NCBI RefSeq assembly: GCF_019972815.1
Contig: NZ_BPPA01000005.1
Coordinates: 124,001 to 188,000 of the forward strand
Length of the DNA stretch: 64,000 bases
Direction of reading: 5' to 3'
DNA from: Lactobacillus huangpiensis
GTDB lineage: Bacteria > Bacillota > Bacilli > Lactobacillales > Lactobacillaceae
Shown: piece by piece, positions 1 through 64,000 of the stretch
How the letters are laid out: each line of letters opens with the position of its first letter
Numbering within the stretch: position 1 is the first letter of the stretch
Translations under genes and position numbers: made by a program
Notes under the pieces: model-generated
What the model saw: only the letters and a program-made list of their open reading frames with translations
The model's database searches: none
Told to the model about the DNA's origin: nothing

Positions 1-845
1 AAGGTCTTCAAATCTGGTCCCTTACCGCTTGGAATATTTTCTGCACGAGAGACAATAATTGGATTAAGTCCTGTGTGAGTCAAAATATAGAATTTATTTT
101 CTTCTAATGCCTTGAACACAATTCCAGGTATTTTATCTATTGGCATGCCCGTCACAATATCTTGCTTAGCACGTTCTTGACCTTCCTTAAATGCTTCACT
201 TGAATAGTAAGGATCATTCTTATCAGTGTATTTAGCTGGTCTGTGATTTTCAGTATGATATAAGTCTGTCTGGACAAAGGCAGGACAAAAGACGTGCATG
301 CTAATGTTAGCTTTTGCCACCTGCATATCATATTCTACTGCCTCAGTCAGTCCCACAGACGCAAACTTAGAAGCAAAGTATGATGGCATTGAAGGACTGG
401 CAACTAGCCCAGCAATTGAAGCCACATTAATAATGTCACAATGATCTTTTTGTTTACGCATAACTGGTATTACGCGTTTTAATGCCCAAACCTGACTCAT
501 TAAGTCAGCATGCAAAATCCATTCCCAATCACGAGTAGGAAGTTCACAAATACCACCAGGTACCGCAATCCCAGCTGAGTTAATCAATAAATCAATTTCA
601 TGATATTCAGCTACTGTCTTTTTGACCATGGCATCAACTTCATCTTCATCGGTTACATCAGTAGTAATGCTAATAACTTCCGCGCCTAAATCTTTAATAT
701 CAGTTTCTGCCTTGCTCAACGCTTTATCATCTATATCAGCAATAGCAAGTTTCATCCCTCTTTTTGCTGCTTCTAATGACAATGCTCGTCCAAATCCGTG
801 CGCTGCACCAGTAATTAGTGCAACTTTATCTTTAAATTCTTTCAT
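1..845 (-). CDS. Short-chain dehydrogenase/reductase (3' end cut by window edge)
   Basis: An NAD(P)-dependent short-chain dehydrogenase of the classical type. The N-terminus has the dinucleotide-binding motif TGAAHGFG, followed by the NSAG motif and the catalytic Y-x-x-x-K as YFASK, preceded by an active-site Ser stretch (NVASIAGL). About 281 codons are visible and no stop occurs before the left edge, so the C-terminus is missing. The start is the ATG at 845, just behind AGAAAGG. It lies 141 bases downstream of a TetR-type regulator on the same strand, which may control it. Substrate is unknown; long SDRs of this kind are usually annotated as generic oxidoreductases. Confidence 0.85.
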   Translation of the reverse strand, partial: MKEFKDKVALITGAAHGFGRALSLEAAKRGMKLAIADIDDKALSKAETDIKDLGAEVISITTDVTDEDEVDAMVKKTVAEYHEIDLLINSAGIAVPGGICELPTRDWEWILHADLMSQVWALKRVIPVMRKQKDHCDIINVASIAGLVASPSMPSYFASKFASVGLTEAVEYDMQVAKANISMHVFCPAFVQTDLYHTENHRPAKYTDKNDPYYSSEAFKEGQERAKQDIVTGMPIDKIPGIVFKALEENKFYILTHTGLNPIIVSRAENIPSGKGPDLKT

Positions 846-986
846 GTGCAAGCCTTTCTATTTAATTGTTCAATACTGAACTAACTTACTTACATCATCA
901 ATATTAAGCGCTTACTGTATAAATAAAAATATATAATATTCACAGTTTGTTAGATATTTAACAATTTCGCATATCTATTAGGCAAA

Positions 987-1574
987 TTAGCTTTTATGAC
1001 TTTGATCAGCCATCTTTAAACAATGAACTATTACATCTTTTTGCGTTCTGCGAAACATATCTCTCATTTCCTCTGGAGTCTCTTTTTGTCCATTATTAAG
1101 CCAGTCAATAATTATTTCTGTAAATCCACCAGTAAAGAAATGGGCTATAAAGTCACGGTCTTTCTGACTTACATGTAATTTTTCTTTGCTTATTACTTCA
1201 TCAATATAGCCAAGAAGTATACGATTTTGTGGTTCCCTAAAAATTGCATTAAATTGTTTAATATCTAAATTTTCATAAATGGCTCGTCCCAAGGTTGGAT
1301 TAACAGCAAAATATTGAAAAATTTGATATAAATCATCATACCATTTTTCATAACCTTTTGACTGCTCTAATAAATTAATTATCTCATCCTGGACAGTCCA
1401 CTTGATTAAATCAGGTACATCCCTAAAGTGATAATAAAAAGTAGGTCTACTTTTATTAGTTAAAGTAAGTAATTCACAAACAGTAATTTTATTTAAAGGC
1501 TCTTTTTTGAGCAACTTCTTTAGTGCCCGCGCAAATTCTCTTTTTGTATTTAGTGAAATCTCTTTATTTTTCAT
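987..1574 (-). CDS. TetR/AcrR-family regulator, DhaS-like
   Basis: A DNA-binding transcription regulator of about 195 residues. The N-terminal helix-turn-helix contains SRPTFYYHFRDVPDL, typical of the TetR subgroup with a DhaS-like C-terminal domain, in which the recognition helix reads S-x-x-T-F-Y-Y-H-F. The start is uncertain: I prefer the ATG at 1574, but an in-frame TTG at 1598 would add eight residues and neither has a strong ribosome binding site. It is followed on the same strand by the short-chain dehydrogenase and preceded by the ASCH-like gene with a gap of only about 40 bases. Ligand and operator cannot be read from the sequence. Confidence 0.8.
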   Translation of the reverse strand: MKNKEISLNTKREFARALKKLLKKEPLNKITVCELLTLTNKSRPTFYYHFRDVPDLIKWTVQDEIINLLEQSKGYEKWYDDLYQIFQYFAVNPTLGRAIYENLDIKQFNAIFREPQNRILLGYIDEVISKEKLHVSQKDRDFIAHFFTGGFTEIIIDWLNNGQKETPEEMRDMFRRTQKDVIVHCLKMADQSHKS

Positions 1575-1617
1575 TTTATTTGCCACACTGTAACCCAATA
1601 AGAAAAATTTCCAGCAA

Positions 1618-2148
1618 TTATTTGTTACTTGCCACTATTTTCTTAATTTTTGCAAAGCGCTCATCCCACTCGTTAACAATTAAATCATCATATTCCTGCT
1701 TTAATAAAAAGTCGAGCAAGACTTTTTTATCAGGCCGGTCTAAAAACAGGTAGCTTTGCGGAATAACAATCTGGGGCAAAACAGTGCGCAACTGGTTAAG
1801 TGAAATCTTTTTAACAGCACAAGATTTTAAAATTGGAATAATACAACCATCATCTTTAGGCATAAAATAGTCATAAATTTCGTCATAATCATCATTTTGA
1901 ATTTCTCGGCCTATCTGAGCTAATGTTGCCGCATTGTTGCGAATCAAAGGTGCGCATTTGATAAATAACTGAATTCCGCCATTATTGCCTGTTGTATAAA
2001 CAAAGGCTTGAAAACTATCTTTAAAAAATCTCTTGCGATATTCAATTATTTTTTGACCCGTTAAAATTTCTTTGACATACTCCTCATGCAGAGAAATTAG
2101 TAAAGTAGGTAAAAACGGATCGTAAACTTCATCTTCTATCTGACACAT
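1618..2148 (-). CDS. ASCH/PUA-fold-like protein
   Basis: A 176-residue protein of unknown function. Residues about 16 to 52 read LLISLHEEYVKEILTGQK followed by I-E-Y-R-K-R and an F-V-Y-T-T-G strand, which resembles the start of ASCH/EVE (PUA-fold) domains, where the G-x-K-x-x-E-x-R-K signature lines a putative nucleic-acid binding cleft. The rest has no motif I recognise. It is the first gene of a short same-strand run with the TetR regulator. Family assignment is inference from the motif; the role is unknown. Confidence 0.55.
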   Translation of the reverse strand: MCQIEDEVYDPFLPTLLISLHEEYVKEILTGQKIIEYRKRFFKDSFQAFVYTTGNNGGIQLFIKCAPLIRNNAATLAQIGREIQNDDYDEIYDYFMPKDDGCIIPILKSCAVKKISLNQLRTVLPQIVIPQSYLFLDRPDKKVLLDFLLKQEYDDLIVNEWDERFAKIKKIVASNK

Positions 2149-2273
2149 TAATTATTTTCCTTTTCTTTGTTCTTAATTGTGCAAATACTTATGTTTATCA
2201 TAAATATCTTCGGTTAAACAAGCAACTGAATATTTAAAATATCAGATTAGCAAAACTGAATTATTATAGACAC

Positions 2274-2320
2274 AAAAAAACTGAGCTGCACTTCAACCAT
2301 TGAAGTACAGCCCAGCTTTT
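2274..2320 (-). terminator. Intrinsic terminator of the 87-codon membrane gene
   Basis: On the minus strand, a hairpin with arms AGCTGGGCTGTACTTCAA and TTGAAGTGCAGCTCAG around a short loop is followed by a run of seven T. It lies just past the stop at 2330. Confidence 0.85.
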
Positions 2321-2329
2321 CTAATCATC

Positions 2330-2593
2330 TTACGCTCTGTGTCTTAATAAATGAGCCTTTGCGGGTTCACCTTTTAACCAAGTAGCAAAGAATGCATAGC
2401 CGAAGACCATCAAAGCAACCACAGCTGCCAAAATAATCATATTATTATCGTTCAGCGAAATTGTCTGTTCCTCTTCTAGCAGATTCTTTGACTCATTAAC
2501 TTGATTGCATAATCCAAAGAATAACATGATTAGACTGCTTAGAGTTAGTAAGCCATTAACTGCCGTTAAAATTTTCATTTTCGTTAACTTCAA
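2330..2593 (-). CDS. Small two-helix membrane protein, unknown
   Basis: An 87-residue hydrophobic protein with two predicted membrane segments (about residues 8-28 and 52-72) separated by an acidic loop, and a short basic C-terminus (HLLRHRA). The start appears to be TTG at 2593, because AAAGGA lies about ten bases upstream; an ATG at 2578 would leave the binding site too far away. It stands alone with its own terminator. No family recognised. Confidence 0.55.
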   Translation of the reverse strand: MKLTKMKILTAVNGLLTLSSLIMLFFGLCNQVNESKNLLEEEQTISLNDNNMIILAAVVALMVFGYAFFATWLKGEPAKAHLLRHRA

Positions 2594-2738
2594 AAAATCA
2601 TGTCCTTTCTTTCGATTTAAATACCAGCATTATATACCCTTTAAAAATAAATGCAAGGCCTTTGCTTAAAATAATTTAAATTTTTTGTTTATAATATGAA
2701 TATTATTATAATTTTATAATCAAATCTTCTAAAACCCG

Positions 2739-2771
2739 AACAAAAAGGAGTACAGCATCTGTACTCCTTTT
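2739..2771 (-). terminator. Intrinsic terminator after the esterase operon
   Basis: A perfect hairpin, AAAAGGAGTACAG and its complement around a short loop, sits directly behind the stop at 2770. T runs flank both sides, so it could work in both directions. Confidence 0.85.
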
Positions 2772-3588
2772 ATTGCCATTCACTTGCCAGCCATTCCTGT
2801 GCCAGTTCGAACCAGTGGGCAGCGTGTGGATTCTCCTGCCATTCTCTACCCTTAACCACCATGTCCTTGCGAGCTAAAGAAAAACCGTGACCACCACGAT
2901 TGAATATATGGGCTTCACAGGGAACCTTCTTGTTATGCAAGGCTTCCACGTATTCAAACGTATTAGTTACAAGTACAACTGGATCATCCCAGGCATGGAA
3001 GATAAAAGTTGCCGGAGTATTTGCAGTTACACCTAATGAACTATCCTTAATAAATTCATCTTGGGGTACTTTATCTTGTTCATCTTCTGGAATATCAAAG
3101 CCAATTTTAGGCAGATTAATTAAGGGATAACCCAAAATAGTCTTATTAGGCAGAACTTCCGCACTCTTAAAACCAAACTCTTTTTGATATTTTGCAGAGT
3201 TAGCCATACTGTTGGCAAAACTGGCAACGTGACCACCAGCAGAAAAGCCGATTGTGACTATTTTATCTGGATCAATCTGATAGTCTTGCGCATGCTCACG
3301 AAAGTATTTAACAGTGCTTAAGACATCAAGCCCGGCATCTGGATAAATGTCACCTTCGTCTTGCACAAGGTTGTATTCCATGACCACGCTGTTAAAGCCG
3401 CAATTATTGAAAGCCAAGGCAACCGGCTCTCCCTCTCTTTTAGACAAATGGTCAAAACTGCCACCTGGAACTACTACAGCCAAAGGGTGTTTTGGAGTTA
3501 CCAATTCACCAATTGAACCCAAGGTGTATGTGTGCAGATTGAACTTGCGCTGGTTAAAATTAGTTAACGTTAAATCATTTACTTTCAT
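2770..3588 (-). CDS. Alpha/beta hydrolase (BD-FAE-like esterase)
   Basis: A 272-residue cytoplasmic carboxylesterase-type hydrolase. The oxyanion region PGGSFDHLSKREGEP (about 41-55) is followed by the nucleophile elbow G-F-S-A-G (Ser116), a candidate acid in HAWDDP (Asp201/202) and the catalytic His in RGGHGF (His234). Substrate is unknown; related lactobacillar proteins are annotated as acetyl esterases. The start overlaps the end of the YibE/F gene upstream by 14 bases, so the three genes are probably one operon ending at the terminator at 2739-2771. Confidence 0.85.
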   Translation of the reverse strand: MKVNDLTLTNFNQRKFNLHTYTLGSIGELVTPKHPLAVVVPGGSFDHLSKREGEPVALAFNNCGFNSVVMEYNLVQDEGDIYPDAGLDVLSTVKYFREHAQDYQIDPDKIVTIGFSAGGHVASFANSMANSAKYQKEFGFKSAEVLPNKTILGYPLINLPKIGFDIPEDEQDKVPQDEFIKDSSLGVTANTPATFIFHAWDDPVVLVTNTFEYVEALHNKKVPCEAHIFNRGGHGFSLARKDMVVKGREWQENPHAAHWFELAQEWLASEWQ

Positions 3589-4345
3589 TTTCTTCCCCCA
3601 CTTTTACCATATTTTTTGCTAAAAATGTTGTTGCTAATGGTACTGTTAATAATACACCAATTAGAGAGTACATTATAATCAAAGCCTCATTGACAAACAT
3701 TTTTTCGTTTAATACCTCACCTAACGTATAATTCAAACGAATATACCATAAGAATAACGAAAGAAAGCTGCCGAACATCCCAAATAAAATAGTATTCATA
3801 GCTGTCCCCAGAACATCGTTGCCGATTTTAGCACCACTTGCTTTGAGATCCTCATATGATATATCTGGATTATGCTTTTTAATTTCTAAAAGTCCTGAAC
3901 TCATAGCAACAGCGGATTCGGCTACAGCACCCAGCGTTGAAAAGATAGCTACCGCAACTGCAATTAAAGGATAGCTTAACCCCGGCATCTGGGACAATCC
4001 TACCAAAATTTCACCTGCTTCAGGTCCAAGACCAGCAGCTTGTGCCAACCATTCAAAACCCATAATTATTACACTAGTTGCCAGGCACACAATCAGTGAA
4101 GAATAAAAAGAGTTTTTAGCAACTTGATAATCATGCGTTCCTAAGAAAATAATGGTTACCAGTTTTAACGGGACAAAAATTAAAATCAGAAGTGGAATAT
4201 TAATCCCCCAGGAAATCAGAATAGCAACTAAAATTAATAAGAAAGTATTGATTAAAACACTAAAGAAACTGCGAATCCCTGTTTCACCGCCAACAACAGT
4301 CATCAAGATTGCGAGCACAATTAGTAAGGCAGTTAAGGTACTCAT
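3575..4345 (-). CDS. YibE/F-family membrane protein (short partner)
   Basis: A 256-residue polytopic membrane protein of the YibE/F family, with about seven hydrophobic segments. It contains the family-typical stretch TLGAVAESAVAMSSGLLEIK and the G-N-D-V-L-G-T-A-M-N-T motif. Its start overlaps the stop of the longer YibE/F gene by four bases (ATGA), which indicates translational coupling and a heteromeric complex. The molecular function of the family is not established; transport has been suggested. Confidence 0.8.
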   Translation of the reverse strand: MSTLTALLIVLAILMTVVGGETGIRSFFSVLINTFLLILVAILISWGINIPLLILIFVPLKLVTIIFLGTHDYQVAKNSFYSSLIVCLATSVIIMGFEWLAQAAGLGPEAGEILVGLSQMPGLSYPLIAVAVAIFSTLGAVAESAVAMSSGLLEIKKHNPDISYEDLKASGAKIGNDVLGTAMNTILFGMFGSFLSLFLWYIRLNYTLGEVLNEKMFVNEALIIMYSLIGVLLTVPLATTFLAKNMVKVGEENESK

Positions 4346-5457
4346 TTTCTAATCCCCGCTTTCCGCTTTTTCTCTTCTAAAAACAGCAGGCTGCAACCCG
4401 TGGCAAAGACCACCGTCAAAACTATCCCAATTGCGGAAATGATACTTTGTGTGACTCCCAGGGAAAGGGTGAAGCCAAAAGTGGAACGCAAGCTGTTGTT
4501 ATCCCGCAAATAGATAATCGTCATTGGCAATTCTTCTGACATAAAGATTAATACCAAAACGTTAATCAGTGGTCCCATTATTTCTTGTCCCATTGTGCGT
4601 CCGCTTTGAATTAACTGCTTGGCAGTTAAATCGACCTTAGTCTGGATCAATTCATAAAGACTGGAAATAATATCGGTGGCTTCGTCCATCACGGCTCCTA
4701 AAATACCCAGTAATGTTTGTGCCAAAAAGATGCCACGAGGATCCTGAGTCGCATAATCTCCTGTTTCATATTTAATTTCCGATTCTCCTGTCAAACGCAT
4801 AATTAAGTAGCATAATGCAAAAGAAACAAAAGTGCCTAGAATTGTCGCCAACCACGTTGCCAGCATCTTGCGGTTAAAGCCTTGGACAACTAATAAACTA
4901 AAAAATGAAAAAACAATATCGGCTAAGCCAAATAATAAAACGATATAGGAGCCATTTAGCTTAATATCCAGCATAATCACAAGGTAAAAAATTACCCAGC
5001 TGAGTATCATCGATGCAATTAAACTAAACGACTTTTTACCTGAGACTGCCACCATCAGCGTGGACATTACTGTCATTGCCAAAACCAAAACCCAGTCTCG
5101 TTTAGGATCCTGAATAACCGGTTCACCGTGTTTGACACTGACAAACAGGCGCTGACCTGCACGAAACTTTTGTGTGACTAACTGTGATGGATAATACATG
5201 TTAGTGGTTTCGTAGGTTTGACCCTTGAATTTACCAGACAAAACTTTTAAATGAAGAACTTGTTTTCTGGTTTCATCCTTGTTGCCGTAAACATCTGTAC
5301 TTTTTTCTTCCAAAGTATCCTTGATTTTACTGTCCGTGACCACAGCTACATCATTTTTAGAATAAATATCTGTTGCAAAATAGGTGCAGGTAGTTAAAAT
5401 CAACCCCACAACTGCTATTAATACCGCAAATAAGTAGCGTTTTTTAATTTTTTTCAA
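4342..5457 (-). CDS. YibE/F-family membrane protein (long partner)
   Basis: A 371-residue member of the same family. It has one N-terminal membrane helix (about 9-30), an extracytoplasmic region to about residue 120 containing KGQTYETTNMYYPSQ, and then about seven or eight membrane segments with the family signature GAVMDEATDIISSLYEL and G-R-T-M-G-Q-E-I-M-G-P-L. It starts the three-gene unit with the short partner and the esterase. Function is unknown. Confidence 0.8.
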   Translation of the reverse strand: MKKIKKRYLFAVLIAVVGLILTTCTYFATDIYSKNDVAVVTDSKIKDTLEEKSTDVYGNKDETRKQVLHLKVLSGKFKGQTYETTNMYYPSQLVTQKFRAGQRLFVSVKHGEPVIQDPKRDWVLVLAMTVMSTLMVAVSGKKSFSLIASMILSWVIFYLVIMLDIKLNGSYIVLLFGLADIVFSFFSLLVVQGFNRKMLATWLATILGTFVSFALCYLIMRLTGESEIKYETGDYATQDPRGIFLAQTLLGILGAVMDEATDIISSLYELIQTKVDLTAKQLIQSGRTMGQEIMGPLINVLVLIFMSEELPMTIIYLRDNNSLRSTFGFTLSLGVTQSIISAIGIVLTVVFATGCSLLFLEEKKRKAGIRK

Positions 5458-5553
5458 TCAAATCATTCCAATCGATTTATACTTACCTACTGTAACTTAA
5501 AAACAGTTATCAGACATTAATTTTAAGCTAAATTTGTAAAATTTAAATATTAT

Positions 5554-5587
5554 AAAAACGACTTTTAACCAAAAGTCGTTTTTTATG
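5554..5587 (-). terminator. Intrinsic terminator after the ddl operon
   Basis: AAAACGACTTTT and its complement form a hairpin around GGTT, followed by T residues on the minus strand, directly behind the stop at 5591. Confidence 0.85.
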
Positions 5588-5590
5588 TGC

Positions 5591-6370
5591 CTACATGTCC
5601 AAAAACCGTTGCCACCAGTGAGTTTTTTCCGGTTCGATCTGCATATCTGCTAACGTGCGGTGGGCATTGGCATTTGCACTTTTTTCAGCATTTTCCTTAG
5701 CTTTGGCTAAAATTTCTTCATGCATCTGCTCACTTGATTTTCCTTCATCCTCGGCCACCTGAGCCCGTTTTTCGGCCGCTGTTAGAGGCTTCGTTTCTGG
5801 CATTTCCTGCACATCAGTTATGTCATCACCGTTATCGGTAACAATTCCTGAAATATCCGGTAACACGCTGAAATCTTCTTCAGTACTAGCTTTTTTAGCT
5901 GCAGGCTGCTGTAATTGCTTTTGCTTTTTGAGCAGCTCTTTATTCTGCTTTTCAATATGGTTCAATTGCGTTTGCAAGTTGCTCAGCGCTATATTTTGCT
6001 GACCAATAGTTTGTTGCAAAGCATTCAGTAATTTCACCATCTGGGAAGTAGACATTACCTCCTGCTTTTTGCCATTATCCATATGCTGAGGCTTGTCTTT
6101 TTTGTCAGTAACAGCAAAAACCTGCTGTGCGGCTTCTTGCAAAGTTAAGCCATTATCCTGGGCTAATTGGTGAAAATCTTCGAGATCCTGCACATCCTGC
6201 TTACTGTATAAGCGCGCATTTTGCTTAGTCCGTGCGTAGTAATCCGGTTTACCAGTAACTTTTTCTACAATCAAAGAATATTTACGTAAAGTTGCAACAC
6301 TAATGTGCAATTTCTTAGCCGTCGCGGAAGGCGCGGTTAATTCTTCAAAATTATGCTTATCTTCGCTCAT
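5591..6370 (-). CDS. MerR-like DNA-binding protein with coiled coil
   Basis: A 259-residue protein. The N-terminus contains a MerR-like helix-turn-helix (SATAKKLHISVATLRKYSLI, then LYSKQDVQDLEDF). The middle is a Gln/Lys-rich coiled coil (about residues 105-160), and the tail is acidic and ends in HWWQRFLDM. This layout resembles Firmicute chromosome-binding or plasmid-type HTH/coiled-coil proteins rather than a classic sensor. The ATG at 6370 is chosen because GGGGAG lies eight bases upstream. It follows ddl by 26 bases on the same strand. The C-terminal aromatic peptide could be an amphipathic membrane or protein contact; that is inference. Confidence 0.65.
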   Translation of the reverse strand: MSEDKHNFEELTAPSATAKKLHISVATLRKYSLIVEKVTGKPDYYARTKQNARLYSKQDVQDLEDFHQLAQDNGLTLQEAAQQVFAVTDKKDKPQHMDNGKKQEVMSTSQMVKLLNALQQTIGQQNIALSNLQTQLNHIEKQNKELLKKQKQLQQPAAKKASTEEDFSVLPDISGIVTDNGDDITDVQEMPETKPLTAAEKRAQVAEDEGKSSEQMHEEILAKAKENAEKSANANAHRTLADMQIEPEKTHWWQRFLDM

Positions 6371-6396
6371 CAGATATACTCCCCAGCACAATTAAA

Positions 6397-7482
6397 TTAA
6401 CCAATTTTGTGTAACAAGTTTTTCTTATGGTCAAAACGCTCCTGCGCTTTGACCATCAAACGGGTAATTAATTCCGAATAAGAAATTCCTGCTTCTTCAA
6501 AAAGTTTAGGATACATACTAATATTGGTAAACCCGGGCAAGGCATTAACTTCCGTTAAGATTACCTTATGATCACTTTCACGCAAAGTAGAATCTACACG
6601 GGCTAAGCCACTGCATTCTGTGACTTGATAAACTTTTAAGGCGTTCGCTCTAACCTTATCTACAATTTCTTGAGGTAATTTGGCAGGAATTTGCAAAGTA
6701 GTAGTTGAATCATCATCATATTTATTTTCATAACTGTAAAAAGTACCTGCCGCATTAATAATTTGTCCTACGCCGGAAACAATCGGCTTGTCATTGCCTA
6801 AAACAGCAGTTTCAACTTCTGTACCGTGAATGGTTTCTTCAATTAAGACCTTATCATCGTATCTAAAAGCATCAGCCAGAGCTTCATCAAATTCTTTTTT
6901 ATTGGTAACATGATAAACTCCAACTGAAGAACCTTGATTTGACGGCTTAACAAAAAGATCACCGCCTAGTTTTGCACTCACTTTGTCATAATCACGTTTA
7001 ACATTATTAGCATCTTCATATTCAAAACGCTTAATTGCGATCCAGTCAGCTACAGGAACACCAACTCGCTGTGCTAAAATTTTGGTAAATTCCTTATCCA
7101 TGGTCACGGCAGAAGCCAGGACATCGTCACCAACAAAAGGCTTGTTTAAGATTCTGAACAGTCCTTGCAAACAACCGTCTTCACCTAAATTGCCATGTAC
7201 AATCGGGAAGAAAACATCAATTTCCGGTAAATTCTTTAGTTGAATTAAATTTGAAATGTTGGCTACTTCATGCGGATTCTCAATAGTATATTTTGGATCC
7301 TTTAAGACTTTAAAAGAGTCTTCTTCACTGGCTAAATAGCCATCATTGGTAATCCAAATTGGGTGGACATCAAATTTATTTTGATCGATCGCTTTATAAA
7401 TGTTGTGGCCAGACATAATTGAGACTTCGTATTCAGATGAATTACCGCCAAAAATTAAACCAACTTGTGTTTTCTTAGTCAT
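6397..7482 (-). CDS. ddl: D-alanine--D-alanine ligase
   Basis: An ATP-grasp ligase of 361 residues, the usual length, which joins two D-alanines for peptidoglycan precursors in the cytoplasm. Visible landmarks are GGNSSEYEVS near the start, the PIVHGNLGEDGCLQG motif, the ATP-binding strand LFVKPSNQGSSVGV and the C-terminal metal-binding segment EVNALPGFTNIS. The omega loop reads FYSYENKYDDD. Its Tyr after NK matches the Tyr of D-Ala-D-Ala enzymes rather than the Phe of D-Ala-D-Lac ligases, which predicts ordinary vancomycin-sensitive cell walls. The MerR-like gene follows in the same transcription unit. Confidence 0.95.
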   Translation of the reverse strand: MTKKTQVGLIFGGNSSEYEVSIMSGHNIYKAIDQNKFDVHPIWITNDGYLASEEDSFKVLKDPKYTIENPHEVANISNLIQLKNLPEIDVFFPIVHGNLGEDGCLQGLFRILNKPFVGDDVLASAVTMDKEFTKILAQRVGVPVADWIAIKRFEYEDANNVKRDYDKVSAKLGGDLFVKPSNQGSSVGVYHVTNKKEFDEALADAFRYDDKVLIEETIHGTEVETAVLGNDKPIVSGVGQIINAAGTFYSYENKYDDDSTTTLQIPAKLPQEIVDKVRANALKVYQVTECSGLARVDSTLRESDHKVILTEVNALPGFTNISMYPKLFEEAGISYSELITRLMVKAQERFDHKKNLLHKIG

Positions 7483-7635
7483 TATTTTTACCTCTTAATC
7501 ATTGTTTCTAACTTTTAATTATACGGCAAGAAAAACCCGAAGAACTGTAAATTAGACAATTTTTTAGGAATATTTTTTATTATAAGCAAAAAGTCTTGTA
7601 TAAAGCAAAATCATAAAGCAAAAATTTACACTATA

Positions 7636-8715
7636 TTAAAAATTGCTATTCGATTCCCAAGTTATTTCATACAGTTGATTGATTTTGGTTGGATGTTTGC
7701 CCAAAGCGGTGGGATCAAAGGACTGATGATAGGCTACGGTTAAGTAAAGATCATTAGTGGTAGCTAGTTGAATGCCCTCAAGCTCAGTATAATAGCCCGG
7801 AATTCCCATTTTACTTTCATTGGCTAAATTTACCAACTCCCAAAATGCAGGGTCAACTTCTCCCCAAGGAATTTTAACAATTTTTCTATTTTGACCGAGC
7901 CTGTCGTCTGCAAATTGACTGGAAACATAGATTGTGCGGTTGTTGTCAATAGCAAAGCCTTGCAGCGAACCAACTAACCCAGCTCGTCCAGAAAATTGTG
8001 GTATTTTAAAAGCGGCTATACTTTTTATTGTTCTGATATCAACGTATTTGCTTGCAGTTGCAGCTTCATCAAGCGCCATATTAATTTCTGCTAAATAATA
8101 GAGTGCAAAATAACCGGTATAGTCGTTATCACCGTATGCAAGCAGAAAATAACGCAAATCTGGTGAAACTGCAGCTTCTACGCGGGAAAATTGATTGCCT
8201 GCACAGCCTATGCCTAAATCAGCTCCCGCATAATTTAAATTTGATAATCTTGGTTGCATTTTGGTATTAGCCGCTATCTTAAAATAATGCGGAATTTTTA
8301 TGCGCGCAATTTGTTTAGACCAAGTCGACCAGATGGGGTTTAAGTCGTTTGGCTTTGTGCCAACGAACCACTGCCCTGGTCTTCCAGCATACTCCAGCGT
8401 CTGAGTATGACCTGCAGCGGTGCCGGTTAAATGCAAAACTGGAATTTGCTTATTAAAAGAAACATTGTTGCCATTTTTGCCGCGATAAACAAAGTTGTCT
8501 CCTGCTACGTGTTGCAAAACATAAGTATAACCGTCAATAATGCTGGTTTTCTGGACTACCACTTGGCGCAAGTCCTTATCTATTGATCCAGTTACCCCAT
8601 CCCAATCGTCCAACTTGCTTAACAGAGCAATTTTGACGTTTTGTGCTGCCTGCATCTTTTCATTATTAGCCAAGATCTTCATTTCCTCACTAAATTTTTC
8701 CAAAAACTCAATCAA
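7636..8715 (-). CDS. Helveticin J-family class III bacteriocin-like protein
   Basis: A protein of up to 359 residues related to helveticin J, the heat-labile bacteriocin of L. helveticus. The resemblance is clear from AGHTQTLEYAG, G-Q-W-F-V-G-T-K-P, W-S-K-Q-I-A-R-I, EAAVSPDLRYFLLA, S-L-Q-G-F-A-I-D-N, I-Y-V-S-S-Q and the end LYLTVAYHQS...LYEITW. There is no signal peptide, as in helveticin J itself. The start is doubtful: the longest frame begins at TTG 8715, while ATG codons lie at 8682 and 8658, none with a well-placed ribosome binding site. No immunity or export gene is adjacent. It is divergent from a secreted CAP-domain gene. Confidence 0.8.
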   Translation of the reverse strand: MIEFLEKFSEEMKILANNEKMQAAQNVKIALLSKLDDWDGVTGSIDKDLRQVVVQKTSIIDGYTYVLQHVAGDNFVYRGKNGNNVSFNKQIPVLHLTGTAAGHTQTLEYAGRPGQWFVGTKPNDLNPIWSTWSKQIARIKIPHYFKIAANTKMQPRLSNLNYAGADLGIGCAGNQFSRVEAAVSPDLRYFLLAYGDNDYTGYFALYYLAEINMALDEAATASKYVDIRTIKSIAAFKIPQFSGRAGLVGSLQGFAIDNNRTIYVSSQFADDRLGQNRKIVKIPWGEVDPAFWELVNLANESKMGIPGYYTELEGIQLATTNDLYLTVAYHQSFDPTALGKHPTKINQLYEITWESNSNF

Positions 8716-8806
8716 TTTATTAAATATAATTATTATTTTAAAAATAAAATTCTACTCGGTTTTATTTTGCCTTATAATTTATGCTAAAGAAAGGAGAGCA
8801 TCTTAA

Positions 8807-9805
8807 ATGATTAAAAAATTTTACTCTGCCCTCTTCTGTTTGCTTTTCACTTTTCCTTTTAGCAATACACAAGTTTTCGCTGCAGAACTCACTCCAAGTG
8901 AAACGAATGAAGTGAGTCGTTTGCAGCAGGAATATGCACGACTTGATAACACTATTTATAATCTTAATAATCTTTATTTAAACAAGCCACAGTTTAAAAC
9001 CAAGTTTAAGTCGGGAGCACTTGTGCCGGACTATCTTAACAGTCAATTGGCATATACAAACTATTATAGAAAATTATTCAATTTGACTCCCGTTAAAGAA
9101 AATTTTCAAGATAATATTGCTGCCCAAAAAACTGCTGCAGTTTTAGCCGCTCTCGATGCTAATCCAATGGTAAATCAGCATAATTTGCCTTACGAAAAAA
9201 GACCGAAAATAATTAATAAAACTACTTGGCAACTAGCCCGCGACATTTCCAGCAAGGCCAATCTTAATTTTAATACCAGTGACCAGACTGCAGGTGAAGT
9301 TATCACTGACTTAATTACTGATCGGTATAACTTGACCGGCGCTGACACTGGTCACCGTGCATGGCTGTTATCAACGCGCTTAACTACAACAGGCGCAGGT
9401 GCAGCTTATGGCAAAAACGGGTATCGCTACTCTGTTCAAAAAGTTTTTAACCCCGCTGATGTCTTTCGTACTCCCAGTCGAGAAACAGTAACTTATCCCA
9501 ATAGTGGCGTCTTTCCAATTGAGCTTTTACAAGGTGATAATATCGCCTGGTCAATTTATCTCTCTAATAAAATTTATAAAGGCACACCAAAAATAACCAT
9601 AACTGATAAAGACACTGGTGAAGCTTATCAAGCAGAAAATGTACGCAATTATAGTCACACAGGCTATGGCAATTTTGAAACTATTATTACCTACTATCCA
9701 TGCTCAGTTCCACTAGTTATCGGTCACGAATATGAAGTAAAAATTACGGGTTTAACTAGTTACACGTTTAAGCTGTTTCAACTTCAAAACAAGTCAATAG
9801 AATAG
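8807..9805 (+). CDS. Secreted CAP-domain (SCP/PR-1-like) protein
   Basis: A 332-residue exported protein. The signal peptide has a lysine start, a hydrophobic core and a likely cleavage after VFA (about residue 25). A helical segment is followed by a CAP-like domain (about 80-220) with AYTNYYRKLFNL, VNQHNL, AGEVITDLI and D-T-G-H-R-A-W-L-L-S, in which the His/Glu set typical of CAP proteins can be seen. The last 110 residues look like a beta-rich domain. No LPXTG anchor is present, so it is probably released or held non-covalently. AAGGAGAG precedes the ATG, and TATAAT lies at 8773. Function is unknown. Confidence 0.75.
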   Translation: MIKKFYSALFCLLFTFPFSNTQVFAAELTPSETNEVSRLQQEYARLDNTIYNLNNLYLNKPQFKTKFKSGALVPDYLNSQLAYTNYYRKLFNLTPVKENFQDNIAAQKTAAVLAALDANPMVNQHNLPYEKRPKIINKTTWQLARDISSKANLNFNTSDQTAGEVITDLITDRYNLTGADTGHRAWLLSTRLTTTGAGAAYGKNGYRYSVQKVFNPADVFRTPSRETVTYPNSGVFPIELLQGDNIAWSIYLSNKIYKGTPKITITDKDTGEAYQAENVRNYSHTGYGNFETIITYYPCSVPLVIGHEYEVKITGLTSYTFKLFQLQNKSIE

Positions 9806-9806
9806 T

Positions 9807-9842
9807 AAAAACCTCGAAGAATTATTTTCCTTCGAGGTTTCG
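9807..9842. terminator. Bidirectional terminator between convergent genes
   Basis: AAAACCTCGAAG and its complement CTTCGAGGTTT form a hairpin with A/T runs on both sides, between the CAP gene (plus) and the deoxyribosyltransferase gene (minus). Confidence 0.85.
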
Positions 9843-9871
9843 TATGTTTTATTATGTGAACTGAGTTAATT

Positions 9872-10345
9872 TTAAATATAGTTAGCTACGGCAGCTAATA
9901 AATCTTTTTCATTATTAACTATGGTGCCATTAAGTTTGATCAGCCCAGTAGTATACAAGTTAACATAATGGAATTGGTTTTCAGCAATTTGGGTCAAAGC
10001 TTGTAGCTTCTTTTGGTTAGTAGCTCCCTGCTGACGAGTATCTGTATATAAACCAATTATCGGAATTTCTTTTGCATAAGCTACGCCTATTTCACTCGCT
10101 ACACCATTGTCAATGCTGAGACCGTCAAGAACGGCAATCATCAAATCGCTATTAAGCAGCTTTTCAGTATCAGCTTGAGCAATCATTTTAGAATCAGCAT
10201 AAGCCTGTTTGTCATTAATTGACGCGTTTTCCTGGGGCAAATATAAATCAATTGAATTATCTATTTGACGTATTTTAGCCGCCAATTGCGCGTTATAATT
10301 AATTTCTGCTTGTGAAAACAGAGCATTTGCAAAATAAATTTTCAT
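9872..10345 (-). CDS. Nucleoside 2-deoxyribosyltransferase family protein
   Basis: A 157-residue protein of the family that exchanges bases on 2'-deoxynucleosides for purine and pyrimidine salvage, which is common in lactobacilli. It begins MKIYFANALFSQAE, the substrate-binding N-terminal strand. It then has D-L-M-I-A-V-L-D-G (Asp74) and V-A-S-E-I-G-V-A-Y-A, whose Glu85 is the likely catalytic nucleophile. The length fits the family. It follows the TetR/membrane-protein pair by 46 bases on the same strand. The base specificity cannot be told from the sequence. Confidence 0.85.
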   Translation of the reverse strand: MKIYFANALFSQAEINYNAQLAAKIRQIDNSIDLYLPQENASINDKQAYADSKMIAQADTEKLLNSDLMIAVLDGLSIDNGVASEIGVAYAKEIPIIGLYTDTRQQGATNQKKLQALTQIAENQFHYVNLYTTGLIKLNGTIVNNEKDLLAAVANYI

Positions 10346-10391
10346 ATGTGTTTCCTTTAAAAAAACGATTAATTATTTTAAAACAGAGAGC

Positions 10392-11222
10392 CTAATTGTT
10401 TGGAGAGCTAATTTCCCACGGAATTGCACTTAAAATATAAAGAACAACTCCTACAATAACAAAGTCCAAAAAGATACTGCTGCTTATTTCTAACACAAAA
10501 CCTAATACAGCTAAACCTTCAACATTAAAAATTACTGGAATAATAGCCAATATGCCTGCAATTAATATTAACCAAAAACCTGCCCACATACCACATGCGG
10601 TAACTTCGTGAGTCAGCATTTTTGAATTGAAAAATAATTTCATATCACTTATTAATGAACGTAAACTAATAATAGCCATTATCAGGATAATTACGTTAAC
10701 AATTAATAAGATAAAAGCAATATTGCCTCCAAGAGTGATTGTGTTCAGATTAAAAGTATCGATTACATCAAATGGAGCATTGTTTTCCTGCTCCTTTAAT
10801 TTTTCTTGTACTAACTGGGCATCACTGGATGAACCTTGATCAATGTTTAAATCAATGTCATGTAAAATTTGCTTGGCCAATTTCATATTACTAAACTTGA
10901 ACCAGGGGGTTCCCAAAGTATAGTCAATAATATGGTCAGCAATTGGTTGGGTTTGCTTAGTAGTCAGCAGATTGGCATTTCCATTTTTATTAGCTCCAAT
11001 TGTTTCTGCTAATGCATCAAAATGCTTGTTTATTTGTCTGACTACTACAGCTTCATTACTACTGTTTCTAATTTGTCCCTTCATAAAAAAGGGATTAAGG
11101 AAAGTCGCGGTAATCATGGTTAGCGATACAATCAGAAAGATGATAAAGGACAGAACCTGTTTGTATTGGTTGTTCTGTTCTTGATTTATTCTGTGCAAAC
11201 CATCTCGCACGCCATTTGCCAT
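10392..11222 (-). CDS. Membrane protein paired with TetR regulator, unknown
   Basis: A 276-residue membrane protein. It has one helix near the N-terminus (about 24-46), an extracytoplasmic domain of about 110 residues (48-158) and three or four further membrane segments (about 160-270). I do not recognise a family. It starts 11 bases after the TetR gene ends, so the pair is co-transcribed, and the regulator may control it and respond to a compound handled at the membrane. Function is unknown. Confidence 0.6.
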   Translation of the reverse strand: MANGVRDGLHRINQEQNNQYKQVLSFIIFLIVSLTMITATFLNPFFMKGQIRNSSNEAVVVRQINKHFDALAETIGANKNGNANLLTTKQTQPIADHIIDYTLGTPWFKFSNMKLAKQILHDIDLNIDQGSSSDAQLVQEKLKEQENNAPFDVIDTFNLNTITLGGNIAFILLIVNVIILIMAIISLRSLISDMKLFFNSKMLTHEVTACGMWAGFWLILIAGILAIIPVIFNVEGLAVLGFVLEISSSIFLDFVIVGVVLYILSAIPWEISSPNN

Positions 11223-11233
11223 ATTTTTCCTTC

Positions 11234-11917
11234 CTAACAGACAATCTCCTTGTCTTCATCAAACATCGTATCTATTGCATGATGAATGGTCTTAATGTCA
11301 GTAGATTCAATAATCTCATGACCCTCTTTAAGCGCCTTTTCAATAGTTGGTTTTGAGGAATGTAAAAAACTGTACATAAATGCTTTGGTACCATAATCAG
11401 CTATCTCTTCAGGAGAAACTCCATATTGTTTATTATCATAATAAAGACGCCCTACACCAGTTACGGAAAAGGCAATCCCCATGCGAACTTCTTTTGGATC
11501 AAAGTCAAAGTGATTAAACAACTGCTTTTCTTTCAACCAGTCGTTGATAGTTTTACTCCAAAAATCTAACGATTCGTTACTCTTAAATACCTCAGTAATA
11601 ATACGTTTAAGACCTTCATCATAAATACCCAGCATTTCAATTGTATAAATAAAAGCTTTAGCGCGAGCCCATACTTCGACTTCCTTGCTAACACTAAACT
11701 TTTGCACTTGCTTATCTAATGTATTGAGAATATTCCGAACTACATCAGCAATTAAACTTGCTTTATGTGGATAATATGATTGCAATAAAGATTTGGAAAT
11801 TCCAGATTTTTCTGCGATCATTTGAAATGAAACACTGTCCATGCCATTTTCTCTAATTAAGTGAAAAGTATTACTTAAAATTGTACGTCTTCTTTTATAA
11901 TTTTTACGTCGTGCCAT
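11234..11917 (-). CDS. TetR/AcrR-family regulator
   Basis: A 227-residue repressor-type protein. The N-terminal helix-turn-helix reads FHLIRENGMDSVSFQMIAEK, then SGISKSLLQSYYPHKASLI, the usual TetR recognition helix followed by Y-x-x-x-K. The remaining helices form the ligand-binding and dimer domain. The ATG at 11917 is preceded by AGGAGCTGAG. It is followed immediately by the membrane protein gene and then the deoxyribosyltransferase gene, which suggests an autoregulated operon; that is inference. Confidence 0.8.
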   Translation of the reverse strand: MARRKNYKRRRTILSNTFHLIRENGMDSVSFQMIAEKSGISKSLLQSYYPHKASLIADVVRNILNTLDKQVQKFSVSKEVEVWARAKAFIYTIEMLGIYDEGLKRIITEVFKSNESLDFWSKTINDWLKEKQLFNHFDFDPKEVRMGIAFSVTGVGRLYYDNKQYGVSPEEIADYGTKAFMYSFLHSSKPTIEKALKEGHEIIESTDIKTIHHAIDTMFDEDKEIVC

Positions 11918-12056
11918 AATATTTTCTCAGCTCCTATACATTTGCCTTAATTATACCAATGATATTGAATAAATAAATAAAAATGCACCGGTATATTATT
12001 GGCTGATAGTATTTACTAAAGAAACATATACTAAAATAAGCCGTTTATCTACGTAA

Positions 12057-13037
12057 TTACTTTAATTTGCTTTCACTTAACAAATGCATTGAACGGTCAT
12101 TATATACATAATTAATTCCACGCGCTAAAAGCAAATCGACTGAAATACGAACCATTCTATCTGGATAATGACTATGTTTAATTGTATCAGTTACCACTAT
12201 TTGTTCGATTGGCAACTCATTCAGAACTTCAGTTGCATTTTGTGATAATAATGCGTGAGTTGATGCAACGTAAACTTTCTTTGCACCCGCTGCTAAAACG
12301 GACTTAGTGGAGGAAGAAATACGTGACCCCGTATCAATTAAATCATCTACAATAATACACTTTTTGTCTTTAACATTTCCAATCATATCATGCACATCAG
12401 TGTCATAACGTGCACGACGCTGATCAACAATCGCAATCGGGGCATCAAAGCACTGACCAAAATTACGAGCAAGCTTAGCTCCAGAGTGATCTGGAGAAAC
12501 AACTACAATATCGTCTTCCTCTTTGGTAGCAATGCCATTATCTATAAAATATTGTGCTAAAAGTGGCATAGCATGCAAATGATCAACTGGCACATTATAA
12601 AATCCTTGAATTTGCGAAGCATGCAAATCAAGTGCAATTAAGTGATCCAGACCAGTAATTTGTAATAAATTAGCTATTAGTTTAGCAGTTATTGGTTCCC
12701 GCGAACGAGTTTTTGTATCTGAACGTGAATAAGCCAGGTATGGCACTACCACATTGATTCTGTGTGCTGAAGCGCGATGCAAAGCATCCAAAACAATTTC
12801 CAGTTCCATAAAGTTTTCATTTACAGGATCCTGAATTGACTGAATAACGAAAACATCGCATCCTCTGACACTTTCGCCAATATTAACTTGAATTTCACCG
12901 TCACTGAAATGTTGCACAGCAGTTTCAATTAACGGTTTTTTCAAAATTTGCGCAATTTTTTCATTTAATGCGGGATTTCCGCCCAACCCAATCAGCTTCA
13001 TCGGGTGCAATATTTGAAGAAGTTCTTCCTTGTTCAT
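12057..13037 (-). CDS. prs: Ribose-phosphate pyrophosphokinase
   Basis: A 326-residue PRPP synthetase that transfers pyrophosphate from ATP to ribose 5-phosphate and feeds nucleotide, histidine and NAD synthesis. Seen are the catalytic flexible-loop region FSDGEIQVNIGESVRG, VFVIQS, DLHASQIQGFY, VVSPDHSGAKLAR and the PRPP-binding loop IIVDDLIDTGSRI. The length is slightly above the usual 315 because of the C-terminal NDRSMHLLSESKLK. It stands alone. Many lactobacilli carry two prs copies, so this may be a secondary one; this window cannot decide. Confidence 0.93.
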   Translation of the reverse strand: MNKEELLQILHPMKLIGLGGNPALNEKIAQILKKPLIETAVQHFSDGEIQVNIGESVRGCDVFVIQSIQDPVNENFMELEIVLDALHRASAHRINVVVPYLAYSRSDTKTRSREPITAKLIANLLQITGLDHLIALDLHASQIQGFYNVPVDHLHAMPLLAQYFIDNGIATKEEDDIVVVSPDHSGAKLARNFGQCFDAPIAIVDQRRARYDTDVHDMIGNVKDKKCIIVDDLIDTGSRISSSTKSVLAAGAKKVYVASTHALLSQNATEVLNELPIEQIVVTDTIKHSHYPDRMVRISVDLLLARGINYVYNDRSMHLLSESKLK

Positions 13038-13119
13038 GACTACCTCGTTTTTTTAAAATTACAATCTTTGCAAGTCTATTATAACCAAAAAAGTCCCCAG
13101 TGCCTAGAAAAGTAAAAAT

Positions 13120-13153
13120 TCAAAAAAGCCGAAACTAATATCGGCTTTTAAAC
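13120..13153. terminator. Intrinsic terminator
   Basis: AAAAAGCCGA and TCGGCTTTT form a hairpin with flanking A/T runs, downstream of the minus-strand hydrolase gene and able to act in either direction. Confidence 0.8.
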
Positions 13154-13191
13154 ATTATGTTTGAAACAAAAATATTCTTAAACTAAATAAA

Positions 13192-13848
13192 CTACTTAAA
13201 AAAGTCTTCCATTAAGTTTAGCAGTTTAAAACTCCTAACTGCATAACCTTCATGCTTTTGTCTAGGCATAATCAGAAGCTGTCCTTGAGGAATAATTTGA
13301 CTGTACCAGCGAACATGTTCTACTTTAACCCAGTCTTTTTCTCCAACGACACAATAAGTCGGTATCTTGATTGCCTTCAAGCTGTCAACAGACATGAAAC
13401 TTTCTGACAATTCCACTTTACTATCACGGTTCATGCGCAAGAAGCGCAGAAAGCCTTCAGTCAAATAATGATATGATTTGATACCATTGCCATTTACAAA
13501 GACACCGGCTACCATGAGCTTTTTAAAGATATTTTGATCCTGACTTGCAAGCATCATTGCCACCAAACCACCGGCATCAAAGCCAAAACAATAGCAGCCT
13601 CTGATATTCACCTGCTTAATAAAAGCAGCCAAGTCTTCAACTTCTGTTTGATAGTGCTCGGCAGGTTCTCCCTGACTGAGACCATGGCCTCTCATATCTA
13701 GAACATAAACCGCATAGTAAAGAGAAAGCGGGGCAACAATCTGGTCAAACATGCCACCATCTAAATGATGTCCGTGTAATAAAAGCAGCGGGGCACCCTT
13801 GCCTAACTTACTGTAATAAAGCTCGTTACCATTAACTTTTTCTCTCAT
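13192..13848 (-). CDS. Alpha/beta hydrolase with Asp in the nucleophile elbow
   Basis: A 218-residue alpha/beta hydrolase with LLLLHGHHLDGGMF (oxyanion region), VLDMRGHGLSQG, a candidate acid in GEKDWV (Asp172) and His199 in RQKHEGY. The elbow that normally reads G-x-S-x-G is G-F-D-A-G-G (89-94), so the nucleophile position is Asp91, as in haloalkane dehalogenases and epoxide hydrolases; the codon is GAT. The gene overlaps the upstream glycosyltransferase by four bases. Either the enzyme uses an Asp nucleophile or it is a non-hydrolytic relative. Substrate is unknown. Confidence 0.8.
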   Translation of the reverse strand: MREKVNGNELYYSKLGKGAPLLLLHGHHLDGGMFDQIVAPLSLYYAVYVLDMRGHGLSQGEPAEHYQTEVEDLAAFIKQVNIRGCYCFGFDAGGLVAMMLASQDQNIFKKLMVAGVFVNGNGIKSYHYLTEGFLRFLRMNRDSKVELSESFMSVDSLKAIKIPTYCVVGEKDWVKVEHVRWYSQIIPQGQLLIMPRQKHEGYAVRSFKLLNLMEDFFK

Positions 13849-14690
13849 CTTTGGTCTCTTTCACTAGCTTCTACCAAACTTCGATTAGAATTTTTTTCTT
13901 TCTTATGCTCATGCCACAAACTGCGAACAATGATCTTAGCAATAATATAGTTAGCTTTAAAATTATCAGGAATCATTTTAGCGTTAAAGTGATGAACCAT
14001 GCTGTCCTTACGCTGCCAATAATGGTATATAGGTTTACTATCACAATAAAAGCCTTCAGTTAAAGACAAATATTGCACATTAAATATCTGATCTTCCATG
14101 AAAGCCAAATTTTCCATGAAGTGAAGATGATTCCTCCGCACGACAGATAATTTATAGCCCTTGTTCCAGGTATAGCCTTTGACTGGAGTAGCCAAACAAT
14201 GATTATCACACAAAGAGCCTAATGGGTTGCTGATTAGCTGGTAAGTTCTAGCCTTGCCCTTCATACCCTGGACAATTTTTTTGGTAACAGGAATTGAGTC
14301 TGGTTTCGTTTCGTAGTCAAGCCAAAAGCCACAGGAAACCATTGCAGCATCAGGATGGTTATGAAAAGCATTTACAAAAAATGCTGTGTAATCGGAATCT
14401 ACCCAGTCATCACCATCATGAAATGTAAAATATGGCGTATCGACATTTGCAATACCGACATTACGTGCATCAGACAAGCCACTATTGTGCTTGTTTATTA
14501 TCTTAAAGTAACGGAATCTTTCACGATAGCTTTCTGCTATTTTTCGCGTATTATCCGTTGAACCATCATTGACAATTAACAACTTAAAATTCGGATCATC
14601 TTGCTTAGCTAAATGTTCAAGTGCCCGATCTAAATATTTTTCAACATTGTAAATTGGCATAATGACAGTTAATTCAGGTTGCTGAATCAT
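13845..14690 (-). CDS. Family 2 glycosyltransferase
   Basis: A 281-residue GT-A fold transferase that adds a sugar from a nucleotide donor. The N-terminus reads LTVIMPIYNVEKYLDRAL, then LLIVNDGSTDNTRKIAE, NSGLSDARNVGI and the metal-binding TFHDGDDWVD. The C-terminus is soluble, with FMEDQIFNVQYL. The ATG at 14690 is chosen because AAGGAGGG lies five bases upstream; the upstream in-frame TTG would put that site inside the gene. It is coupled by a four-base overlap to the hydrolase. The target (wall polymer, glycolipid or surface protein) is unknown. Confidence 0.88.
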   Translation of the reverse strand: MIQQPELTVIMPIYNVEKYLDRALEHLAKQDDPNFKLLIVNDGSTDNTRKIAESYRERFRYFKIINKHNSGLSDARNVGIANVDTPYFTFHDGDDWVDSDYTAFFVNAFHNHPDAAMVSCGFWLDYETKPDSIPVTKKIVQGMKGKARTYQLISNPLGSLCDNHCLATPVKGYTWNKGYKLSVVRRNHLHFMENLAFMEDQIFNVQYLSLTEGFYCDSKPIYHYWQRKDSMVHHFNAKMIPDNFKANYIIAKIIVRSLWHEHKKEKNSNRSLVEASERDQR

Positions 14691-14828
14691 AGCTCCCTCC
14701 TTCAATTTGTTATTATACCATCTTAAATATTAAAAATAACGTAAAGTAAGTAGTACATAACTATAATTTAACCTTTTGTATTTAGCATTTAGTATAATTA
14801 GGAACAGTCAAAAGGAGTTAATTTTTTT

Positions 14829-15797
14829 ATGAAAAAAGCAAAAACAATTTCAACTATTATTACACTGTTATTTTTTAGTATGCTTATGTGCGGTGCTGTC
14901 ACACAAACTGTTAAAGCAGATGAATTACCAGTTGTTTGTCTTGGGACTTCTTTAACCGATTCTCAAAGAAGCGGTACACTGAAAGCACTCAGCGAACCGC
15001 TAAACGGCAGTAGTTACCAAACAATTACTATTACTGGTGAGGATTTAGTCAAATATCTTAATCCTTCAGGTGCAAACTTTACCACCCACTCTGGTGTCTG
15101 GTCCAGTGCCATGATTGAAAAAGCAAGACAAGGTAATGGCATTAATGTCCACATCCTTGATTATCAGGGGCGTAATAATATTACAACAATTACAGCTGAT
15201 CAATATAAAAATGCTGCTTTAACTGCCGGTATTTCTGATGCCAATATTTATGTTACCAGCGCTGTTCCAATTGATGGCTCTGGTGCTTTAGCAGGTGTTT
15301 ATGCTGCCTACAACAAAACTGGAGAAAATTTAAATCAAAATCAAGTGAATGCGGCACAAGATGAAATGAATACCTTAAGTAAAATTACCAAGGAAAATAA
15401 GGATAAAAGCGGTTATAGCGATGCACAATTAAATAATGCAGTTGCCGGCGCTAAACAGGAAATGGGTAAAATCGGCAACAATGTGTCAGATAGTCAAATT
15501 CATGATATTGTAAACAATCAGATCAATATTAATCATCTTGGTGACGTCATTAATAATAATCAAAAACAGCAGATTATTAATGTCTTAATTGAAGTTCGTG
15601 ATTCCGGTGCTTTAAAAAATCACAAATTTAAGGATCAGGCTGATGCTTTGTCCAAAAACATCAAGAAAAATGCCAAAGGAATTTTCGATAAAATAAACAC
15701 TCCAGAAAATCGTAACTGGTTTGAACAAATTTGGCATAATATTACTTCATTTTTCAGCAATCTTTTTAGTGGTCTGATTGTTGTTAATTTTAATTAA
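14829..15797 (+). CDS. Secreted DUF1002 protein
   Basis: A 322-residue exported protein with a signal peptide cleaved probably after VKA (about residue 30). The body matches the DUF1002 family of Firmicutes: VVCLGTSLTDSQRSGTLKAL near the start, T-I-T-G-E-D-L-V-K-Y-L, SSAMIEKARQGNGINVHI, and A-A-L-T-A-G-I-S-D-A-N-I-Y-V-T-S-A-V-P. The second half is helical and ends in a hydrophobic FSNLFSGLIVV segment. AAAGGAG lies ten bases before the ATG and TATAAT at 14793. It ends flush against the convergent rnhA gene with no terminator. The role of the family is unknown. Confidence 0.85.
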   Translation: MKKAKTISTIITLLFFSMLMCGAVTQTVKADELPVVCLGTSLTDSQRSGTLKALSEPLNGSSYQTITITGEDLVKYLNPSGANFTTHSGVWSSAMIEKARQGNGINVHILDYQGRNNITTITADQYKNAALTAGISDANIYVTSAVPIDGSGALAGVYAAYNKTGENLNQNQVNAAQDEMNTLSKITKENKDKSGYSDAQLNNAVAGAKQEMGKIGNNVSDSQIHDIVNNQININHLGDVINNNQKQQIINVLIEVRDSGALKNHKFKDQADALSKNIKKNAKGIFDKINTPENRNWFEQIWHNITSFFSNLFSGLIVVNFN

Positions 15798-16598
15798 TTA
15801 CATTTGGTCCATAAATTTGTTTAATGTATGATCAACAAATTCATTACCGCGATTATTAGCGTGTCCTTTAGTCCATTCGAATTTAGACTGAGAAAATTTA
15901 TTTAAAAGCTGATCAAGCTCCTGCCAACACTCAAGGTTTGCAATTGCACCTTTCGTACTTTTTGTCCATCCCCGTTTTTTCCAGCTTTTAAGCCAGCCTT
16001 TAGTTATTGGATTTAAAACGTATTGTGAATCCAGCACAAATAATAATGGTCTTTCATTAAAGCCCAACTCGAGCAATTTTTTGAGCGCTTCTATTAAAGC
16101 TGTTAGTTCCATCTTATTATTAGTAGCTCCAAATTCACCGTTTGAATCATAAACAGATCTTTTATGACCCTGATCATGCCATTCAATTAGATAAGCCCAT
16201 GCAGCTTTATCGGTTTCTCGCACATGACCACCCTTAAAATTACCGGTATTGCGGGTACCGCCGTCAGTATAAATAGTAGCAAAATAATTGCCGGAATCTG
16301 CTGGAAGTAATTGATCAGTTGCTTTTGCCACTTTTTGTGTATTGTCAATGGCAGAATTTTGTTTGATTTTGCGACTTTCTTTTTGAATCTTGGCAATGGC
16401 TTTTTGTAATGAATCCTCGTCTTTTTGAAAAACTTGATTTACTGTTTCGCGATCCCAATTTAAATATTCAGTGGCATCAGTTATTTTGGTGAAGGATTTG
16501 TATTCAGCACCAGAATAGCCCTCAACCTGTTTCCGGGCCTCTTCCCAGGTGCGATAAACGCCTGGCTTGCGGCCTTTTTTTACTGCATAAAATTTCAT
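15798..16598 (-). CDS. rnhA: Ribonuclease HI with N-terminal viroplasmin (RHBD) domain
   Basis: A 266-residue RNase H that cuts RNA in RNA-DNA hybrids. The N-terminal hybrid-binding domain reads KFYAVKKGRKPGVYRTWEEA followed by V-x-G-Y-S-G-A-x-Y-K-S-F. After a linker comes the catalytic domain with the acidic residues in ATIYTDGG, NKMELTALI, FVLDSQYV and the final GHANNRGNEFVDH. GGGGGA lies five bases before the ATG at 16598, which decides the start. Its stop directly abuts that of the DUF1002 gene. Confidence 0.92.
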   Translation of the reverse strand: MKFYAVKKGRKPGVYRTWEEARKQVEGYSGAEYKSFTKITDATEYLNWDRETVNQVFQKDEDSLQKAIAKIQKESRKIKQNSAIDNTQKVAKATDQLLPADSGNYFATIYTDGGTRNTGNFKGGHVRETDKAAWAYLIEWHDQGHKRSVYDSNGEFGATNNKMELTALIEALKKLLELGFNERPLLFVLDSQYVLNPITKGWLKSWKKRGWTKSTKGAIANLECWQELDQLLNKFSQSKFEWTKGHANNRGNEFVDHTLNKFMDQM

Positions 16599-16667
16599 AT
16601 GTTCCCCCATCACTAAAATTCCCAGTCAATGCTAAAATATAAGTAGTTCTATTTTTAAGGTGGTATT

Positions 16668-17600
16668 ATGTTCTTCAATACTAAAAAATACAAGGAAGAA
16701 GTGGAGAAAAACCACAAGCGCGACCTTGCAAAGGAACCGAGCAGACTATGCATGGTTTTCTTGGCTGCCTTGGCAACTTTTGCACCTACACGTATTTTCT
16801 TGCGTTTGCACAAAAAAGGGATCGAAGATGACGCCACTATTGAACCAAAAAAAGGCAACTTTGAACAGGTACCTATAATTTATTTTCATGGCTTTCGCGG
16901 CGGTGACTACACTACAAGGGTAATGGTCAAGCAGGCACTTGCTGATAAAGGCAATCCCAAATATCTCAAAGTTACTGTTGATTTACTGGGAAACTTTAAG
17001 TTAGAAGGGACTTGGACTGGTGATCCCAATCCAATAGTGCAAGTTGTTTTTCGCCAGAGACTCGTTGGCGTATATGCAATTGACTACTACCTGCGTTTTA
17101 CACTGCCCTTTTTAGCTCAAAGGTACCACTTTTCGCATTATTCAGCAATTGCACATTCATTGGCATGTCCCTGCATAGTACGGACTGAAATGCGTGAATA
17201 TCGGAAGAAAAATTTCCCTCATTTAGTCAAATGTGCGTTTATCGCAGGTCCTTTTGACGGTGTTGTTTATTTAGGAGATATCCCAAATGTAAATGCCTTT
17301 AACCAAAAAGGTCGTCCAGCTGTAGTTAATCTGCACTATCTGTATCTGTTGCTCAGACGCAAACGGTTTAATCCTAATATTTCAGTATTAAATATTTATG
17401 GTAATGTTTTGGATAACACTAATAGTGACAGATTTATTTCCGTCACTTCTGCTAAAAGCATACGCTATATTCTGGCTCCTTATGCTAAATCTTATCATGA
17501 AGTTGAAATTCGCGGTAAAAAATACGCTGAACACAGCTGGATGCACGATAACCCATTTGTAATCGACATTATTGATAAATTTATTGGCATTAAGAAGTAA
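16668..17600 (+). CDS. Alpha/beta hydrolase of the DUF915 type
   Basis: A 310-residue hydrolase of the lactobacillar DUF915 / cell-surface hydrolase type. It has IIYFHGFRGGDYTTR, the elbow A-H-S-L-A (Ser164), NIYGNVLDNTNSDRF as the likely acid region and EHSWMHDN with the His. In this family the protein is often exported; here the N-terminus has a hydrophobic stretch (about 28-42), LCMVFLAALATFAPT, preceded by many charged residues, so membrane attachment is possible. It is followed 23 bases later by cardiolipin synthase, which suggests a lipid or envelope role. Confidence 0.8.
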   Translation: MFFNTKKYKEEVEKNHKRDLAKEPSRLCMVFLAALATFAPTRIFLRLHKKGIEDDATIEPKKGNFEQVPIIYFHGFRGGDYTTRVMVKQALADKGNPKYLKVTVDLLGNFKLEGTWTGDPNPIVQVVFRQRLVGVYAIDYYLRFTLPFLAQRYHFSHYSAIAHSLACPCIVRTEMREYRKKNFPHLVKCAFIAGPFDGVVYLGDIPNVNAFNQKGRPAVVNLHYLYLLLRRKRFNPNISVLNIYGNVLDNTNSDRFISVTSAKSIRYILAPYAKSYHEVEIRGKKYAEHSWMHDNPFVIDIIDKFIGIKK

Positions 17601-17623
17601 TTTGATTTTTGGAGGAAATACGT

Positions 17624-19081
17624 GTGATTCTGCTCCGCGACATAGGACGTATCATCATTATTACTAATACTATACTAGCCTTTTATATCGTCTTTCATAG
17701 AAGACGCTCTGTCTCAACTACTTGGGCCTGGCTGATTATTCTGCTGGTTTTTCCAGTTTTAGGGATGATCATTTACGGCTTTTTTGGTCGGGGAATTTCA
17801 CAGGAAAACATTTTTGCCATTAACAAGCAGCATCATATCGGTCTGCGCAATGTGCAAAAGTCTATTACTGCTGCACCTAAAAAAATTAGTACATCCGACA
17901 CCTCAAATAGAGCTAAAATGGTGGTACACTTTTTTGATCATGATGGAGAATCACCATTGAGCAAAAACAATCATGTTAAGCTCTATACCGATGGTAAAAT
18001 AATGTTTCATGACATGATGGCTGACATTAATAACGCTAAGCAATCAGTAAATGTTGAATTTTATACCTTTTATAATGATGAAATCGGCAACGATTTTCTA
18101 AATTTACTGATTAAAAAGGCACAAGAAGGCGTGTCAGTGCGTTTGTTATATGATGCTTGGGGGTCTATGGGCGCAACTAAAGCCTGGTTTGATCAGTTAA
18201 GAAAAGCCGGTGGCGTAGTCCTGCCCTTTATTACTTCTCGCAACATGATTACCCGATACCGGATTAACTACCATTTGCACCGTAAAATTGTGGTAGTTGA
18301 CGGTAAAACCTCCTGGACTGGTGGCTTTAATATAGGGGATCAGTACCTGAGTCGCAAGAAAAAATTTGGTTATTGGCGTGACAGCCAAGTGAGGATTGTC
18401 GGATCTGCCTCTTTATTATTGCAAGAGCGGTTTGTGATGGATTGGAACGCCTCTATTCAAAAAGAAAATCAGGTTATTGCTTTCAATACCATCCTTTTTC
18501 CCAACTTGGATGAAAACGAGATTCATCCTGGTGATGTAGCAACACAAATAGTTTCAGACGGACCTGACCGCTATAATGCTAATATGCGTAATGGTATTAT
18601 GCGGCTGATGTCTCTAGCAAAAAAACGTCTCTGGATTCAGACACCGTATTTAATTCCTGATGATGCGATGTTCGCCACTTTGCAAACAATTGCCCAGTCA
18701 GGAGTAGATTTACGTATTATGATACCGTGTAAACCAGACCACCCATTTATTTACCGCGCTACTCAATGGTATGCCAATGAATTATCCCGTTATGGTATTA
18801 AAATTTATATTTACAACAAAGGTTTTATTCATGCCAAAACAATTGTAGTAGACGATACTTTTTCTACAGTGGGGTCAATGAATCAGGATTACCGCTCATA
18901 TGATCTTAATTTTGAAGATGTTGCCGTTTTTTATGATAAAAATTTCACTAGTGAAGTTGCTAAATCATTTGAAGACGATATGAAAGTTTCTTCATTATTG
19001 ACTCCTGAGGATATTGCCAAACAGGGTCGCTGGCTTAAGATTTTGCAAAGCTTTTCGCGGATGCTTTCGCCAATTTTATAA
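17624..19081 (+). CDS. cls: Cardiolipin synthase
   Basis: A 485-residue phospholipase-D-type enzyme that condenses two phosphatidylglycerols into cardiolipin at the membrane. Two N-terminal membrane helices are followed by the two HKD motifs HLHRKIVVVDGKTSWTGG (about residues 217-235) and FIHAKTIVVDDTFSTVGS (about 398-415). The start is GTG at 17624, because GGAGGA ends about seven bases upstream; a TTG at 17609 would place the ribosome site inside the gene. It forms a unit with the DUF915 hydrolase. Confidence 0.92.
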   Translation: MILLRDIGRIIIITNTILAFYIVFHRRRSVSTTWAWLIILLVFPVLGMIIYGFFGRGISQENIFAINKQHHIGLRNVQKSITAAPKKISTSDTSNRAKMVVHFFDHDGESPLSKNNHVKLYTDGKIMFHDMMADINNAKQSVNVEFYTFYNDEIGNDFLNLLIKKAQEGVSVRLLYDAWGSMGATKAWFDQLRKAGGVVLPFITSRNMITRYRINYHLHRKIVVVDGKTSWTGGFNIGDQYLSRKKKFGYWRDSQVRIVGSASLLLQERFVMDWNASIQKENQVIAFNTILFPNLDENEIHPGDVATQIVSDGPDRYNANMRNGIMRLMSLAKKRLWIQTPYLIPDDAMFATLQTIAQSGVDLRIMIPCKPDHPFIYRATQWYANELSRYGIKIYIYNKGFIHAKTIVVDDTFSTVGSMNQDYRSYDLNFEDVAVFYDKNFTSEVAKSFEDDMKVSSLLTPEDIAKQGRWLKILQSFSRMLSPIL

Positions 19082-19085
19082 TTAA

Positions 19086-19116
19086 CAAAAAGCCTTCCAG
19101 AACGGAAGGCTTTTAA
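19086..19116. terminator. Bidirectional terminator
   Basis: AAAAAGCCTTCC and GGAAGGCTTTT form a strong hairpin between cls (plus) and the nitroreductase gene (minus). Confidence 0.88.
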
Positions 19117-19132
19117 AATGCGCCATTATTAA

Positions 19133-19774
19133 TTATTCTGCAAAGTGATAAACAGTTTCAGCTGGGTAGCGAGTTGTTTTAGCCATAGTTTCTTCGGTTT
19201 CATTGCTCTTACCAATTACTATTGCCATTACTGGTAAGTAGCGTTTTGGCTCTAAGTTAAAGGTTCTGGCAATTTTAGATTCATCATAACCAGCAATTGG
19301 GTTAGTGTCGTAGCCATGATTGCGGGCAACAAGCATAAACTGCATAGCAGCAAGTGAGCAAGACCTAATGGAATCAATTGCACAAGAATAATATGTACCA
19401 TTTTCATAAGATGGCAAAAAGGTTCTTAAGACTTCGTCTAATTTTTCCTTAGTGATGTTGCCTGTCTCATATTCCTTGGTCCAATTTTCACGATACTTTT
19501 TATAAGCATAAACATCAGCAAAGACTTGCACCACCGCAGCACAGCTGTCCATTTGTGGATCGTTAAATCTAAGCATGTATTTCTTAACTTTAGCAATAGT
19601 TTCCGGGGTATCTGCTACTTCAAAGTGCCAGCCTTGCAAATTGCAGCCGGAAGGAGCCGTTACTGTTTCTTCAAACATTTCTTTAAATTCTGAACGCGGA
19701 ATTTTAACACTTTTATCAAAGTGACGCACAGAATGACGATTTTGTACTACATCATTAAAATCGTTATTACGCAT
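19133..19774 (-). CDS. Nitroreductase family protein
   Basis: A 213-residue FMN-dependent oxidoreductase. It has NRHSVRHFDKSVKIPRSEF (FMN-binding N-terminus), TAPSGCNLQGWHF (the family T-A-P-S-x-x-N-x-Q-x-W motif) and RNHGYDTNPIAGYD near the end. The start is the ATG at 19774; the longer frame to 19843 adds a basic, non-conserved extension. It lies 135 bases from a divergent MazG-like gene. The physiological electron acceptor is unknown. Confidence 0.88.
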   Translation of the reverse strand: MRNNDFNDVVQNRHSVRHFDKSVKIPRSEFKEMFEETVTAPSGCNLQGWHFEVADTPETIAKVKKYMLRFNDPQMDSCAAVVQVFADVYAYKKYRENWTKEYETGNITKEKLDEVLRTFLPSYENGTYYSCAIDSIRSCSLAAMQFMLVARNHGYDTNPIAGYDESKIARTFNLEPKRYLPVMAIVIGKSNETEETMAKTTRYPAETVYHFAE

Positions 19775-19909
19775 ATTTTCACACTTTCTAATATAAATAT
19801 ATCTCTTCTTTCTAATTTTACTACATTTTGTTATCTTCTTCACATAATTTTTTGAAAAAATTAGCAGTATAATAAAATTTAAATATTATAAGTAAGGAAG
19901 GCCATAAAA

Positions 19910-20212
19910 ATGAAAAAATTAGTTAGAGACAAAATACCGGAATTTGCGCACTATGCTACTTATCGTGAACTTAGTCACGCAGAAATTGAGCCAGCTTTAA
20001 AGAAAAAATTAATTGAAGAAACTAATGAAGTTCTTGCTGCTAAAACTGAAACTAATTTAATTGAAGAATTAGGTGATGTTTACGAAGTCATTTTGGCATA
20101 TCTTAAATTTAAAAACGTTGATCAAGCAACTTTTTTAAAGCAAGTAAAAGAAAAGCGCGCCCTTAAGGGTGGCTTTACCAAATATCTAGAAATGAATTGG
20201 GAAGAAAAATAA
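19910..20212 (+). CDS. MazG-like NTP pyrophosphohydrolase
   Basis: A 100-residue all-alpha NTP pyrophosphatase, often called phosphoribosyl-ATP pyrophosphohydrolase-like. It begins KKLVRDKIPEF and carries the metal-binding helices K-K-L-I-E-E-T-N-E-V and LIEELGDVYEVI (E-E-x-x-E and E-x-x-D pattern), with a C-terminal KGGFTKYL. Such proteins are thought to remove non-canonical nucleotides. GTAAGGAAGG precedes the ATG. Confidence 0.85.
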   Translation: MKKLVRDKIPEFAHYATYRELSHAEIEPALKKKLIEETNEVLAAKTETNLIEELGDVYEVILAYLKFKNVDQATFLKQVKEKRALKGGFTKYLEMNWEEK

Positions 20213-20217
20213 GCCTA

Positions 20218-20251
20218 TTAAAAAAGCCACGTTAATGTGTGGCTTAAAAAA
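20218..20251. terminator. Bidirectional terminator
   Basis: AAAAAAGCCAC and GTGGCTTAAAAA hairpin. It overlaps the last codons of the minus-strand membrane gene. Confidence 0.8.
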
Positions 20252-20720
20252 TATCTTGAATTTCAATCCGAATATCATGGTGTATATGATTTTTAAGTGC
20301 TTCGACAATTTGTGCTACGCCGTATGAAAAACGAAGGTAATATTGTCTGTTCTTTTGGGTTGTTAAAATACAAATTACCTGCTTTTTCTTCGGATTAGGC
20401 ACTTTAATTAAAGTGACCATCGCAATCTCTGAATATGAGACTGTCCGCCGAAAGTAACCTGAAACAACAGCCCTTTTAGGTGCGAGACCCGTAAAACCAT
20501 CAATAATACCAATCAACAAAAATATTGCCAAGAAAATACTGAGACCTGGATCGCCCTTTTCAATTAATTGCCAGGCAAAACCGATCCAAATAAAAATTAC
20601 GGCCCAAATAACTGAAGACGAGCGATAATGTCCCTTTAAGTCAATATTTGCCTGCCAGTACCAACTATAACAGGTGTAGCCTAGAAGCAAGGCATCCAAA
20701 ATTAGATAAAAAACTACCAT
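20244..20720 (-). CDS. Membrane protein, unknown
   Basis: A 158-residue protein with three hydrophobic segments (about residues 3-20, 37-54 and 62-80), then a soluble beta-rich C-terminal domain containing VSGYFRRTVSYSEIAMVTLI and RQYYLRFSYGVAQIVEAL, reminiscent of PH-like domains in DUF5673-type proteins. The ATG at 20720 has GAGGAG seven bases upstream, which excludes the longer frame. Function is unknown. Confidence 0.55.
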   Translation of the reverse strand: MVVFYLILDALLLGYTCYSWYWQANIDLKGHYRSSSVIWAVIFIWIGFAWQLIEKGDPGLSIFLAIFLLIGIIDGFTGLAPKRAVVSGYFRRTVSYSEIAMVTLIKVPNPKKKQVICILTTQKNRQYYLRFSYGVAQIVEALKNHIHHDIRIEIQDIF

Positions 20721-20803
20721 ATTACTCTCCTCAATTGTATTTTCATCTATTATAACAGATTGACAGTCTTTAGATATTTTATTCAACATTAATGATATTT
20801 TAC

Positions 20804-20832
20804 TTGCAATTTTATTAAAATCATGATTAAAT
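20804..20832 (+). promoter_or_regulatory. Probable promoter of asnA
   Basis: TTGCAA (20804-20809), a 17-base spacer and TTAAAT (20827-20832) preceded by TGA, which makes an extended -10. It lies just upstream of the T-box leader. Confidence 0.5.
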
Positions 20833-20854
20833 TATTATCAAATTAAATGCAATG

Positions 20855-21117
20855 AAAAAGACGAGTAGATAACTTACCTCTTTAAGTGAATCGGTGACAG
20901 TGGAAAACCGTTAGACCCTGGGTTATTGAAAAACACTTTTAGCAGCACGCTGAAATTTTTGTAAAAGTAGGTTGTGTCGTCTCCAGTACGTTACCACGCT
21001 GGTGAAGCATGATAGTGCTTCATGAGTTGGCCCTATATTTGGGCAATTAAGGTGGTACCGCGGAAAAAGCCTTTCGTCCTTGTTTTTATTAAAAACGGGA
21101 TAAAGGGCTTTTTCTTT
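20855..21117 (+). promoter_or_regulatory. T-box riboswitch upstream of asnA
   Basis: A long structured leader that senses uncharged tRNA. The base of stem I pairs GACGA near 20860 with TCGTC near 20973. The conserved T-box AAGGTGGTACCGCG is at 21049-21062. It is followed by the competing terminator, AAAAAGCCTTTCGTCC pairing with GGGATAAAGGGCTTTTTC (21063-21112). The AGTAGATAAC segment at 20863 is the expected AGTA-type element. The downstream gene makes asparagine, so tRNA-Asn is the likely ligand; I could not assign the specifier codon with confidence. Confidence 0.93.
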
Positions 21118-21144
21118 TCCTTAAATTTACAGGAGGTCAAAACA

Positions 21145-22158
21145 ATGACTTTAATTTTACCCGAAGATTATCATCCAACTCTCACAATTCGCGATACCGA
21201 AGCAGCGATTGTTTTCATTCGTGAAAGATTCCAAACAATTTTGGCGAAAAAATTAAATTTACAACGAATGTCTGCACCGCTATTTGTTGAAAAATATACA
21301 GGGCTTAATGATAACTTAAATGGAGTTGAGCGTCCAGTTGCTTTTGATGCCAAGGATTTACCGGCAGATGACACACTTGAAATAGTGCATTCACTAGCCA
21401 AATGGAAAAGAATGGCACTTAAAAAATATGGCTTTAACATGCATGAAGGACTTTTTACTAACATGAACGCCATTCGCCGCGATGAAGATTTAGATAACTT
21501 TCATTCAATTTATGTTGACCAATGGGATTGGGAAAAAATTATTGCCAAAGAGGAAAGAACAGAAGAAACTTTAAAGAGTACTGTTACTAAAATTTTTACT
21601 GGTATTAAGGAAATTGAAGCAGAATGTGCATCCCGTTATCCTGCTTCTACTTACCGTTTGCCAGAGAAGCTTTACTTTATTACTACTCAGGAATTAGAAG
21701 ACCGCTGGCCGGATATTAGTCCTGAAGAAAGAGAAAACAAAATTACTGAGGAAGAAAAAGCTGTCTTTATTATGAAAGTCGGTGACAAGCTGAAGAGAAG
21801 CGGCAAGCCACACGATGGTCGTGCACCCGATTATGATGACTGGGAATTAAACGGTGACCTAATTTTTTGGTATGAACCTTTAAAACAAAAAATTGAAATT
21901 TCTTCTATGGGTATCCGTGTTAGTCCTGAAAGCTTGCACGAACAGCTAAAGAAGGCTGATTGCCTTGATCGTGAAAAACTGGAATTTCACCGAATGTTGC
22001 TTAATGGAGAATTACCTTATACCATCGGTGGTGGAATTGGTCAATCCCGCTTATGTATGCTTTTGCTTGGCAAAGCTCACATCGGTGAAGTTCAAGCTAG
22101 TGTTTGGCCTCATGATATGATTGCCAAATGCGAAGAACATGACATTCAAATTTTATAA
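21145..22158 (+). CDS. asnA: Aspartate--ammonia ligase
   Basis: A 337-residue ammonia-dependent asparagine synthetase, class II aminoacyl-tRNA-synthetase fold. Typical segments are [68 protein letters not shown] and the C-terminal ATP-binding [16 protein letters not shown]. The ATG at 21145 sits five bases behind AGGAGGTC; the longer frame runs through the T-box terminator and is not coding. Its expression is expected to rise when Asn-tRNA is uncharged. Confidence 0.96.
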
Positions 22159-22166
22159 TAAATGAA

Positions 22167-22207
22167 GAAAAGCCATACAGTTAAAAAGAAACTGCATGGT
22201 TTTTTAT
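22167..22207 (+). terminator. Terminator after asnA
   Basis: AAAAGCCATACAGTT pairs with AACTGCATGGTTTTTT with one mismatch, followed by T residues. Confidence 0.8.
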
Positions 22208-22284
22208 TGCAATAACCCTATATGTTAGACAAAATCTTGTAGTAAACTAGCAGTAGCAGAATTAGTTTTAAGAAAGGCAAAATT

Positions 22285-22989
22285 ATGATTGATGCAAATG
22301 AAATAGCTGAGTTAAAAAATGATATTGATCAGGCACGCCACATTACTTTTCTGACTGGTGCCGGAGTTTCAACTCATTCTGGCATTCCTGATTATCGCTC
22401 TAAAAACGGTATTTATGATGGCGTCTCTGAAAGTCCGGAAACGATTTTAAGTGAGGAAACACTTTATCAGCGACCAGATTTCTTCTACAAATTTGTGATG
22501 GATAATATGTATTTCCCTGAAGCCAAGCCAAACGAAATCCACCAGAAAATTGCCGAGATCTGCAACGAAAAAGGCGATCTAATCACACAAAATGTTGATG
22601 GCTTGGATACCAAAGCCGGCAATAAACACGTAACCGAATTTCATGGCTGTCTTTATAATATTTACTGCACTAAGTGCCATAAACCAGTTTCATACGCTGA
22701 ATACGCCAAATCTTACCAGCATGAAAATTGTGGCGGTATTATCAGACCAGGAATTGTTTTATACGGTGAAGCCATTAACGGAGACAGTTTAGCTAAATCT
22801 GTCAATGCAATGCAAAATTCTGACCTTGTAATTATTTCAGGCACCAGTTTCGTCGTGTACCCTTTTGCCCAGCTTTTATCTTACAGGCAGTCTGGAGCTA
22901 AAGTTTGGGCAATTAATAAAACTGCCATTCCAGCAGAAGGTATTTCCTCCATTATTGCGGATGCACTAGATGTTTTTAAACAGCTTTAA
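22285..22989 (+). CDS. cobB: NAD-dependent protein deacylase (sirtuin)
   Basis: A 234-residue Sir2-family enzyme that removes acyl groups from lysines using NAD. It has GAGVSTHSGIPDYRS (NAD binding), TQNVDGLD, the catalytic His120 in EFHG and PGIVLYGE. The zinc module has C128-T-K-C131, but the second pair reads H146-E-N-C149 followed by GG, so one cysteine ligand appears replaced by His. GAAAGGC lies eight bases upstream of the ATG. Single-gene unit. Confidence 0.92.
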   Translation: MIDANEIAELKNDIDQARHITFLTGAGVSTHSGIPDYRSKNGIYDGVSESPETILSEETLYQRPDFFYKFVMDNMYFPEAKPNEIHQKIAEICNEKGDLITQNVDGLDTKAGNKHVTEFHGCLYNIYCTKCHKPVSYAEYAKSYQHENCGGIIRPGIVLYGEAINGDSLAKSVNAMQNSDLVIISGTSFVVYPFAQLLSYRQSGAKVWAINKTAIPAEGISSIIADALDVFKQL

Positions 22990-23115
22990 CTAGTTTTTAA
23001 AAAGAAAGCCCTTTAAACCAACAGAATTGCTTTTTTACCCGGATGCTATAAATTACTTGTGCTAAAATACGACACAGTAATTAAAAATAATTCTGAACTA
23101 GAAAAGAGCTTTTAA

Positions 23116-23895
23116 ATGGCAATTTTTAAAATGTATGCTCCCTTTTTCAGTGGAAGTAATTGGATTCACGTACTGACCAGTGGCAAAGATTGGCTCGTCA
23201 TCTTAACCCTGATTCTAATGGAATGCTTGCTTTCTGTTGATAATGCAGTTGTTTTGGCAGCTCAAACCAAGGTTTTGCCTGACAAGAAACAACAGGAAAA
23301 GTCATTATTCTATGGTCTTTGGGGCGCATACATTTTTCGTTTCATTGTGATTGGCATTGGTACTTATCTGATCAATTTTTGGGAAATTAAATTAGCAGGA
23401 AGTCTCTATCTTTTCTATTTATCGTTCAAGTTTTTCTATGAGCAAAAGCATCCCCAAAAAAGAGCAGCCAACACAAAAATTACAACTGAAAAAAGTCCCA
23501 GCCATGCTTCCAAAAAGGGCAAACATTTTCTGTCACTTTTCTGGCGGACCGTTATTTCAATTGAAGCAATGGATATCGTATTTTCAATTGATTCAGTTTT
23601 AGCTGCCCTAGCAGTTTCCAATAATCCGGTAGTAGTATTAATTGGTGGCATGATTGGTATCTTATGTATGCGCGGTGTTGCCGAAATCATAATCAAATTG
23701 ATGGACATTATTCCTGAACTGCAACCGATGGCTTACGTTTTAATTGCTATCATTGCTCTTAAACTTTTATTGTCTTTACCACCACTGCATTACGAACTGC
23801 CTAATACAACTTTTGCCTTTATTGTGTTCGGTATTCTTCTCTTAACTATTGCTTTTCATTTTATACGAGCAAAAAAGAAAAGACGGAAACTATAA
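23116..23895 (+). CDS. TerC-family integral membrane protein
   Basis: A 259-residue protein with about seven membrane helices. It has the two family signatures ECLLSVDNAVVLA (about 36-48) and SIEAMDIVFSIDSVLAALAV (about 154-173), each with membrane-embedded acidic residues that are thought to bind metal ions. Relatives include YkoY/YceF-type manganese exporters. Residues 110-140 form a basic cytoplasmic loop. Its 3' end overlaps the convergent DUF488 gene by six bases. No yybP-ykoY manganese riboswitch was found in front of it. Confidence 0.88.
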   Translation: MAIFKMYAPFFSGSNWIHVLTSGKDWLVILTLILMECLLSVDNAVVLAAQTKVLPDKKQQEKSLFYGLWGAYIFRFIVIGIGTYLINFWEIKLAGSLYLFYLSFKFFYEQKHPQKRAANTKITTEKSPSHASKKGKHFLSLFWRTVISIEAMDIVFSIDSVLAALAVSNNPVVVLIGGMIGILCMRGVAEIIIKLMDIIPELQPMAYVLIAIIALKLLLSLPPLHYELPNTTFAFIVFGILLLTIAFHFIRAKKKRRKL

Positions 23896-24249
23896 TCTTT
23901 GTTCAACGTATTCTTTGAGCACAACTGCCTGGTTGTGCTCTTTATTCTTTGCACCATAAAGAAAAAGGACATCTTGTTTTGCAAGTTCGTCTTTCACTCG
24001 GGTAACAAAACTAACAGTCACAGGATTATGTTCTAATTCAGCAATGTACTTTTGCCTAAACTCAGGATATTTAGTATCATCATGATTGAACCACTTACGC
24101 AATTCGGTGCTGGGACCAATTTCTTTGACCCACTCATCCAAATCAGCATCTTTTTTACTTTTGCCTCGTGGCCACAGACGATCAACTAAAATGCGGTAAC
24201 CAGCAGGCTGCTCATGTTCGTAAATGCGTACTAATTTTATCTTTGTCAT
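23890..24249 (-). CDS. DUF488 family protein
   Basis: A 119-residue soluble protein of the DUF488 family, with YRILVDRLWPRG near the start, EWVKEIGPSTELRKWFNHD in the middle and DVLFLYGAKN near the end. The ATG at 24249 has AAAGGAG upstream, which excludes the longer frame. It is divergent from the glycosylase gene and converges on terC. Biochemical function is not established. Confidence 0.85.
   Translation of the reverse strand: MTKIKLVRIYEHEQPAGYRILVDRLWPRGKSKKDADLDEWVKEIGPSTELRKWFNHDDTKYPEFRQKYIAELEHNPVTVSFVTRVKDELAKQDVLFLYGAKNKEHNQAVVLKEYVEQRL
23915..23950 (+). terminator. Terminator of terC inside the antisense DUF488 gene
   Basis: GAGCACAAC and GTTGTGCTC form a perfect nine-base-pair hairpin followed by TTTATTCTTT on the plus strand. 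It lies within the last codons of the oppositely oriented DUF488 gene. Confidence 0.7.
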
Positions 24250-24293
24250 TGTAATATCTCCTTTTAGTTTAAGTTTACTACACGGAAGAAAAA

Positions 24294-24926
24294 ATGAATT
24301 ATTCAACTTATTTCTCTAATAAATCAACTGCTGCCATTACTAAAGATTTGATTGGCAGACCATTAACATATAATGATGGCCAGAATATAATGGGTGGCTA
24401 TATTGTAGAGGCTGAAGCTTACTTAGGCATTAAAGACCGGGCAGCACATTCTTATGGCGGTCATCGCAGCCCGGCTAATGAGGGTCTTTATCGTAAAGGT
24501 GGAACTATCTACATTTACGCCCAAAGACAGTATTTCTTTTTCGATGTCGCAACACAAGAATATAATGAGCCGCAAGGAGTTTTAATTAGAGCCATCGAAC
24601 CAGTCTGGGGCATAGAGCAGATGATTAAAAATCGTGCCGGCAAAAATGGGGTGCTTTTAACTAACGGTCCTGCGAAAATGATGCAGGCTTTTGGTATTCA
24701 CAGTAAAAAGTGGAATTTACATTTCTTAACTGATTCACCTTTTAAAATTGACTTAGATGACAGTCACAAAAAACTGGCTAAGGAGATCCAAACCAGTGCC
24801 AGAATTGGCGTTAGTCAATCCGAATTAGAATGGGCCAATAAAAAATTACGTTACTATGTAGCAGGTAATCCGTATGTTTCCAGAATGAAAAAAAGTGCCT
24901 ATCAAAAAGATAATGGCTGGCAGTGA
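24294..24926 (+). CDS. 3-methyladenine DNA glycosylase (AAG/MPG family)
   Basis: A 210-residue base-excision repair enzyme that removes alkylated purines. It has DLIGRPL at the start, GGYIVEAEAYLGIKDRAAHS (containing the catalytic Glu), G-T-I-Y-I-Y, QGVLIRAIEP and LTNGPAKMMQAFGI, then R-I-G-V-S near the end. Length fits the family. It starts 44 bases from the divergent DUF488 gene, so the two promoters overlap. Confidence 0.92.
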   Translation: MNYSTYFSNKSTAAITKDLIGRPLTYNDGQNIMGGYIVEAEAYLGIKDRAAHSYGGHRSPANEGLYRKGGTIYIYAQRQYFFFDVATQEYNEPQGVLIRAIEPVWGIEQMIKNRAGKNGVLLTNGPAKMMQAFGIHSKKWNLHFLTDSPFKIDLDDSHKKLAKEIQTSARIGVSQSELEWANKKLRYYVAGNPYVSRMKKSAYQKDNGWQ

Positions 24927-25005
24927 GAGCAGTATCCCAGTGGTCTTTTAAAATAGTAAAAGATAATAAATGAGATAATTATAAAATATTTTTTAAATAA
25001 AGTTA

Positions 25006-25034
25006 TTGACAAGTCACTCTTAATAGCCTATTAT
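25006..25034 (+). promoter_or_regulatory. Promoter of the lysine transporter operon
   Basis: A perfect -35 TTGACA (25006-25011), 17 bases, then -10 TATTAT (25029-25034), about 25 bases upstream of the riboswitch. Confidence 0.75.
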
Positions 25035-25060
25035 TTTTCTAAGTTAAATAATTTCCAATG

Positions 25061-25228
25061 CAATAGAGGTCGCGGTTGTTACGAAACTAATCTGAGTGAG
25101 CGAACACTTTGAAGATTAGCGTAAGAATTACTGCCGAAACAAAAATGTTGTTCGTTTCAATCTTTTTGTTGGGCTGCAAGAGAATATTTTGCAGACTGTC
25201 CTGGTTCATTTCCAGGGAGCGCTATATG
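25061..25228 (+). promoter_or_regulatory. Lysine riboswitch (L-box)
   Basis: The leader matches conserved blocks of the lysine riboswitch: ATAGAGGT at 25063, GCCGAAACAAAAA near 25133, TTTTTGTTGGGCTGCA near 25165, a CTGTC segment near 25196 and the closing GGGAGCGCTAT near 25215 that pairs back with ATAGAGG. An intrinsic terminator follows. Together these show lysine-dependent shut-off of the downstream transporter. The call rests on motif recognition by eye. Confidence 0.85.
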
Positions 25229-25250
25229 ATTTGTTTAAAAAATAGATTAT

Positions 25251-25288
25251 AACCTCGTTGTTTTTGACTAACAGCGAGGTTTTTGTTT
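25251..25288 (+). terminator. Riboswitch-controlled terminator
   Basis: AACCTCGTTGTT and AACAGCGAGGTT form a stem with one G-T pair, then TTTTGTTT. It lies between the lysine riboswitch and the transporter start and is the likely expression platform. Confidence 0.85.
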
Positions 25289-25341
25289 ACGCTTTTATTG
25301 TATTGGCTTTATTTGAAACATATTTTGTGGAGGTTTTCAAA

Positions 25342-26967
25342 ATGAAGTCAAGATTTAAGTGGCTGGCTACCTTAGTTGCCTTATTCACCTGTTTGGGCAT
25401 TGGGGCTAATTTTAGTCTGAATGAAGTTAACGCCAAAAAGGACGATGGTACGCTAAAAGTCGCCATGGAAGCTAATTATCAGCCGTACAATTGGACACAG
25501 ACTAATAATGCCAATGGTGCTGTGCCAATTGAGGGCTCAAAAGAATACGCCAATGGTTATGACGTTAAAATTGCCAAAATTATTGGTCAAAAATTACATA
25601 GAAAAGTAGAAGTTGTTAAGACTGAATGGGATGGTTTACTCCCCGCTTTGACCAGTGGCAAAGCTGATTTGATTATCGCTGGGATGAGTCCAACAGCTGA
25701 ACGTGAAAAGGCCATTAATTTCTCTAAGCCATATAGAAACAGTACTTTTGTGGTAATTACCAAGATTAACAGCAGATATGCTAATGCTAAAAAGCTGACC
25801 GACTTTAAGGGTGCCAAATTAACAGCGCAGCAAGGTACTTTCCACTATGATTTAATCAAGCAGTTAAAAGGTGCTAAGAGACAACCTGCTATGCGCGATT
25901 TTGCGGCTATGCGACAAAGTTTAATCTCCGGCACCATTGACGGCTATGTTGCCGAAGACACTGAATCAACTTCCTTTAAGATGGTTGACCCTGATATTAA
26001 GTCAATTCCTGTCAGCAAAATGGCTGGCTTCCACGCTACTAAAGAAGAATCTGTCACTTCAATCGGAATTGCCAAGCCCAACAAGGCACTGCTTAAGAGC
26101 GTTAACCAAATATTAGCTACTATTCCCCAAGCAAAAAGAGTCAGATTAATGACTGAAGCTGTCAAGCAGCAGCCTAAAACTGATAATAATAAAAAAGGCA
26201 AAAAGGCTAAGTCAGAGCCTTGGTTAGTATCTATGTGGCGCCAATATGGCGGCATGATCTTAAATGGTATCGGCATGACGCTTCTTCTAGCTTCTGTAGG
26301 TACCATAGCAGGCTTCTTTATTGGATTGGCCGTTGGTATTGTGAGAACTATTCCTACACCAACAACCGGTGGTAAAAGATGGCTGCTCAAGTTTGTCAAC
26401 TGGCTGCTTTCAGTTTATATTGAAATTTTCCGTGGTACTCCAATGATGGTTCAAGCTGCTGTTATTTACTATGGTATTGCCCAATTCTGGCACCTGAACA
26501 TTGACAGAACGGTCGCCGCACTAATCATTGTTTCCATTAACACTGGAGCATATTTAGCCGAAATTATTAGGGGAGGAATTATTTCTACACCCGAAGGTCA
26601 GTTTGAGGCAGCCAGCGCGCTGGGAATGACTCATAATCAAAGAATGTGGCATATTATTTTGCCACAAGCAATCAAGAACTGCTTGCCTTCAATTACTAAC
26701 GAATTTATCGTTAACATCAAGGATACCTCAGTTTTGAGCATCATCTCTGTATCAGAGTTGTTCTTCGTCGGTTCAACGATTGCGAGTCAGACATTTAAGT
26801 TCTTCCCAACTTATTTAACAATTTCTGCTATCTACCTCATCTTGACCTTTACCATTACCAGAATATTCAACTTAATTGAAAAACACCTCCAAGGAAGTAA
26901 GAATTACAACTTAATGGCAAACCAAGTTCAAGTTGGCACACCAAAAGACATGGAGGCTAAGAACTAA
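25342..26967 (+). CDS. Amino acid ABC transporter, substrate-binding protein fused to permease (probably lysine)
   Basis: A 541-residue fusion. A signal-type N-terminal helix (about 5-25) is followed by a family 3 solute-binding domain (about 38-270) with [34 protein letters not shown] and A-Q-Q-G-T-F. After a Lys-rich linker comes a His/Glu/Gln-type permease domain (about 300-525) with the EAA-like loop [20 protein letters not shown]. The start is ATG 25342 behind GGAGG; the longer frame begins inside the terminator. It overlaps the ATPase gene by one base. The lysine riboswitch upstream points to lysine as substrate; the protein alone would not show this. Confidence 0.9.
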
Positions 26968-27716
26968 TGACTGAATCAAACGAAACTATTTTAAGTTTAA
27001 AGCACATCAAGAAAACATTCGGTGAACACCAAGTTTTGAAAGATATTTCTTTTGATATAAACAAAGGTGAGATTGCCACAATTATCGGACCTTCAGGTGG
27101 TGGTAAATCAACAACTTTGCGCTGCATCAACCTGCTTGAGGAACCCACTGCTGGTGAAGTTGATTTTCACGGCAAAAATGTTTTGGCGCCAAACTACAAT
27201 CGCAATATTTACCGGGCAAAAGTCGGCATGGTTTTCCAACAATTTGATTTGTTTGAAAACAAGAATGTATTAGCCAATTGTATGGTAGGTCAAGAGTTGG
27301 TATTAAAACGCTCAAAAGACGAAGCACGTCAAATTGCGCTGGCAAATTTGAAAAAGGTAGGCATGGAGCAATACGTTAATGCCAGACCAAGCCAACTTTC
27401 TGGTGGACAACAACAAAGGGTCGCGATTGCCCGTGCTATTTGCATGGATCCTGAAATTTTGTTATTCGATGAGCCTACTAGTGCTTTGGATCCTGAAATG
27501 GTAGGAGAAGTTTTAAGCGTTATGAAGAACCTGGCCACTACAGGTTTAACGATGATTATCGTAACGCACGAAATGGCATTTGCTAAAGAGATTTCCGATC
27601 AAATGTTTTTCATCAGCGACGGTGTAATAACTGAACAAGGTAAACCTGATCAGTTATTCAATCACCCGCAAAATGAAAAAACCGCGAAGTTTTTAAGTAA
27701 TTTTCAGAATAACTAA
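26967..27716 (+). CDS. Amino acid ABC transporter ATP-binding protein
   Basis: A 249-residue ATPase that powers the fused permease. It has Walker [10 protein letters not shown], the Q-loop [13 protein letters not shown], the signature [15 protein letters not shown], Walker [15 protein letters not shown] and the switch His in IIVTHEMAF. It is most like the GlnQ/ArtP polar amino acid group. Its ATG shares one base with the preceding stop (TAATG), indicating translational coupling. Confidence 0.95.
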
Positions 27717-27731
27717 TAAAGTCTAATTAAA

Positions 27732-27781
27732 CAAAAAACTGGTAACCTCACCTTGTTAATAATGTGAGTTGCCAGTTTTTA
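27732..27781. terminator. Bidirectional terminator
   Basis: AAAAACTGGTAACCTCAC and GTGAGTTGCCAGTTTTT form a long hairpin that serves the transporter operon (plus) and the hydrolase gene (minus). Confidence 0.85.
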
Positions 27782-28696
27782 GTTTGCTTGTGACTCTAAA
27801 AGCATAATAATTTTCTGATTAAATTTAGTTGGCTCCTCCCACTGCGGGAAATGACCAGAATGGTCAAACCAAATCAATTTGCACGGACTAGTAATTTTAG
27901 CAGCATATTCTGCAGTCAATTGTGAGGACACATGATGGTCATGTCTGCCTTCACAAAAAGTGATGGGAATGGCAAAATGCAGAATATTTTCAAAATTAAC
28001 GGCCATCAGTTCTTCCCAAAAATATTGAATTGATTGCTTTGAGCCTTGCAAGCGGTGAATTAAGTCTTTAAAAGAATAATCTTTAGCGGATATAAACGGC
28101 CAAATTAATTTACGGTAGTTTTTAGCACCATGGATCGAGCCGCCATAAGCCACAATCATTTTAGTTAATTTCAGGCTGGCATCAATTGGTTCATGTACAA
28201 AATCAAGTTGATCAAGTTTGGCAGTATTTTTCATTTTTGTTCGTAAAAAAGCTTTTTGTAAAACAATATTCTTTTTCATATTAACCACTTGACCAATTCC
28301 GATATATTGCGTAACCAGGTCTGGATACATTTGAATAAAATAGAGTCCTAAAACCGTACCCCAAGAATGACCCATGATAATCAATTTATCCTGTTTTAAC
28401 CGTTTTAATAAATAAAGCACAAACTGATGAATATCTGCCAAGATGGTGTCAATAGACAAGTTTTCTTCAGGCGAGAATTTGTAATACGATAGTCCACTGC
28501 CCCTTTGTTCCAGATTGACAAAGATAAAATGATCTTCTAGTTCGCTATTAAATTTTTTGGTCAAGGGGATGCAAGCATCGCCCGGTCCACCATGCAAATA
28601 TAAAATGATTGGTTTCTGACTTTGCTTTGAACTAACTGAAAAATAAAGTTTAGTGCCGTTAATTTCTACGTTTTCTATCACTGATGTACTACTCAT
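27779..28696 (-). CDS. Alpha/beta hydrolase, proline-iminopeptidase-like
   Basis: A 305-residue hydrolase with LYLHGGPGDACIPL (the H-G-G-P-G oxyanion signature of prolyl aminopeptidases), LEQRGSGLS, the elbow G-H-S-W-G (Ser111), the acid in EGRHDHHV and the His in FDHSGHFPQWE. This arrangement fits the S33 peptidase group, which removes N-terminal proline from peptides, but related lactobacillar proteins are of unproven specificity. No signal peptide, so cytoplasmic. Single-gene unit. Confidence 0.8.
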   Translation of the reverse strand: MSSTSVIENVEINGTKLYFSVSSKQSQKPIILYLHGGPGDACIPLTKKFNSELEDHFIFVNLEQRGSGLSYYKFSPEENLSIDTILADIHQFVLYLLKRLKQDKLIIMGHSWGTVLGLYFIQMYPDLVTQYIGIGQVVNMKKNIVLQKAFLRTKMKNTAKLDQLDFVHEPIDASLKLTKMIVAYGGSIHGAKNYRKLIWPFISAKDYSFKDLIHRLQGSKQSIQYFWEELMAVNFENILHFAIPITFCEGRHDHHVSSQLTAEYAAKITSPCKLIWFDHSGHFPQWEEPTKFNQKIIMLLESQAN

Positions 28697-28925
28697 TTTT
28701 TGCCTATATTCATATAATCGACTGTTATTATGGATACACTGCTACTTTATTTAAGTATATTATTAATGTCCCTGCTTTGTAAATTGCAAATTATATTTAC
28801 AAGACTGACGCAATTTTTATCAAATAAAGGCTCGTAACTTTTACTACTCTAAACTAAAAAAACTATTGGAATAGCCAGCTGAGAAAACCGATAAATATCA
28901 AATAATCTGACGAACTTTATGCTAG

Positions 28926-28963
28926 AAAAAAGTACCAAGCATTTTAATAGCTTAGTACTCAAA
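28926..28963 (-). terminator. Intrinsic terminator
   Basis: On the minus strand GAGTACTAAGC and GCTTGGTACT pair around a nine-base loop and are followed by six T. It lies directly behind the small membrane gene that ends at 28976. Confidence 0.8.
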
Positions 28964-28975
28964 TTATGTTAAATT

Positions 28976-29353
28976 CTAATCATTTTTATCTTCAACTTTG
29001 TAAAATTTAACTCGATTAATTAAGTAGTCAAATAAGAACACACAGATTAAATTAAAGACAATAATAAAGAGTATCAATAACGGGTGGTCTTCTTGCTCAT
29101 CTGTCATATTTAACAAATATAAAGTTTCAAAACTAATAGGTACGCCTTGTAATGCCAAACAGTAAATTAAATCATTTTCGACTTGGTCAATAAATGTATC
29201 TTCTTTTACTTCAAACCAAGCTGTAGCAATTATTGTCATGATGAACGCACTAATTGACCATATTAAGTTAAAATTCAGCTTATTGGAGAAAAAAAGCGCC
29301 ATTCCAAATGTACACAACAATCGTAAGGCGGCTCTTGCTAATTTCATTTTCAT
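28976..29353 (-). CDS. Small membrane protein, DUF3021-like layout, unknown
   Basis: A 125-residue protein with four hydrophobic segments (about 8-24, 28-46, 62-82 and 92-112), a central FEVKEDTFIDQVEN loop and a charged tail ending KVEDKND. The layout recalls DUF3021-type proteins, but no diagnostic motif is visible. ATG at 29353 is preceded by AGGAAATGAG. It stands alone with its own terminator. No function proposed. Confidence 0.5.
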   Translation of the reverse strand: MKMKLARAALRLLCTFGMALFFSNKLNFNLIWSISAFIMTIIATAWFEVKEDTFIDQVENDLIYCLALQGVPISFETLYLLNMTDEQEDHPLLILFIIVFNLICVFLFDYLINRVKFYKVEDKND

Positions 29354-29726
29354 CTCATTTCCTATAACCTTTCTTATTTTGAATTTTTTAATTATTATAT
29401 AATTTATAATTATAAATGAAATATAATGTTAATCAACAGTCTAATCAGTAATTGCAGTTAAATCATAAAAAATGCTGCGCTTATTTCATGATATTTAGTA
29501 ATAAATTTAATTTATTTTTAATTACTCACTTTACATCTTAATAGTTATGTACTAGCCTATAAGTTATTATTATCATAGATATAACTAATGTTTTAAGTTA
29601 AATTAAAACTGCTTTTTTGTATCTGAAAAAATTCAGAGAGACATAGAAAAGTTAGTATCTGTAAAAAATTTAATATTGCTTTGTGCATAATAAATCTTGG
29701 CAATATCATGATTGGAGCTATTAATA
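29354..29726. other. AT-rich intergenic region, nothing recognised
   Basis: About 370 very AT-rich bases between two divergent small membrane-protein genes. They presumably hold both promoters. I see no riboswitch motif, RNA gene, repeat or convincing short gene. Confidence 0.5.
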
Positions 29727-30131
29727 ATGTTCAAAAACCAGACTACGATGAAAGAACAGCTGCTAATAGATCATGGCTATAAATATTTATGGTTTATTGT
29801 ATTAGGCGCATTCTTATTGGTTTTAATCTTACCGTTTTTCAAATCTGTTGATTTAAGCGTTGGCGCCTTAGGTCTTCTACTATCAGCTTTGGCGGAAGTA
29901 TTGACAACATTTTTTCAACACAGACATATTACCTTTATTATAAGTTTGGTTTTGGGTTGGCTATTAGCTCTAATAATTAGTGTTATTCTGTTTTTTACAT
30001 TATGTGGGCTTCAGGCAACATGCTTTTTATCAAATAATGAATTTAAGCAAATATCGCCACAGAAAAGAAAGAGCATCAAAACAGGCAAACCACTTAATTT
30101 GTGGTTTGCCTGCTTTTTAGTTGATGCTTAA
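29727..30131 (+). CDS. Small membrane protein, unknown; 3' end overlaps a terminator
   Basis: A 134-residue protein with three hydrophobic segments (about residues 19-37, 44-62 and 72-97). The ATG at 29727 has GGAG nine bases upstream. The last 17 codons run through a perfect 12-base-pair hairpin followed by TTTTT, an intrinsic terminator, so the natural stop may once have been earlier and this C-terminus may be the result of a frameshift. No family recognised. Confidence 0.4.
   Translation: MFKNQTTMKEQLLIDHGYKYLWFIVLGAFLLVLILPFFKSVDLSVGALGLLLSALAEVLTTFFQHRHITFIISLVLGWLLALIISVILFFTLCGLQATCFLSNNEFKQISPQKRKSIKTGKPLNLWFACFLVDA
30082..30118 (+). terminator. Strong terminator inside the end of a reading frame
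   Basis: CAGGCAAACCAC and GTGGTTTGCCTG pair perfectly around seven bases and are followed by CTTTTT. It lies 13 bases before the annotated stop of the upstream membrane gene. Confidence 0.8.
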
Positions 30132-30237
30132 ATAGCAGTGTCCGCTTAATTCATCATCTAGCTAATCGATCTGTTATATTATTCTTTTAGTGTCCCGGTA
30201 ATTAAAACTAATGAGGTTAGACTTTAAAATCTGCGCG

Positions 30238-31563
30238 CTATTTATCGTGTTCTTTGTGCCATTCTTTAATCTGCTCCAGCCTCTTTTTAAAGCGGTCTTC
30301 ATGACCCTGCGAGGTTGGCAAATAATATTCGTGTCCCTCTAAACTTGGTGGCATAGTTTTCATTGTCGTTAACTTGTCTTTAGCATAATGCGCGAGCTGG
30401 TAACCTTTACCATAGCCTAAATCTTTCATTAACTTAGTCGGAGCGTTGCGAATTTGCAAAGGCACTGGTTCATCAATAGTCTTCTTAACATCTTCTTCAG
30501 CAGCTAGTCTAGCCTTATAAACCGCGTTTGATTTCGGAGCAAGCGACAGATAAATCACAGCTTCCGTCAAATGCACATCACATTCCGGCATCCCCAAAAA
30601 CTGGCAAGCCTGAAAGACATTGACCGCTACATTCAGTGCATTAGTATCTGCCAAGCCAATATCTTCACTGGCAAAGCGCACTAGTCTGCGTGCTATATAA
30701 AGCGGATCTTCTCCCCCTTCAAGCATGCGCGACAGCCAATAAATTGCCGCGTCTACATCGCTGTTACGCATTGATTTATGCAAAGCGGAGATAATATTGT
30801 AGTGTTCTTCCCCGTCTTTATCATACAAGACTGATTTTTGGGTGATTAATTGCCCCAGACTGTCCATAGTCACGGCGATCGTATTACCACTTTTGTTGCC
30901 ATTTAAAACCGCCATCTCCAGCGTATTTAAAGCAGTTCTGGCATCACCGTTGGCAAATTTGGCAATGGCTTCAATCTCCTGCTCACTGATTTTGACGGTT
31001 AATTTGCCAAAACCGTTAGGGTTGCGCAAAGCATTTTGCAATAACTTGATAATATCTTTGACTTCAAGCGGTTTTAAGACAAAAACCTTGCAGCGTGAAA
31101 GCAATGCCGAATTAACTTCAAAGGAAGGATTTTCGGTCGTGGCGCCAATTAGCGTGATACTGCCACGTTCAACATAGGGTAAAAAAGCATCTTGTTGTGC
31201 TTTATTAAAGCGATGAATTTCATCTACAAATACCAACGTTTTTTGCCCCACTTCGTGTTCTGCTTCAGCCTGCTTCATAATTTTACGAATTTTAGTAATG
31301 TTGCTGTCAACCGCACTAAAATTAAAAAAGCTTGCTTGACTCTGCCGGGCAATTATTTCAGCCAAAGTCGTTTTGCCGACTCCCGGTGGCCCCCAAAAAA
31401 TCATTGAGGAAACCTGGTCATTATCAATGATTTCTCGCAAAATTTTTCCCGGTCCCAGCAACTGTTCTTGTCCTACAAACTGATCTAGATTTTGGGGACG
31501 TACACGGTTAGCCAATGGTTCATTTTGCCCATTATTTGCAAATAATGATTCTTGCTTCATCAT
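30238..31563 (-). CDS. rarA: Replication-associated recombination protein A
   Basis: A 441-residue AAA+ ATPase (MgsA/RarA) that acts at stalled replication forks. It has [20 protein letters not shown] (Walker A), the Walker B-type [15 protein letters not shown], the sensor region [19 protein letters not shown], and C-terminal segments [21 protein letters not shown] and YHLPTS-like [10 protein letters not shown]. Length fits the family. Two adjacent ATG codons are possible starts, one codon apart. Single-gene unit. Confidence 0.94.
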
Positions 31564-31720
31564 TACATCTTCTTTGTTTACTTCTAGACACTTACTAACC
31601 TAATTATACAAGTATTTGTACGCTAGCAAAAACAAATGAACGTCTGTTTGCCCTGATTTTACTAACTAGTTTGCGTTATAATTATATTAGGTATTAAGTT
31701 ACACATAATGAGGTGAAGAT

Positions 31721-33244
31721 ATGGAATTTTTTAAGAAAATTGGTCTTGGCTTAGCCACAACAGTGTTGACAATTAGTCCGCTGCTGCCAAGTCTAAATCA
31801 TATTCAAACAGTGCAAGCTGCGCCAAAAACACAAAAACTAGCTAAAAACAGAATTACTTTAGTCAATGACGCACCCGTATATAATCAATATGGTCAAAGA
31901 CTTAAAGCAAGAAAAAACGGAGATCTATCTAAAATTGAAGCAGATGTGAATGGATTCTGTTATGTTTCTTCTTTTGATATCGACTCCTTAGATTATTACG
32001 GCACAATAATGATTAATGGGCAAAAATACTATAAAATTGGTCAAGGAGAATATATTAATGACGGTGATGTCAATAACGTTAACGGCAAAAGCTCTAAGAC
32101 CGGTAAGCTGGTTTTGAATCACAGATCTGCAATCTATACTAAAACTGGTAAGCTAAAAGGCAAGACTCTACCAGTTAAATCAGTCGTTAACTATCAGGGT
32201 CAGGTTAAGCAATCTCAATCCAAGCCAAAATATTATTTTGCAAAATTTAACGTTTCTGAGCAAAAGGCAACCTTTTATTATTTGCCGACAGAAACAGTTA
32301 ATGGTAAAGACTGTTATGCAATAGGTAAAAATCGTTATATTAGAGCAAATAACGTTGACAGTATAGATGGGTATCCTCTTATGTATAATGGCGTTACCTA
32401 TGCCACTGTTCTCAAAAAGACGACAACTCAAACATTAACCAATGATTCTACTAAGCACGTTCTAAAAAAGGGTCAAAAAATTAAAGTTGATTTAGCGGTC
32501 CAGCCTTGGGCAGAAGACTTTGAAGGCTATATCTATCGCCTGCACGATTATCCTAACGAATATGTTGGTCAAAGTTACATTAAATTGAGAAACTATTTGC
32601 CAACATCAAGTTACGATGAACTTACATTCACCTATGTAAGGCCTAATACTACGACAAATACTAAATTCTATAATTTTGACGGTACTCCAACAGGTATCAG
32701 TTACAGGAACCGTAAGCAAAACCCCTTGACCGTTGATGGTCTTTATTACTTATGGGTACCTAGTGAAAAGAAAGCAGAACTGTTTTATCACTATTTAACC
32801 TACAGAATAGACAGAAACTATTTTGTTAATAACGATGGTACTGACCTTAAAAAACCAGAGTTTGACAAAAACAATAAACTAATTGAATCGACAGAAGATA
32901 AGATCCACTATACTAACAGCTTGGTCAAAGCTAGTGATGTTACTTTCGCCAGTGGAATTAAGCTTACCCCTCTCAATACTGCTAAAGACGCTGAGAACGA
33001 TCAGAAAGTAGCAACAGATAAGGATAAGCAAGAATTGCAAAGAAAATTTGAGGAAACTAAGAATAACAAGAATGTTAAGTGTGAGCAACAAAGTGCAGTA
33101 AGTAATTATAATAATGCTTTGATGATTGCTTCTTCTATTTTACAATCTCCAAAAGCAACGATTGCACAAGTAAAACAGGCAATTTGGCTACTTGACACAA
33201 CCAAAATTCAATTAAGTACTTTAAACTTCGCTGAATGGAGTTAA
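31721..33244 (+). CDS. Secreted SLAP-domain surface protein, paralogue 1
   Basis: A 507-residue exported protein with a signal peptide probably cleaved after VQA (residue 33). Two SLAP-like wall-binding modules follow: about 44-125 (VYNQYGQRLK ... KYYKIGQGEYI) and 126-225 (AIYTKTGKLKGKTL ... CYAIGKNRYIRANNV). The second half (226-507) is shared only with the three paralogues in this window and includes KHVLKKGQKIKVDLAVQPWA, F-E-G-Y-I-Y-R-L-H-D-Y and LTVDGLYYLW, ending in a helical region. It is closest to paralogue 4. GAGGTGAAG precedes the ATG and TATAAT lies at 31677. The second half is probably the exposed functional part; role unknown. Confidence 0.82.
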   Translation: MEFFKKIGLGLATTVLTISPLLPSLNHIQTVQAAPKTQKLAKNRITLVNDAPVYNQYGQRLKARKNGDLSKIEADVNGFCYVSSFDIDSLDYYGTIMINGQKYYKIGQGEYINDGDVNNVNGKSSKTGKLVLNHRSAIYTKTGKLKGKTLPVKSVVNYQGQVKQSQSKPKYYFAKFNVSEQKATFYYLPTETVNGKDCYAIGKNRYIRANNVDSIDGYPLMYNGVTYATVLKKTTTQTLTNDSTKHVLKKGQKIKVDLAVQPWAEDFEGYIYRLHDYPNEYVGQSYIKLRNYLPTSSYDELTFTYVRPNTTTNTKFYNFDGTPTGISYRNRKQNPLTVDGLYYLWVPSEKKAELFYHYLTYRIDRNYFVNNDGTDLKKPEFDKNNKLIESTEDKIHYTNSLVKASDVTFASGIKLTPLNTAKDAENDQKVATDKDKQELQRKFEETKNNKNVKCEQQSAVSNYNNALMIASSILQSPKATIAQVKQAIWLLDTTKIQLSTLNFAEWS

Positions 33245-33246
33245 AT

Positions 33247-33295
33247 TAAAAAATAGAGTTAGTCCACTTTTATGGTGGATTAGCTCTATTTTTAT
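33247..33295. terminator. Bidirectional terminator
   Basis: AAAAATAGAGTTAGTCCAC and GTGGATTAGCTCTATTTTT pair with one mismatch, between SLAP paralogue 1 (plus) and the KAP-type gene (minus). Confidence 0.82.
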
Positions 33296-33308
33296 GTTAA
33301 CAATTAGG

Positions 33309-35243
33309 TTAACACATAGCTAATCTAATAGCTCTACATCGAGCAAGTACATGATTAGCATAGATTTCTCCTTTATATGAAAAGCGCAGTTGATCAAAAT
33401 ATAATAAGTTACCATCTGACACAACTGGAAGAAACTCGCGTGGGTACATCAAATAAATATTCCAAAAGTATAAATATTCTGTATCACATAAATTCTCAAT
33501 AATTTCTACTTTAGATTCAACCGTAGGTGAAATTTTTGTATAAAATTTAGAAAAATTTATATGATCATAATTAAAGTTTAGTACATAAAGCAATGTTTCT
33601 GCATCATACGGTTTTCTTCCAAAATCTTTCTCTTTTTCCGAACTTATTATTATTTGTTTGAAATATTTTTGCGCATAATCATCATATGAAAATTGCTCTA
33701 AATTAAATAAATCTACCAATTCTCTATAGATATGAAGTTTTTTACCATTAGTAACTACATGATCTGCTTCTTTTTGAATATTATTAAAAATCTTTTCAAA
33801 TTTAGAAATAACATATTCATCAGCACTTGCTTTATATTTTGATTTTTCTTGCTCTGACAATTGGCTGTTTATCTTTGTTTTTCTTCCATCATAAAGCTGA
33901 CTAGCATATTTTTGTAATACAAATCTGATTAAGTCATTTGGCATCTCATATTCTGAAGACCCCACTACTTCAATAGCTACTTCTGCCATAAATGAATAGT
34001 CTTTTTTTGCTACATCCTTAGTGATAAAATAATAAAATTCTAGATAATCTTTCTTATTTTTTATATAAAATATAGATTTTAGTTCCTCTTTATTCTTTGA
34101 AGTTTCAATTAATTCTGCCATACTATGATTTGTTGCTAGGTCATCAATAAAATAAGAAATAGGGTTCTTTTTAAAACTTATTCGTAACGAGTTATTTGTG
34201 AATAAAATTCTATTAATTAAATTTTCAATTTCTGTTTTACTTTTTCCTGCTTGCACAACTGAATGATTATTTAACAAATCATTATAATAATTTCGGTGAA
34301 ACAGATACAAATAAATAATAAGCAATTCTTGCGTTAAGTAAACCTTATCAAGTTTATTCCTACCTATTAATTGATTCTGTACATAATTCAAATATTTATT
34401 AGCATCTCTGGCATTTTTTCTTTCATTAATAAAAATTTCGGCTATATCATTAAATTCAAAATCCCTAGTATATTTATAAAGATAAGACTTTTTGTCAGGA
34501 TTTTTATAGTTTTGTAGATTATTTCTAATTTTCGTATTAATTAATTTTGTAATATTCTCCGATTGTAATTGCACAGGTAATCCGATTTGACGATCAATTA
34601 TCTTACTTAAATAGTTATCTTCATTTTTACTTATTTTATCAAAATCACCTACAAAAATGATTCTTGTTTTTCCGTTAAGTTGGTTAAAAAACAAGTAAAG
34701 TTCATTTTGCACATCCTTATGCAGTCTGTCAAAATCATCAACTATCAAAATCCTGGGGTGCTTTTTACGTTGCAAGTTTCTTTTATCTATCCACAATAAT
34801 AACCTATCCATATCAAAAAATTTATTTTGATAATATGTAATTAAAGTTGTGATTAAGCACGCTACAACTACTAACCAACTTTTTTCATGATTACTAAGTT
34901 GCCTTTGAATAATAGTAATTGTTGATAAGTATGTACCAGCTACAACTGTTATAAAGAGCAGTGCAATATATAGAATTATCTTTAGCCAATAGAACCTTGG
35001 ATGAATAGCTTCGAATATATTTTGAGCAAGTGAAGCTTTATTTTTAGGTTTCCATAATTCCAAATAAACAAATTTAAAATTGTTATTACTTACATTCTCA
35101 ACTTCTTTCAAGTACTCGGTTTTTCCGCTTCCCCAAGTACCATTAAGAAAAAAAGTTTTAGGTTGCCCTTCTTCAAGCTCCTTTGCAAAAGCTTTAGCAA
35201 CATTAGTAGTGTTAATTTTATCTATTTTCCAATCTTGATCCAT
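33309..35243 (-). CDS. KAP-family membrane P-loop NTPase
   Basis: A 644-residue protein. Walker A is G-T-W-G-S-G-K-T (35-42) and Walker B is ILIVDDFDRL (165-174). Two membrane segments (about 87-110 and 122-138) are inserted between them, the hallmark of KAP NTPases. Later segments include RIIFVGDFDKISKNEDN and NARDANKYLNYVQNQL; the C-terminal 350 residues are helical and unrecognised. The start is ATG 35243 behind AGAGGT. The gene is visibly more AT-rich than its neighbours and sits alone between SLAP paralogues 1 and 2, which suggests acquisition. Some KAP proteins take part in phage exclusion; that role here is inference. Confidence 0.8.
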   Translation of the reverse strand: MDQDWKIDKINTTNVAKAFAKELEEGQPKTFFLNGTWGSGKTEYLKEVENVSNNNFKFVYLELWKPKNKASLAQNIFEAIHPRFYWLKIILYIALLFITVVAGTYLSTITIIQRQLSNHEKSWLVVVACLITTLITYYQNKFFDMDRLLLWIDKRNLQRKKHPRILIVDDFDRLHKDVQNELYLFFNQLNGKTRIIFVGDFDKISKNEDNYLSKIIDRQIGLPVQLQSENITKLINTKIRNNLQNYKNPDKKSYLYKYTRDFEFNDIAEIFINERKNARDANKYLNYVQNQLIGRNKLDKVYLTQELLIIYLYLFHRNYYNDLLNNHSVVQAGKSKTEIENLINRILFTNNSLRISFKKNPISYFIDDLATNHSMAELIETSKNKEELKSIFYIKNKKDYLEFYYFITKDVAKKDYSFMAEVAIEVVGSSEYEMPNDLIRFVLQKYASQLYDGRKTKINSQLSEQEKSKYKASADEYVISKFEKIFNNIQKEADHVVTNGKKLHIYRELVDLFNLEQFSYDDYAQKYFKQIIISSEKEKDFGRKPYDAETLLYVLNFNYDHINFSKFYTKISPTVESKVEIIENLCDTEYLYFWNIYLMYPREFLPVVSDGNLLYFDQLRFSYKGEIYANHVLARCRAIRLAMC

Positions 35244-35586
35244 GCTACCTCTCACTAAAAACTTCATTTTACTAATGATCCCAATAACATTACTTTTTAG
35301 TCCAAAATTTATAAAGTCTAATGCAAAATAAAAACTGGACTAATATATCTTAAAATTATTTTGCAGGTAGAATCTAATGATATTAAGATTCACTTCAAAC
35401 TAAGACTACTTTTTAAGTTCATTATATGCTGTTTTACACCTAAAATAGTTCAGAAAATTGCAGTTTAATCTCGCAAAAATATTACAAACCAGACAAAAGT
35501 TCTAACAATTTATATAATAAAACAATTTTAAATATCAGTTTAGGGTACAATGATATTAACATAAGCGTTTTTTGTGAGGTCATAAA
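35244..35586. promoter_or_regulatory. Divergent intergenic region between KAP gene and SLAP paralogue 2
   Basis: About 340 AT-rich bases that should hold both promoters. The last 65 bases, beginning at TTTAGGGTACAATGATATTAA (about 35539), resemble the region in front of SLAP paralogue 3, including the ribosome site GAGGTCATAA. No other element recognised. Confidence 0.5.
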
Positions 35587-37110
35587 ATGAAATTTTTCAA
35601 GAAAGTTGGCATTGGCTTAACAGCCCTGGCTATAACTACTAGTCTATTTTTGCCATATACTGCTAACCCCCAAACGGTAGAAGCAGCTCAGAAAGCCAAA
35701 GGAAAAGTCATGCTGCTTGAGAGTGATTATGTTTACAACTCGTCAGGCCATAAAATAAAATTGAAACAAAATCGGGGTACACATAGCTATAACATTCCTA
35801 ACGGTTTTAATGCTGATTCCAAAGGCTATTTGATTACAGAAATGATAGTTTATGATAATGACAGTAGAACCAGTTATCCCTACTATGGCACTAAAAAAAT
35901 TAACGGACAAAAATTTTACCACTTGGGACATAACTATTACATTAATAGTGCTAATGTTTTAAAAGTCAATGGGCGCAATATCACACAAGGTAAATTGACT
36001 ATCAAACACGATGCACTGATTTACACCAAGACTGGCAAAACAACGGGAAAGAAACTAAGAACTAATACAGTTGTTAAGTACCAAGGAAAAGCTAAGACTG
36101 CTACTAAAACACCCAAATATTTTTACTACCTTAATGATGTCGCAAGGTACTTCCAGCCTAAATACGTACCTGCCCACAAAATAAAAGGAAAATATTTTTA
36201 CTCTTTAGGACATAATCGTTACATTAAAGCAGCCAACATCGGCTACATTAACGGTCACATCGCTCGCTACAACGGCGTTTCGTCAGCAACTGTTCTTAAG
36301 AACACCGCCAGCATAACGGTAAATTATTCTGCCGTTAAACGTAAACTGAAAAAAGGACAGAAGATTAAACTTGATTTAACTGTTATTCCTTACCAAAATG
36401 ATGGCTTTGAGGGTTATCTTTACAGACTGCACGACTATCCAGATGAATATGTTGATGAGGACGATGTTAAACTGAAAAAGAGTCTGCCTATTATTGATTA
36501 TCGCGACTTAGTTTATACTTACGTTACGCCAGTGACAGACAACAGCGTTGAACTTTATGACACATCTGGCAAGACAATTGGTAAACGTATTATAAAGCCG
36601 CAATACAGTAATCTAACAGTTGATGGCATAATGTATCTCTGGGTATCTGAGGAAAATAAGGCGGAACTGTTTTATCATTGTTTAAATTACAGTGACGCTA
36701 GTGTGATTGATGCCAACCAACCAAACTCGGTGCCAAATTCAGAACCAACTTACCCTGCAAAAAAGCAAGCACTAATCTATGGCAATAACTTTATTAAGGT
36801 GAATGATGTGAAATACGTCAGCGGGCTAAAACTAAAAGCACTGAATACGATTGAGCAGGCTGAAAATGGGCAAAAGTTTGCGACAGGAGCTGACAAGCAG
36901 GAACTGCTTACACTTTTTAATGAAGGAAAAGATATAGCACAAAATAGCGCTTATGATAATCTCATGTCTAACTATGATTGTGCCTTAAGAAACGCTTCTG
37001 CTATGTTAAGGTCTGATAAGGCAACTGTCACACAGGTAGATGAAGCTGTCTGGTACGTTAAAACCGCTAAAAAGCAGCTGACAACTATGTCTACCCCTCC
37101 CGGTGATTAA
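35587..37110 (+). CDS. Secreted SLAP-domain surface protein, paralogue 2
   Basis: A 507-residue exported protein with a signal peptide cleaved probably after VEA (about residue 33). Two SLAP-like modules include YVYNSSGHKIKLKQNRG ... FYHLGHNYYINSANV and LIYTKTGKTTGKKLR ... YFYSLGHNRYIKAANI. The unique half has KRKLKKGQKIKLDLTVIPY, F-E-G-Y-L-Y-R-L-H-D-Y-P-D-E-Y and LTVDGIMYLW, and ends in a helical region with VDEAVWYVKTAKKQL. It is nearly a twin of paralogue 3, apart from the linker near 380-395. GAGGTC precedes the ATG. Confidence 0.82.
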   Translation: MKFFKKVGIGLTALAITTSLFLPYTANPQTVEAAQKAKGKVMLLESDYVYNSSGHKIKLKQNRGTHSYNIPNGFNADSKGYLITEMIVYDNDSRTSYPYYGTKKINGQKFYHLGHNYYINSANVLKVNGRNITQGKLTIKHDALIYTKTGKTTGKKLRTNTVVKYQGKAKTATKTPKYFYYLNDVARYFQPKYVPAHKIKGKYFYSLGHNRYIKAANIGYINGHIARYNGVSSATVLKNTASITVNYSAVKRKLKKGQKIKLDLTVIPYQNDGFEGYLYRLHDYPDEYVDEDDVKLKKSLPIIDYRDLVYTYVTPVTDNSVELYDTSGKTIGKRIIKPQYSNLTVDGIMYLWVSEENKAELFYHCLNYSDASVIDANQPNSVPNSEPTYPAKKQALIYGNNFIKVNDVKYVSGLKLKALNTIEQAENGQKFATGADKQELLTLFNEGKDIAQNSAYDNLMSNYDCALRNASAMLRSDKATVTQVDEAVWYVKTAKKQLTTMSTPPGD

Positions 37111-37312
37111 ATGGCTACTGGTCAGAGCAATATTAGTTTTACAAAAATAGTCCAAGCAAATATAATAGACAATATGTAGAGCATGGCAAAAACGAGACTA
37201 TCAGTTTAGTGCCGATTTATTAGTTATTAAAAAATAGCTATCAACTGACAAAACGTGATGACCAGCCCAGCGATAAAGGTTATTGAAATCAAATTTAAAG
37301 GAGTAAACCAAA

Positions 37313-38089
37313 GTGAAATTACATAAAAATACTATTGTTGCAGCTGTCGCGGGTATTACCGTTTTAGCGCCAGTTATTAGCCAAACTTCAGCTGTTTTAG
37401 CAGATGTTGCTGCAACTAACGAACCGAATACAAATACAAACACTGATACAAATAATCCAGACACAAGTGTAACAGATAAAACTGAAACTCCTATAGCTGA
37501 ACCAATTTCCCAACCTATCCAAGATAATGATCCCGAGCCTAAGACCAATATCCACAAGACTAAGAAGACCTGGTCAAAACGCCATCAGAAAGCAAATAAT
37601 TATTTCAATAAGAACGTCGTCAAGAAGGGGCAGAAGTTAACGAATAAGACTAAAAAATTAGCCCTTTACAAGAAGACCTTGAAGCATTTTAAAAATTACA
37701 AGACTAAGTATGCCAAGACTTTCAAGAATTATCTTAACGCTGAAATTAAGTGGTTAAACAGACAAATTAAATTGGAAAATGTTCCTACTACTAAACCATC
37801 GGGTGATCTGAAGCCACAACCTGTGCAAAAGCCAAAGAAAGCAAAAGCACCTAAAGAACCGTATAGTGGATGGGTTGATTCAATATTATACGTAACATAT
37901 TTAAATGATTATAAATATTTTAAGAAATATCCTAAAGAAAATAGAAAATATGTAAAACAAGACATTAAAGCTTTGAAGAAACGGGGATACAAGTTTAATG
38001 CCGACTTATCTGATAAGGGTTATAAGAAGCACAACAAGAAACTTGAAAAACGTGACGATGATCTCATTGAGGCAGGCAAATTAAAATAG
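37313..38089 (+). CDS. Secreted lysine-rich protein, unknown
   Basis: A 258-residue protein starting at GTG behind AAGGAG. The signal peptide ends after SAVLA (about residue 30). A Thr/Asn/Pro-rich acidic stretch (about 33-80) of low complexity looks like a wall-spanning linker. It is followed by two strongly basic helical regions, 85-145 and 180-258, rich in Lys and Tyr (for example YKKTLKHFKNYKTKYAKTFK). No LPXTG or SLAP motif. It lies in the SLAP/BspA array, 202 bases after SLAP paralogue 2 and convergent with BspA paralogue 1. Its high positive charge could hold it to wall polymers; that is inference. Confidence 0.65.
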   Translation: MKLHKNTIVAAVAGITVLAPVISQTSAVLADVAATNEPNTNTNTDTNNPDTSVTDKTETPIAEPISQPIQDNDPEPKTNIHKTKKTWSKRHQKANNYFNKNVVKKGQKLTNKTKKLALYKKTLKHFKNYKTKYAKTFKNYLNAEIKWLNRQIKLENVPTTKPSGDLKPQPVQKPKKAKAPKEPYSGWVDSILYVTYLNDYKYFKKYPKENRKYVKQDIKALKKRGYKFNADLSDKGYKKHNKKLEKRDDDLIEAGKLK

Positions 38090-38114
38090 TCTTCAGTGCT
38101 CTCACTAATAAAGC

Positions 38115-38155
38115 AAAAAGGCTAATTCGTAGTTAAAACGAACTAGCCTTTTTTG
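38115..38155. terminator. Bidirectional terminator, duplicated copy A
   Basis: AAAAAGGCTAATTCGT and ACGAACTAGCCTTTTTT hairpin. It is nearly identical to the terminator at 41917-41956, including the bases that run into the BspA stop codon. Confidence 0.85.
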
Positions 38156-38161
38156 TCTTAT

Positions 38162-40168
38162 CTATTTGAGATTGAACCCTTTAGGAAGTTTGGGCTTTTT
38201 GCCATTATACATGACATAAGTTTCCCTGGGACTCTTTTTAGCCGAATGGTTATACAGTTTTAGCAATTGCTTTGCAGTATATTTCTTGCCTTTCGGCTTT
38301 CTAATTGTGCCTTTGCCAAGAGCTTGGATATGTTTAAAGCCTTTGCCTACTCCCGAACTCTTACGTAAGCGGTAATGCCCGAGTTTGACAACAAAGCCCT
38401 TGGGATTACCTGCATTAAGCAAAATTTGACTGTTATGAATGTTAAAATTGCTTAAATCAACTCCAACTAATTTTTTATCGTTTTCAAACATTATAGTTGA
38501 AGATTTTAGTTTCGGTAAATGCCAGCCACTTAAATTCACATACTTCAGATTAGTACAATCATTAAACATCCCAGTTGTACTAGTAACATTAGTCATTCTG
38601 AAATGCGAAAGATCTATGCTAACCAAACTCTTATTATCAGCAAACATATAAGTCATGTCTTTAACATTCTCAGTGTTCCAGCCATCCAGGTTCAAATTGG
38701 TTAAAGAATAATCTCCAGTAAACATCCCCCACATGGTGGTAACTTTAGCAGTATTTAAATGACTTAAATCTAGACTTTCTATATTAGGATCTTCCGCAAA
38801 CATTTCCCGCATATTGGTTACATTTGATGTATCTAAATGATTTAAATTTATGCTTTTTATATTAGGATTTTTCGCAAACATTTCCCGCATATTGGTTGCA
38901 TTTGACGTATCTAAATAATTCAAATTTATACTCTTTAGATTAGGATTTTTCGCAAACATTCCTCTCATGTTTTTAACATTATGAGTATCAAGCTTGGCTA
39001 GATTTAATTGCTCTATCTGTGAAAAGCCCTCGAACATGTATGACATGTTTGTGACATTCGCCGTATGCAATTTGCTCAAGTCAACATCCGTTAAATTAGG
39101 ACATTCAGCAAACATATACGACATATCTGTTACCTTATTGGTGTCCCAATTGTCTAAAACTAATTTTGTTATTTTGCTTGAAGCAAACATATTTGACATC
39201 TTAATAACATTACTGGTATCTAATGAGCTAAGATCCAGGGTCTTTACCCCGATTGTTCCTGAGAACATGTATTCCATGTCTGTAACTTTACTAGTATTGA
39301 GTTTGGCAAAATCTAAATTAGAAATATCAGCCCGCTCAAACATTCCTGACATATCGGTCACATTGCTTGTATCAAGGTCAGCAAAATTAAGATTTTGAAG
39401 TTTGGTTAGACTAAACATATTACTCATTTCAGTAACGCGACTGGTGTTAAAACTACTCAAGTTAATGCTTTTGACAGTGCAACCATTAAACATATAATCC
39501 ATTTTAGTGACATTACTAGTATTAAAACTGGTCAAGTTAATGTTTTCAGCAGTGCAATTACTAAACATATAATTCATGTTAGTGACATTGCTAGTATTAA
39601 AATTGCTCAAATCTAGCGTTGATAGTCCCGTAGACTCAAACATTCTATTCATATCAGTTACTTTATCAGTTTGAAAGTGACTTAAATCAAGCTCAGTCAG
39701 AGCCTGATCCATATCAAACAAGCCACTCATGTCAGTGACTTCACTGGTGTCAACTAAGTCCAGTCCCTTAATGTCTTTCAAATTATTTAGCTCGCTAAAC
39801 TTATATTTTGAATCTGCAGGAAGTTTTACGTGGGAGGCAAAAACAATATGGGTAATATTATTCCCCCAACTCCATTCTTCATTAAACGGGCGACTCGAAA
39901 GAGTGCTATTTTTCTGAGTTCCTTTAATTGTCAGGGTTCTGGTAACAATATCATAATTCCAGCTGCAGTCACCATCTTTGCCTGACCAAATACCTGGTAT
40001 TTCTTGAATATCATTATTCACTTGATCGCTAGCATCAGGTTTATTAGTTGCAGCAGAAACCGGCTTAACAGCAGCTGCCATTAAACTCAGACTACAAAAA
40101 GCAATACTGCTGCTAATACCAACTTTTTTAACTAAACCTAAAATTTGTTTTGAATGGTTGTGATTCAT
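38162..40168 (-). CDS. BspA-like leucine-rich-repeat surface protein, paralogue 1
   Basis: A 668-residue exported protein. A signal peptide (cleavage near VSA, about residue 40) is followed by a conserved N-terminal region (WSGKDGDCSWNYDIVTRTL). About 17 BspA/DUF285 repeats of 23-26 residues come next, each of the form L-D-L-S-x-F-x-T-S-x-V-T-x-M-x-x-M-F. The last 95 residues are the module shared with the other two BspA proteins, with KLGHYRLRKSSGVGKGFKHI and ETYVMYNGKKPKLPKGF. Three adjacent repeats are almost identical. AAAGGAGGTC eight bases upstream selects the ATG at 40168. No LPXTG. BspA relatives bind host or matrix proteins. Confidence 0.85.
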   Translation of the reverse strand: MNHNHSKQILGLVKKVGISSSIAFCSLSLMAAAVKPVSAATNKPDASDQVNNDIQEIPGIWSGKDGDCSWNYDIVTRTLTIKGTQKNSTLSSRPFNEEWSWGNNITHIVFASHVKLPADSKYKFSELNNLKDIKGLDLVDTSEVTDMSGLFDMDQALTELDLSHFQTDKVTDMNRMFESTGLSTLDLSNFNTSNVTNMNYMFSNCTAENINLTSFNTSNVTKMDYMFNGCTVKSINLSSFNTSRVTEMSNMFSLTKLQNLNFADLDTSNVTDMSGMFERADISNLDFAKLNTSKVTDMEYMFSGTIGVKTLDLSSLDTSNVIKMSNMFASSKITKLVLDNWDTNKVTDMSYMFAECPNLTDVDLSKLHTANVTNMSYMFEGFSQIEQLNLAKLDTHNVKNMRGMFAKNPNLKSINLNYLDTSNATNMREMFAKNPNIKSINLNHLDTSNVTNMREMFAEDPNIESLDLSHLNTAKVTTMWGMFTGDYSLTNLNLDGWNTENVKDMTYMFADNKSLVSIDLSHFRMTNVTSTTGMFNDCTNLKYVNLSGWHLPKLKSSTIMFENDKKLVGVDLSNFNIHNSQILLNAGNPKGFVVKLGHYRLRKSSGVGKGFKHIQALGKGTIRKPKGKKYTAKQLLKLYNHSAKKSPRETYVMYNGKKPKLPKGFNLK
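38795..39028 (-). repeat. 78-bp tandem direct repeats in BspA paralogue 1
   Basis: The sequence CGCAAACATTTCCCGCATA recurs with a 78-base step at 38795 and 38873, and CGCAAACATT again at 38951. It encodes 26-residue repeats of the type EMFAKNPNIKSINLNHLDTS. The high identity between copies indicates recent duplication. Confidence 0.75.
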
Positions 40169-40378
40169 TATCATGACCTCCTTTTCATTAACTTAATTAT
40201 AAGCCGTTTCAAATCCAAAATATTGCAAAATATAGTTTTCCTAGTTGCAAAAAATAATGAAAGCCAGGCAAAATCCATTAAATTTACCAGATAAAATAAA
40301 TTTGAGTTTCATTTTGGGTTACGATAACATTAAATTATAAGCTCATTTTTGTAAGGTCATAATTTGCGAGGTCATAAT

Positions 40379-41899
40379 ATGAAACGTTTTAAGAAAATTT
40401 GTATTGGACTAACAGCCTTATTATTAACTGCTGGTCCATTATTGCCAAATATCACCAATTCCCAAACAGTAGAAGCTGCTCAAAAAGCCAAAGGAGAAGT
40501 TACGCTGCTTAAAAACGATTATGTTTACAATCCGTCAGGTCATAAAATAAAATTGAATATTTCTCACGGCTTTACCGTTCCTGAAGGTTTTAGCGCTGAT
40601 TCCAAGGGTTACGTGATTACTGACATGGAAATTGATGAATACAGCGATGGTAGAACCAGTTATTCCTACTACGGTACTAAAAAAATTAACGGGCAAAAAT
40701 TTTACAACCTTGGACATAACTATTACGTTAAAAATGCCGATATTTTAGAAGTAAAAGGCCACAATATTAAAAAAGGCAAACTAGTATTAAGTCACAATTC
40801 ATTGATTTACACCAAGACTGGCAAAGCAACTGGTAAGAAATTAAGAACTGATGCAATTGTCAAGTATCAAGGAAAAGCTAAGACTGCTACTAAAACACCC
40901 AAATACTTTTATTATCTTAACGATTTAGACAGATACTTCAAGCCCAGATATATACCTACTCATAAAATTAAAGGGAAATATTATTACTCTTTAGGACATA
41001 ATCGCTACATTAAGGCAGCTAATGTCGGGTACATTAACGGTCACATTGCTCGCTACAATGGTGTTTCGTCAGCGACTGTCCTTAGGAACACCTCCAGCAC
41101 AACGGTAAATTATTCTGCTGCAAAGCGGAAACTGAAAAAAGGACAAAAGATTAAACTTGATTTAACTGTTATTCCATACGAAATTGATGGCTTTGAGGGT
41201 TATATATACAGATTGCACGATCACCCAGATGAATATGTTTCAGAATACGAAGTTAAACTGAAAAGGAACCTGCCTATTATTGATTACAGTGACTTAGTCT
41301 ACACTTATGTCACCCCATTAGCAGGCAACAGCGTTGAACTTTATGATACTTCCGGTAAGGCAACTGGCAAGCATATCATGAAGCCGACACATAGTAATCT
41401 GACGGTTGATGGCTTAATGTACTTGTGGATTCCTGAGAAAAACAAGGCGGAACTGTTTTATCACTGTCTAAATTACAGCGATACTAATGTGATTGATGAC
41501 AGTCAACCAGATCCGATATCAGATCAAGACTCAGTAACCCACAATAATAATCCAAAATTAAACTATGGCAATAACTTTATCAAAGTTAGCGATGTTAAAT
41601 ACGTCAGCGGGTTAAAGCTAAAAGCACTTAATACGGTTGAGCAGGCCAAAAATGATCAAAGAGTTGCAACGACTGCTGACAAGCAAGAATTACTAGCACT
41701 TTTTAATGAAGGCAAAGATTTAGATCAAAATGCTAAATATGATACGGATCTAATGAATAATTATGATAGCTCCTTAAGTAATGCCTCTGCCATAATAAGA
41801 TCTGATAAGGCAACTATCGCCCAAGTTGATGAAGCTGTCTGGTATGTTAAAACGGCAAAAGAGCAGCTGACAACTATGTCTGTTCCTCAGGGCGATTAA
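40379..41899 (+). CDS. Secreted SLAP-domain surface protein, paralogue 3
   Basis: A 506-residue exported protein, signal peptide ending at VEA. Module landmarks are YVYNPSGHKIKLNISHG ... FYNLGHNYYVKNADI and LIYTKTGKATGKKLR ... YYYSLGHNRYIKAANV. The unique half has KRKLKKGQKIKLDLTVIPY and LTVDGLMYLWIPEKN, and ends with VDEAVWYVKTAKEQL. It is very close to paralogue 2 over the whole length except the linker at about 385-400. The start is ATG 40379 behind GAGGTC; a second copy of the AGGTCATAA ribosome-site block lies 16 bases further upstream. It is divergent from BspA 1 and convergent with BspA 2. Confidence 0.82.
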   Translation: MKRFKKICIGLTALLLTAGPLLPNITNSQTVEAAQKAKGEVTLLKNDYVYNPSGHKIKLNISHGFTVPEGFSADSKGYVITDMEIDEYSDGRTSYSYYGTKKINGQKFYNLGHNYYVKNADILEVKGHNIKKGKLVLSHNSLIYTKTGKATGKKLRTDAIVKYQGKAKTATKTPKYFYYLNDLDRYFKPRYIPTHKIKGKYYYSLGHNRYIKAANVGYINGHIARYNGVSSATVLRNTSSTTVNYSAAKRKLKKGQKIKLDLTVIPYEIDGFEGYIYRLHDHPDEYVSEYEVKLKRNLPIIDYSDLVYTYVTPLAGNSVELYDTSGKATGKHIMKPTHSNLTVDGLMYLWIPEKNKAELFYHCLNYSDTNVIDDSQPDPISDQDSVTHNNNPKLNYGNNFIKVSDVKYVSGLKLKALNTVEQAKNDQRVATTADKQELLALFNEGKDLDQNAKYDTDLMNNYDSSLSNASAIIRSDKATIAQVDEAVWYVKTAKEQLTTMSVPQGD

Positions 41900-41916
41900 A
41901 TCTTTTAGACTAATAG

Positions 41917-41956
41917 AAAAAGGCTAATTCGTACATAAAACGAATTAGCTTTTTTG
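41917..41956. terminator. Bidirectional terminator, duplicated copy B
   Basis: AAAAAGGCTAATTCGT and ACGAATTAGCTTTTTT hairpin between SLAP paralogue 3 and BspA paralogue 2; near-copy of the terminator at 38115-38155. Confidence 0.85.
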
Positions 41957-41962
41957 TCTTAT

Positions 41963-43804
41963 CTATTTAAGTTTGAACCCTTCAGGAAGCTGGGGCTTTT
42001 TGCCATTATACATAACATAAGTTTCTTCAGGACTCTTTTTAGCAGAATGGTTATACAGTTTTAGCAATTGCTTTGCAGTATACTTCTTGCCCCGAGGCTT
42101 GGCAATTGTGCCTTTGCCAACAGCTTGAATATGTTTAAATCCTTGACCTACTCCTGAACTCTTACGTAAGCGGTAATGACCGAGCTTGACAGCAAATCCT
42201 TTAGGATTACCAGCATTTTTCAAAATCTGACTATTATGAATATTAAAATGGCTTAAATCAACTCCAGCTAGCTTCTGATCATTAGTAAACATTTCCGTTG
42301 AATCATACATTTTTGGTAACCGCCAGCTACGCAAATCAACAAAAACAAGATTATCACAGTCCATAAACATTTGGCTGACCCTGGTAACCTGACGTGTATC
42401 CCAAGTATGCAGGTCAAGCTGCTCAAGACTTTTTGCACCCTTAAACATCCTAAGCATATCAGTAACTTTGGCAGTATTAAAGTGACTCAAGTCAATGTCT
42501 TTTAGACTGCTGTCGCCACTGAACATTGAATTCATCCAGCGTACGTTCTTGGTATTCCAGCCCATTAAATTGAGTTTAGCCAAAGAACTGTCCCCAGAAA
42601 ACAGCGAGATCATATTAGTAACGTTGCTGGTATCAAAACTGCTTACATCCAAACTAGTAATAGCTGGATTGTCTGCGAACATTTCTTTCATATCTTTAAC
42701 TTTACTCGTATCAAAGTGACTGAAATTTAGCTGATCCAAATGGGCGAATTTTGCAAACATACCCGACATATCTGTAACATTACCGGTATTAAAGCCGCTT
42801 AAGTCAAGTTTAGTTAAGTCAGAACACCCTTGGAACATATTTTTCATACTGGTGACGTTTTTGGTGTTCCAATTAGCCAAATTTAAGTGAGTAACAGTAC
42901 TACCACTAAACATTTCAGCCATATCAGTCACTTGACTAGTATCAAAATTACTCAAATCAAGACTTGACAGATTTTGGGTACCGGAAAACATGCCTGACAT
43001 ATTATTAACTTTGCTAGTGTTAAAGTGCTCAAGATTTAGTTCAGGAACTTTTATTCCAGCAAACATACCAGACATGTTAGTGACATTACCGGTATCAAAA
43101 TTAGCCAGATCAAGCTCTGCCACATCGCTATCCGCAAACATATCTGCCATATCGGTCACTTGGCTGGTAGCAAAACTTTTCAGATTAAGATGTTTCATCG
43201 GGCTGTTTCTAAACATACCGCTCATATTTGTGACTTTGCTTGTATTAAAACTGCTCAAATCTACTTCTGTTAAGGCTGTGTTGTCAAACATTCGTTCCAT
43301 ATTTGTCACTTGGCTGGTATCAAAGTGACTCACATCAGCTTTAGTTAGAGCTTTGTCATTAGTAAAAAGCAAAGCCATATTTGTCACTTGACTAGTATCA
43401 ACTTTGTCGAGACCTGTAATATCCTCCAAATACTCAAGACCGGAAAACTTTTCTGCCGAATTCGGAGCCATTTGAACTGGTGTTTCAAACACAATATGCT
43501 CAATATTGCCAGACCATTTAAACTGCTTTAAAAATGGTGTGCTGGATAATTGACTGCTCTTTTGCGCGCCACTAATCCGCAGAGTTCTACTAATAACGTC
43601 GTATTCCCATGTGCAGCTGCCATCAGTGCCAGTCCACAGACCGGCATCAGATGGCAAACCTGTCGCACTAATTGGGACAACAGCAGGAGTTTCTGTTGCA
43701 GCAGCAACATTTACGTTTGTTTGCACCGTTACGACTAAACCTAATGCTATTGTTGCAATACCTATCCCAGTTTTTTCAAACTTGATTAAATTTGGAAGCT
43801 TCAT
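41963..43804 (-). CDS. BspA-like leucine-rich-repeat surface protein, paralogue 2
   Basis: A 613-residue exported protein. The N-terminal hydrophobic segment (about 12-34) is a signal peptide with probable cleavage near VAAA. The conserved WTGTDGSCTWEYDVISRTL region is followed by about 15 BspA/DUF285 repeats (for example LDLSNFDTSQVTDMAEMFSG) and the common C-terminal module (KLGHYRLRKSSGVGQGFKHI, then ETYVMYNGKKPQLPEGF). AGAGG lies before the ATG. It converges with SLAP paralogue 3 and diverges from SLAP paralogue 4. No sortase motif; the shared module probably attaches it to the wall, which is inference. Confidence 0.85.
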   Translation of the reverse strand: MKLPNLIKFEKTGIGIATIALGLVVTVQTNVNVAAATETPAVVPISATGLPSDAGLWTGTDGSCTWEYDVISRTLRISGAQKSSQLSSTPFLKQFKWSGNIEHIVFETPVQMAPNSAEKFSGLEYLEDITGLDKVDTSQVTNMALLFTNDKALTKADVSHFDTSQVTNMERMFDNTALTEVDLSSFNTSKVTNMSGMFRNSPMKHLNLKSFATSQVTDMADMFADSDVAELDLANFDTGNVTNMSGMFAGIKVPELNLEHFNTSKVNNMSGMFSGTQNLSSLDLSNFDTSQVTDMAEMFSGSTVTHLNLANWNTKNVTSMKNMFQGCSDLTKLDLSGFNTGNVTDMSGMFAKFAHLDQLNFSHFDTSKVKDMKEMFADNPAITSLDVSSFDTSNVTNMISLFSGDSSLAKLNLMGWNTKNVRWMNSMFSGDSSLKDIDLSHFNTAKVTDMLRMFKGAKSLEQLDLHTWDTRQVTRVSQMFMDCDNLVFVDLRSWRLPKMYDSTEMFTNDQKLAGVDLSHFNIHNSQILKNAGNPKGFAVKLGHYRLRKSSGVGQGFKHIQAVGKGTIAKPRGKKYTAKQLLKLYNHSAKKSPEETYVMYNGKKPQLPEGFKLK

Positions 43805-43980
43805 CTTGATACCTCTTTTCTCTTACCCTAATTATACGGGTTTTTTGCTTAAAACTTATTAATGATTTGAAACTTAAGTTAAACTTTGTCAGCCTTTATT
43901 CATTTATTGTAAACATGTATTGCTGCTCCTATATTAGGTTATAATAAATTTAGTAGAAAGGATTAGTAAGGAGGTAAATC

Positions 43981-45504
43981 ATGAAATTAACCAAAAAAAT
44001 CTGTTTGGCGATCACAGCTTTGGCATTGGTCGTCACACCTTTTTTAGCAAATTGCAATCAAATACATACAGTTGCAGCTGCCAAAAGCAGTAAAAAGACC
44101 GCAAAGGGTAAAATCACGTTAATCTATGATGCCCATCTTTATAATAAATATGGTCATAAAATTAAAAACAAGAACAAATATCTGCCTTATGCTGAAGATG
44201 ATGCCAATGGCTATAAGTACATTCCAGGATTTAATGCAGATGTTATGCAATATTACGGCACCAAAATAATTAATGGACAAAAATTCTATAATATTGGTAA
44301 TGGCTGCTACATTAGTATGGCAGATATTAAAGAAGTCAATGGTAAGAACAGCAAAAAGGGTAAATTGGTTTTACTACAGAAATCAGCTGTATATACTAAA
44401 GCTGGTAACAAGAGTGGTTACACTTTACCTAAGCGCGCTATTGTTAAGTATCAGGGCAAAGTTAAACAAGTTAAGTCAAGACCAAAATACTATTATAGTA
44501 AATACTTTAAATCAGATAACGATGAGCACTTTTTCTATCTTCCTCTTACAAAAATTAAAGGGAAAAATTATTATGCCATTGGTCAAAATCGCTTTGTCAA
44601 AGCCTATAATGTTACAAGTTTAGATGGTTATCCTCTAACTTACAATGGGGTTACAACGGCCATCGTTCTCAAAAAGACAGCTACTCAGACTTTAAACGAA
44701 ATGAAAACCAAACATATTTTAAAAAAGGGTCAGAAAATAAAAGTTGATTTAGCCGTTACGCCTTGGGCAGAAGATTTTGAAGGCTATATTTTCCGCCTGC
44801 ATAATCATCATAATGAATACATAGATGAAAACTGTATCAACCTGAGAAATTACTTACCAACTACCGACTACTCTGATTTAACCTACAGTTTTGTTACTGC
44901 AAAGACTACTGCAAACGTTAAGCTTTATGACGCCACAGGAAAACCCGTTGGGATTAGTTTTAATACTGCAAAGCAGTCTGATTTTAATGTTGACGGCTTA
45001 TTCTATATTTGGAATGCGGCTACAAACAAAGCGGAGTTGTATTATCACATTCTGAGTAACAATTTAGACAGAAAAGCCCTTATCAATAATGATGGCACAC
45101 AACTAAAGGCCCCGGCGACTGACAAAAAATATGGTCCAATCACTCTAACCACCAGTGAAAAAATAATAGCAGCTAACAGTTTCGTCAAAGCAAGTGATGT
45201 GAAATTTAGCAGGGGCATAAAACTTTCTCCTGTAAACACTTCTTTAGCAGCTGAGCAGAAACAAAAAGTAGCAACCGACAGCGATAAAGTGAAGCTCCAG
45301 AAAGACTTTGACTCTGGACAGCAAACTATTAACGAGAGTGTCCATTATGATGCACTTATGCAGAGCTATGACTATGCTTTAGCTAATGCTGCGGTTGTCT
45401 TACGGTCGAGCAAAGCAACGCTGGCACAAGTAGATCAGGCAATCTGGCTGTTAAAAACCACTAAAACACAGATAAAAACTTTAAACTTCCCTGAATTTGC
45501 CTAA
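43981..45504 (+). CDS. Secreted SLAP-domain surface protein, paralogue 4
   Basis: A 507-residue exported protein, signal peptide ending near VAA (about residue 34). Two SLAP-like modules are present: HLYNKYGHKIKNKNKYL ... FYNIGNGCYISMADI and AVYTKAGNKSGYTL ... YYAIGQNRFVKAYNV. The unique half has KHILKKGQKIKVDLAVTPWA, E-D-F-E-G-Y-I-F-R-L-H-N and FNVDGLFYIW, and ends with TTKTQIKTLNFPEFA. It is closest to paralogue 1, not to its neighbours. GGAGG lies seven bases before the ATG and TATAAT at 43940. Confidence 0.82.
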   Translation: MKLTKKICLAITALALVVTPFLANCNQIHTVAAAKSSKKTAKGKITLIYDAHLYNKYGHKIKNKNKYLPYAEDDANGYKYIPGFNADVMQYYGTKIINGQKFYNIGNGCYISMADIKEVNGKNSKKGKLVLLQKSAVYTKAGNKSGYTLPKRAIVKYQGKVKQVKSRPKYYYSKYFKSDNDEHFFYLPLTKIKGKNYYAIGQNRFVKAYNVTSLDGYPLTYNGVTTAIVLKKTATQTLNEMKTKHILKKGQKIKVDLAVTPWAEDFEGYIFRLHNHHNEYIDENCINLRNYLPTTDYSDLTYSFVTAKTTANVKLYDATGKPVGISFNTAKQSDFNVDGLFYIWNAATNKAELYYHILSNNLDRKALINNDGTQLKAPATDKKYGPITLTTSEKIIAANSFVKASDVKFSRGIKLSPVNTSLAAEQKQKVATDSDKVKLQKDFDSGQQTINESVHYDALMQSYDYALANAAVVLRSSKATLAQVDQAIWLLKTTKTQIKTLNFPEFA

Positions 45505-45525
45505 AGTATACTAGAAAGACAAACT

Positions 45526-45598
45526 AAAAAGGATTGGTTCTGAAATGTGATGTGAACCCTAAAATTAGGTCACACCAATGAGCTAATCCTTTTATTTT
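45526..45598. terminator. Long bidirectional terminator
   Basis: AAAAAGGATTGGTTC pairs with GAGCTAATCCTTTT, with an inner stem of TGTGAACCCT and AGGTCACA, between SLAP paralogue 4 and BspA paralogue 3. Confidence 0.75.
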
Positions 45599-45606
45599 AC
45601 TAAAAA

Positions 45607-47565
45607 TCAAAAATGAAATGATTTTGGTAACTGTGGTTTTTTACCGTTATACATGACATAGGTTTCTCTAGGGCTCTTTTTGGCAGAGTGATTATACAGC
45701 TTAAATAATTGCTTTGCAGTATATTTTTTGCCTTTCGGTTTTCTAATTGTTCCTTTGCCTACAGCTTGAATGTGCTTAAATCCTTGTCCTACACCTGAAC
45801 TCTTACGCAAACGGTAGTGGCCCAGCTTCACAGCAAACCCTTTAGGATTGCCTGCCTGATTTAAAATCCTGCTGTTATGAATATTAAAATTAGTCAGATC
45901 AACCCCTGCTAATTTCTTGTCCTGCATAAACATATCTGTCGAATCAGTCAGTTTAGGCATGTGCCAGCCGTGTAAATTAACATTAGTAAGATTAGGACAT
46001 TGAGCAAACATCTCACTTACTTCAGTTAATTTGCGGGTGTTCCAATTATGTAAATCAACAGTTTTGAGACTCTGATCATTTTTAAACATCTCATATGCTT
46101 CAGTGAGACTATTAGTTTTAAGATGACTTAAATTAATATTGACTAGCTGCGGGTCGTTTTTAAACATGCGACTCATACTCCTGACCCGTTTGGTATTCCA
46201 GCCTTTCAAATTAACTGTCTTTAAATTGTCATCATCACTAAACATGCCAAACAAGGTCGTATTAGACTTAGTATTAAAATGACTTAAATCTATGCTGGTA
46301 ATTTTTTTCATACCAGAAAACATATAGCTGGTGTTAGTCACCTTGCTGGTATCAAAATGACTAATATCAAAATCAGTTAAATTTTCAGCACCGTTAAACA
46401 TGCTAAACATATCAGTTACCTTGCTAGTATTAAAGTGCTTAATATTTAAACTGACGATATTATTTAATCCGGCAAACATAGTGCTCATGTCAGTAACATT
46501 GGCAGTATTCCAGCCCGCTAAATTAAGTTGTTTTAATGCTGTATCGTTTGAAAACATGCCTGACATATTAGTTACTTTACTAGTATCAAAATTACTCAAA
46601 TCCAAACTGGTCAAATTTGCATCCCCAAAAAACATAGTTTTCATATTTTGGACATTAATAGTATTAAAATTGCTCAAATTTAGAGTTGTTATGTTCTTAC
46701 TTTGAGAAAACATGCTGCTCATGTCCGTTACGTTTTTGGTATTAAAGCCTGAGCAGTCGAGCTGTTTAATCATGCAGTTATTGAACATTCCGCTCATATT
46801 TTGTACTTTACTGGTATCAAAGCTATCTACATTAATCGTTTCTGCCTTGGTACTGGAAAACATATTTGCCATATCGGTTACTTTGCTAGTATTAAAATTT
46901 TTTAAATCCAGCTTTTTAAAATTGGTTGCCGCAAACATGTTGTTCATAGTGGTTACATTTGCGGTATTCAATTTACTCAAATCTATTGCTGTAGCAGTAG
47001 CATTATCCATACCTAAACTGGTGAACATGTTACTCATATCTGTAACTTTATCAGTATTAAAATTACTAATATCTAAACTAGTAAGTTTTGTATCACCGGC
47101 AAATAAACCAGACATATCGGTTACATCACTGGTATCAGCGTTCTCTAAGCCCTTAATATCAGACAAATATCTCAAATTGGCAAATTTTTGTTTTGAATTT
47201 GCAGGTAACTTAAACGGATTTTCAAAAACGATATGCTCAATACTTCCAGCCCATTTGAATTCTTTGGTAAAAGGTGTACTTGACAATTGTGCTCCTTTAG
47301 CGCCGCTAACAGTCAGCGTATTAGTAAGGACATCATATTGCCACGTGCAGTTGCCATCAGTGCCAGTCCAAAAGCCCAGCTGATTATTGACAGTACTGGT
47401 TGCAGTCGGTGTTGTTTTTGCAGTTTGATCGTTAGCAGCAGGTGCAACAGAAGCTGCCAAAACATTCTGGACCAGATTAGCGCCATTCATCATGCCCAAG
47501 ACTGCGGCAGCCATACTGATCCCCAATTTTGCTAAAATATTTTGCTTGAATTTAGTTGACTTCAT
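45607..47565 (-). CDS. BspA-like leucine-rich-repeat surface protein, paralogue 3
   Basis: A 652-residue exported protein. A signal peptide (cleavage near VLA, about residue 38) and a Thr/Ala-rich stretch precede WTGTDGNCTWQYDVLTNTL. About 16 BspA/DUF285 repeats follow (for example LDLSNFDTSKVTNMSGMFS), then the common C-terminal module (KLGHYRLRKSSGVGQGFKHI, ETYVMYNGKKPQLPKSF). AAAGGAGGTC eight bases upstream selects the ATG at 47565 over the longer frame. It converges with SLAP paralogue 4 and lies 47 bases downstream of the HNH gene. Confidence 0.85.
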   Translation of the reverse strand: MKSTKFKQNILAKLGISMAAAVLGMMNGANLVQNVLAASVAPAANDQTAKTTPTATSTVNNQLGFWTGTDGNCTWQYDVLTNTLTVSGAKGAQLSSTPFTKEFKWAGSIEHIVFENPFKLPANSKQKFANLRYLSDIKGLENADTSDVTDMSGLFAGDTKLTSLDISNFNTDKVTDMSNMFTSLGMDNATATAIDLSKLNTANVTTMNNMFAATNFKKLDLKNFNTSKVTDMANMFSSTKAETINVDSFDTSKVQNMSGMFNNCMIKQLDCSGFNTKNVTDMSSMFSQSKNITTLNLSNFNTINVQNMKTMFFGDANLTSLDLSNFDTSKVTNMSGMFSNDTALKQLNLAGWNTANVTDMSTMFAGLNNIVSLNIKHFNTSKVTDMFSMFNGAENLTDFDISHFDTSKVTNTSYMFSGMKKITSIDLSHFNTKSNTTLFGMFSDDDNLKTVNLKGWNTKRVRSMSRMFKNDPQLVNINLSHLKTNSLTEAYEMFKNDQSLKTVDLHNWNTRKLTEVSEMFAQCPNLTNVNLHGWHMPKLTDSTDMFMQDKKLAGVDLTNFNIHNSRILNQAGNPKGFAVKLGHYRLRKSSGVGQGFKHIQAVGKGTIRKPKGKKYTAKQLFKLYNHSAKKSPRETYVMYNGKKPQLPKSFHF

Positions 47566-47612
47566 TTTCTGACCTCCTTTTCCTCTTAATTTCATTGTAA
47601 GCCTTTTAAAAG

Positions 47613-48530
47613 TTAAATAATATCTTCTTTTGCGTTTACTTGCGCTAGTTTCCAGCCAGTCATAAAATGCTGCTCGCGTAAAGAACGCAAGTCGTTATAA
47701 TCGCTCTCCAAGCTATCAATTGCATCCTGCAATTTTTTGTTTTGCTTACGGATCTGGTCAAGTTCAGGATCATTAACAACACCCTTCAGGTGCATTTTAG
47801 CGGCTAATTCCCGTCGTCTTTCCTCAAATTCACCCTTCAAAGTAGCAAGAGCGTCTTCATATTTGACCAGTTTTTGGTTAACTTCAGGAATTTCATTATT
47901 TAAACTGACAAACAATTTATACGGCATGTTGGACTTGATGCGATTGCATTCCGTGCAGGATAAAATCAGGTTGTCAAAATCATTATTATGTGAAAGTGAA
48001 ACCGGGTCTTTGTGATCGACGCTACGTCCGCGCCTGCCACAATATTGGCAGCGATAATGGTATTTAGCGCGAATACGCTCACGGTCAATATAATCCACTT
48101 CATTTAGTTTAAAGTCGACGGTTAATCCTAATTTACTCAGATTTTCGGCAAAAGTGAATTCGCTGCTGGGCACAAAGTCAGTTTGACCTGTCTCGCTGTC
48201 TATTACTGCCTGATTAAAATCATGTGCTGATAGCTGTTGCTGGGCTAATTCATTGCCATCATAATCCTGAATAAAAGCCTCATAGCGCTTACGCATGTCA
48301 TTTTTAGCAACCAAAAATGTTGAATTATCTGCGACTTCATCTTTTCCTACAAAAGTAAACAATAAGCATTGCGCAAAGATTTTCACTGCAATATTGGCAA
48401 AGTCTTCCGGCTTTTCTCCTCTTTGAATGCATAGATCGCAAATACTGGTCAGTTTAGGATTAATCAGACCCGTTTGTTTAAAATGTTTGGCATTTATGCG
48501 CAATCCACACGCACTGCATTGAAACTTCAC
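47613..48530 (-). CDS. HNH endonuclease-domain protein
   Basis: A 305-residue soluble protein. The N-terminus has two C-x-x-C pairs (CSACG and CDLC), a probable zinc finger. A central HNH nuclease domain reads CQYCGRRGRSVDHKDPVSL, then N-L-I-L-S-C-T-E-C-N-R-I-K, with the catalytic His and the zinc-binding cysteines. The C-terminus (about 215-285) is a coiled coil. It is not inside an intron and no mobile-element ends are visible. The function may be defence or repair; unknown. It ends the accessory array. Confidence 0.82.
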   Translation of the reverse strand: MKFQCSACGLRINAKHFKQTGLINPKLTSICDLCIQRGEKPEDFANIAVKIFAQCLLFTFVGKDEVADNSTFLVAKNDMRKRYEAFIQDYDGNELAQQQLSAHDFNQAVIDSETGQTDFVPSSEFTFAENLSKLGLTVDFKLNEVDYIDRERIRAKYHYRCQYCGRRGRSVDHKDPVSLSHNNDFDNLILSCTECNRIKSNMPYKLFVSLNNEIPEVNQKLVKYEDALATLKGEFEERRRELAAKMHLKGVVNDPELDQIRKQNKKLQDAIDSLESDYNDLRSLREQHFMTGWKLAQVNAKEDII

Positions 48531-48596
48531 TTTTAAGCATTCTCCTTAGAGCAAAATGTATGTATCATTAATCTAATTCTACTCAATTTAGAGCAA

Positions 48597-48636
48597 TAAA
48601 AAAAGGCGGACGAAAGTTTCATCCACCTTTTAGTCT
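48597..48636 (-). terminator. Intrinsic terminator
   Basis: AAAAGGTGGATGAAA and TTTCGTCCGCCTTTTTTT pair on the minus strand, directly behind the small basic-protein gene. Confidence 0.82.
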
Positions 48637-48650
48637 TGTTTAAAAACAAA

Positions 48651-48791
48651 CTATTTATTTTCGTCTGCTTTGGCCTTGTTCAAGAAAGCAACAACTGCTG
48701 CCACGTGCGCAACACGTTTCTTGCCGTTCTTCTTGTTCTTAGGTCTTTGGTTTGGTTCACAACCAGTGTTGTAATTTTCACCTTTACGCAT
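48651..48791 (-). CDS. Small basic protein, unknown
   Basis: A 46-residue Lys/Arg-rich protein with a single Cys (NTGCEPNQRPKNKKNGKK) and a helical alanine-rich end. The ATG at 48791 has GAAAGGAAG upstream; the longer frame adds an unconvincing 34 residues. A strong terminator follows. No family recognised; nucleic-acid binding is only a guess from charge. Confidence 0.5.
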   Translation of the reverse strand: MRKGENYNTGCEPNQRPKNKKNGKKRVAHVAAVVAFLNKAKADENK

Positions 48792-48896
48792 AGTACTATA
48801 CTTCCTTTCAAGATTTTCGAAAATCTTATATAGTTTAACACTTAGGACTTTTTGAAGCAAGATTTGCTGATATTGAGTCATACGTTTTACCATTTA

Positions 48897-48928
48897 AAAT
48901 AAAAAGCGTTCCATAATGGAACGCTATA
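48897..48928 (-). terminator. Terminator after the IscA-like gene
   Basis: AGCGTTCCA and TGGAACGCT hairpin with TTTTTATTTT on the minus strand, about 40 bases after the stop at 48970. Confidence 0.8.
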
Positions 48929-48969
48929 AAATAAAGTTATTTTTGAGCACATATTATTAGTTAAATGCA

Positions 48970-49329
48970 CTAATTATTTTCACTAACTGTCATGGCAGCA
49001 TCAATTACGCCACTATCGTCTGCCAAACTGATAGCTGCATTTTTTTCATCTACTACTAAATCGTTGCCTAAATATTGCATTTCTGCTGGACTGGTATATA
49101 AGTCTAAGCCAATATTATTTTCAACATTAATTGAAAAGTCTGGGTCTTTCTGATCCAAGACTACAAATTGAAAACGAGTACCAGCCGCACAACTGCCAGC
49201 AATATTAGAGTACTTGTTAGAGCCATCGTTTAGTGACAATAAAACAACCTGTCCATCTTTCACATTTTTTTTGATTTTATCAGCAGCACCTGATTTAACA
49301 TTCATTTTAACTGATTCGGAATTACTCAT
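48970..49329 (-). CDS. HesB/IscA-like Fe-S biosynthesis family protein
   Basis: A 119-residue protein of the lactobacillar group annotated as iron-sulfur cluster biosynthesis family. It has LLSLNDGSNKYSNIAGSCAA, FQFVVLDQKDPDF, LDLYTSPAEMQYLGNDL and ISLADDSGVIDAAMTV. Only one Cys (about residue 48) is present, and the C-x-C tail of true A-type carriers is missing, so a classical cluster carrier role is doubtful. AGGAGGAAA precedes the ATG. It is divergent from the SLC13-type permease. Confidence 0.7.
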   Translation of the reverse strand: MSNSESVKMNVKSGAADKIKKNVKDGQVVLLSLNDGSNKYSNIAGSCAAGTRFQFVVLDQKDPDFSINVENNIGLDLYTSPAEMQYLGNDLVVDEKNAAISLADDSGVIDAAMTVSENN

Positions 49330-49518
49330 TTTAATATTTCCTCCTAATCCTTAGCAATTTTCTCAAGTATAGGATATATTAAGTTATAGTGTCAAAAATT
49401 ATGTTTATAGTAAAAGTGCTTTTCACCATGAAAAATTTATTATTGCGTATAACAGAAAAAAAGGTCAAAATGTATATAGCGATTATAGATGATTATAACT
49501 TGTGAAAGGGGACATTTT

Positions 49519-50619
49519 ATGACCGTCTTGAAAAAGGTTTTTAGTGATAAAATCCTGCAAATTACTTTTGTAATAACGATTATCAGTCTTTTTTTTGCTA
49601 GACCGCGGCTTGAGGATATTAACTTACATACGATTTTTTCAGTCGCCGCGATGCTAATCATTATTCAAATATACGCTTACTTGCACGTTCTGGACGTGCT
49701 GGCGTATAAACTGACCAGTATTGCCGACAATATGCAGAAATTAAACATCTTGTTTACGCTTCTAGCGATTATTGCTGGGATGTTTCTCGGCAACGATATA
49801 ACAGCGCTTACATTGATTCCCCTGTATTTAAATATTGCCAAAAGATGTGACTTGCCACAAATTTTGCCTGTCACTTTAATTGGTATGGGTGCAAATATTG
49901 GAGCTGCTTTTACTCCGTGGGGCAATCCCCACAATATTTTTTTGGTCAGTAAATATTCTGTTAATGCCCTGCAGTTTTTTTCCTGGTCTTTGCCCTATTT
50001 ATTAATGGCATTAGTCATTACGTTTATTATTTTTTACTTTATCCCTCGTAAAAAAATTCCCAGACAAGATATTAAACAGATTAATATCAGTTTAAGACCT
50101 ACAATCATTACTACAGCAGTATTTGCTTTATTTTTCTTAGGGGTATTTAAGGTCATTAATGTAGTAATTCCGATGATTGTTGCAATTATCTTAGCATTAT
50201 TAATCAATCCCAGAATTTTACTTAAAGTAGATTTTGCTTTGCTATTAACCTTTACCTGTTTCTTCATCTTCATTAGTGATATTCAACAGATCCCGCTGAT
50301 TGTCAGTATTATTCATACGATGATCAATTCGGAAAGTTCTACCTACTTCACTTCGATTATTTCCAGTCAGATTATCAGCAATGTTCCTGCAACTATTTTA
50401 GTTGGTAAGTTTACTCCTTATGCTGAAGCACTATTTTTAGGTTCTAACATTGGAGGATTTGGTTCTCCTATCGGTTCAATGGCCAATATGCTGGTCTTAA
50501 AAACATTTACCCAAAACGCTACAGTTTCAAGAGGAGAGTTCTTCAAAAAATGGTCCGTAATGCAGTTTATTGGTTTGATTGTTTTAACCGTTGTAGGCTG
50601 GGGACTTTTATTAATTTAA
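49519..50619 (+). CDS. SLC13/ArsB-type anion permease
   Basis: A 366-residue membrane protein with about ten or eleven helices, of the ion transporter superfamily. Recognisable parts are FLGNDITALTLIPLYLNIAK, MGANIGAAFTPWGNPHNIF and, as its inverted repeat near the end, SNVPATILVGKF ... NIGGFGSPIGSMANMLVLK. The paired re-entrant loops with Asn-Pro-type motifs are the family hallmark. AAAGGGGAC precedes the ATG at 49519. The substrate (dicarboxylate, sulfate or another anion) cannot be told. Confidence 0.8.
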   Translation: MTVLKKVFSDKILQITFVITIISLFFARPRLEDINLHTIFSVAAMLIIIQIYAYLHVLDVLAYKLTSIADNMQKLNILFTLLAIIAGMFLGNDITALTLIPLYLNIAKRCDLPQILPVTLIGMGANIGAAFTPWGNPHNIFLVSKYSVNALQFFSWSLPYLLMALVITFIIFYFIPRKKIPRQDIKQINISLRPTIITTAVFALFFLGVFKVINVVIPMIVAIILALLINPRILLKVDFALLLTFTCFFIFISDIQQIPLIVSIIHTMINSESSTYFTSIISSQIISNVPATILVGKFTPYAEALFLGSNIGGFGSPIGSMANMLVLKTFTQNATVSRGEFFKKWSVMQFIGLIVLTVVGWGLLLI

Positions 50620-50729
50620 TATACATTTTAGTAAAGCTTTGCTAATGAAAGATAGTATAAGCTTCTTTTTTATATTCAAAAGGTTCTTAATCAGTTATAA
50701 TTAAGGGATATATATTAAGGAGGAATACT

Positions 50730-51290
50730 ATGAATAGTTTAACTTGGGTAATTGTAATTATTGTTGTTTTATTAATTGCACTCTATATTACAGTTTACAA
50801 CAGTTTACAAAAAGCCAAAGTATACACCGATGAATCTTGGAGTCAGATTGATGTACAACTGAAGCGGCGTAACGACTTGATTCCCAACCTAGTCGAAACA
50901 ACTAAGGGCTACGCCAAACATGAAAAAGAAACATTGGAAAATGTTGTTCAGTTGCGTAATCAGTTAACTAATATTCCAAGCGATGATCACGCTCAAACTT
51001 TAAAAGTTTCCAATCAGATTTCTGATGCACTTAAATCAATTTTTGCCTTATCAGAAAACTATCCTGACCTTAAAGCCAACCAAAACTTCTTGAAACTGCA
51101 AGAAGAATTGACTAACACAGAAAACAAAATTGCTTATTCGAGACAGCTTTACAATTCATCGGCTGCACTATACGACCAAAAGCTTTTAACTTTCCCGTCT
51201 AATATTGTTGCTCACATTCACGGTTTTAAGAAAGTTGACTACTTACAAACTAATGAATCGGAAAAAGAAGTACCTAAAGTTAAGTTTTAA
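50730..51290 (+). CDS. LemA family protein
   Basis: A 186-residue membrane-anchored coiled-coil protein. One N-terminal helix (about 5-24) is followed by YTDESWSQIDVQLKRRNDLI and PNLVETTKGYAKHEKETLE, the LemA signature, and NSSAALYDQKLLTFPSNIVA near the end. It lies 17 bases ahead of htpX, a pairing common in Firmicutes. The role is unclear; association with membrane stress is inferred from the partner. AAGGAGG lies before the ATG. Confidence 0.92.
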   Translation: MNSLTWVIVIIVVLLIALYITVYNSLQKAKVYTDESWSQIDVQLKRRNDLIPNLVETTKGYAKHEKETLENVVQLRNQLTNIPSDDHAQTLKVSNQISDALKSIFALSENYPDLKANQNFLKLQEELTNTENKIAYSRQLYNSSAALYDQKLLTFPSNIVAHIHGFKKVDYLQTNESEKEVPKVKF

Positions 51291-51307
51291 ATATCAGGTC
51301 TGTTTTT

Positions 51308-52204
51308 ATGCTATTTCAACAAATTGCCAGCAATAAACGTAAAACCGTTGGGATTATGGGATTATTTGTCATTATTTTGGCACTTGTAGGGGCAGGACTA
51401 GGCTATCTTTTTGGTGATCGGCCTGTTTTAGGATTGATCATTGCTGTAGTTTTTAGTCTAATCTACATGCTAATTGTCTTGCCTAACCCTGCTAATATGG
51501 TTATGAGTCTTAATCACGCTCAAGAAGTCCATGAACAAGATAATCCGGAACTGTGGCACGTTGTACAAGATATGGCACTGGTCGGCCGGGTACCAATGCC
51601 TCGGGTTTTCATTATTGATGATCCTAGTCCCAATGCTTTTGCAACCGGACGTGATCCCAACCATTCTGCTGTGGCAGTTACTCAAGGTCTGCTGGACATG
51701 ATGAACCGGGAGGAACTGGAAGGCGTTTTAGGTCATGAGATTTCGCACATTAGAAACTATGATATTTTAGTTTCTACTATTGCTGCAGTATTAGTCGGTG
51801 TCATTTCTTATTTATCAGGTATTGCCAGCCGTTATATTTGGTGGATTGATGATGATCGCGACAGCGATAACGACAGTGGTGGTACTATTGTTGTTATTTT
51901 TAAGATTGTGGCCATTGTGTTTGTATTAATTCTGGGACCTATTTGTGCCAGTTTAGCCCAAATGGCATTATCGCGAAATCGTGAATATCTGGCTGATGCG
52001 TCATCAGTAGAATTAACCCGCAACCCACGAGGATTGATTTCTGCTTTAGAAAAAATTGACGGTTCTGAGCCAATGAAGAAAGCCGATCCCAGCAGTGCTG
52101 GCATGTATATTGAAGATCCTGTACGCAAAAAACGCAGTTTTGCTCATTTATTTGACAGTCACCCGCCAACAGCTGACAGGATCAAACGCTTAGAAAAAAT
52201 GTAA
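51308..52204 (+). CDS. htpX: Membrane zinc metalloprotease HtpX
   Basis: A 298-residue protease that degrades damaged membrane proteins. Two N-terminal helices are followed by the zinc motif H-E-I-S-H (143-147) in GVLGHEISHIRNYD, two further helices (about 155-175 and 198-220), the third ligand region SRNREYLADASSVEL, and FDSHPPTADRIKRLEKM at the end. Operon with lemA. Confidence 0.95.
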   Translation: MLFQQIASNKRKTVGIMGLFVIILALVGAGLGYLFGDRPVLGLIIAVVFSLIYMLIVLPNPANMVMSLNHAQEVHEQDNPELWHVVQDMALVGRVPMPRVFIIDDPSPNAFATGRDPNHSAVAVTQGLLDMMNREELEGVLGHEISHIRNYDILVSTIAAVLVGVISYLSGIASRYIWWIDDDRDSDNDSGGTIVVIFKIVAIVFVLILGPICASLAQMALSRNREYLADASSVELTRNPRGLISALEKIDGSEPMKKADPSSAGMYIEDPVRKKRSFAHLFDSHPPTADRIKRLEKM

Positions 52205-52206
52205 TA

Positions 52207-52244
52207 AAATAAAGCAACCTTTTTAGTCAAGGTTGCTTTTTATT
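52207..52244. terminator. Bidirectional terminator
   Basis: AAAGCAACCTT and AAGGTTGCTTTTT hairpin between htpX (plus) and the AraC gene (minus). Confidence 0.88.
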
Positions 52245-53178
52245 TTAAGTTGATGTTTGCCTGTCTAAATAATTCAGCTCGCATTTGGACTGGCGTTTCA
52301 TGATAATATTCACTGAATTTTTTATAAAAGAAGGACTTGCCACTATAACCTACCCGTGCAATTATTTCTTTTACGGAAATATCTGGTCGTGCAAGCAAAT
52401 TACGCGCCTCTTGCATACGCCTTTCATCAACATGCTCTACGAAGCTTTTACCAGTTTTTTGTTTAACCAAACTTGAAAAATAATTAGGATTGAAGCCAAA
52501 ATGTTTGGCTGCCTCATTAAGCGTTATGTCAGTAAAATGCGCATCAATATAATTTTCTAAATCAGTTTGAACAAATTGGTGATTAGTTACAGGACCTGTC
52601 GCTAAGTCTTGATTTCTAATTGCGGCAATTAAAAGCAAATTTAGTTCTGCCAAAATAACATTGTGAGTATACAAATCCTGATTAAGATATTCATCAATTA
52701 CTTTTTTTAGCGCATTTGCAGATTTAGACAAAGGCGTACTGTTTAAAAATAATAAGCGCCTTTGATTGTAAGCGTCAGTAATTTCCTTAAACACCCTTTT
52801 TTCACGATGACTCATGGCAGAATAGCTTCCGAGAAAATCCAGCATCTTGAAATTATGGTCAAATTCTAACTTAACTAATATATCGTTTTCTCCCTGCCGC
52901 AATATTTCATAATCGCTTTTTCTCTGTAAAAATACGATATTGCCGGCTTTAAGCAAGAAATCCTCATCATTGATTCTGGCTTTTACCGATCCCTGAGCTT
53001 CATATAAAATAGTTGAAGCTGTAGTTTGGTAGCGATGAACTCCAGTATTATGATTTTCCAAAAACGCTCTAAATAAATCAAAATTATCGTTTTTGGGTTT
53101 GATTCTTACCTCATTAGTGTCAGACTTAGTTGAATTCAAAATGCTGGCTAAATATTGTTCAAGTTTAACAGCTGCCAT
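52240..53178 (-). CDS. AraC-family transcription regulator
   Basis: A 312-residue regulator. The N-terminal cupin-like region includes FLLKAGNIVFLQRKSDYEIL. The C-terminal AraC domain (about 210-305) has ITLNEAAKHFGFNPNYFSSL, K-Q-K-T-G-K-S-F, then DISVKEIIARVGYSGKSFFY and K-K-F-S-E-Y-Y-H-E-T-P. It diverges from the TPP-controlled ECF module, but no sign links the two. GAAGGTGAAA precedes the ATG. Target genes are unknown. Confidence 0.88.
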   Translation of the reverse strand: MAAVKLEQYLASILNSTKSDTNEVRIKPKNDNFDLFRAFLENHNTGVHRYQTTASTILYEAQGSVKARINDEDFLLKAGNIVFLQRKSDYEILRQGENDILVKLEFDHNFKMLDFLGSYSAMSHREKRVFKEITDAYNQRRLLFLNSTPLSKSANALKKVIDEYLNQDLYTHNVILAELNLLLIAAIRNQDLATGPVTNHQFVQTDLENYIDAHFTDITLNEAAKHFGFNPNYFSSLVKQKTGKSFVEHVDERRMQEARNLLARPDISVKEIIARVGYSGKSFFYKKFSEYYHETPVQMRAELFRQANINLK

Positions 53179-53287
53179 TATTTCACCTTCTTATTCAAAT
53201 TTTGGAATATATAGATTCATTATATAGCAAAACTTCATCTTACTAACAGAATTTTGTTATTTAGATTAAAGAGAATACTTGTGTATG

Positions 53288-53316
53288 TAGACATCTATTT
53301 TTCTTTTATGTATAAT
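53288..53316 (+). promoter_or_regulatory. Promoter of the TPP-controlled ECF module
   Basis: TAGACA (53288-53293, one mismatch to consensus), 17 bases, and a perfect TATAAT (53311-53316), 11 bases upstream of the riboswitch. Confidence 0.7.
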
Positions 53317-53325
53317 AAATTTAAC

Positions 53326-53394
53326 ATCGGGGTGCCCTAGAGGCTGAGAACAGACCCGTCGAACCTGCTATGGATAATGCCAGCGAAGGGAAAA
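53326..53394 (+). promoter_or_regulatory. TPP riboswitch (thi-box)
   Basis: The sequence contains GGGGTGCC, GGCTGAGAA, ACCCGTCGAACCTG and GGATAATGCCAGCGAAGGGA in the order and spacing of the thiamine pyrophosphate aptamer. A terminator follows 14 bases later. Confidence 0.95.
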
Positions 53395-53407
53395 CGAAAG
53401 ATTTTAC

Positions 53408-53437
53408 ATCGTCAGGCTTTATCCTGACGATTTTTTT
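53408..53437 (+). terminator. Riboswitch-controlled terminator
   Basis: ATCGTCAGG and CCTGACGAT pair perfectly around a six-base loop and are followed by TTTTTT. It is the likely off-state of the TPP switch. Confidence 0.88.
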
Positions 53438-53447
53438 GGTAACTAAA

Positions 53448-54806
53448 TTGATTAAATTAAACAACCTGACTTTTTCATATGATAAGCAAAATAAAATATT
53501 AACAGATATTAATCTCACTATTCCCACTGGTGAACTTTCACTGTTAGTTGGTCCAACCGGCTGTGGCAAATCTACATTATTAAAAATTCTAGCAAATCTA
53601 TATCCTGAGTTTGCGGGCCAATTAAGCGGCAGCGTTAATTTAGGCGGATTAAGATCTGCTATGATGTTTCAAAATGCCAGTGAACAGTTTACGATGTCAA
53701 CACCGCGAGAAGAAATTATTTTTGCACTTGAAAATCTTTGTCTTAATAAATCGCAGTATACAAAGCGCTTGAATGAAGCTGTTCAGTTTACACAAATTGA
53801 TTATTTGCTTGATCAAAAAATTAATACAATGTCTGGCGGCGAGCAGCAAAGAGTTGCTTTAGCTGTACTTGTTGCGATGAATGTCGATCTTTTTTTACTT
53901 GATGAACCCTTTGCCAGCTGTGATCCAGCCGCTCGCAAATTCTTAATTGCTAAATTAGCTCACCTGCGTGATCAAGGGAAAACAATTATTTTAAGTGATC
54001 ACGTATTAACTGACTATGAAGGCCATTGTGATAATCTGTTTCAATTTCAAGGTAAAAATTTGGTACAACTTTCTGCTAGTGAAAAAGAAAAACTGCTGCA
54101 AAAAAATACGGAATCCGTTTCTTATAATTTTGCCTTACCTGAAGAAAACAAAGAAATTTGTTTTAAACTCAAAAATACAGAGATTACACAAAATCGTTTG
54201 CTTTTACGGCAGGAACACCTAAACATTTTTTTTGGTAAAACTACTCTTATTACTGGGGCAAATGGGGTTGGCAAAACATCACTTTTTAACGCACTGACCA
54301 AAATGATCCCATATGCAGGCAGTTTAACTTATCACAATCAGGAAATCAGTAAATTATCAGCTCGCAAGCATCTCCTTAAAGTGGGGCAAATTTTTCAAAA
54401 TGCGACCGATCAGTTTATCAACGTTTCTGTTGCGGATGAAATCAATTTAAGCAAAAAGCAACAAACCAATAATTATTTTACTGATGACAGAATAAATGAG
54501 GCTTTAGCCACCCTTAAGCTTGATTCACTGCTCGATCATGTGGTTTATTCATTATCTGGCGGGCAACAAAAGAAACTGCAAATTTTACTAATGTTGATCT
54601 CCGATCAGGATGTATTGCTAATTGATGAGCCCCTTAATGGCCTGGATGCGGACTCTGCTAACAAGGTGATGACTTTATTAAAAGAAAGTCAGAAAGCACG
54701 TAGTCAAACGCTTTTAATTATTAGTCATGAACTAAGGAATCTGGCAGATTGGTGTGACTATCACCTCATCTTTAAAGACCAGCATTTAACCTATGTGAAT
54801 AAATGA
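53448..54806 (+). CDS. ykoD: ECF transporter ATPase with two fused domains (YkoD-like)
   Basis: A protein of about 452 residues with two ABC ATPase domains in tandem, energising uptake of a thiamine-related compound. Domain 1 has GPTGCGKST, MSGGEQQRVALAV and LFLLDEPFASCDP. Domain 2 has TGANGVGKTS, LSGGQQKKLQILL and VLLIDEPLNGLD. The start is uncertain: TTG at 53448, just behind the terminator, fits the N-terminus LIKLNNLTFSY, while a longer frame would run through the riboswitch terminator. The TPP switch indicates control by thiamine pyrophosphate. It is followed by the T component. No YkoE-type S component is adjacent. Confidence 0.88.
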   Translation: MIKLNNLTFSYDKQNKILTDINLTIPTGELSLLVGPTGCGKSTLLKILANLYPEFAGQLSGSVNLGGLRSAMMFQNASEQFTMSTPREEIIFALENLCLNKSQYTKRLNEAVQFTQIDYLLDQKINTMSGGEQQRVALAVLVAMNVDLFLLDEPFASCDPAARKFLIAKLAHLRDQGKTIILSDHVLTDYEGHCDNLFQFQGKNLVQLSASEKEKLLQKNTESVSYNFALPEENKEICFKLKNTEITQNRLLLRQEHLNIFFGKTTLITGANGVGKTSLFNALTKMIPYAGSLTYHNQEISKLSARKHLLKVGQIFQNATDQFINVSVADEINLSKKQQTNNYFTDDRINEALATLKLDSLLDHVVYSLSGGQQKKLQILLMLISDQDVLLIDEPLNGLDADSANKVMTLLKESQKARSQTLLIISHELRNLADWCDYHLIFKDQHLTYVNK

Positions 54807-54815
54807 GGTGTGATC

Positions 54816-55469
54816 ATGAATCCCAGTTTTAAATTTTTTCTAGCACTGATTATTTCTATAGAAATATCTCTTAAATCAAGCTTGCTAACCAATCTTTTAA
54901 TAATCTTTTTTACCATAATTTATCTAATCTACAAACACATCAAATTGAAGAATCTGCTTTTAACTTTATTAATGCCCTTAATTGCTGCATTTACGGTTTT
55001 TGCTACTTTATACTGGTTTGCACCTCAGCCTAATTTGCAAAATGCACTGAGTTTATCCAGTCGTATTTACGTCTATACGCTGACTATCTACTGTGTATCA
55101 ATAGGAACTACTGCCACGGAATTAGCACGTTCTTTTGAGCAGAATTTTCATTTACCCAGTAAGTTTGCCTATGGAGTTTTAGCCGCCCTAAATATCGTCC
55201 CCAGAATGAAGGAAGCAGTTAAACAAATACGCACTGCCGGCATGATGAGGGGCGTTTACTTGAGCTTTTGGTCACCTGTTTTATACTTTAAAGCTATTCT
55301 TGTTGCGCTTAATTCTGCAGAAAATTTAGCACAGGGCATGGCATCTCACGGCTACCGTGAGAGCGCCCAGCGGTCAGTTATTGTACCTGTTCCTGTTCAA
55401 AAAAGTGATTGGCTTAAATCGATTGTTATCCTGTTTTTAGTTAACCTGGCATTATTCACATTAAAATAA
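54816..55469 (+). CDS. ykoC: ECF transporter T component (YkoC-like)
   Basis: A 217-residue membrane protein (CbiQ/EcfT family) that couples the ATPases to a substrate-binding S component. It has four or five helices, the conserved A-R-S-F-E segment in ATELARSFEQNFHLP, PRMKEAVKQIRTAGMMRG (one A-R-G-like coupling helix) and A-M-A-S-H-G-Y-R near the end. The ATG at 54816 has GAGGTG upstream, which excludes the GTG at 54810. Operon with the tandem ATPase. Confidence 0.87.
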   Translation: MNPSFKFFLALIISIEISLKSSLLTNLLIIFFTIIYLIYKHIKLKNLLLTLLMPLIAAFTVFATLYWFAPQPNLQNALSLSSRIYVYTLTIYCVSIGTTATELARSFEQNFHLPSKFAYGVLAALNIVPRMKEAVKQIRTAGMMRGVYLSFWSPVLYFKAILVALNSAENLAQGMASHGYRESAQRSVIVPVPVQKSDWLKSIVILFLVNLALFTLK

Positions 55470-55502
55470 AAAAGTGGACCTGCGTGTCCACTTTTTCTTT
55501 AG
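55467..55502. terminator. Bidirectional terminator
   Basis: AAAAAAGTGGAC and GTCCACTTTTT hairpin between ykoC (plus) and the sucrose hydrolase gene (minus). Confidence 0.87.
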
Positions 55503-55508
55503 CCTAAT

Positions 55509-56924
55509 TTATTTTGCCATAGTATAGCCTGTGACATTTATTTTGACTGACTGATCTGCATTGACGAAAATCTGAGGTGTTTCGGAAGCGTAATACCGTT
55601 CTGAAAATACCAGCTCTCCGTCATTTAAGAAAAACTCAATTGAACTGGTATCAATAAATACCTGTATTTTCAAATTTGGCTTTGGTCTTAATCTGCCATA
55701 ACGTCGAGAATCATCTGCCGGCTTATCAGCTCGAGTTAAAACTACTTCGTTATTCCTTTTGTTCCAACTTAGTGTTACCAAATTTTCCTGCTCATTTTTG
55801 AGTACAAAATTAATCTCACTGCCAGACCAATTTTCTGTTTCAGCTGTCAAAAGCAATTCCAGGTGCTGCGGATCGGAAACATTCATCTGCTTTAACGAAG
55901 TCATCAACTTTTCATCAATTACTTTTTCTTGCCGCAGCTGTTTTAATTCTTTAACTGGCTTCATATATAGCTGATTATTCTTTAAAGTCACTTCTCTGGG
56001 CAAGGTTAAAGCACCACACCAACCATCAGCCTGTTCAGGAAAGTCAGCGTGCCACATATCAAGCCAGCCAAAAACAATGCGCCGATTATCAGGTGTTAAC
56101 ATGGTTTGCGCTGCGTAAAAGTCGTGGCCATGATCAAGTTCTTGAAACGCTCCGTGTTCAAACTGGTTTTTGTGATAATCCATCTTACCGATGAAATATC
56201 CCGTTTGATAAAGATTAAGATACTTTTTACCCTTTGCTGCAATCCCCTGTGGTGAACACAACAGAACATCTTGCCCATTTAATGAAAAAAGATCCGGACA
56301 TTCCCACGTATATCCTTCATTATCTCTTCCCTGAGAAACTGCAATTGGTCCTAAATATTCCCAGTGCAATAAATCAGTTGACTTATAAGTAATTGCACGA
56401 CCCAATCCTGCCTTATCTTGACTGCCAACAATAATATAATATGAATACCCATGTTGCCATACTTTCGGATCACGAAAGTGCTGTGAGTTATCAGCCGGTG
56501 GTACGGCAATCACTGGATTACCACTGTATTTCGTAAAATGAATACCATCATCACTGTATGCAACATTTTGTGTTTGGCAAAAACGGCTGTGATCATTCAC
56601 ATCATAATAATGATTGCCAGTATAGATCAGATATAAACGGCCATCTTTTGCAATCGCACTGCCGGAATAACAGCCATTGTCATCTTCAGGGCTGTCTGGT
56701 GTCAGCGCAATTGGTAGTTCTTCCCAGTGAATCAAATCTTGACTGCGATAGTGTCCCCAATGCATTGGTCCTCTTTTAGATGAATAGGGATAATACTGGT
56801 AAAAAATATGGTAGTAGCCTTGATAATACGAAAAGCCATTAGGATCATTCATCCATCCGGAAGGCGTTGAAACGTGATAATTAAGGCGATAACGATCGTT
56901 GGTAATTTTTGCTGGAACCCGCAT
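55509..56924 (-). CDS. scrB: Sucrose-6-phosphate hydrolase (GH32)
   Basis: A 471-residue GH32 enzyme that splits sucrose 6-phosphate, or phosphorylated fructosides, to glucose 6-phosphate and fructose in the cytoplasm. The catalytic residues are visible: nucleophile Asp27 in WMNDPNGF, Asp152 in RDPKVW and the acid/base Glu208 in ECPDLF. A C-terminal beta-sandwich domain ends with the typical FLNDGELVFSERYY. It is the last gene of the LacI-GH32-PTS-GH32 cluster, 37 bases after the PTS gene. AAGGAAG precedes the ATG. Confidence 0.92.
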   Translation of the reverse strand: MRVPAKITNDRYRLNYHVSTPSGWMNDPNGFSYYQGYYHIFYQYYPYSSKRGPMHWGHYRSQDLIHWEELPIALTPDSPEDDNGCYSGSAIAKDGRLYLIYTGNHYYDVNDHSRFCQTQNVAYSDDGIHFTKYSGNPVIAVPPADNSQHFRDPKVWQHGYSYYIIVGSQDKAGLGRAITYKSTDLLHWEYLGPIAVSQGRDNEGYTWECPDLFSLNGQDVLLCSPQGIAAKGKKYLNLYQTGYFIGKMDYHKNQFEHGAFQELDHGHDFYAAQTMLTPDNRRIVFGWLDMWHADFPEQADGWCGALTLPREVTLKNNQLYMKPVKELKQLRQEKVIDEKLMTSLKQMNVSDPQHLELLLTAETENWSGSEINFVLKNEQENLVTLSWNKRNNEVVLTRADKPADDSRRYGRLRPKPNLKIQVFIDTSSIEFFLNDGELVFSERYYASETPQIFVNADQSVKINVTGYTMAK

Positions 56925-56961
56925 TTTTGTTTCTTCCTTATATCTATAAATTTCAGTTCAC

Positions 56962-58869
56962 TTACTTGTTTAATTGCAAAATTAAATTGCCGTGATTTAC
57001 TTCTGTATCCTTGTTCTTGATGGCAAAGCCATTTTTATATTCAGGGAATAATACCATGACTGTTGTTTGCTTACCAGCTGCTTGAATAGCTTTTAAATCC
57101 ATCTTAGCCAAGGGATCGCCTGCTGCAATTTCTTGACCATCTTTTACTAAAATTGTGAAACCTTTGCCACCTAAATCAACAGTATCAATCCCCATATGCA
57201 ATAATATTTGTACACCATTTTCACTCTTTAAGGTAATTGCATGCTTAGTCGGGAAAACAGATACTACTTTTCCATTAACGGGTGCAAAAATGTCACCGGT
57301 AGTCGGCTGAATAGCAAAACCATCCCCAACTAATTTTTGGGAAAAAGTTTCATCATTAACTTTTTCAAGGGGTAAATACTCACCATCAACAGGTGCTAAG
57401 ACAGAATTATCATCAGTAGCAACTAGTATTTTGCTTTCTTTGTGGTCCACTCTTCTTTTGTTTTCCGGTAATATCGGTTTAAATTTATTCCAAACCAGAA
57501 TAAAAATAATTGGCAAAACAAATGCAATGAGGTTACCAATAACATACGGTCCAATCGGTCTGGCAACCGTTAAACCGGGAAGTACAGTAAGACCCTGTGC
57601 TAAACCTTTAACATTTAACAGCTTCATGTAAACTCCGCCAAATCCGGCTCCCAGAAACGAACATACGAAAGGCACAATACTGTATTTAAGATTAACAGCA
57701 AAGATAGCGGGCTCAGTAATTCCGACTAACGTAGGGATAAAACTGGAAATAGCAATATCACGATCTTTGGATTTTTGCTTTAAAATCAAGTACATCCCAA
57801 TACAGCCACCGCCTTGGGCAATAATGGAAACTGACCAAATAGGTTGAATATAATCAAATCCTGTCTGTACAATTAAATTAGCTTCAATTCCCTGGATAGC
57901 TTGATGCGTTCCAGTTACCACTAAAGGTTGCAATCCTGCAGCAAAGACAAAGGCACCAAAAGCACTCATTTTCATATAAAGGAAATTAATAATGCCGCCT
58001 AAAATATTCCCAATCCAGAGACCAAGAGGTCCAAAAATTAGAAATAGTGATAAATTGGCCGCCAGCAAAGTGACAGCAGGCACTAGTATATATGAAACAA
58101 CTTGAGGTATATATTTAGTAGCTATTTTTTCAACCTTGGCCTGAAACCACGCAGTTAAAATTGCCGCAAAAACGCCGCCTTGAAAACCCACAGCAGCTAT
58201 TTTTAGACCAAACAAATTCCAGTATGCTGGATGAACTTGTCCCAAGACAAAAGCATTTCTATCAGCCAAATCAGGTGAAATCATGACAAAGCCGACCAGT
58301 ATCCCCAAAATTGGATTACCACCAAAGCGCTTAGTGGCTGAATACATTACTAATACGGGCAAAATTTTAAATGTAGTGGCAATAACATTTAAAAATTTAC
58401 AAAAATCTCCCACATATACACTCTGCTGGGCCAGTGACTTGGTCATACCAAACATGCCCGGAGTAGCAAGCAGTGACCTTAATCCTAAGATCATAGCAGC
58501 ACCAATAAAAGCTGGAATTATAGGTATAAAGATATCGCCAAAAACTTTAAATGCTTGCTGAAATTTATTTTTGTTTTTGATACCTTCATCTTTAATTTGA
58601 TCGACTGATACTTCTTTAGTCCCAGAGATTTTTACAAAAGCATCATAAGCTTGTTCTACTGCTCCCGGACCAAATACTATTTGCAGTTGCCCGCTGTTGT
58701 ATATTACTCCTTTAGTGCCCTCAATGTTATTAAGGGCATCTTGGTCGGCCTTATTAACATCTTTTAAAACTAGCCTTAACCTGGTAACGCAGTGGGTTGC
58801 ACTAACTACATTATCTGCACCACCAACATTTTTTAAAACTTCTTGTGCAATTTTATTATAATCTGCCAT
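56962..58869 (-). CDS. PTS beta-glucoside/sucrose-type transporter subunit EIIBCA
   Basis: A 635-residue permease that imports and phosphorylates a sugar. Domain order is EIIB (1-90, phospho-Cys27 in SATHCVTRLRL), EIIC (about 105-460, ten or so helices, with PLVVTGTHQAIQGIEAN and TEPAIFAVNLKY), then EIIA (about 490-635, active His in ILLHMGIDTVDL). The EIIBC part fits the sucrose/trehalose branch. The flanking GH32 genes point to sucrose or short fructo-oligosaccharides. GAGGAAC precedes the ATG; 19 bases follow the upstream GH32 gene. Confidence 0.9.
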   Translation of the reverse strand: MADYNKIAQEVLKNVGGADNVVSATHCVTRLRLVLKDVNKADQDALNNIEGTKGVIYNSGQLQIVFGPGAVEQAYDAFVKISGTKEVSVDQIKDEGIKNKNKFQQAFKVFGDIFIPIIPAFIGAAMILGLRSLLATPGMFGMTKSLAQQSVYVGDFCKFLNVIATTFKILPVLVMYSATKRFGGNPILGILVGFVMISPDLADRNAFVLGQVHPAYWNLFGLKIAAVGFQGGVFAAILTAWFQAKVEKIATKYIPQVVSYILVPAVTLLAANLSLFLIFGPLGLWIGNILGGIINFLYMKMSAFGAFVFAAGLQPLVVTGTHQAIQGIEANLIVQTGFDYIQPIWSVSIIAQGGGCIGMYLILKQKSKDRDIAISSFIPTLVGITEPAIFAVNLKYSIVPFVCSFLGAGFGGVYMKLLNVKGLAQGLTVLPGLTVARPIGPYVIGNLIAFVLPIIFILVWNKFKPILPENKRRVDHKESKILVATDDNSVLAPVDGEYLPLEKVNDETFSQKLVGDGFAIQPTTGDIFAPVNGKVVSVFPTKHAITLKSENGVQILLHMGIDTVDLGGKGFTILVKDGQEIAAGDPLAKMDLKAIQAAGKQTTVMVLFPEYKNGFAIKNKDTEVNHGNLILQLNK

Positions 58870-58888
58870 TTATTTTGTTCCTCTTTTA

Positions 58889-60301
58889 TCATTTACGATA
58901 ATCATTGGAAAATTCAATTTGTTCAAGTCGAAGCGTTCCGTTAGTTACGGTCACACTTAAAGTATGACCAAACTTGTGGTAAACGCGAGCATTTAACGCA
59001 GTACCATTTAGATAAATCGTTAGGATATTATCATCCACAATTACTTTTAGATCATATTCTTTACCAGCCTTTAAATCGATTGGTCTGTTAAGTCCTTTAT
59101 TCATCATTTGGTACCATCTGTAACAAGGATTTTTATCCAAAGTTAAGTAGTTCTCATCCAAATTAAATCTAAACTCATAAGATTCATCTGTTACAGGATT
59201 TCGGTAAAGTCGAATAGAAAAATCACTAACAGATTTGCTAAAACTGATTTTAGTATGGAAATAAAAGTGTTCTCCCGTATCTTTAATAAGTTCTTTTTCT
59301 TCAAGAGTGTCTGTAGTTTGCAATTGCTGTGACGCAATTGCTGTTTTATTTGCAAAAGCTGCACAAATTTCTGCAACAGGACGCACACCCAGCGTATTAT
59401 CCGCACGTTGGTAAATTTCTTGCGGCACAAAAGTACCGCCCCATTCATAATTGTTCATATCATTCAGACCAACTTTAGTGGGAACCCAGCCAAAGAGTAC
59501 TCGGCGCTTGCCATCAAAAGCTGTTCTGGCAGCATAATAAGCTCGACCGTCAAAAGCTTCATCTTTAGGTTTGAGCCACGGACCATTCAGGCTTTTACTC
59601 ATCCTGTAAAAGACCTTGTTTTTGACGCTATATTCTGAATAAAGCAGATACCACCAGTCACCCATTTTAAAAAGCTGCGGCATTTCAAACATGGTATATA
59701 AATTCGGAGCCCAGAAGTCACCCTCAAAGTGCCAATTTTCGAGGTCTTTTGAAGTATATTTGACAAGTCTTCCAGTCAACTGATGCTTATCTTGACCTTT
59801 GCGCGCTCCTAAAATCAACAGGTATTCCTTTTTGGTATCATCATAAATGACTGATGGATCACGCCAATTACGGTTATCATAACCGGGTTGTGGTTCAAGC
59901 CTTAAAGCATTCTTTGATTTCGTCCAGTGAATAAAGTCCTTGCTGGTGGCGTGCAGTAAGATTTGCGATGTCTTTCCTTCTTTTAAAAATTCCTTATTAA
60001 AACCTGTATAAAAAGCATGAATTTTACCATTAGCTTTAAAAACAGACCCAGCATAAACAAATTGGTCCCAGTCTTGATCGCTGCCTCGCTTTAATACTTC
60101 TCCATAATCTTGGTAGTGCACAAAGTCTGTGGTGGTTGCCAGCGACCAGCCAAACGGATCAGTAATTGGGCCATGAATCCGTTTATCTCGTTGATGGTAA
60201 ATATAAAACTTACCATCCTGAGCGTAAGGCATAATATCTCCCACCCAAACGTCTTTAGGTTGATAATAAATTTGTTGATTATTAGTTGGCTTTAAATCCA
60301 T
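58889..60301 (-). CDS. Second GH32 beta-fructosidase-like enzyme
   Basis: A 470-residue GH32 protein that is clearly different from the sucrose hydrolase nearby. The nucleophile motif is W-V-G-D-I-M-P with Asp22, not W-M-N-D-P-N. Asp148 lies in NWRDPSVI and Glu206 in MFEMPQLF, so the catalytic triad is complete. The C-terminal beta-sandwich contains YHKFGHTLSVTVTNGTLRL. It has no signal peptide and so must act on imported sugar. A role in cleaving phosphorylated fructo-oligosaccharides or levanbiose is inference. First gene after the twin-operator promoter; AAGGAGGAAA precedes the ATG. Confidence 0.85.
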   Translation of the reverse strand: MDLKPTNNQQIYYQPKDVWVGDIMPYAQDGKFYIYHQRDKRIHGPITDPFGWSLATTTDFVHYQDYGEVLKRGSDQDWDQFVYAGSVFKANGKIHAFYTGFNKEFLKEGKTSQILLHATSKDFIHWTKSKNALRLEPQPGYDNRNWRDPSVIYDDTKKEYLLILGARKGQDKHQLTGRLVKYTSKDLENWHFEGDFWAPNLYTMFEMPQLFKMGDWWYLLYSEYSVKNKVFYRMSKSLNGPWLKPKDEAFDGRAYYAARTAFDGKRRVLFGWVPTKVGLNDMNNYEWGGTFVPQEIYQRADNTLGVRPVAEICAAFANKTAIASQQLQTTDTLEEKELIKDTGEHFYFHTKISFSKSVSDFSIRLYRNPVTDESYEFRFNLDENYLTLDKNPCYRWYQMMNKGLNRPIDLKAGKEYDLKVIVDDNILTIYLNGTALNARVYHKFGHTLSVTVTNGTLRLEQIEFSNDYRK

Positions 60302-60336
60302 CGTTTCCTCCTTGTTAGCACTTACATTTACTATTG

Positions 60337-60374
60337 AATATACTGCAACCCGTTACATATGTCAACCGGTTACA
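60337..60374 (-). promoter_or_regulatory. Promoter with twin LacI-type operators
   Basis: On the minus strand, TTGACA (60360-60365), 17 bases and TATATT (60337-60342) form a near-ideal promoter for the GH32-PTS operon. Two palindromes overlap it: TGTAACCGGTTGACA (60360-60374) covers the -35, and TGTAACGGGTTGCA (60344-60357) fills the spacer. Both have the central-symmetry pattern of LacI-family operators. Confidence 0.8.
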
Positions 60375-60383
60375 TATATAAAA

Positions 60384-60414
60384 TAAAAAAACCAGTTAAA
60401 AAAACTGGCTATTA
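60384..60414 (-). terminator. Terminator of the LacI gene
   Basis: AGCCAGTTTTTTTAACTGGTTTTTTTA on the minus strand: CCAGTT pairs with AACTGG, followed by T residues, directly behind the LacI stop codon. Confidence 0.8.
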
Positions 60415-61395
60415 TTACACTGTGTGGCCTATATAAAGGCTTACAGGAAGGTCAAGGCAATCTGGTTCTTTTTTGCCGTTAATTTTATTTATTAATTTTT
60501 CCGTTGCTACTTGTGCTATTTGACCAATTGGTTGTCTGATTGTTGTTAATCTGGGATTATATAATAAAGTTTGCTTTGCCCCATCAAAGCCGATAACTTT
60601 GACATCTTCCGGTACTCTTTTACCATGCATCTCTAGATAAAAAATAGCTAGTGAAGCTAATAAGTCATCTCCAGCAAAAATGCCATCGATTTGGGGATGT
60701 TTCTGCAAATAATTTTCAATAGTTTCTTTCTTTTTAGCAGCACTCCACACAAATGGGACTTCCAGAACATTTTCAGGTAAATTATTCTTTTTCATCAAAT
60801 CTAAATATGCAGTTGAGCGATCGTTAGCCGGCAATTTGACCGAACTATCGCCCCTAATATCCAGTATTTGCTTACACCCATGGTCAATTAACAATTGTAC
60901 CGCCATTTTGCCACCAGCATAATTATCACAGGCAACAGTTGTAGTATTTTTACCCAAGTCACGATCAATAGCAACTATGGGCAATTTAGAATTTTGATAG
61001 CCGGAAACATGCTTATTATGCGTGCCAACAATAATGCCGTCTACTTGGTTTTTACGGAGCATTGTCAAATAAGCAATTTCTTTTTGGGGATTATTTAGAC
61101 TGTTGCAAAGAAGCATTTTGTAGCCTTTTTGGGATAACAAATATTCAATATCCTGTATTAATTCAGCTTGAAAAGGATGAACATTTGAAGGAAAAATGAC
61201 ACCGACTGTATATGTTCTTTTTTGATAAAGCGCACGAGCTAAGTCGTTGGGATAATACTCTAATTTTCTCATAGCGGCCTGGACTTTATCACGAGTTTCT
61301 TTACTAATATAGCCCCTACTATTCAAAACTCGTGAAACCGTAGCCGTTGAAACTTGTGCTTCTTCAGCAACTTCGCGGATTCCAATCTTTTTCAT
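60415..61395 (-). CDS. LacI-family repressor of the sucrose/fructoside operon
   Basis: A 326-residue repressor. The N-terminal helix-turn-helix and hinge read IREVAEEAQVSTATVSRVLN, then GYISKETRDKVQAAMRKLEY, and YPNDLARALYQKR follows. The periplasmic-binding-like sugar domain has VGVIFPSNVHPF, DGIIVGTHNK, IVAIDRDLGKN and GIFAGDDLLASLAI. It sits immediately upstream of the GH32-PTS genes, separated by its own terminator and the twin-operator promoter, so it very probably represses them. Effector is probably a fructoside or its phosphate. Confidence 0.92.
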   Translation of the reverse strand: MKKIGIREVAEEAQVSTATVSRVLNSRGYISKETRDKVQAAMRKLEYYPNDLARALYQKRTYTVGVIFPSNVHPFQAELIQDIEYLLSQKGYKMLLCNSLNNPQKEIAYLTMLRKNQVDGIIVGTHNKHVSGYQNSKLPIVAIDRDLGKNTTTVACDNYAGGKMAVQLLIDHGCKQILDIRGDSSVKLPANDRSTAYLDLMKKNNLPENVLEVPFVWSAAKKKETIENYLQKHPQIDGIFAGDDLLASLAIFYLEMHGKRVPEDVKVIGFDGAKQTLLYNPRLTTIRQPIGQIAQVATEKLINKINGKKEPDCLDLPVSLYIGHTV

Positions 61396-61472
61396 ACTAA
61401 AATTCCATCCTAAATATAATTTTAAAAATTACTTTGTGTACTGATTAAAATACAACATTAAGACAATTTGGT

Positions 61473-61952
61473 CTACTTATGATACGGACTGCCACTATTA
61501 ATCATAAAGCCGCGATAGATTTGTTCAATTAAAACGACCCGCATTAATTGATGTGGCAAAGTCAACTTGCCAAAACTCAGCAGATCATTGGCACGCTGGT
61601 TTACTGCTGGACTAGTACCTAAGCTGCCACCAATTACAAAAGTTAAATCAGAATGCCCATAAGTTGCCAAATCCTTTAATTCACGAGCAAACTCTTCACT
61701 ACTGCGCTGTTTACCTTTAATTGCAGTTACAAAAACGTATTCCTTATCTTTAATCTTATTTAGGATCCTTTGCCCTTCGACTTCTTTGACATTTTCCTGT
61801 TCTGCTTGACTAAACTTTTCCGGTGCCTTTTCATCAGGTACTTCAATTACTTGTACCTTGGCAAAACGGCTCAGCCTTTTTTTATATTCAGCGATTGCAT
61901 CTTTAAAGTATTTTTCTTTTAACTTACCCACACAAATAATTTTAATATTCAT
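61473..61952 (-). CDS. rlmH: 23S rRNA (pseudouridine1915-N3)-methyltransferase
   Basis: A 159-residue SPOUT methyltransferase, exactly the usual length, that methylates pseudouridine 1915 of 23S rRNA using S-adenosylmethionine. It starts [16 protein letters not shown] and has [10 protein letters not shown] as the cofactor site. It ends with the conserved [15 protein letters not shown] and a final G-S-P-Y-H-K. The ATG at 61952 is chosen from the family start; the longer frame adds seven residues. Confidence 0.96.
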
Positions 61953-61994
61953 AATTGCTATTTTATCCCCCAATTCCCAAAGTTTCCACTTGCT

Positions 61995-62286
61995 TTTTCC
62001 ACAGCTGTGTAAAGTTCAAAACTACATTTTGTGGTTTTTACCTTTAGTAAGAGAACAAATTGTGTTTTGACAAAATTTTTATATTTATCATCGCTGATTT
62101 ACCCACATAAATATTTTTCATAGTTGATTTTCACAAACTTTTTGCTCTAAAATACTGCTGTTAAGCCTTGAACAACTGTTTGAGCTAATTAATTTTCACT
62201 ATTATTTACACACAATTCACAGGTTATACACAATTTATCCCATCAGGTTTTTCGCATTTTATGCACAATCCACAAAGTTATCCACA
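61995..62286. other. Cluster of DnaA-box-like sequences between rlmH and htrA
   Basis: Within a 490-base gene-free stretch there is one perfect DnaA box, TTATCCACA at 62278-62286. Three nine-mers differ by one base: TTTTCCACA (61995-62003), TTACCCACA (62099-62107) and TTATACACA (62224-62232). Two weaker matches are TTACACACA (62206) and CAATCCACA (62266). All read on the plus strand. The surrounding DNA is very AT-rich. dnaA and dnaN are not in the window, so this need not be the origin. Confidence 0.6.
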
Positions 62287-62370
62287 GTTGTCAACAAAAA
62301 AGGCTATGATATTTTTTACTTGACAATAATATTTCGCGAACTTTTTTATGTTTCCCAATAATAATGTTAA

Positions 62371-62417
62371 CAAAAAAGCTATACTTATGTCTAAAATCGC
62401 ATAGTATAGCCTTTTTA
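62371..62417 (-). terminator. Terminator of htrA
   Basis: On the minus strand AAAAAGGCTATACTATGCG pairs with a CATAAGTATAGCTTTTTT arm, followed by T residues, about 27 bases behind the htrA stop. Confidence 0.75.
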
Positions 62418-62443
62418 TCACTTAATTCTAGAATATTCTTTGT

Positions 62444-63649
62444 TTAATCGGATTGTAATTTTACACGTAAATTAATCTCTTTTCCGTTACGGTTAATGGT
62501 TAAAGTAATGGTATCTCCGACTTTGTGATTATACAAAATGCTGTGTAACGAAGCAACATCTGATACAGATTTGTTGTCAACTTTGATAATCACATCACCA
62601 GTCTTAATTCCGACCGCAGACGCAGCACTGTGCTTGGAAACCGAAGCAACATAAATACCATTTTTCAGATTAGACTTAATGTTAAGTTGTTTTCTGTTGC
62701 TAGAAGGTATACCTTGCAAAGCAATCACTTTAACACCTAATTGTGGGCGGACAATCTTGCCCTTTTTAACCAGCTGATTAACTATGGTTACCACTTCATT
62801 TGATGGAATAGCAAAGCCCATGCCTTCAACTGATGTGCCGTCACTTGATTGAGAAAGTTTCATTGAATTGATGCCAATTACTTGCCCTGCGGAATTGACT
62901 AACGCACCGCCTGAATTACCCGGATTAATAGCAGCATCAGTTTGAATAACCGTCTGCTGATTAGCAGAAGAAGTCGTAATACTACGTGCTGGTGCTGATA
63001 TTATTCCTTGAGTAACCGTTGAAGCGTATTCGCTGCCAAGTGGCGAACCAACTGCAATAACTGTTTGACCTGCCTGTAAACTCTTAGAGTCACCAAATTC
63101 AGCTGTTTGAGTTACATAGCTGCTATCAATTGAAAGAACAGCTAAGTCTGTTGTTGCATCCGTACCCACAATACGTGCATTAACAGTTTTGCCATTAGAC
63201 AGCATTACTTGCACTTTATCGCTGCCCGAAACAACGTGATTGTTAGTTACAATATAACCTTTATTGCCAGATCTCTGGTAAATTACTCCAGAGCCCTCGC
63301 TATATGTTTGCAGTTTTCCCTTACCTTTATTGTCATTATCGTTATCGCCAAAAATATCGAAAATAGAGTTGCTGCTGCTTGATTGCCGTTTCATATTAAT
63401 AACTGAAACAACGGCACCTTTAACGTCATTATAGGCTGGCGTCATTGTGCCACTGGTTTTAGCACTGTTTCTGGAAGTTTTCGCACTGCTGGAGCTAATA
63501 GTCGTTTGAGCATTATTATTCATATTAGCGTTATTAATTTGATCTAAGGCTACATATGAAGCTCCACCACCGATTAGTCCGGCTACAACACCAACAATAG
63601 CAGTTTTCATAATGCCATGTTGCTGATGACCAGAGTTTTGATTATTCAT
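62444..63649 (-). CDS. htrA: HtrA/DegP-type serine protease
   Basis: A 401-residue membrane-anchored surface protease for damaged exported proteins. One N-terminal membrane helix (about 13-35) is followed by a Ser/Asn-rich linker (40-70), then a trypsin-like domain with His138 (VTNNHVV), Asp168 (TTDLAVL) and Ser247 (GNSGGALV), and one C-terminal PDZ domain (about 300-400, containing ASAVGIKTGDVIIKVDNKSV). AAAGGAGA precedes the ATG. It follows walJ by 66 bases, the usual order of the walRK locus. Confidence 0.95.
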   Translation of the reverse strand: MNNQNSGHQQHGIMKTAIVGVVAGLIGGGASYVALDQINNANMNNNAQTTISSSSAKTSRNSAKTSGTMTPAYNDVKGAVVSVINMKRQSSSSNSIFDIFGDNDNDNKGKGKLQTYSEGSGVIYQRSGNKGYIVTNNHVVSGSDKVQVMLSNGKTVNARIVGTDATTDLAVLSIDSSYVTQTAEFGDSKSLQAGQTVIAVGSPLGSEYASTVTQGIISAPARSITTSSANQQTVIQTDAAINPGNSGGALVNSAGQVIGINSMKLSQSSDGTSVEGMGFAIPSNEVVTIVNQLVKKGKIVRPQLGVKVIALQGIPSSNRKQLNIKSNLKNGIYVASVSKHSAASAVGIKTGDVIIKVDNKSVSDVASLHSILYNHKVGDTITLTINRNGKEINLRVKLQSD

Positions 63650-63715
63650 TATTTAATCTCCTTTACATATCTTTTTACTATACTAACAAAACTTGAAAAA
63701 AGATAAAAAGTTTCC

Positions 63716-64000
63716 TTAAATTTGTACTAAATTAGTTGGCTGGATCGGATCGGTCAGAACAATTTTAACATCACTGGGCAAATTAGCATCCCCATCAACC
63801 ATTATTTTTTTAGCAGCATTATAAGCCAACTTTGCAGTATTATTATGCTGACTTCTATGTGCTAAAAAAATGTGTTCGGTTTTACTTGTCACCACATCGA
63901 GCAAAGCCTGCCCGGCATCATCATTTGATAAATGTCCGACATCTGACAAAATACGCTGCTTTAAGCTCCAGGAATATGGACCATTGCGCAACATCATATC
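63716..64000 (-). CDS. walJ: WalJ/YycJ-type metallo-beta-lactamase-fold hydrolase (5' end outside window)
   Basis: The last 94 residues of an MBL-fold protein encoded with the WalRK two-component system and thought to act in cell-wall or DNA processes. Visible are YSWSLKQRILSDVGHLSNDDAG and the metal-site region IFLAHRSQHNN. The frame is open to the right edge, so the N-terminus with the main metal motif is missing. In related YycJ proteins the last motif often reads L-x-H-L-S; here it is LAHRS. Confidence 0.88.
   Translation of the reverse strand, partial: DMMLRNGPYSWSLKQRILSDVGHLSNDDAGQALLDVVTSKTEHIFLAHRSQHNNTAKLAYNAAKKIMVDGDANLPSDVKIVLTDPIQPTNLVQI

Follow-up and report, generated by a model that had tools for sequence, protein, structure and literature searches.

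Why do genes for SLAP proteins and for BspA-like LRR proteins stand interleaved on opposite strands of a single locus, and could their products act together at the cell surface? The locus lies in a Lactobacillus genome of ~1.9 Mb and was analyzed within a stretch of 64,000 nucleotides, which is called the window here and to which all coordinates refer.

Arrangement of the SLAP/BspA array

The array consists of the genes and hairpins below, in this order, with an HNH gene on the minus strand following BspA3.

31721..33244, plus strand: SLAP1, secreted SlpA-domain protein, 507 aa; opposite the KAP gene, no adjoining BspA
33309..35267, minus strand: KAP-family P-loop NTPase, 652 aa, 27% GC (PF07693, 1e-12); between SLAP1 and SLAP2
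35587..37110, plus strand: SLAP2, 507 aa
37313..38089, plus strand: 258-aa secreted lysine-rich protein (51 K, net +31); between SLAP2 and BspA1
38115..38153, reported on the minus strand: terminator-like hairpin in the gap between the 258-aa gene and BspA1
38162..40174, minus strand: BspA1, secreted DUF285/PARCEL LRR protein, 670 aa; basic C-terminal module; cis anchor not found
40379..41899, plus strand: SLAP3, 506 aa; convergent partner BspA2
41917..41955, reported on both strands: bidirectional terminator-like hairpin common to SLAP3 and BspA2
41963..43804, minus strand: BspA2, LRR protein, 613 aa
43981..45504, plus strand: SLAP4, 507 aa; convergent partner BspA3; residues ~290-507 allele-variable in L. 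helsingborgensis/L. apis
45607..47595, minus strand: BspA3, LRR protein, 662 aa; LRR residues ~150-560 allele-variable, C-module conserved

The earlier note had described four secreted SLAPs of 506-507 aa on the plus strand and three BspA-like genes on the minus strand, and both descriptions held: PF03217 was detected in all four SLAPs at 33.5-47.9 bits (curated cut-off 23), and all three minus-strand genes encode DUF285/LRR proteins. The array it reported is real, but the alternation is not regular, as SLAP1 faces the KAP ATPase and not a BspA gene. SLAP3/BspA2 and SLAP4/BspA3 abut as the proposed convergent pairs, with gaps of 63 bp and 102 bp, but the 258-aa gene splits SLAP2 from BspA1, and a BspA gene directly adjoins two of the four SLAPs. 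A terminator-like hairpin was reported on both strands between SLAP3 and BspA2, and on the minus strand between the 258-aa gene and BspA1. In the SLAP4/BspA3 gap, a hairpin is seen in the sequence and is missing from the hairpin scan list.

The KAP NTPase gene is outside the pair system, and its homologues were found among the fetched loci at L113 and L114 only. At five other loci, the gene after SLAP1 is a tandem SLAP (L111, L116, L118, L120) or a KAP gene (L113). The 258-aa protein had no Pfam match; its homologues occur at six fetched loci, always between a SLAP2-type gene and a BspA gene.

Duplication of a two-gene cassette had been suggested as the origin of the array, and the sequences support duplication. 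SLAP2 is 73% identical to SLAP3, whereas SLAP1 and SLAP4 are 44% and 47% identical to it; the SLAP2 and SLAP3 DNA is 80% identical over 1.56 kb, the 3' ends of BspA1 and BspA2 together with the terminator are 87% identical over 366 bp, and copy number at the locus varies from 1 to 3. SLAP1, however, lacks an adjoining BspA in the window, and the divergence of the duplicated halves is uneven.

Predicted structures of the SLAP and BspA proteins

The AlphaFold2 model of SLAP3, whose nearest named protein is from L. juensis (98%), had a mean pLDDT of 82.6. The SLAPs matched the teichoic-acid-binding domain 7qeh by profile, with an E value of 1e-7 for the whole sequence and 0.001 for the best stretch alone, and by fold with an E value of 3e-7. 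Binding of teichoic acid by SLAP through SlpA/SH3-like domains is predicted from these sequence and model matches. The C-terminal half, which had been described as a unique region of 280 residues, is instead predicted to contain at least one further SH3-like domain (residues 232-302) and a C-terminal three-helix bundle.

The window BspA proteins matched PF03382 at 266-332 bits and TIGR02167 at 306-328 bits, and the AlphaFold2 model of BspA2 (mean pLDDT 89.2) is an LRR solenoid with LRR fold matches. The LRRs differ among the three proteins, and the last ~100 residues, the C-module, are near-invariant and form their most conserved part. The C-module was found in 21 of the 75 genomes of the genus, namely 17 of the 18 with paired forms and G049, G051, G054 and G055; in these last four genomes the proteins that carry it (for G049, those classified) are cis-anchored.

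Conservation of the SLAP/BspA pairing

A profile built from the four window SLAPs was searched against the 75 genus genomes, and matches of at least 300 bits were assigned to the SLAP subfamily. The subfamily was present in 18 genomes, and the best match in the other 57 scored 171 bits. A wider SLAP profile, applied at E<=1e-20 to 397 genomes of the family with at most four candidates scored per genome, matched 13 genomes, all of the genus Lactobacillus (1 of 40 genera). The array has close relatives in L. kimbladii, L. kullabergensis, L. laiwuensis, L. helsingborgensis, L. melliventris and L. apis, which are members of the bee-gut group Firm-5.

The surroundings of every SLAP match of at least 300 bits were examined. 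All 18 subfamily genomes have a convergent BspA within ~1.1 kb of a SLAP. When ORFs of 100 aa or more are counted, 27 of the 49 SLAP ORFs, in 16 genomes, have a convergent BspA as their immediate downstream neighbor; the remaining SLAP ORFs are followed by a tandem SLAP (4), another tandem gene (12) or another convergent gene (5), and one lies at an edge. Between the partners lie a 256-aa relative of the 258-aa protein in G063 and a 115-aa ORF in G049. Among the 45 subfamily SLAPs with 1.5 kb of downstream sequence, a convergent BspA lies within 5 kb of 41 and within 150 bp of 24, although the 5-kb counts partly span other genes (the window SLAP1 is counted via BspA1, 4.9 kb off). The four without such a partner are at L095, L113 (a shortened SLAP1), L123 and L128.

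The earlier note had reasoned that the pairing would be accidental if the two families rarely co-occurred. The pair was found in every subfamily genome, at more than one locus. A convergent BspA was present beside none of 28 sampled remoter SLAP homologues, and the six other BspA-type genes of the window's genome have no such SLAP neighbor. The pairing is thus not accidental, since all 18 subfamily genomes keep a convergent BspA and the remoter homologues (0/28) do not.

These data bear on two other explanations. A single ancestral locus, placed between the HNH gene and the rarA-like gene, may simply have persisted and duplicated, with convergence serving no purpose and recombination moving neighbors together. 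In its favor, an HNH homologue lies beside the array at 16 fetched loci. We nevertheless consider such linkage by descent improbable, because three genomes carry pairs at additional loci, the sampled remoter SLAPs lack a convergent BspA, and the pair outlasts large divergence, with SLAPs ~40% identical. The further loci, G052 (L093), G053 (L094) and G049 (L096), combine a 468-485-aa SLAP with a 216-220-aa mini-BspA, which is built from the N-terminal domain plus a few repeats and lacks the C-module; at L096 the 115-aa ORF separates the two. Upstream of the SLAP at L093 lies a gene for a protein with a Rib domain and two SlpA domains. In G050 (L092), a 241-aa mini-BspA lies 4 kb off with other ORFs between, and an extra pair in G053 (L127) has a 431-aa gene between the partners.

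The locus could also be an ordinary island in which SLAP and LRR adhesins gather, as they do elsewhere in these genomes (e.g. G029:C2:1.76-1.84 Mb). Some BspA-type gene lies within 5 kb of 7 of the 28 remoter SLAP homologues, but none of these 28 has a convergent BspA, and LRR proteins in other islands mostly carry their own anchors, a difference that argues against this explanation and is described below. We regard a mixed island as very improbable.

Wall anchors of paired and unpaired LRR proteins

LRR/DUF285 ORFs whose 3' end was complete in the fetched stretches were classified by their C-terminal tails, and were termed paired when a convergent SLAP of the subfamily lay at most 5 kb away. 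A cis anchor, either a SLAP domain or an LPXTG signal sought by pattern, was found in 0 of 38 paired BspA proteins; the paired genes are related by descent, and neither this count nor that of the 18 genomes represents independent cases. The 85 unpaired LRR proteins comprised 43 with SlpA-type domains, 28 with an LPXTG-type signal and 14 with neither, such that 71 were anchored. Fisher's test for anchor against pairing gave p=2e-20, a value that is overstated because related genes are counted repeatedly. In addition, ten unpaired proteins served as the seed of the cis-SLAP profile, a choice that biases it toward finding anchors in that class. An independent Pfam scan detected no SlpA domain in the three window BspA proteins at E<=1, and no WxL or DUF916 domain was found among the ten array proteins by Pfam at the same threshold. 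In the window's genome, an anchor is present in the products of all six BspA-type genes that lie elsewhere, and in none of the three from the array. In relatives at L097 and L102, SlpA domains come after the C-module in a single chain. Conservation of the pair, the missing anchors and these fused relatives together suggest that SLAP and BspA may form a complex.

The paired C-module is very basic, with a net charge of +11 to +21 in 34 paired BspA proteins compared with -3 to +12 in 18 unpaired homologues (17 with cis SlpA domains; +7 or less in 15 of the 18), and it might bind anionic wall polymers by itself. For this reason we keep as a serious rival the explanation that the two proteins are anchored independently, BspA on teichoic acid via its own C-module and SLAP via its SlpA domains, and share a locus and perhaps a function with no need for contact. 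In its favor, the N-terminal half of the SLAPs is basic too (net +14 to +25), and the C-module is the best conserved part of the window BspA proteins. The mini-BspA proteins, however, lack the C-module and have no anchor that we could find, yet still lie opposite a SLAP, and independent anchoring leaves the retention of the pairing and its orientation unexplained. On balance we consider it a real possibility, though somewhat doubtful.

Joint change of the variable halves in L. helsingborgensis

Comparison with the L. helsingborgensis counterpart delimited one further feature, on the basis of identity in 150-bp windows and trees of six segments.

~44850..47200 (approximate limits), no strand: L. 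apis-like region in the L. helsingborgensis counterpart, covering the SLAP C-half and the BspA LRR, with a window-like C-module between them

In the 150-bp windows, the L. helsingborgensis sequence of SLAP4 from residue ~290 and of the BspA3 LRR was 51-82% identical to the window and 73-90% to L. apis. The relationship was reversed beyond this region, for the N-terminus of BspA3 and for the HNH gene (79-96% to the window, 62-79% to L. apis), and a weaker contrast of the same kind was seen in the SLAP-side flank (82-96% and 74-93%, respectively). For the C-module, which lies between the changed halves, the two 150-bp windows gave 86-92% identity with the window and 82-86% with L. apis. Trees gave a corresponding result. 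The split of L. helsingborgensis plus L. apis from the rest had a branch of 0.37 (support 100) for SLAP4 residues 290-507 and of 0.98 (support 100) for the BspA3 LRR, compared with 0.07 (98) for the C-module, 0.03 (51) for SLAP4 residues 95-235 and 0.05 (57) for BspA3 residues 1-115; it was absent from the HNH gene tree.

By these comparisons the variable halves of SLAP4 and BspA3 look to have been replaced together in L. helsingborgensis, a joint change seen in one lineage with one genome per species. Because the changed halves are separated by a conserved C-module, the replacement may equally have involved one tract or two, or one tract plus conversion, and linkage alone could be sufficient to carry both genes. 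Matching between SLAP and BspA2 is not strict, because BspA2 shares 94-98% identity between the window and L. helsingborgensis in most blocks of 50 residues (81% for the first block) despite a SLAP2-type neighbor in L. helsingborgensis and a SLAP3-type neighbor in the window. The SLAP of G037 has the appearance of a SLAP3/SLAP2 chimera.

A proposed two-protein surface adhesin

The explanation we favor, and to which we assign about even chances, is that the locus specifies matched surface adhesins of two proteins each in bee-gut lactobacilli, in which a wall-bound SLAP stalk and an LRR head are encoded by convergent genes. Its direct basis is gene order, conservation, anchor complementarity, predicted folds and the joint allele change in one lineage. 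The SLAP would be bound to wall teichoic acid via its SlpA/SH3-like domains, with the C-terminal part and its three-helix bundle projecting. The BspA partner would be a secreted LRR solenoid that has no recognized wall anchor and is retained at the surface with, and most simply by, the SLAP. The LRR face may bind a ligand in the bee gut, with the host, pollen and other bacteria as candidates. Convergent order would place the variable halves side by side, such that a matched head-and-stalk set could be replaced by local recombination, and joint exchange may be why the orientation is kept. Duplication of the pair would then yield arrays with several specificities. The modular adhesin or coat suggested earlier is a possible product of the locus. 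A stronger version, in which the pair is an exchangeable cassette whose convergence keeps the wall-bound stalk and anchorless head halves adjacent so that matched pairs recombine and specificities are traded between species, seems to us rather unlikely.

A conserved surface-protein pair whose halves vary between species offers a concrete candidate in the question of what the bacteria bind. If the proposal is true, a split LRR/anchor design with co-changing halves would allow the evolution of surface specificity to be tested directly.

Comparison with known systems

Related Lactobacillus species share the bee rectum, and the available text of PMC8456714 presents the mechanism of their coexistence as under study. 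Surface proteins with SLAP or LRR domains, like those of the array, have been described in bee lactobacilli: large YSIRK/DUF1542/SLAP proteins of Firm-5 by Ellegaard et al. (PMC4449606), clusters of LRR, LPXT and SLAP surface proteins upregulated by pollen in vivo in all four species studied by Brochet et al. (PMC8456714), and proteins of L. apis that carry four SlpA domains (PMC8729767). The available portions of these three papers make no mention of convergent SLAP/BspA pairs. Since the paired BspA proteins showed no LPXT motif, the figure in PMC8456714 (3G) may show another island.

The Lactobacillus S-layer proteins SlpA and SlpX (PF03217; PDB 7qeh, 8alu; available text of PMC11181022) resemble the array SLAPs in having SlpA-motif domains predicted to bind teichoic acid. 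The array SLAPs differ from them in that the SlpA domains begin at the N-terminus and match weakly, and a three-helix bundle lies at the end; a self-assembly region was not identified. The array BspA proteins share with BspA/DUF285 (PARCEL, TIGR02167) surface proteins the repeats of 25-26 residues, the T..V..M..MF core and the LRR solenoid. Unlike the known proteins of this type, they have no cis SLAP, LPXTG or other recognized anchor, and a convergent SLAP gene lies nearby.

Internalin B of Listeria combines LRRs with SH3-like GW wall-binding domains. Among the SLAP fold matches, 1m9s (E 2.8e-4, rmsd 35.8 over 407 columns) indicates an SH3-like arrangement only. The array pair, known from sequence and models, would be like Internalin B in joining an LRR head to non-covalent, SH3-like wall attachment, but Internalin B is one protein and the array divides these parts between two genes.

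Genes within and beside the array

Three genes that are neither SLAP nor BspA lie within or beside the array, and three RNA elements were identified with Rfam elsewhere in the window.

33309-35267: KAP P-loop NTPase, 27% GC, between SLAP1 and SLAP2
37313-38089: secreted lysine-rich protein, 258 aa, between a SLAP2-type gene and BspA
47613-48530: HNH endonuclease-like protein, adjoining the array
20843-21084: T-box leader
25056-25232: lysine riboswitch
53318-53408: TPP riboswitch

The HNH gene has homologues adjoining the array in 16 fetched loci, single-pair loci among them, and its product gave weak PtuB-like matches in PADLOC. Besides the window, six fetched loci encode the 258-aa protein, which had no Pfam match; in every case it is flanked by a SLAP2-type gene and a BspA. 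The 202-bp gap preceding its gene holds a short match to the C-terminus of the same protein (15 residues, E 0.001), possibly a remnant. Relatives of the KAP NTPase were confined, among the fetched loci, to contigs of L. laiwuensis (L114, 91%) and L. kullabergensis (L113, 74%); the L113 copy of SLAP1 is a shortened form of 390 aa.

Probable interrupted or rearranged pairs in relatives

In genome G074 (locus L139), the BspA gene next to the HNH-locus genes ends where the C-terminal module begins and adjoins a rarA-like gene that is itself shortened. The sole SLAP homologue there is a remote one on the same strand, and the arrangement is likely a decayed or rearranged pair. Separately, both BspA genes of a metagenome-assembled genome (L116, G037:C15) appear interrupted close to this module, which may reflect either assembly error or decay.

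A second surface-protein island

A further island encodes LPXTG- and SLAP-anchored LRR proteins.

G029:C2:1757000-1845000 (L179-L183): second surface-protein island

This island is a candidate for the pollen-induced surface-protein cluster of bee-gut Lactobacillus described in PMC8456714.
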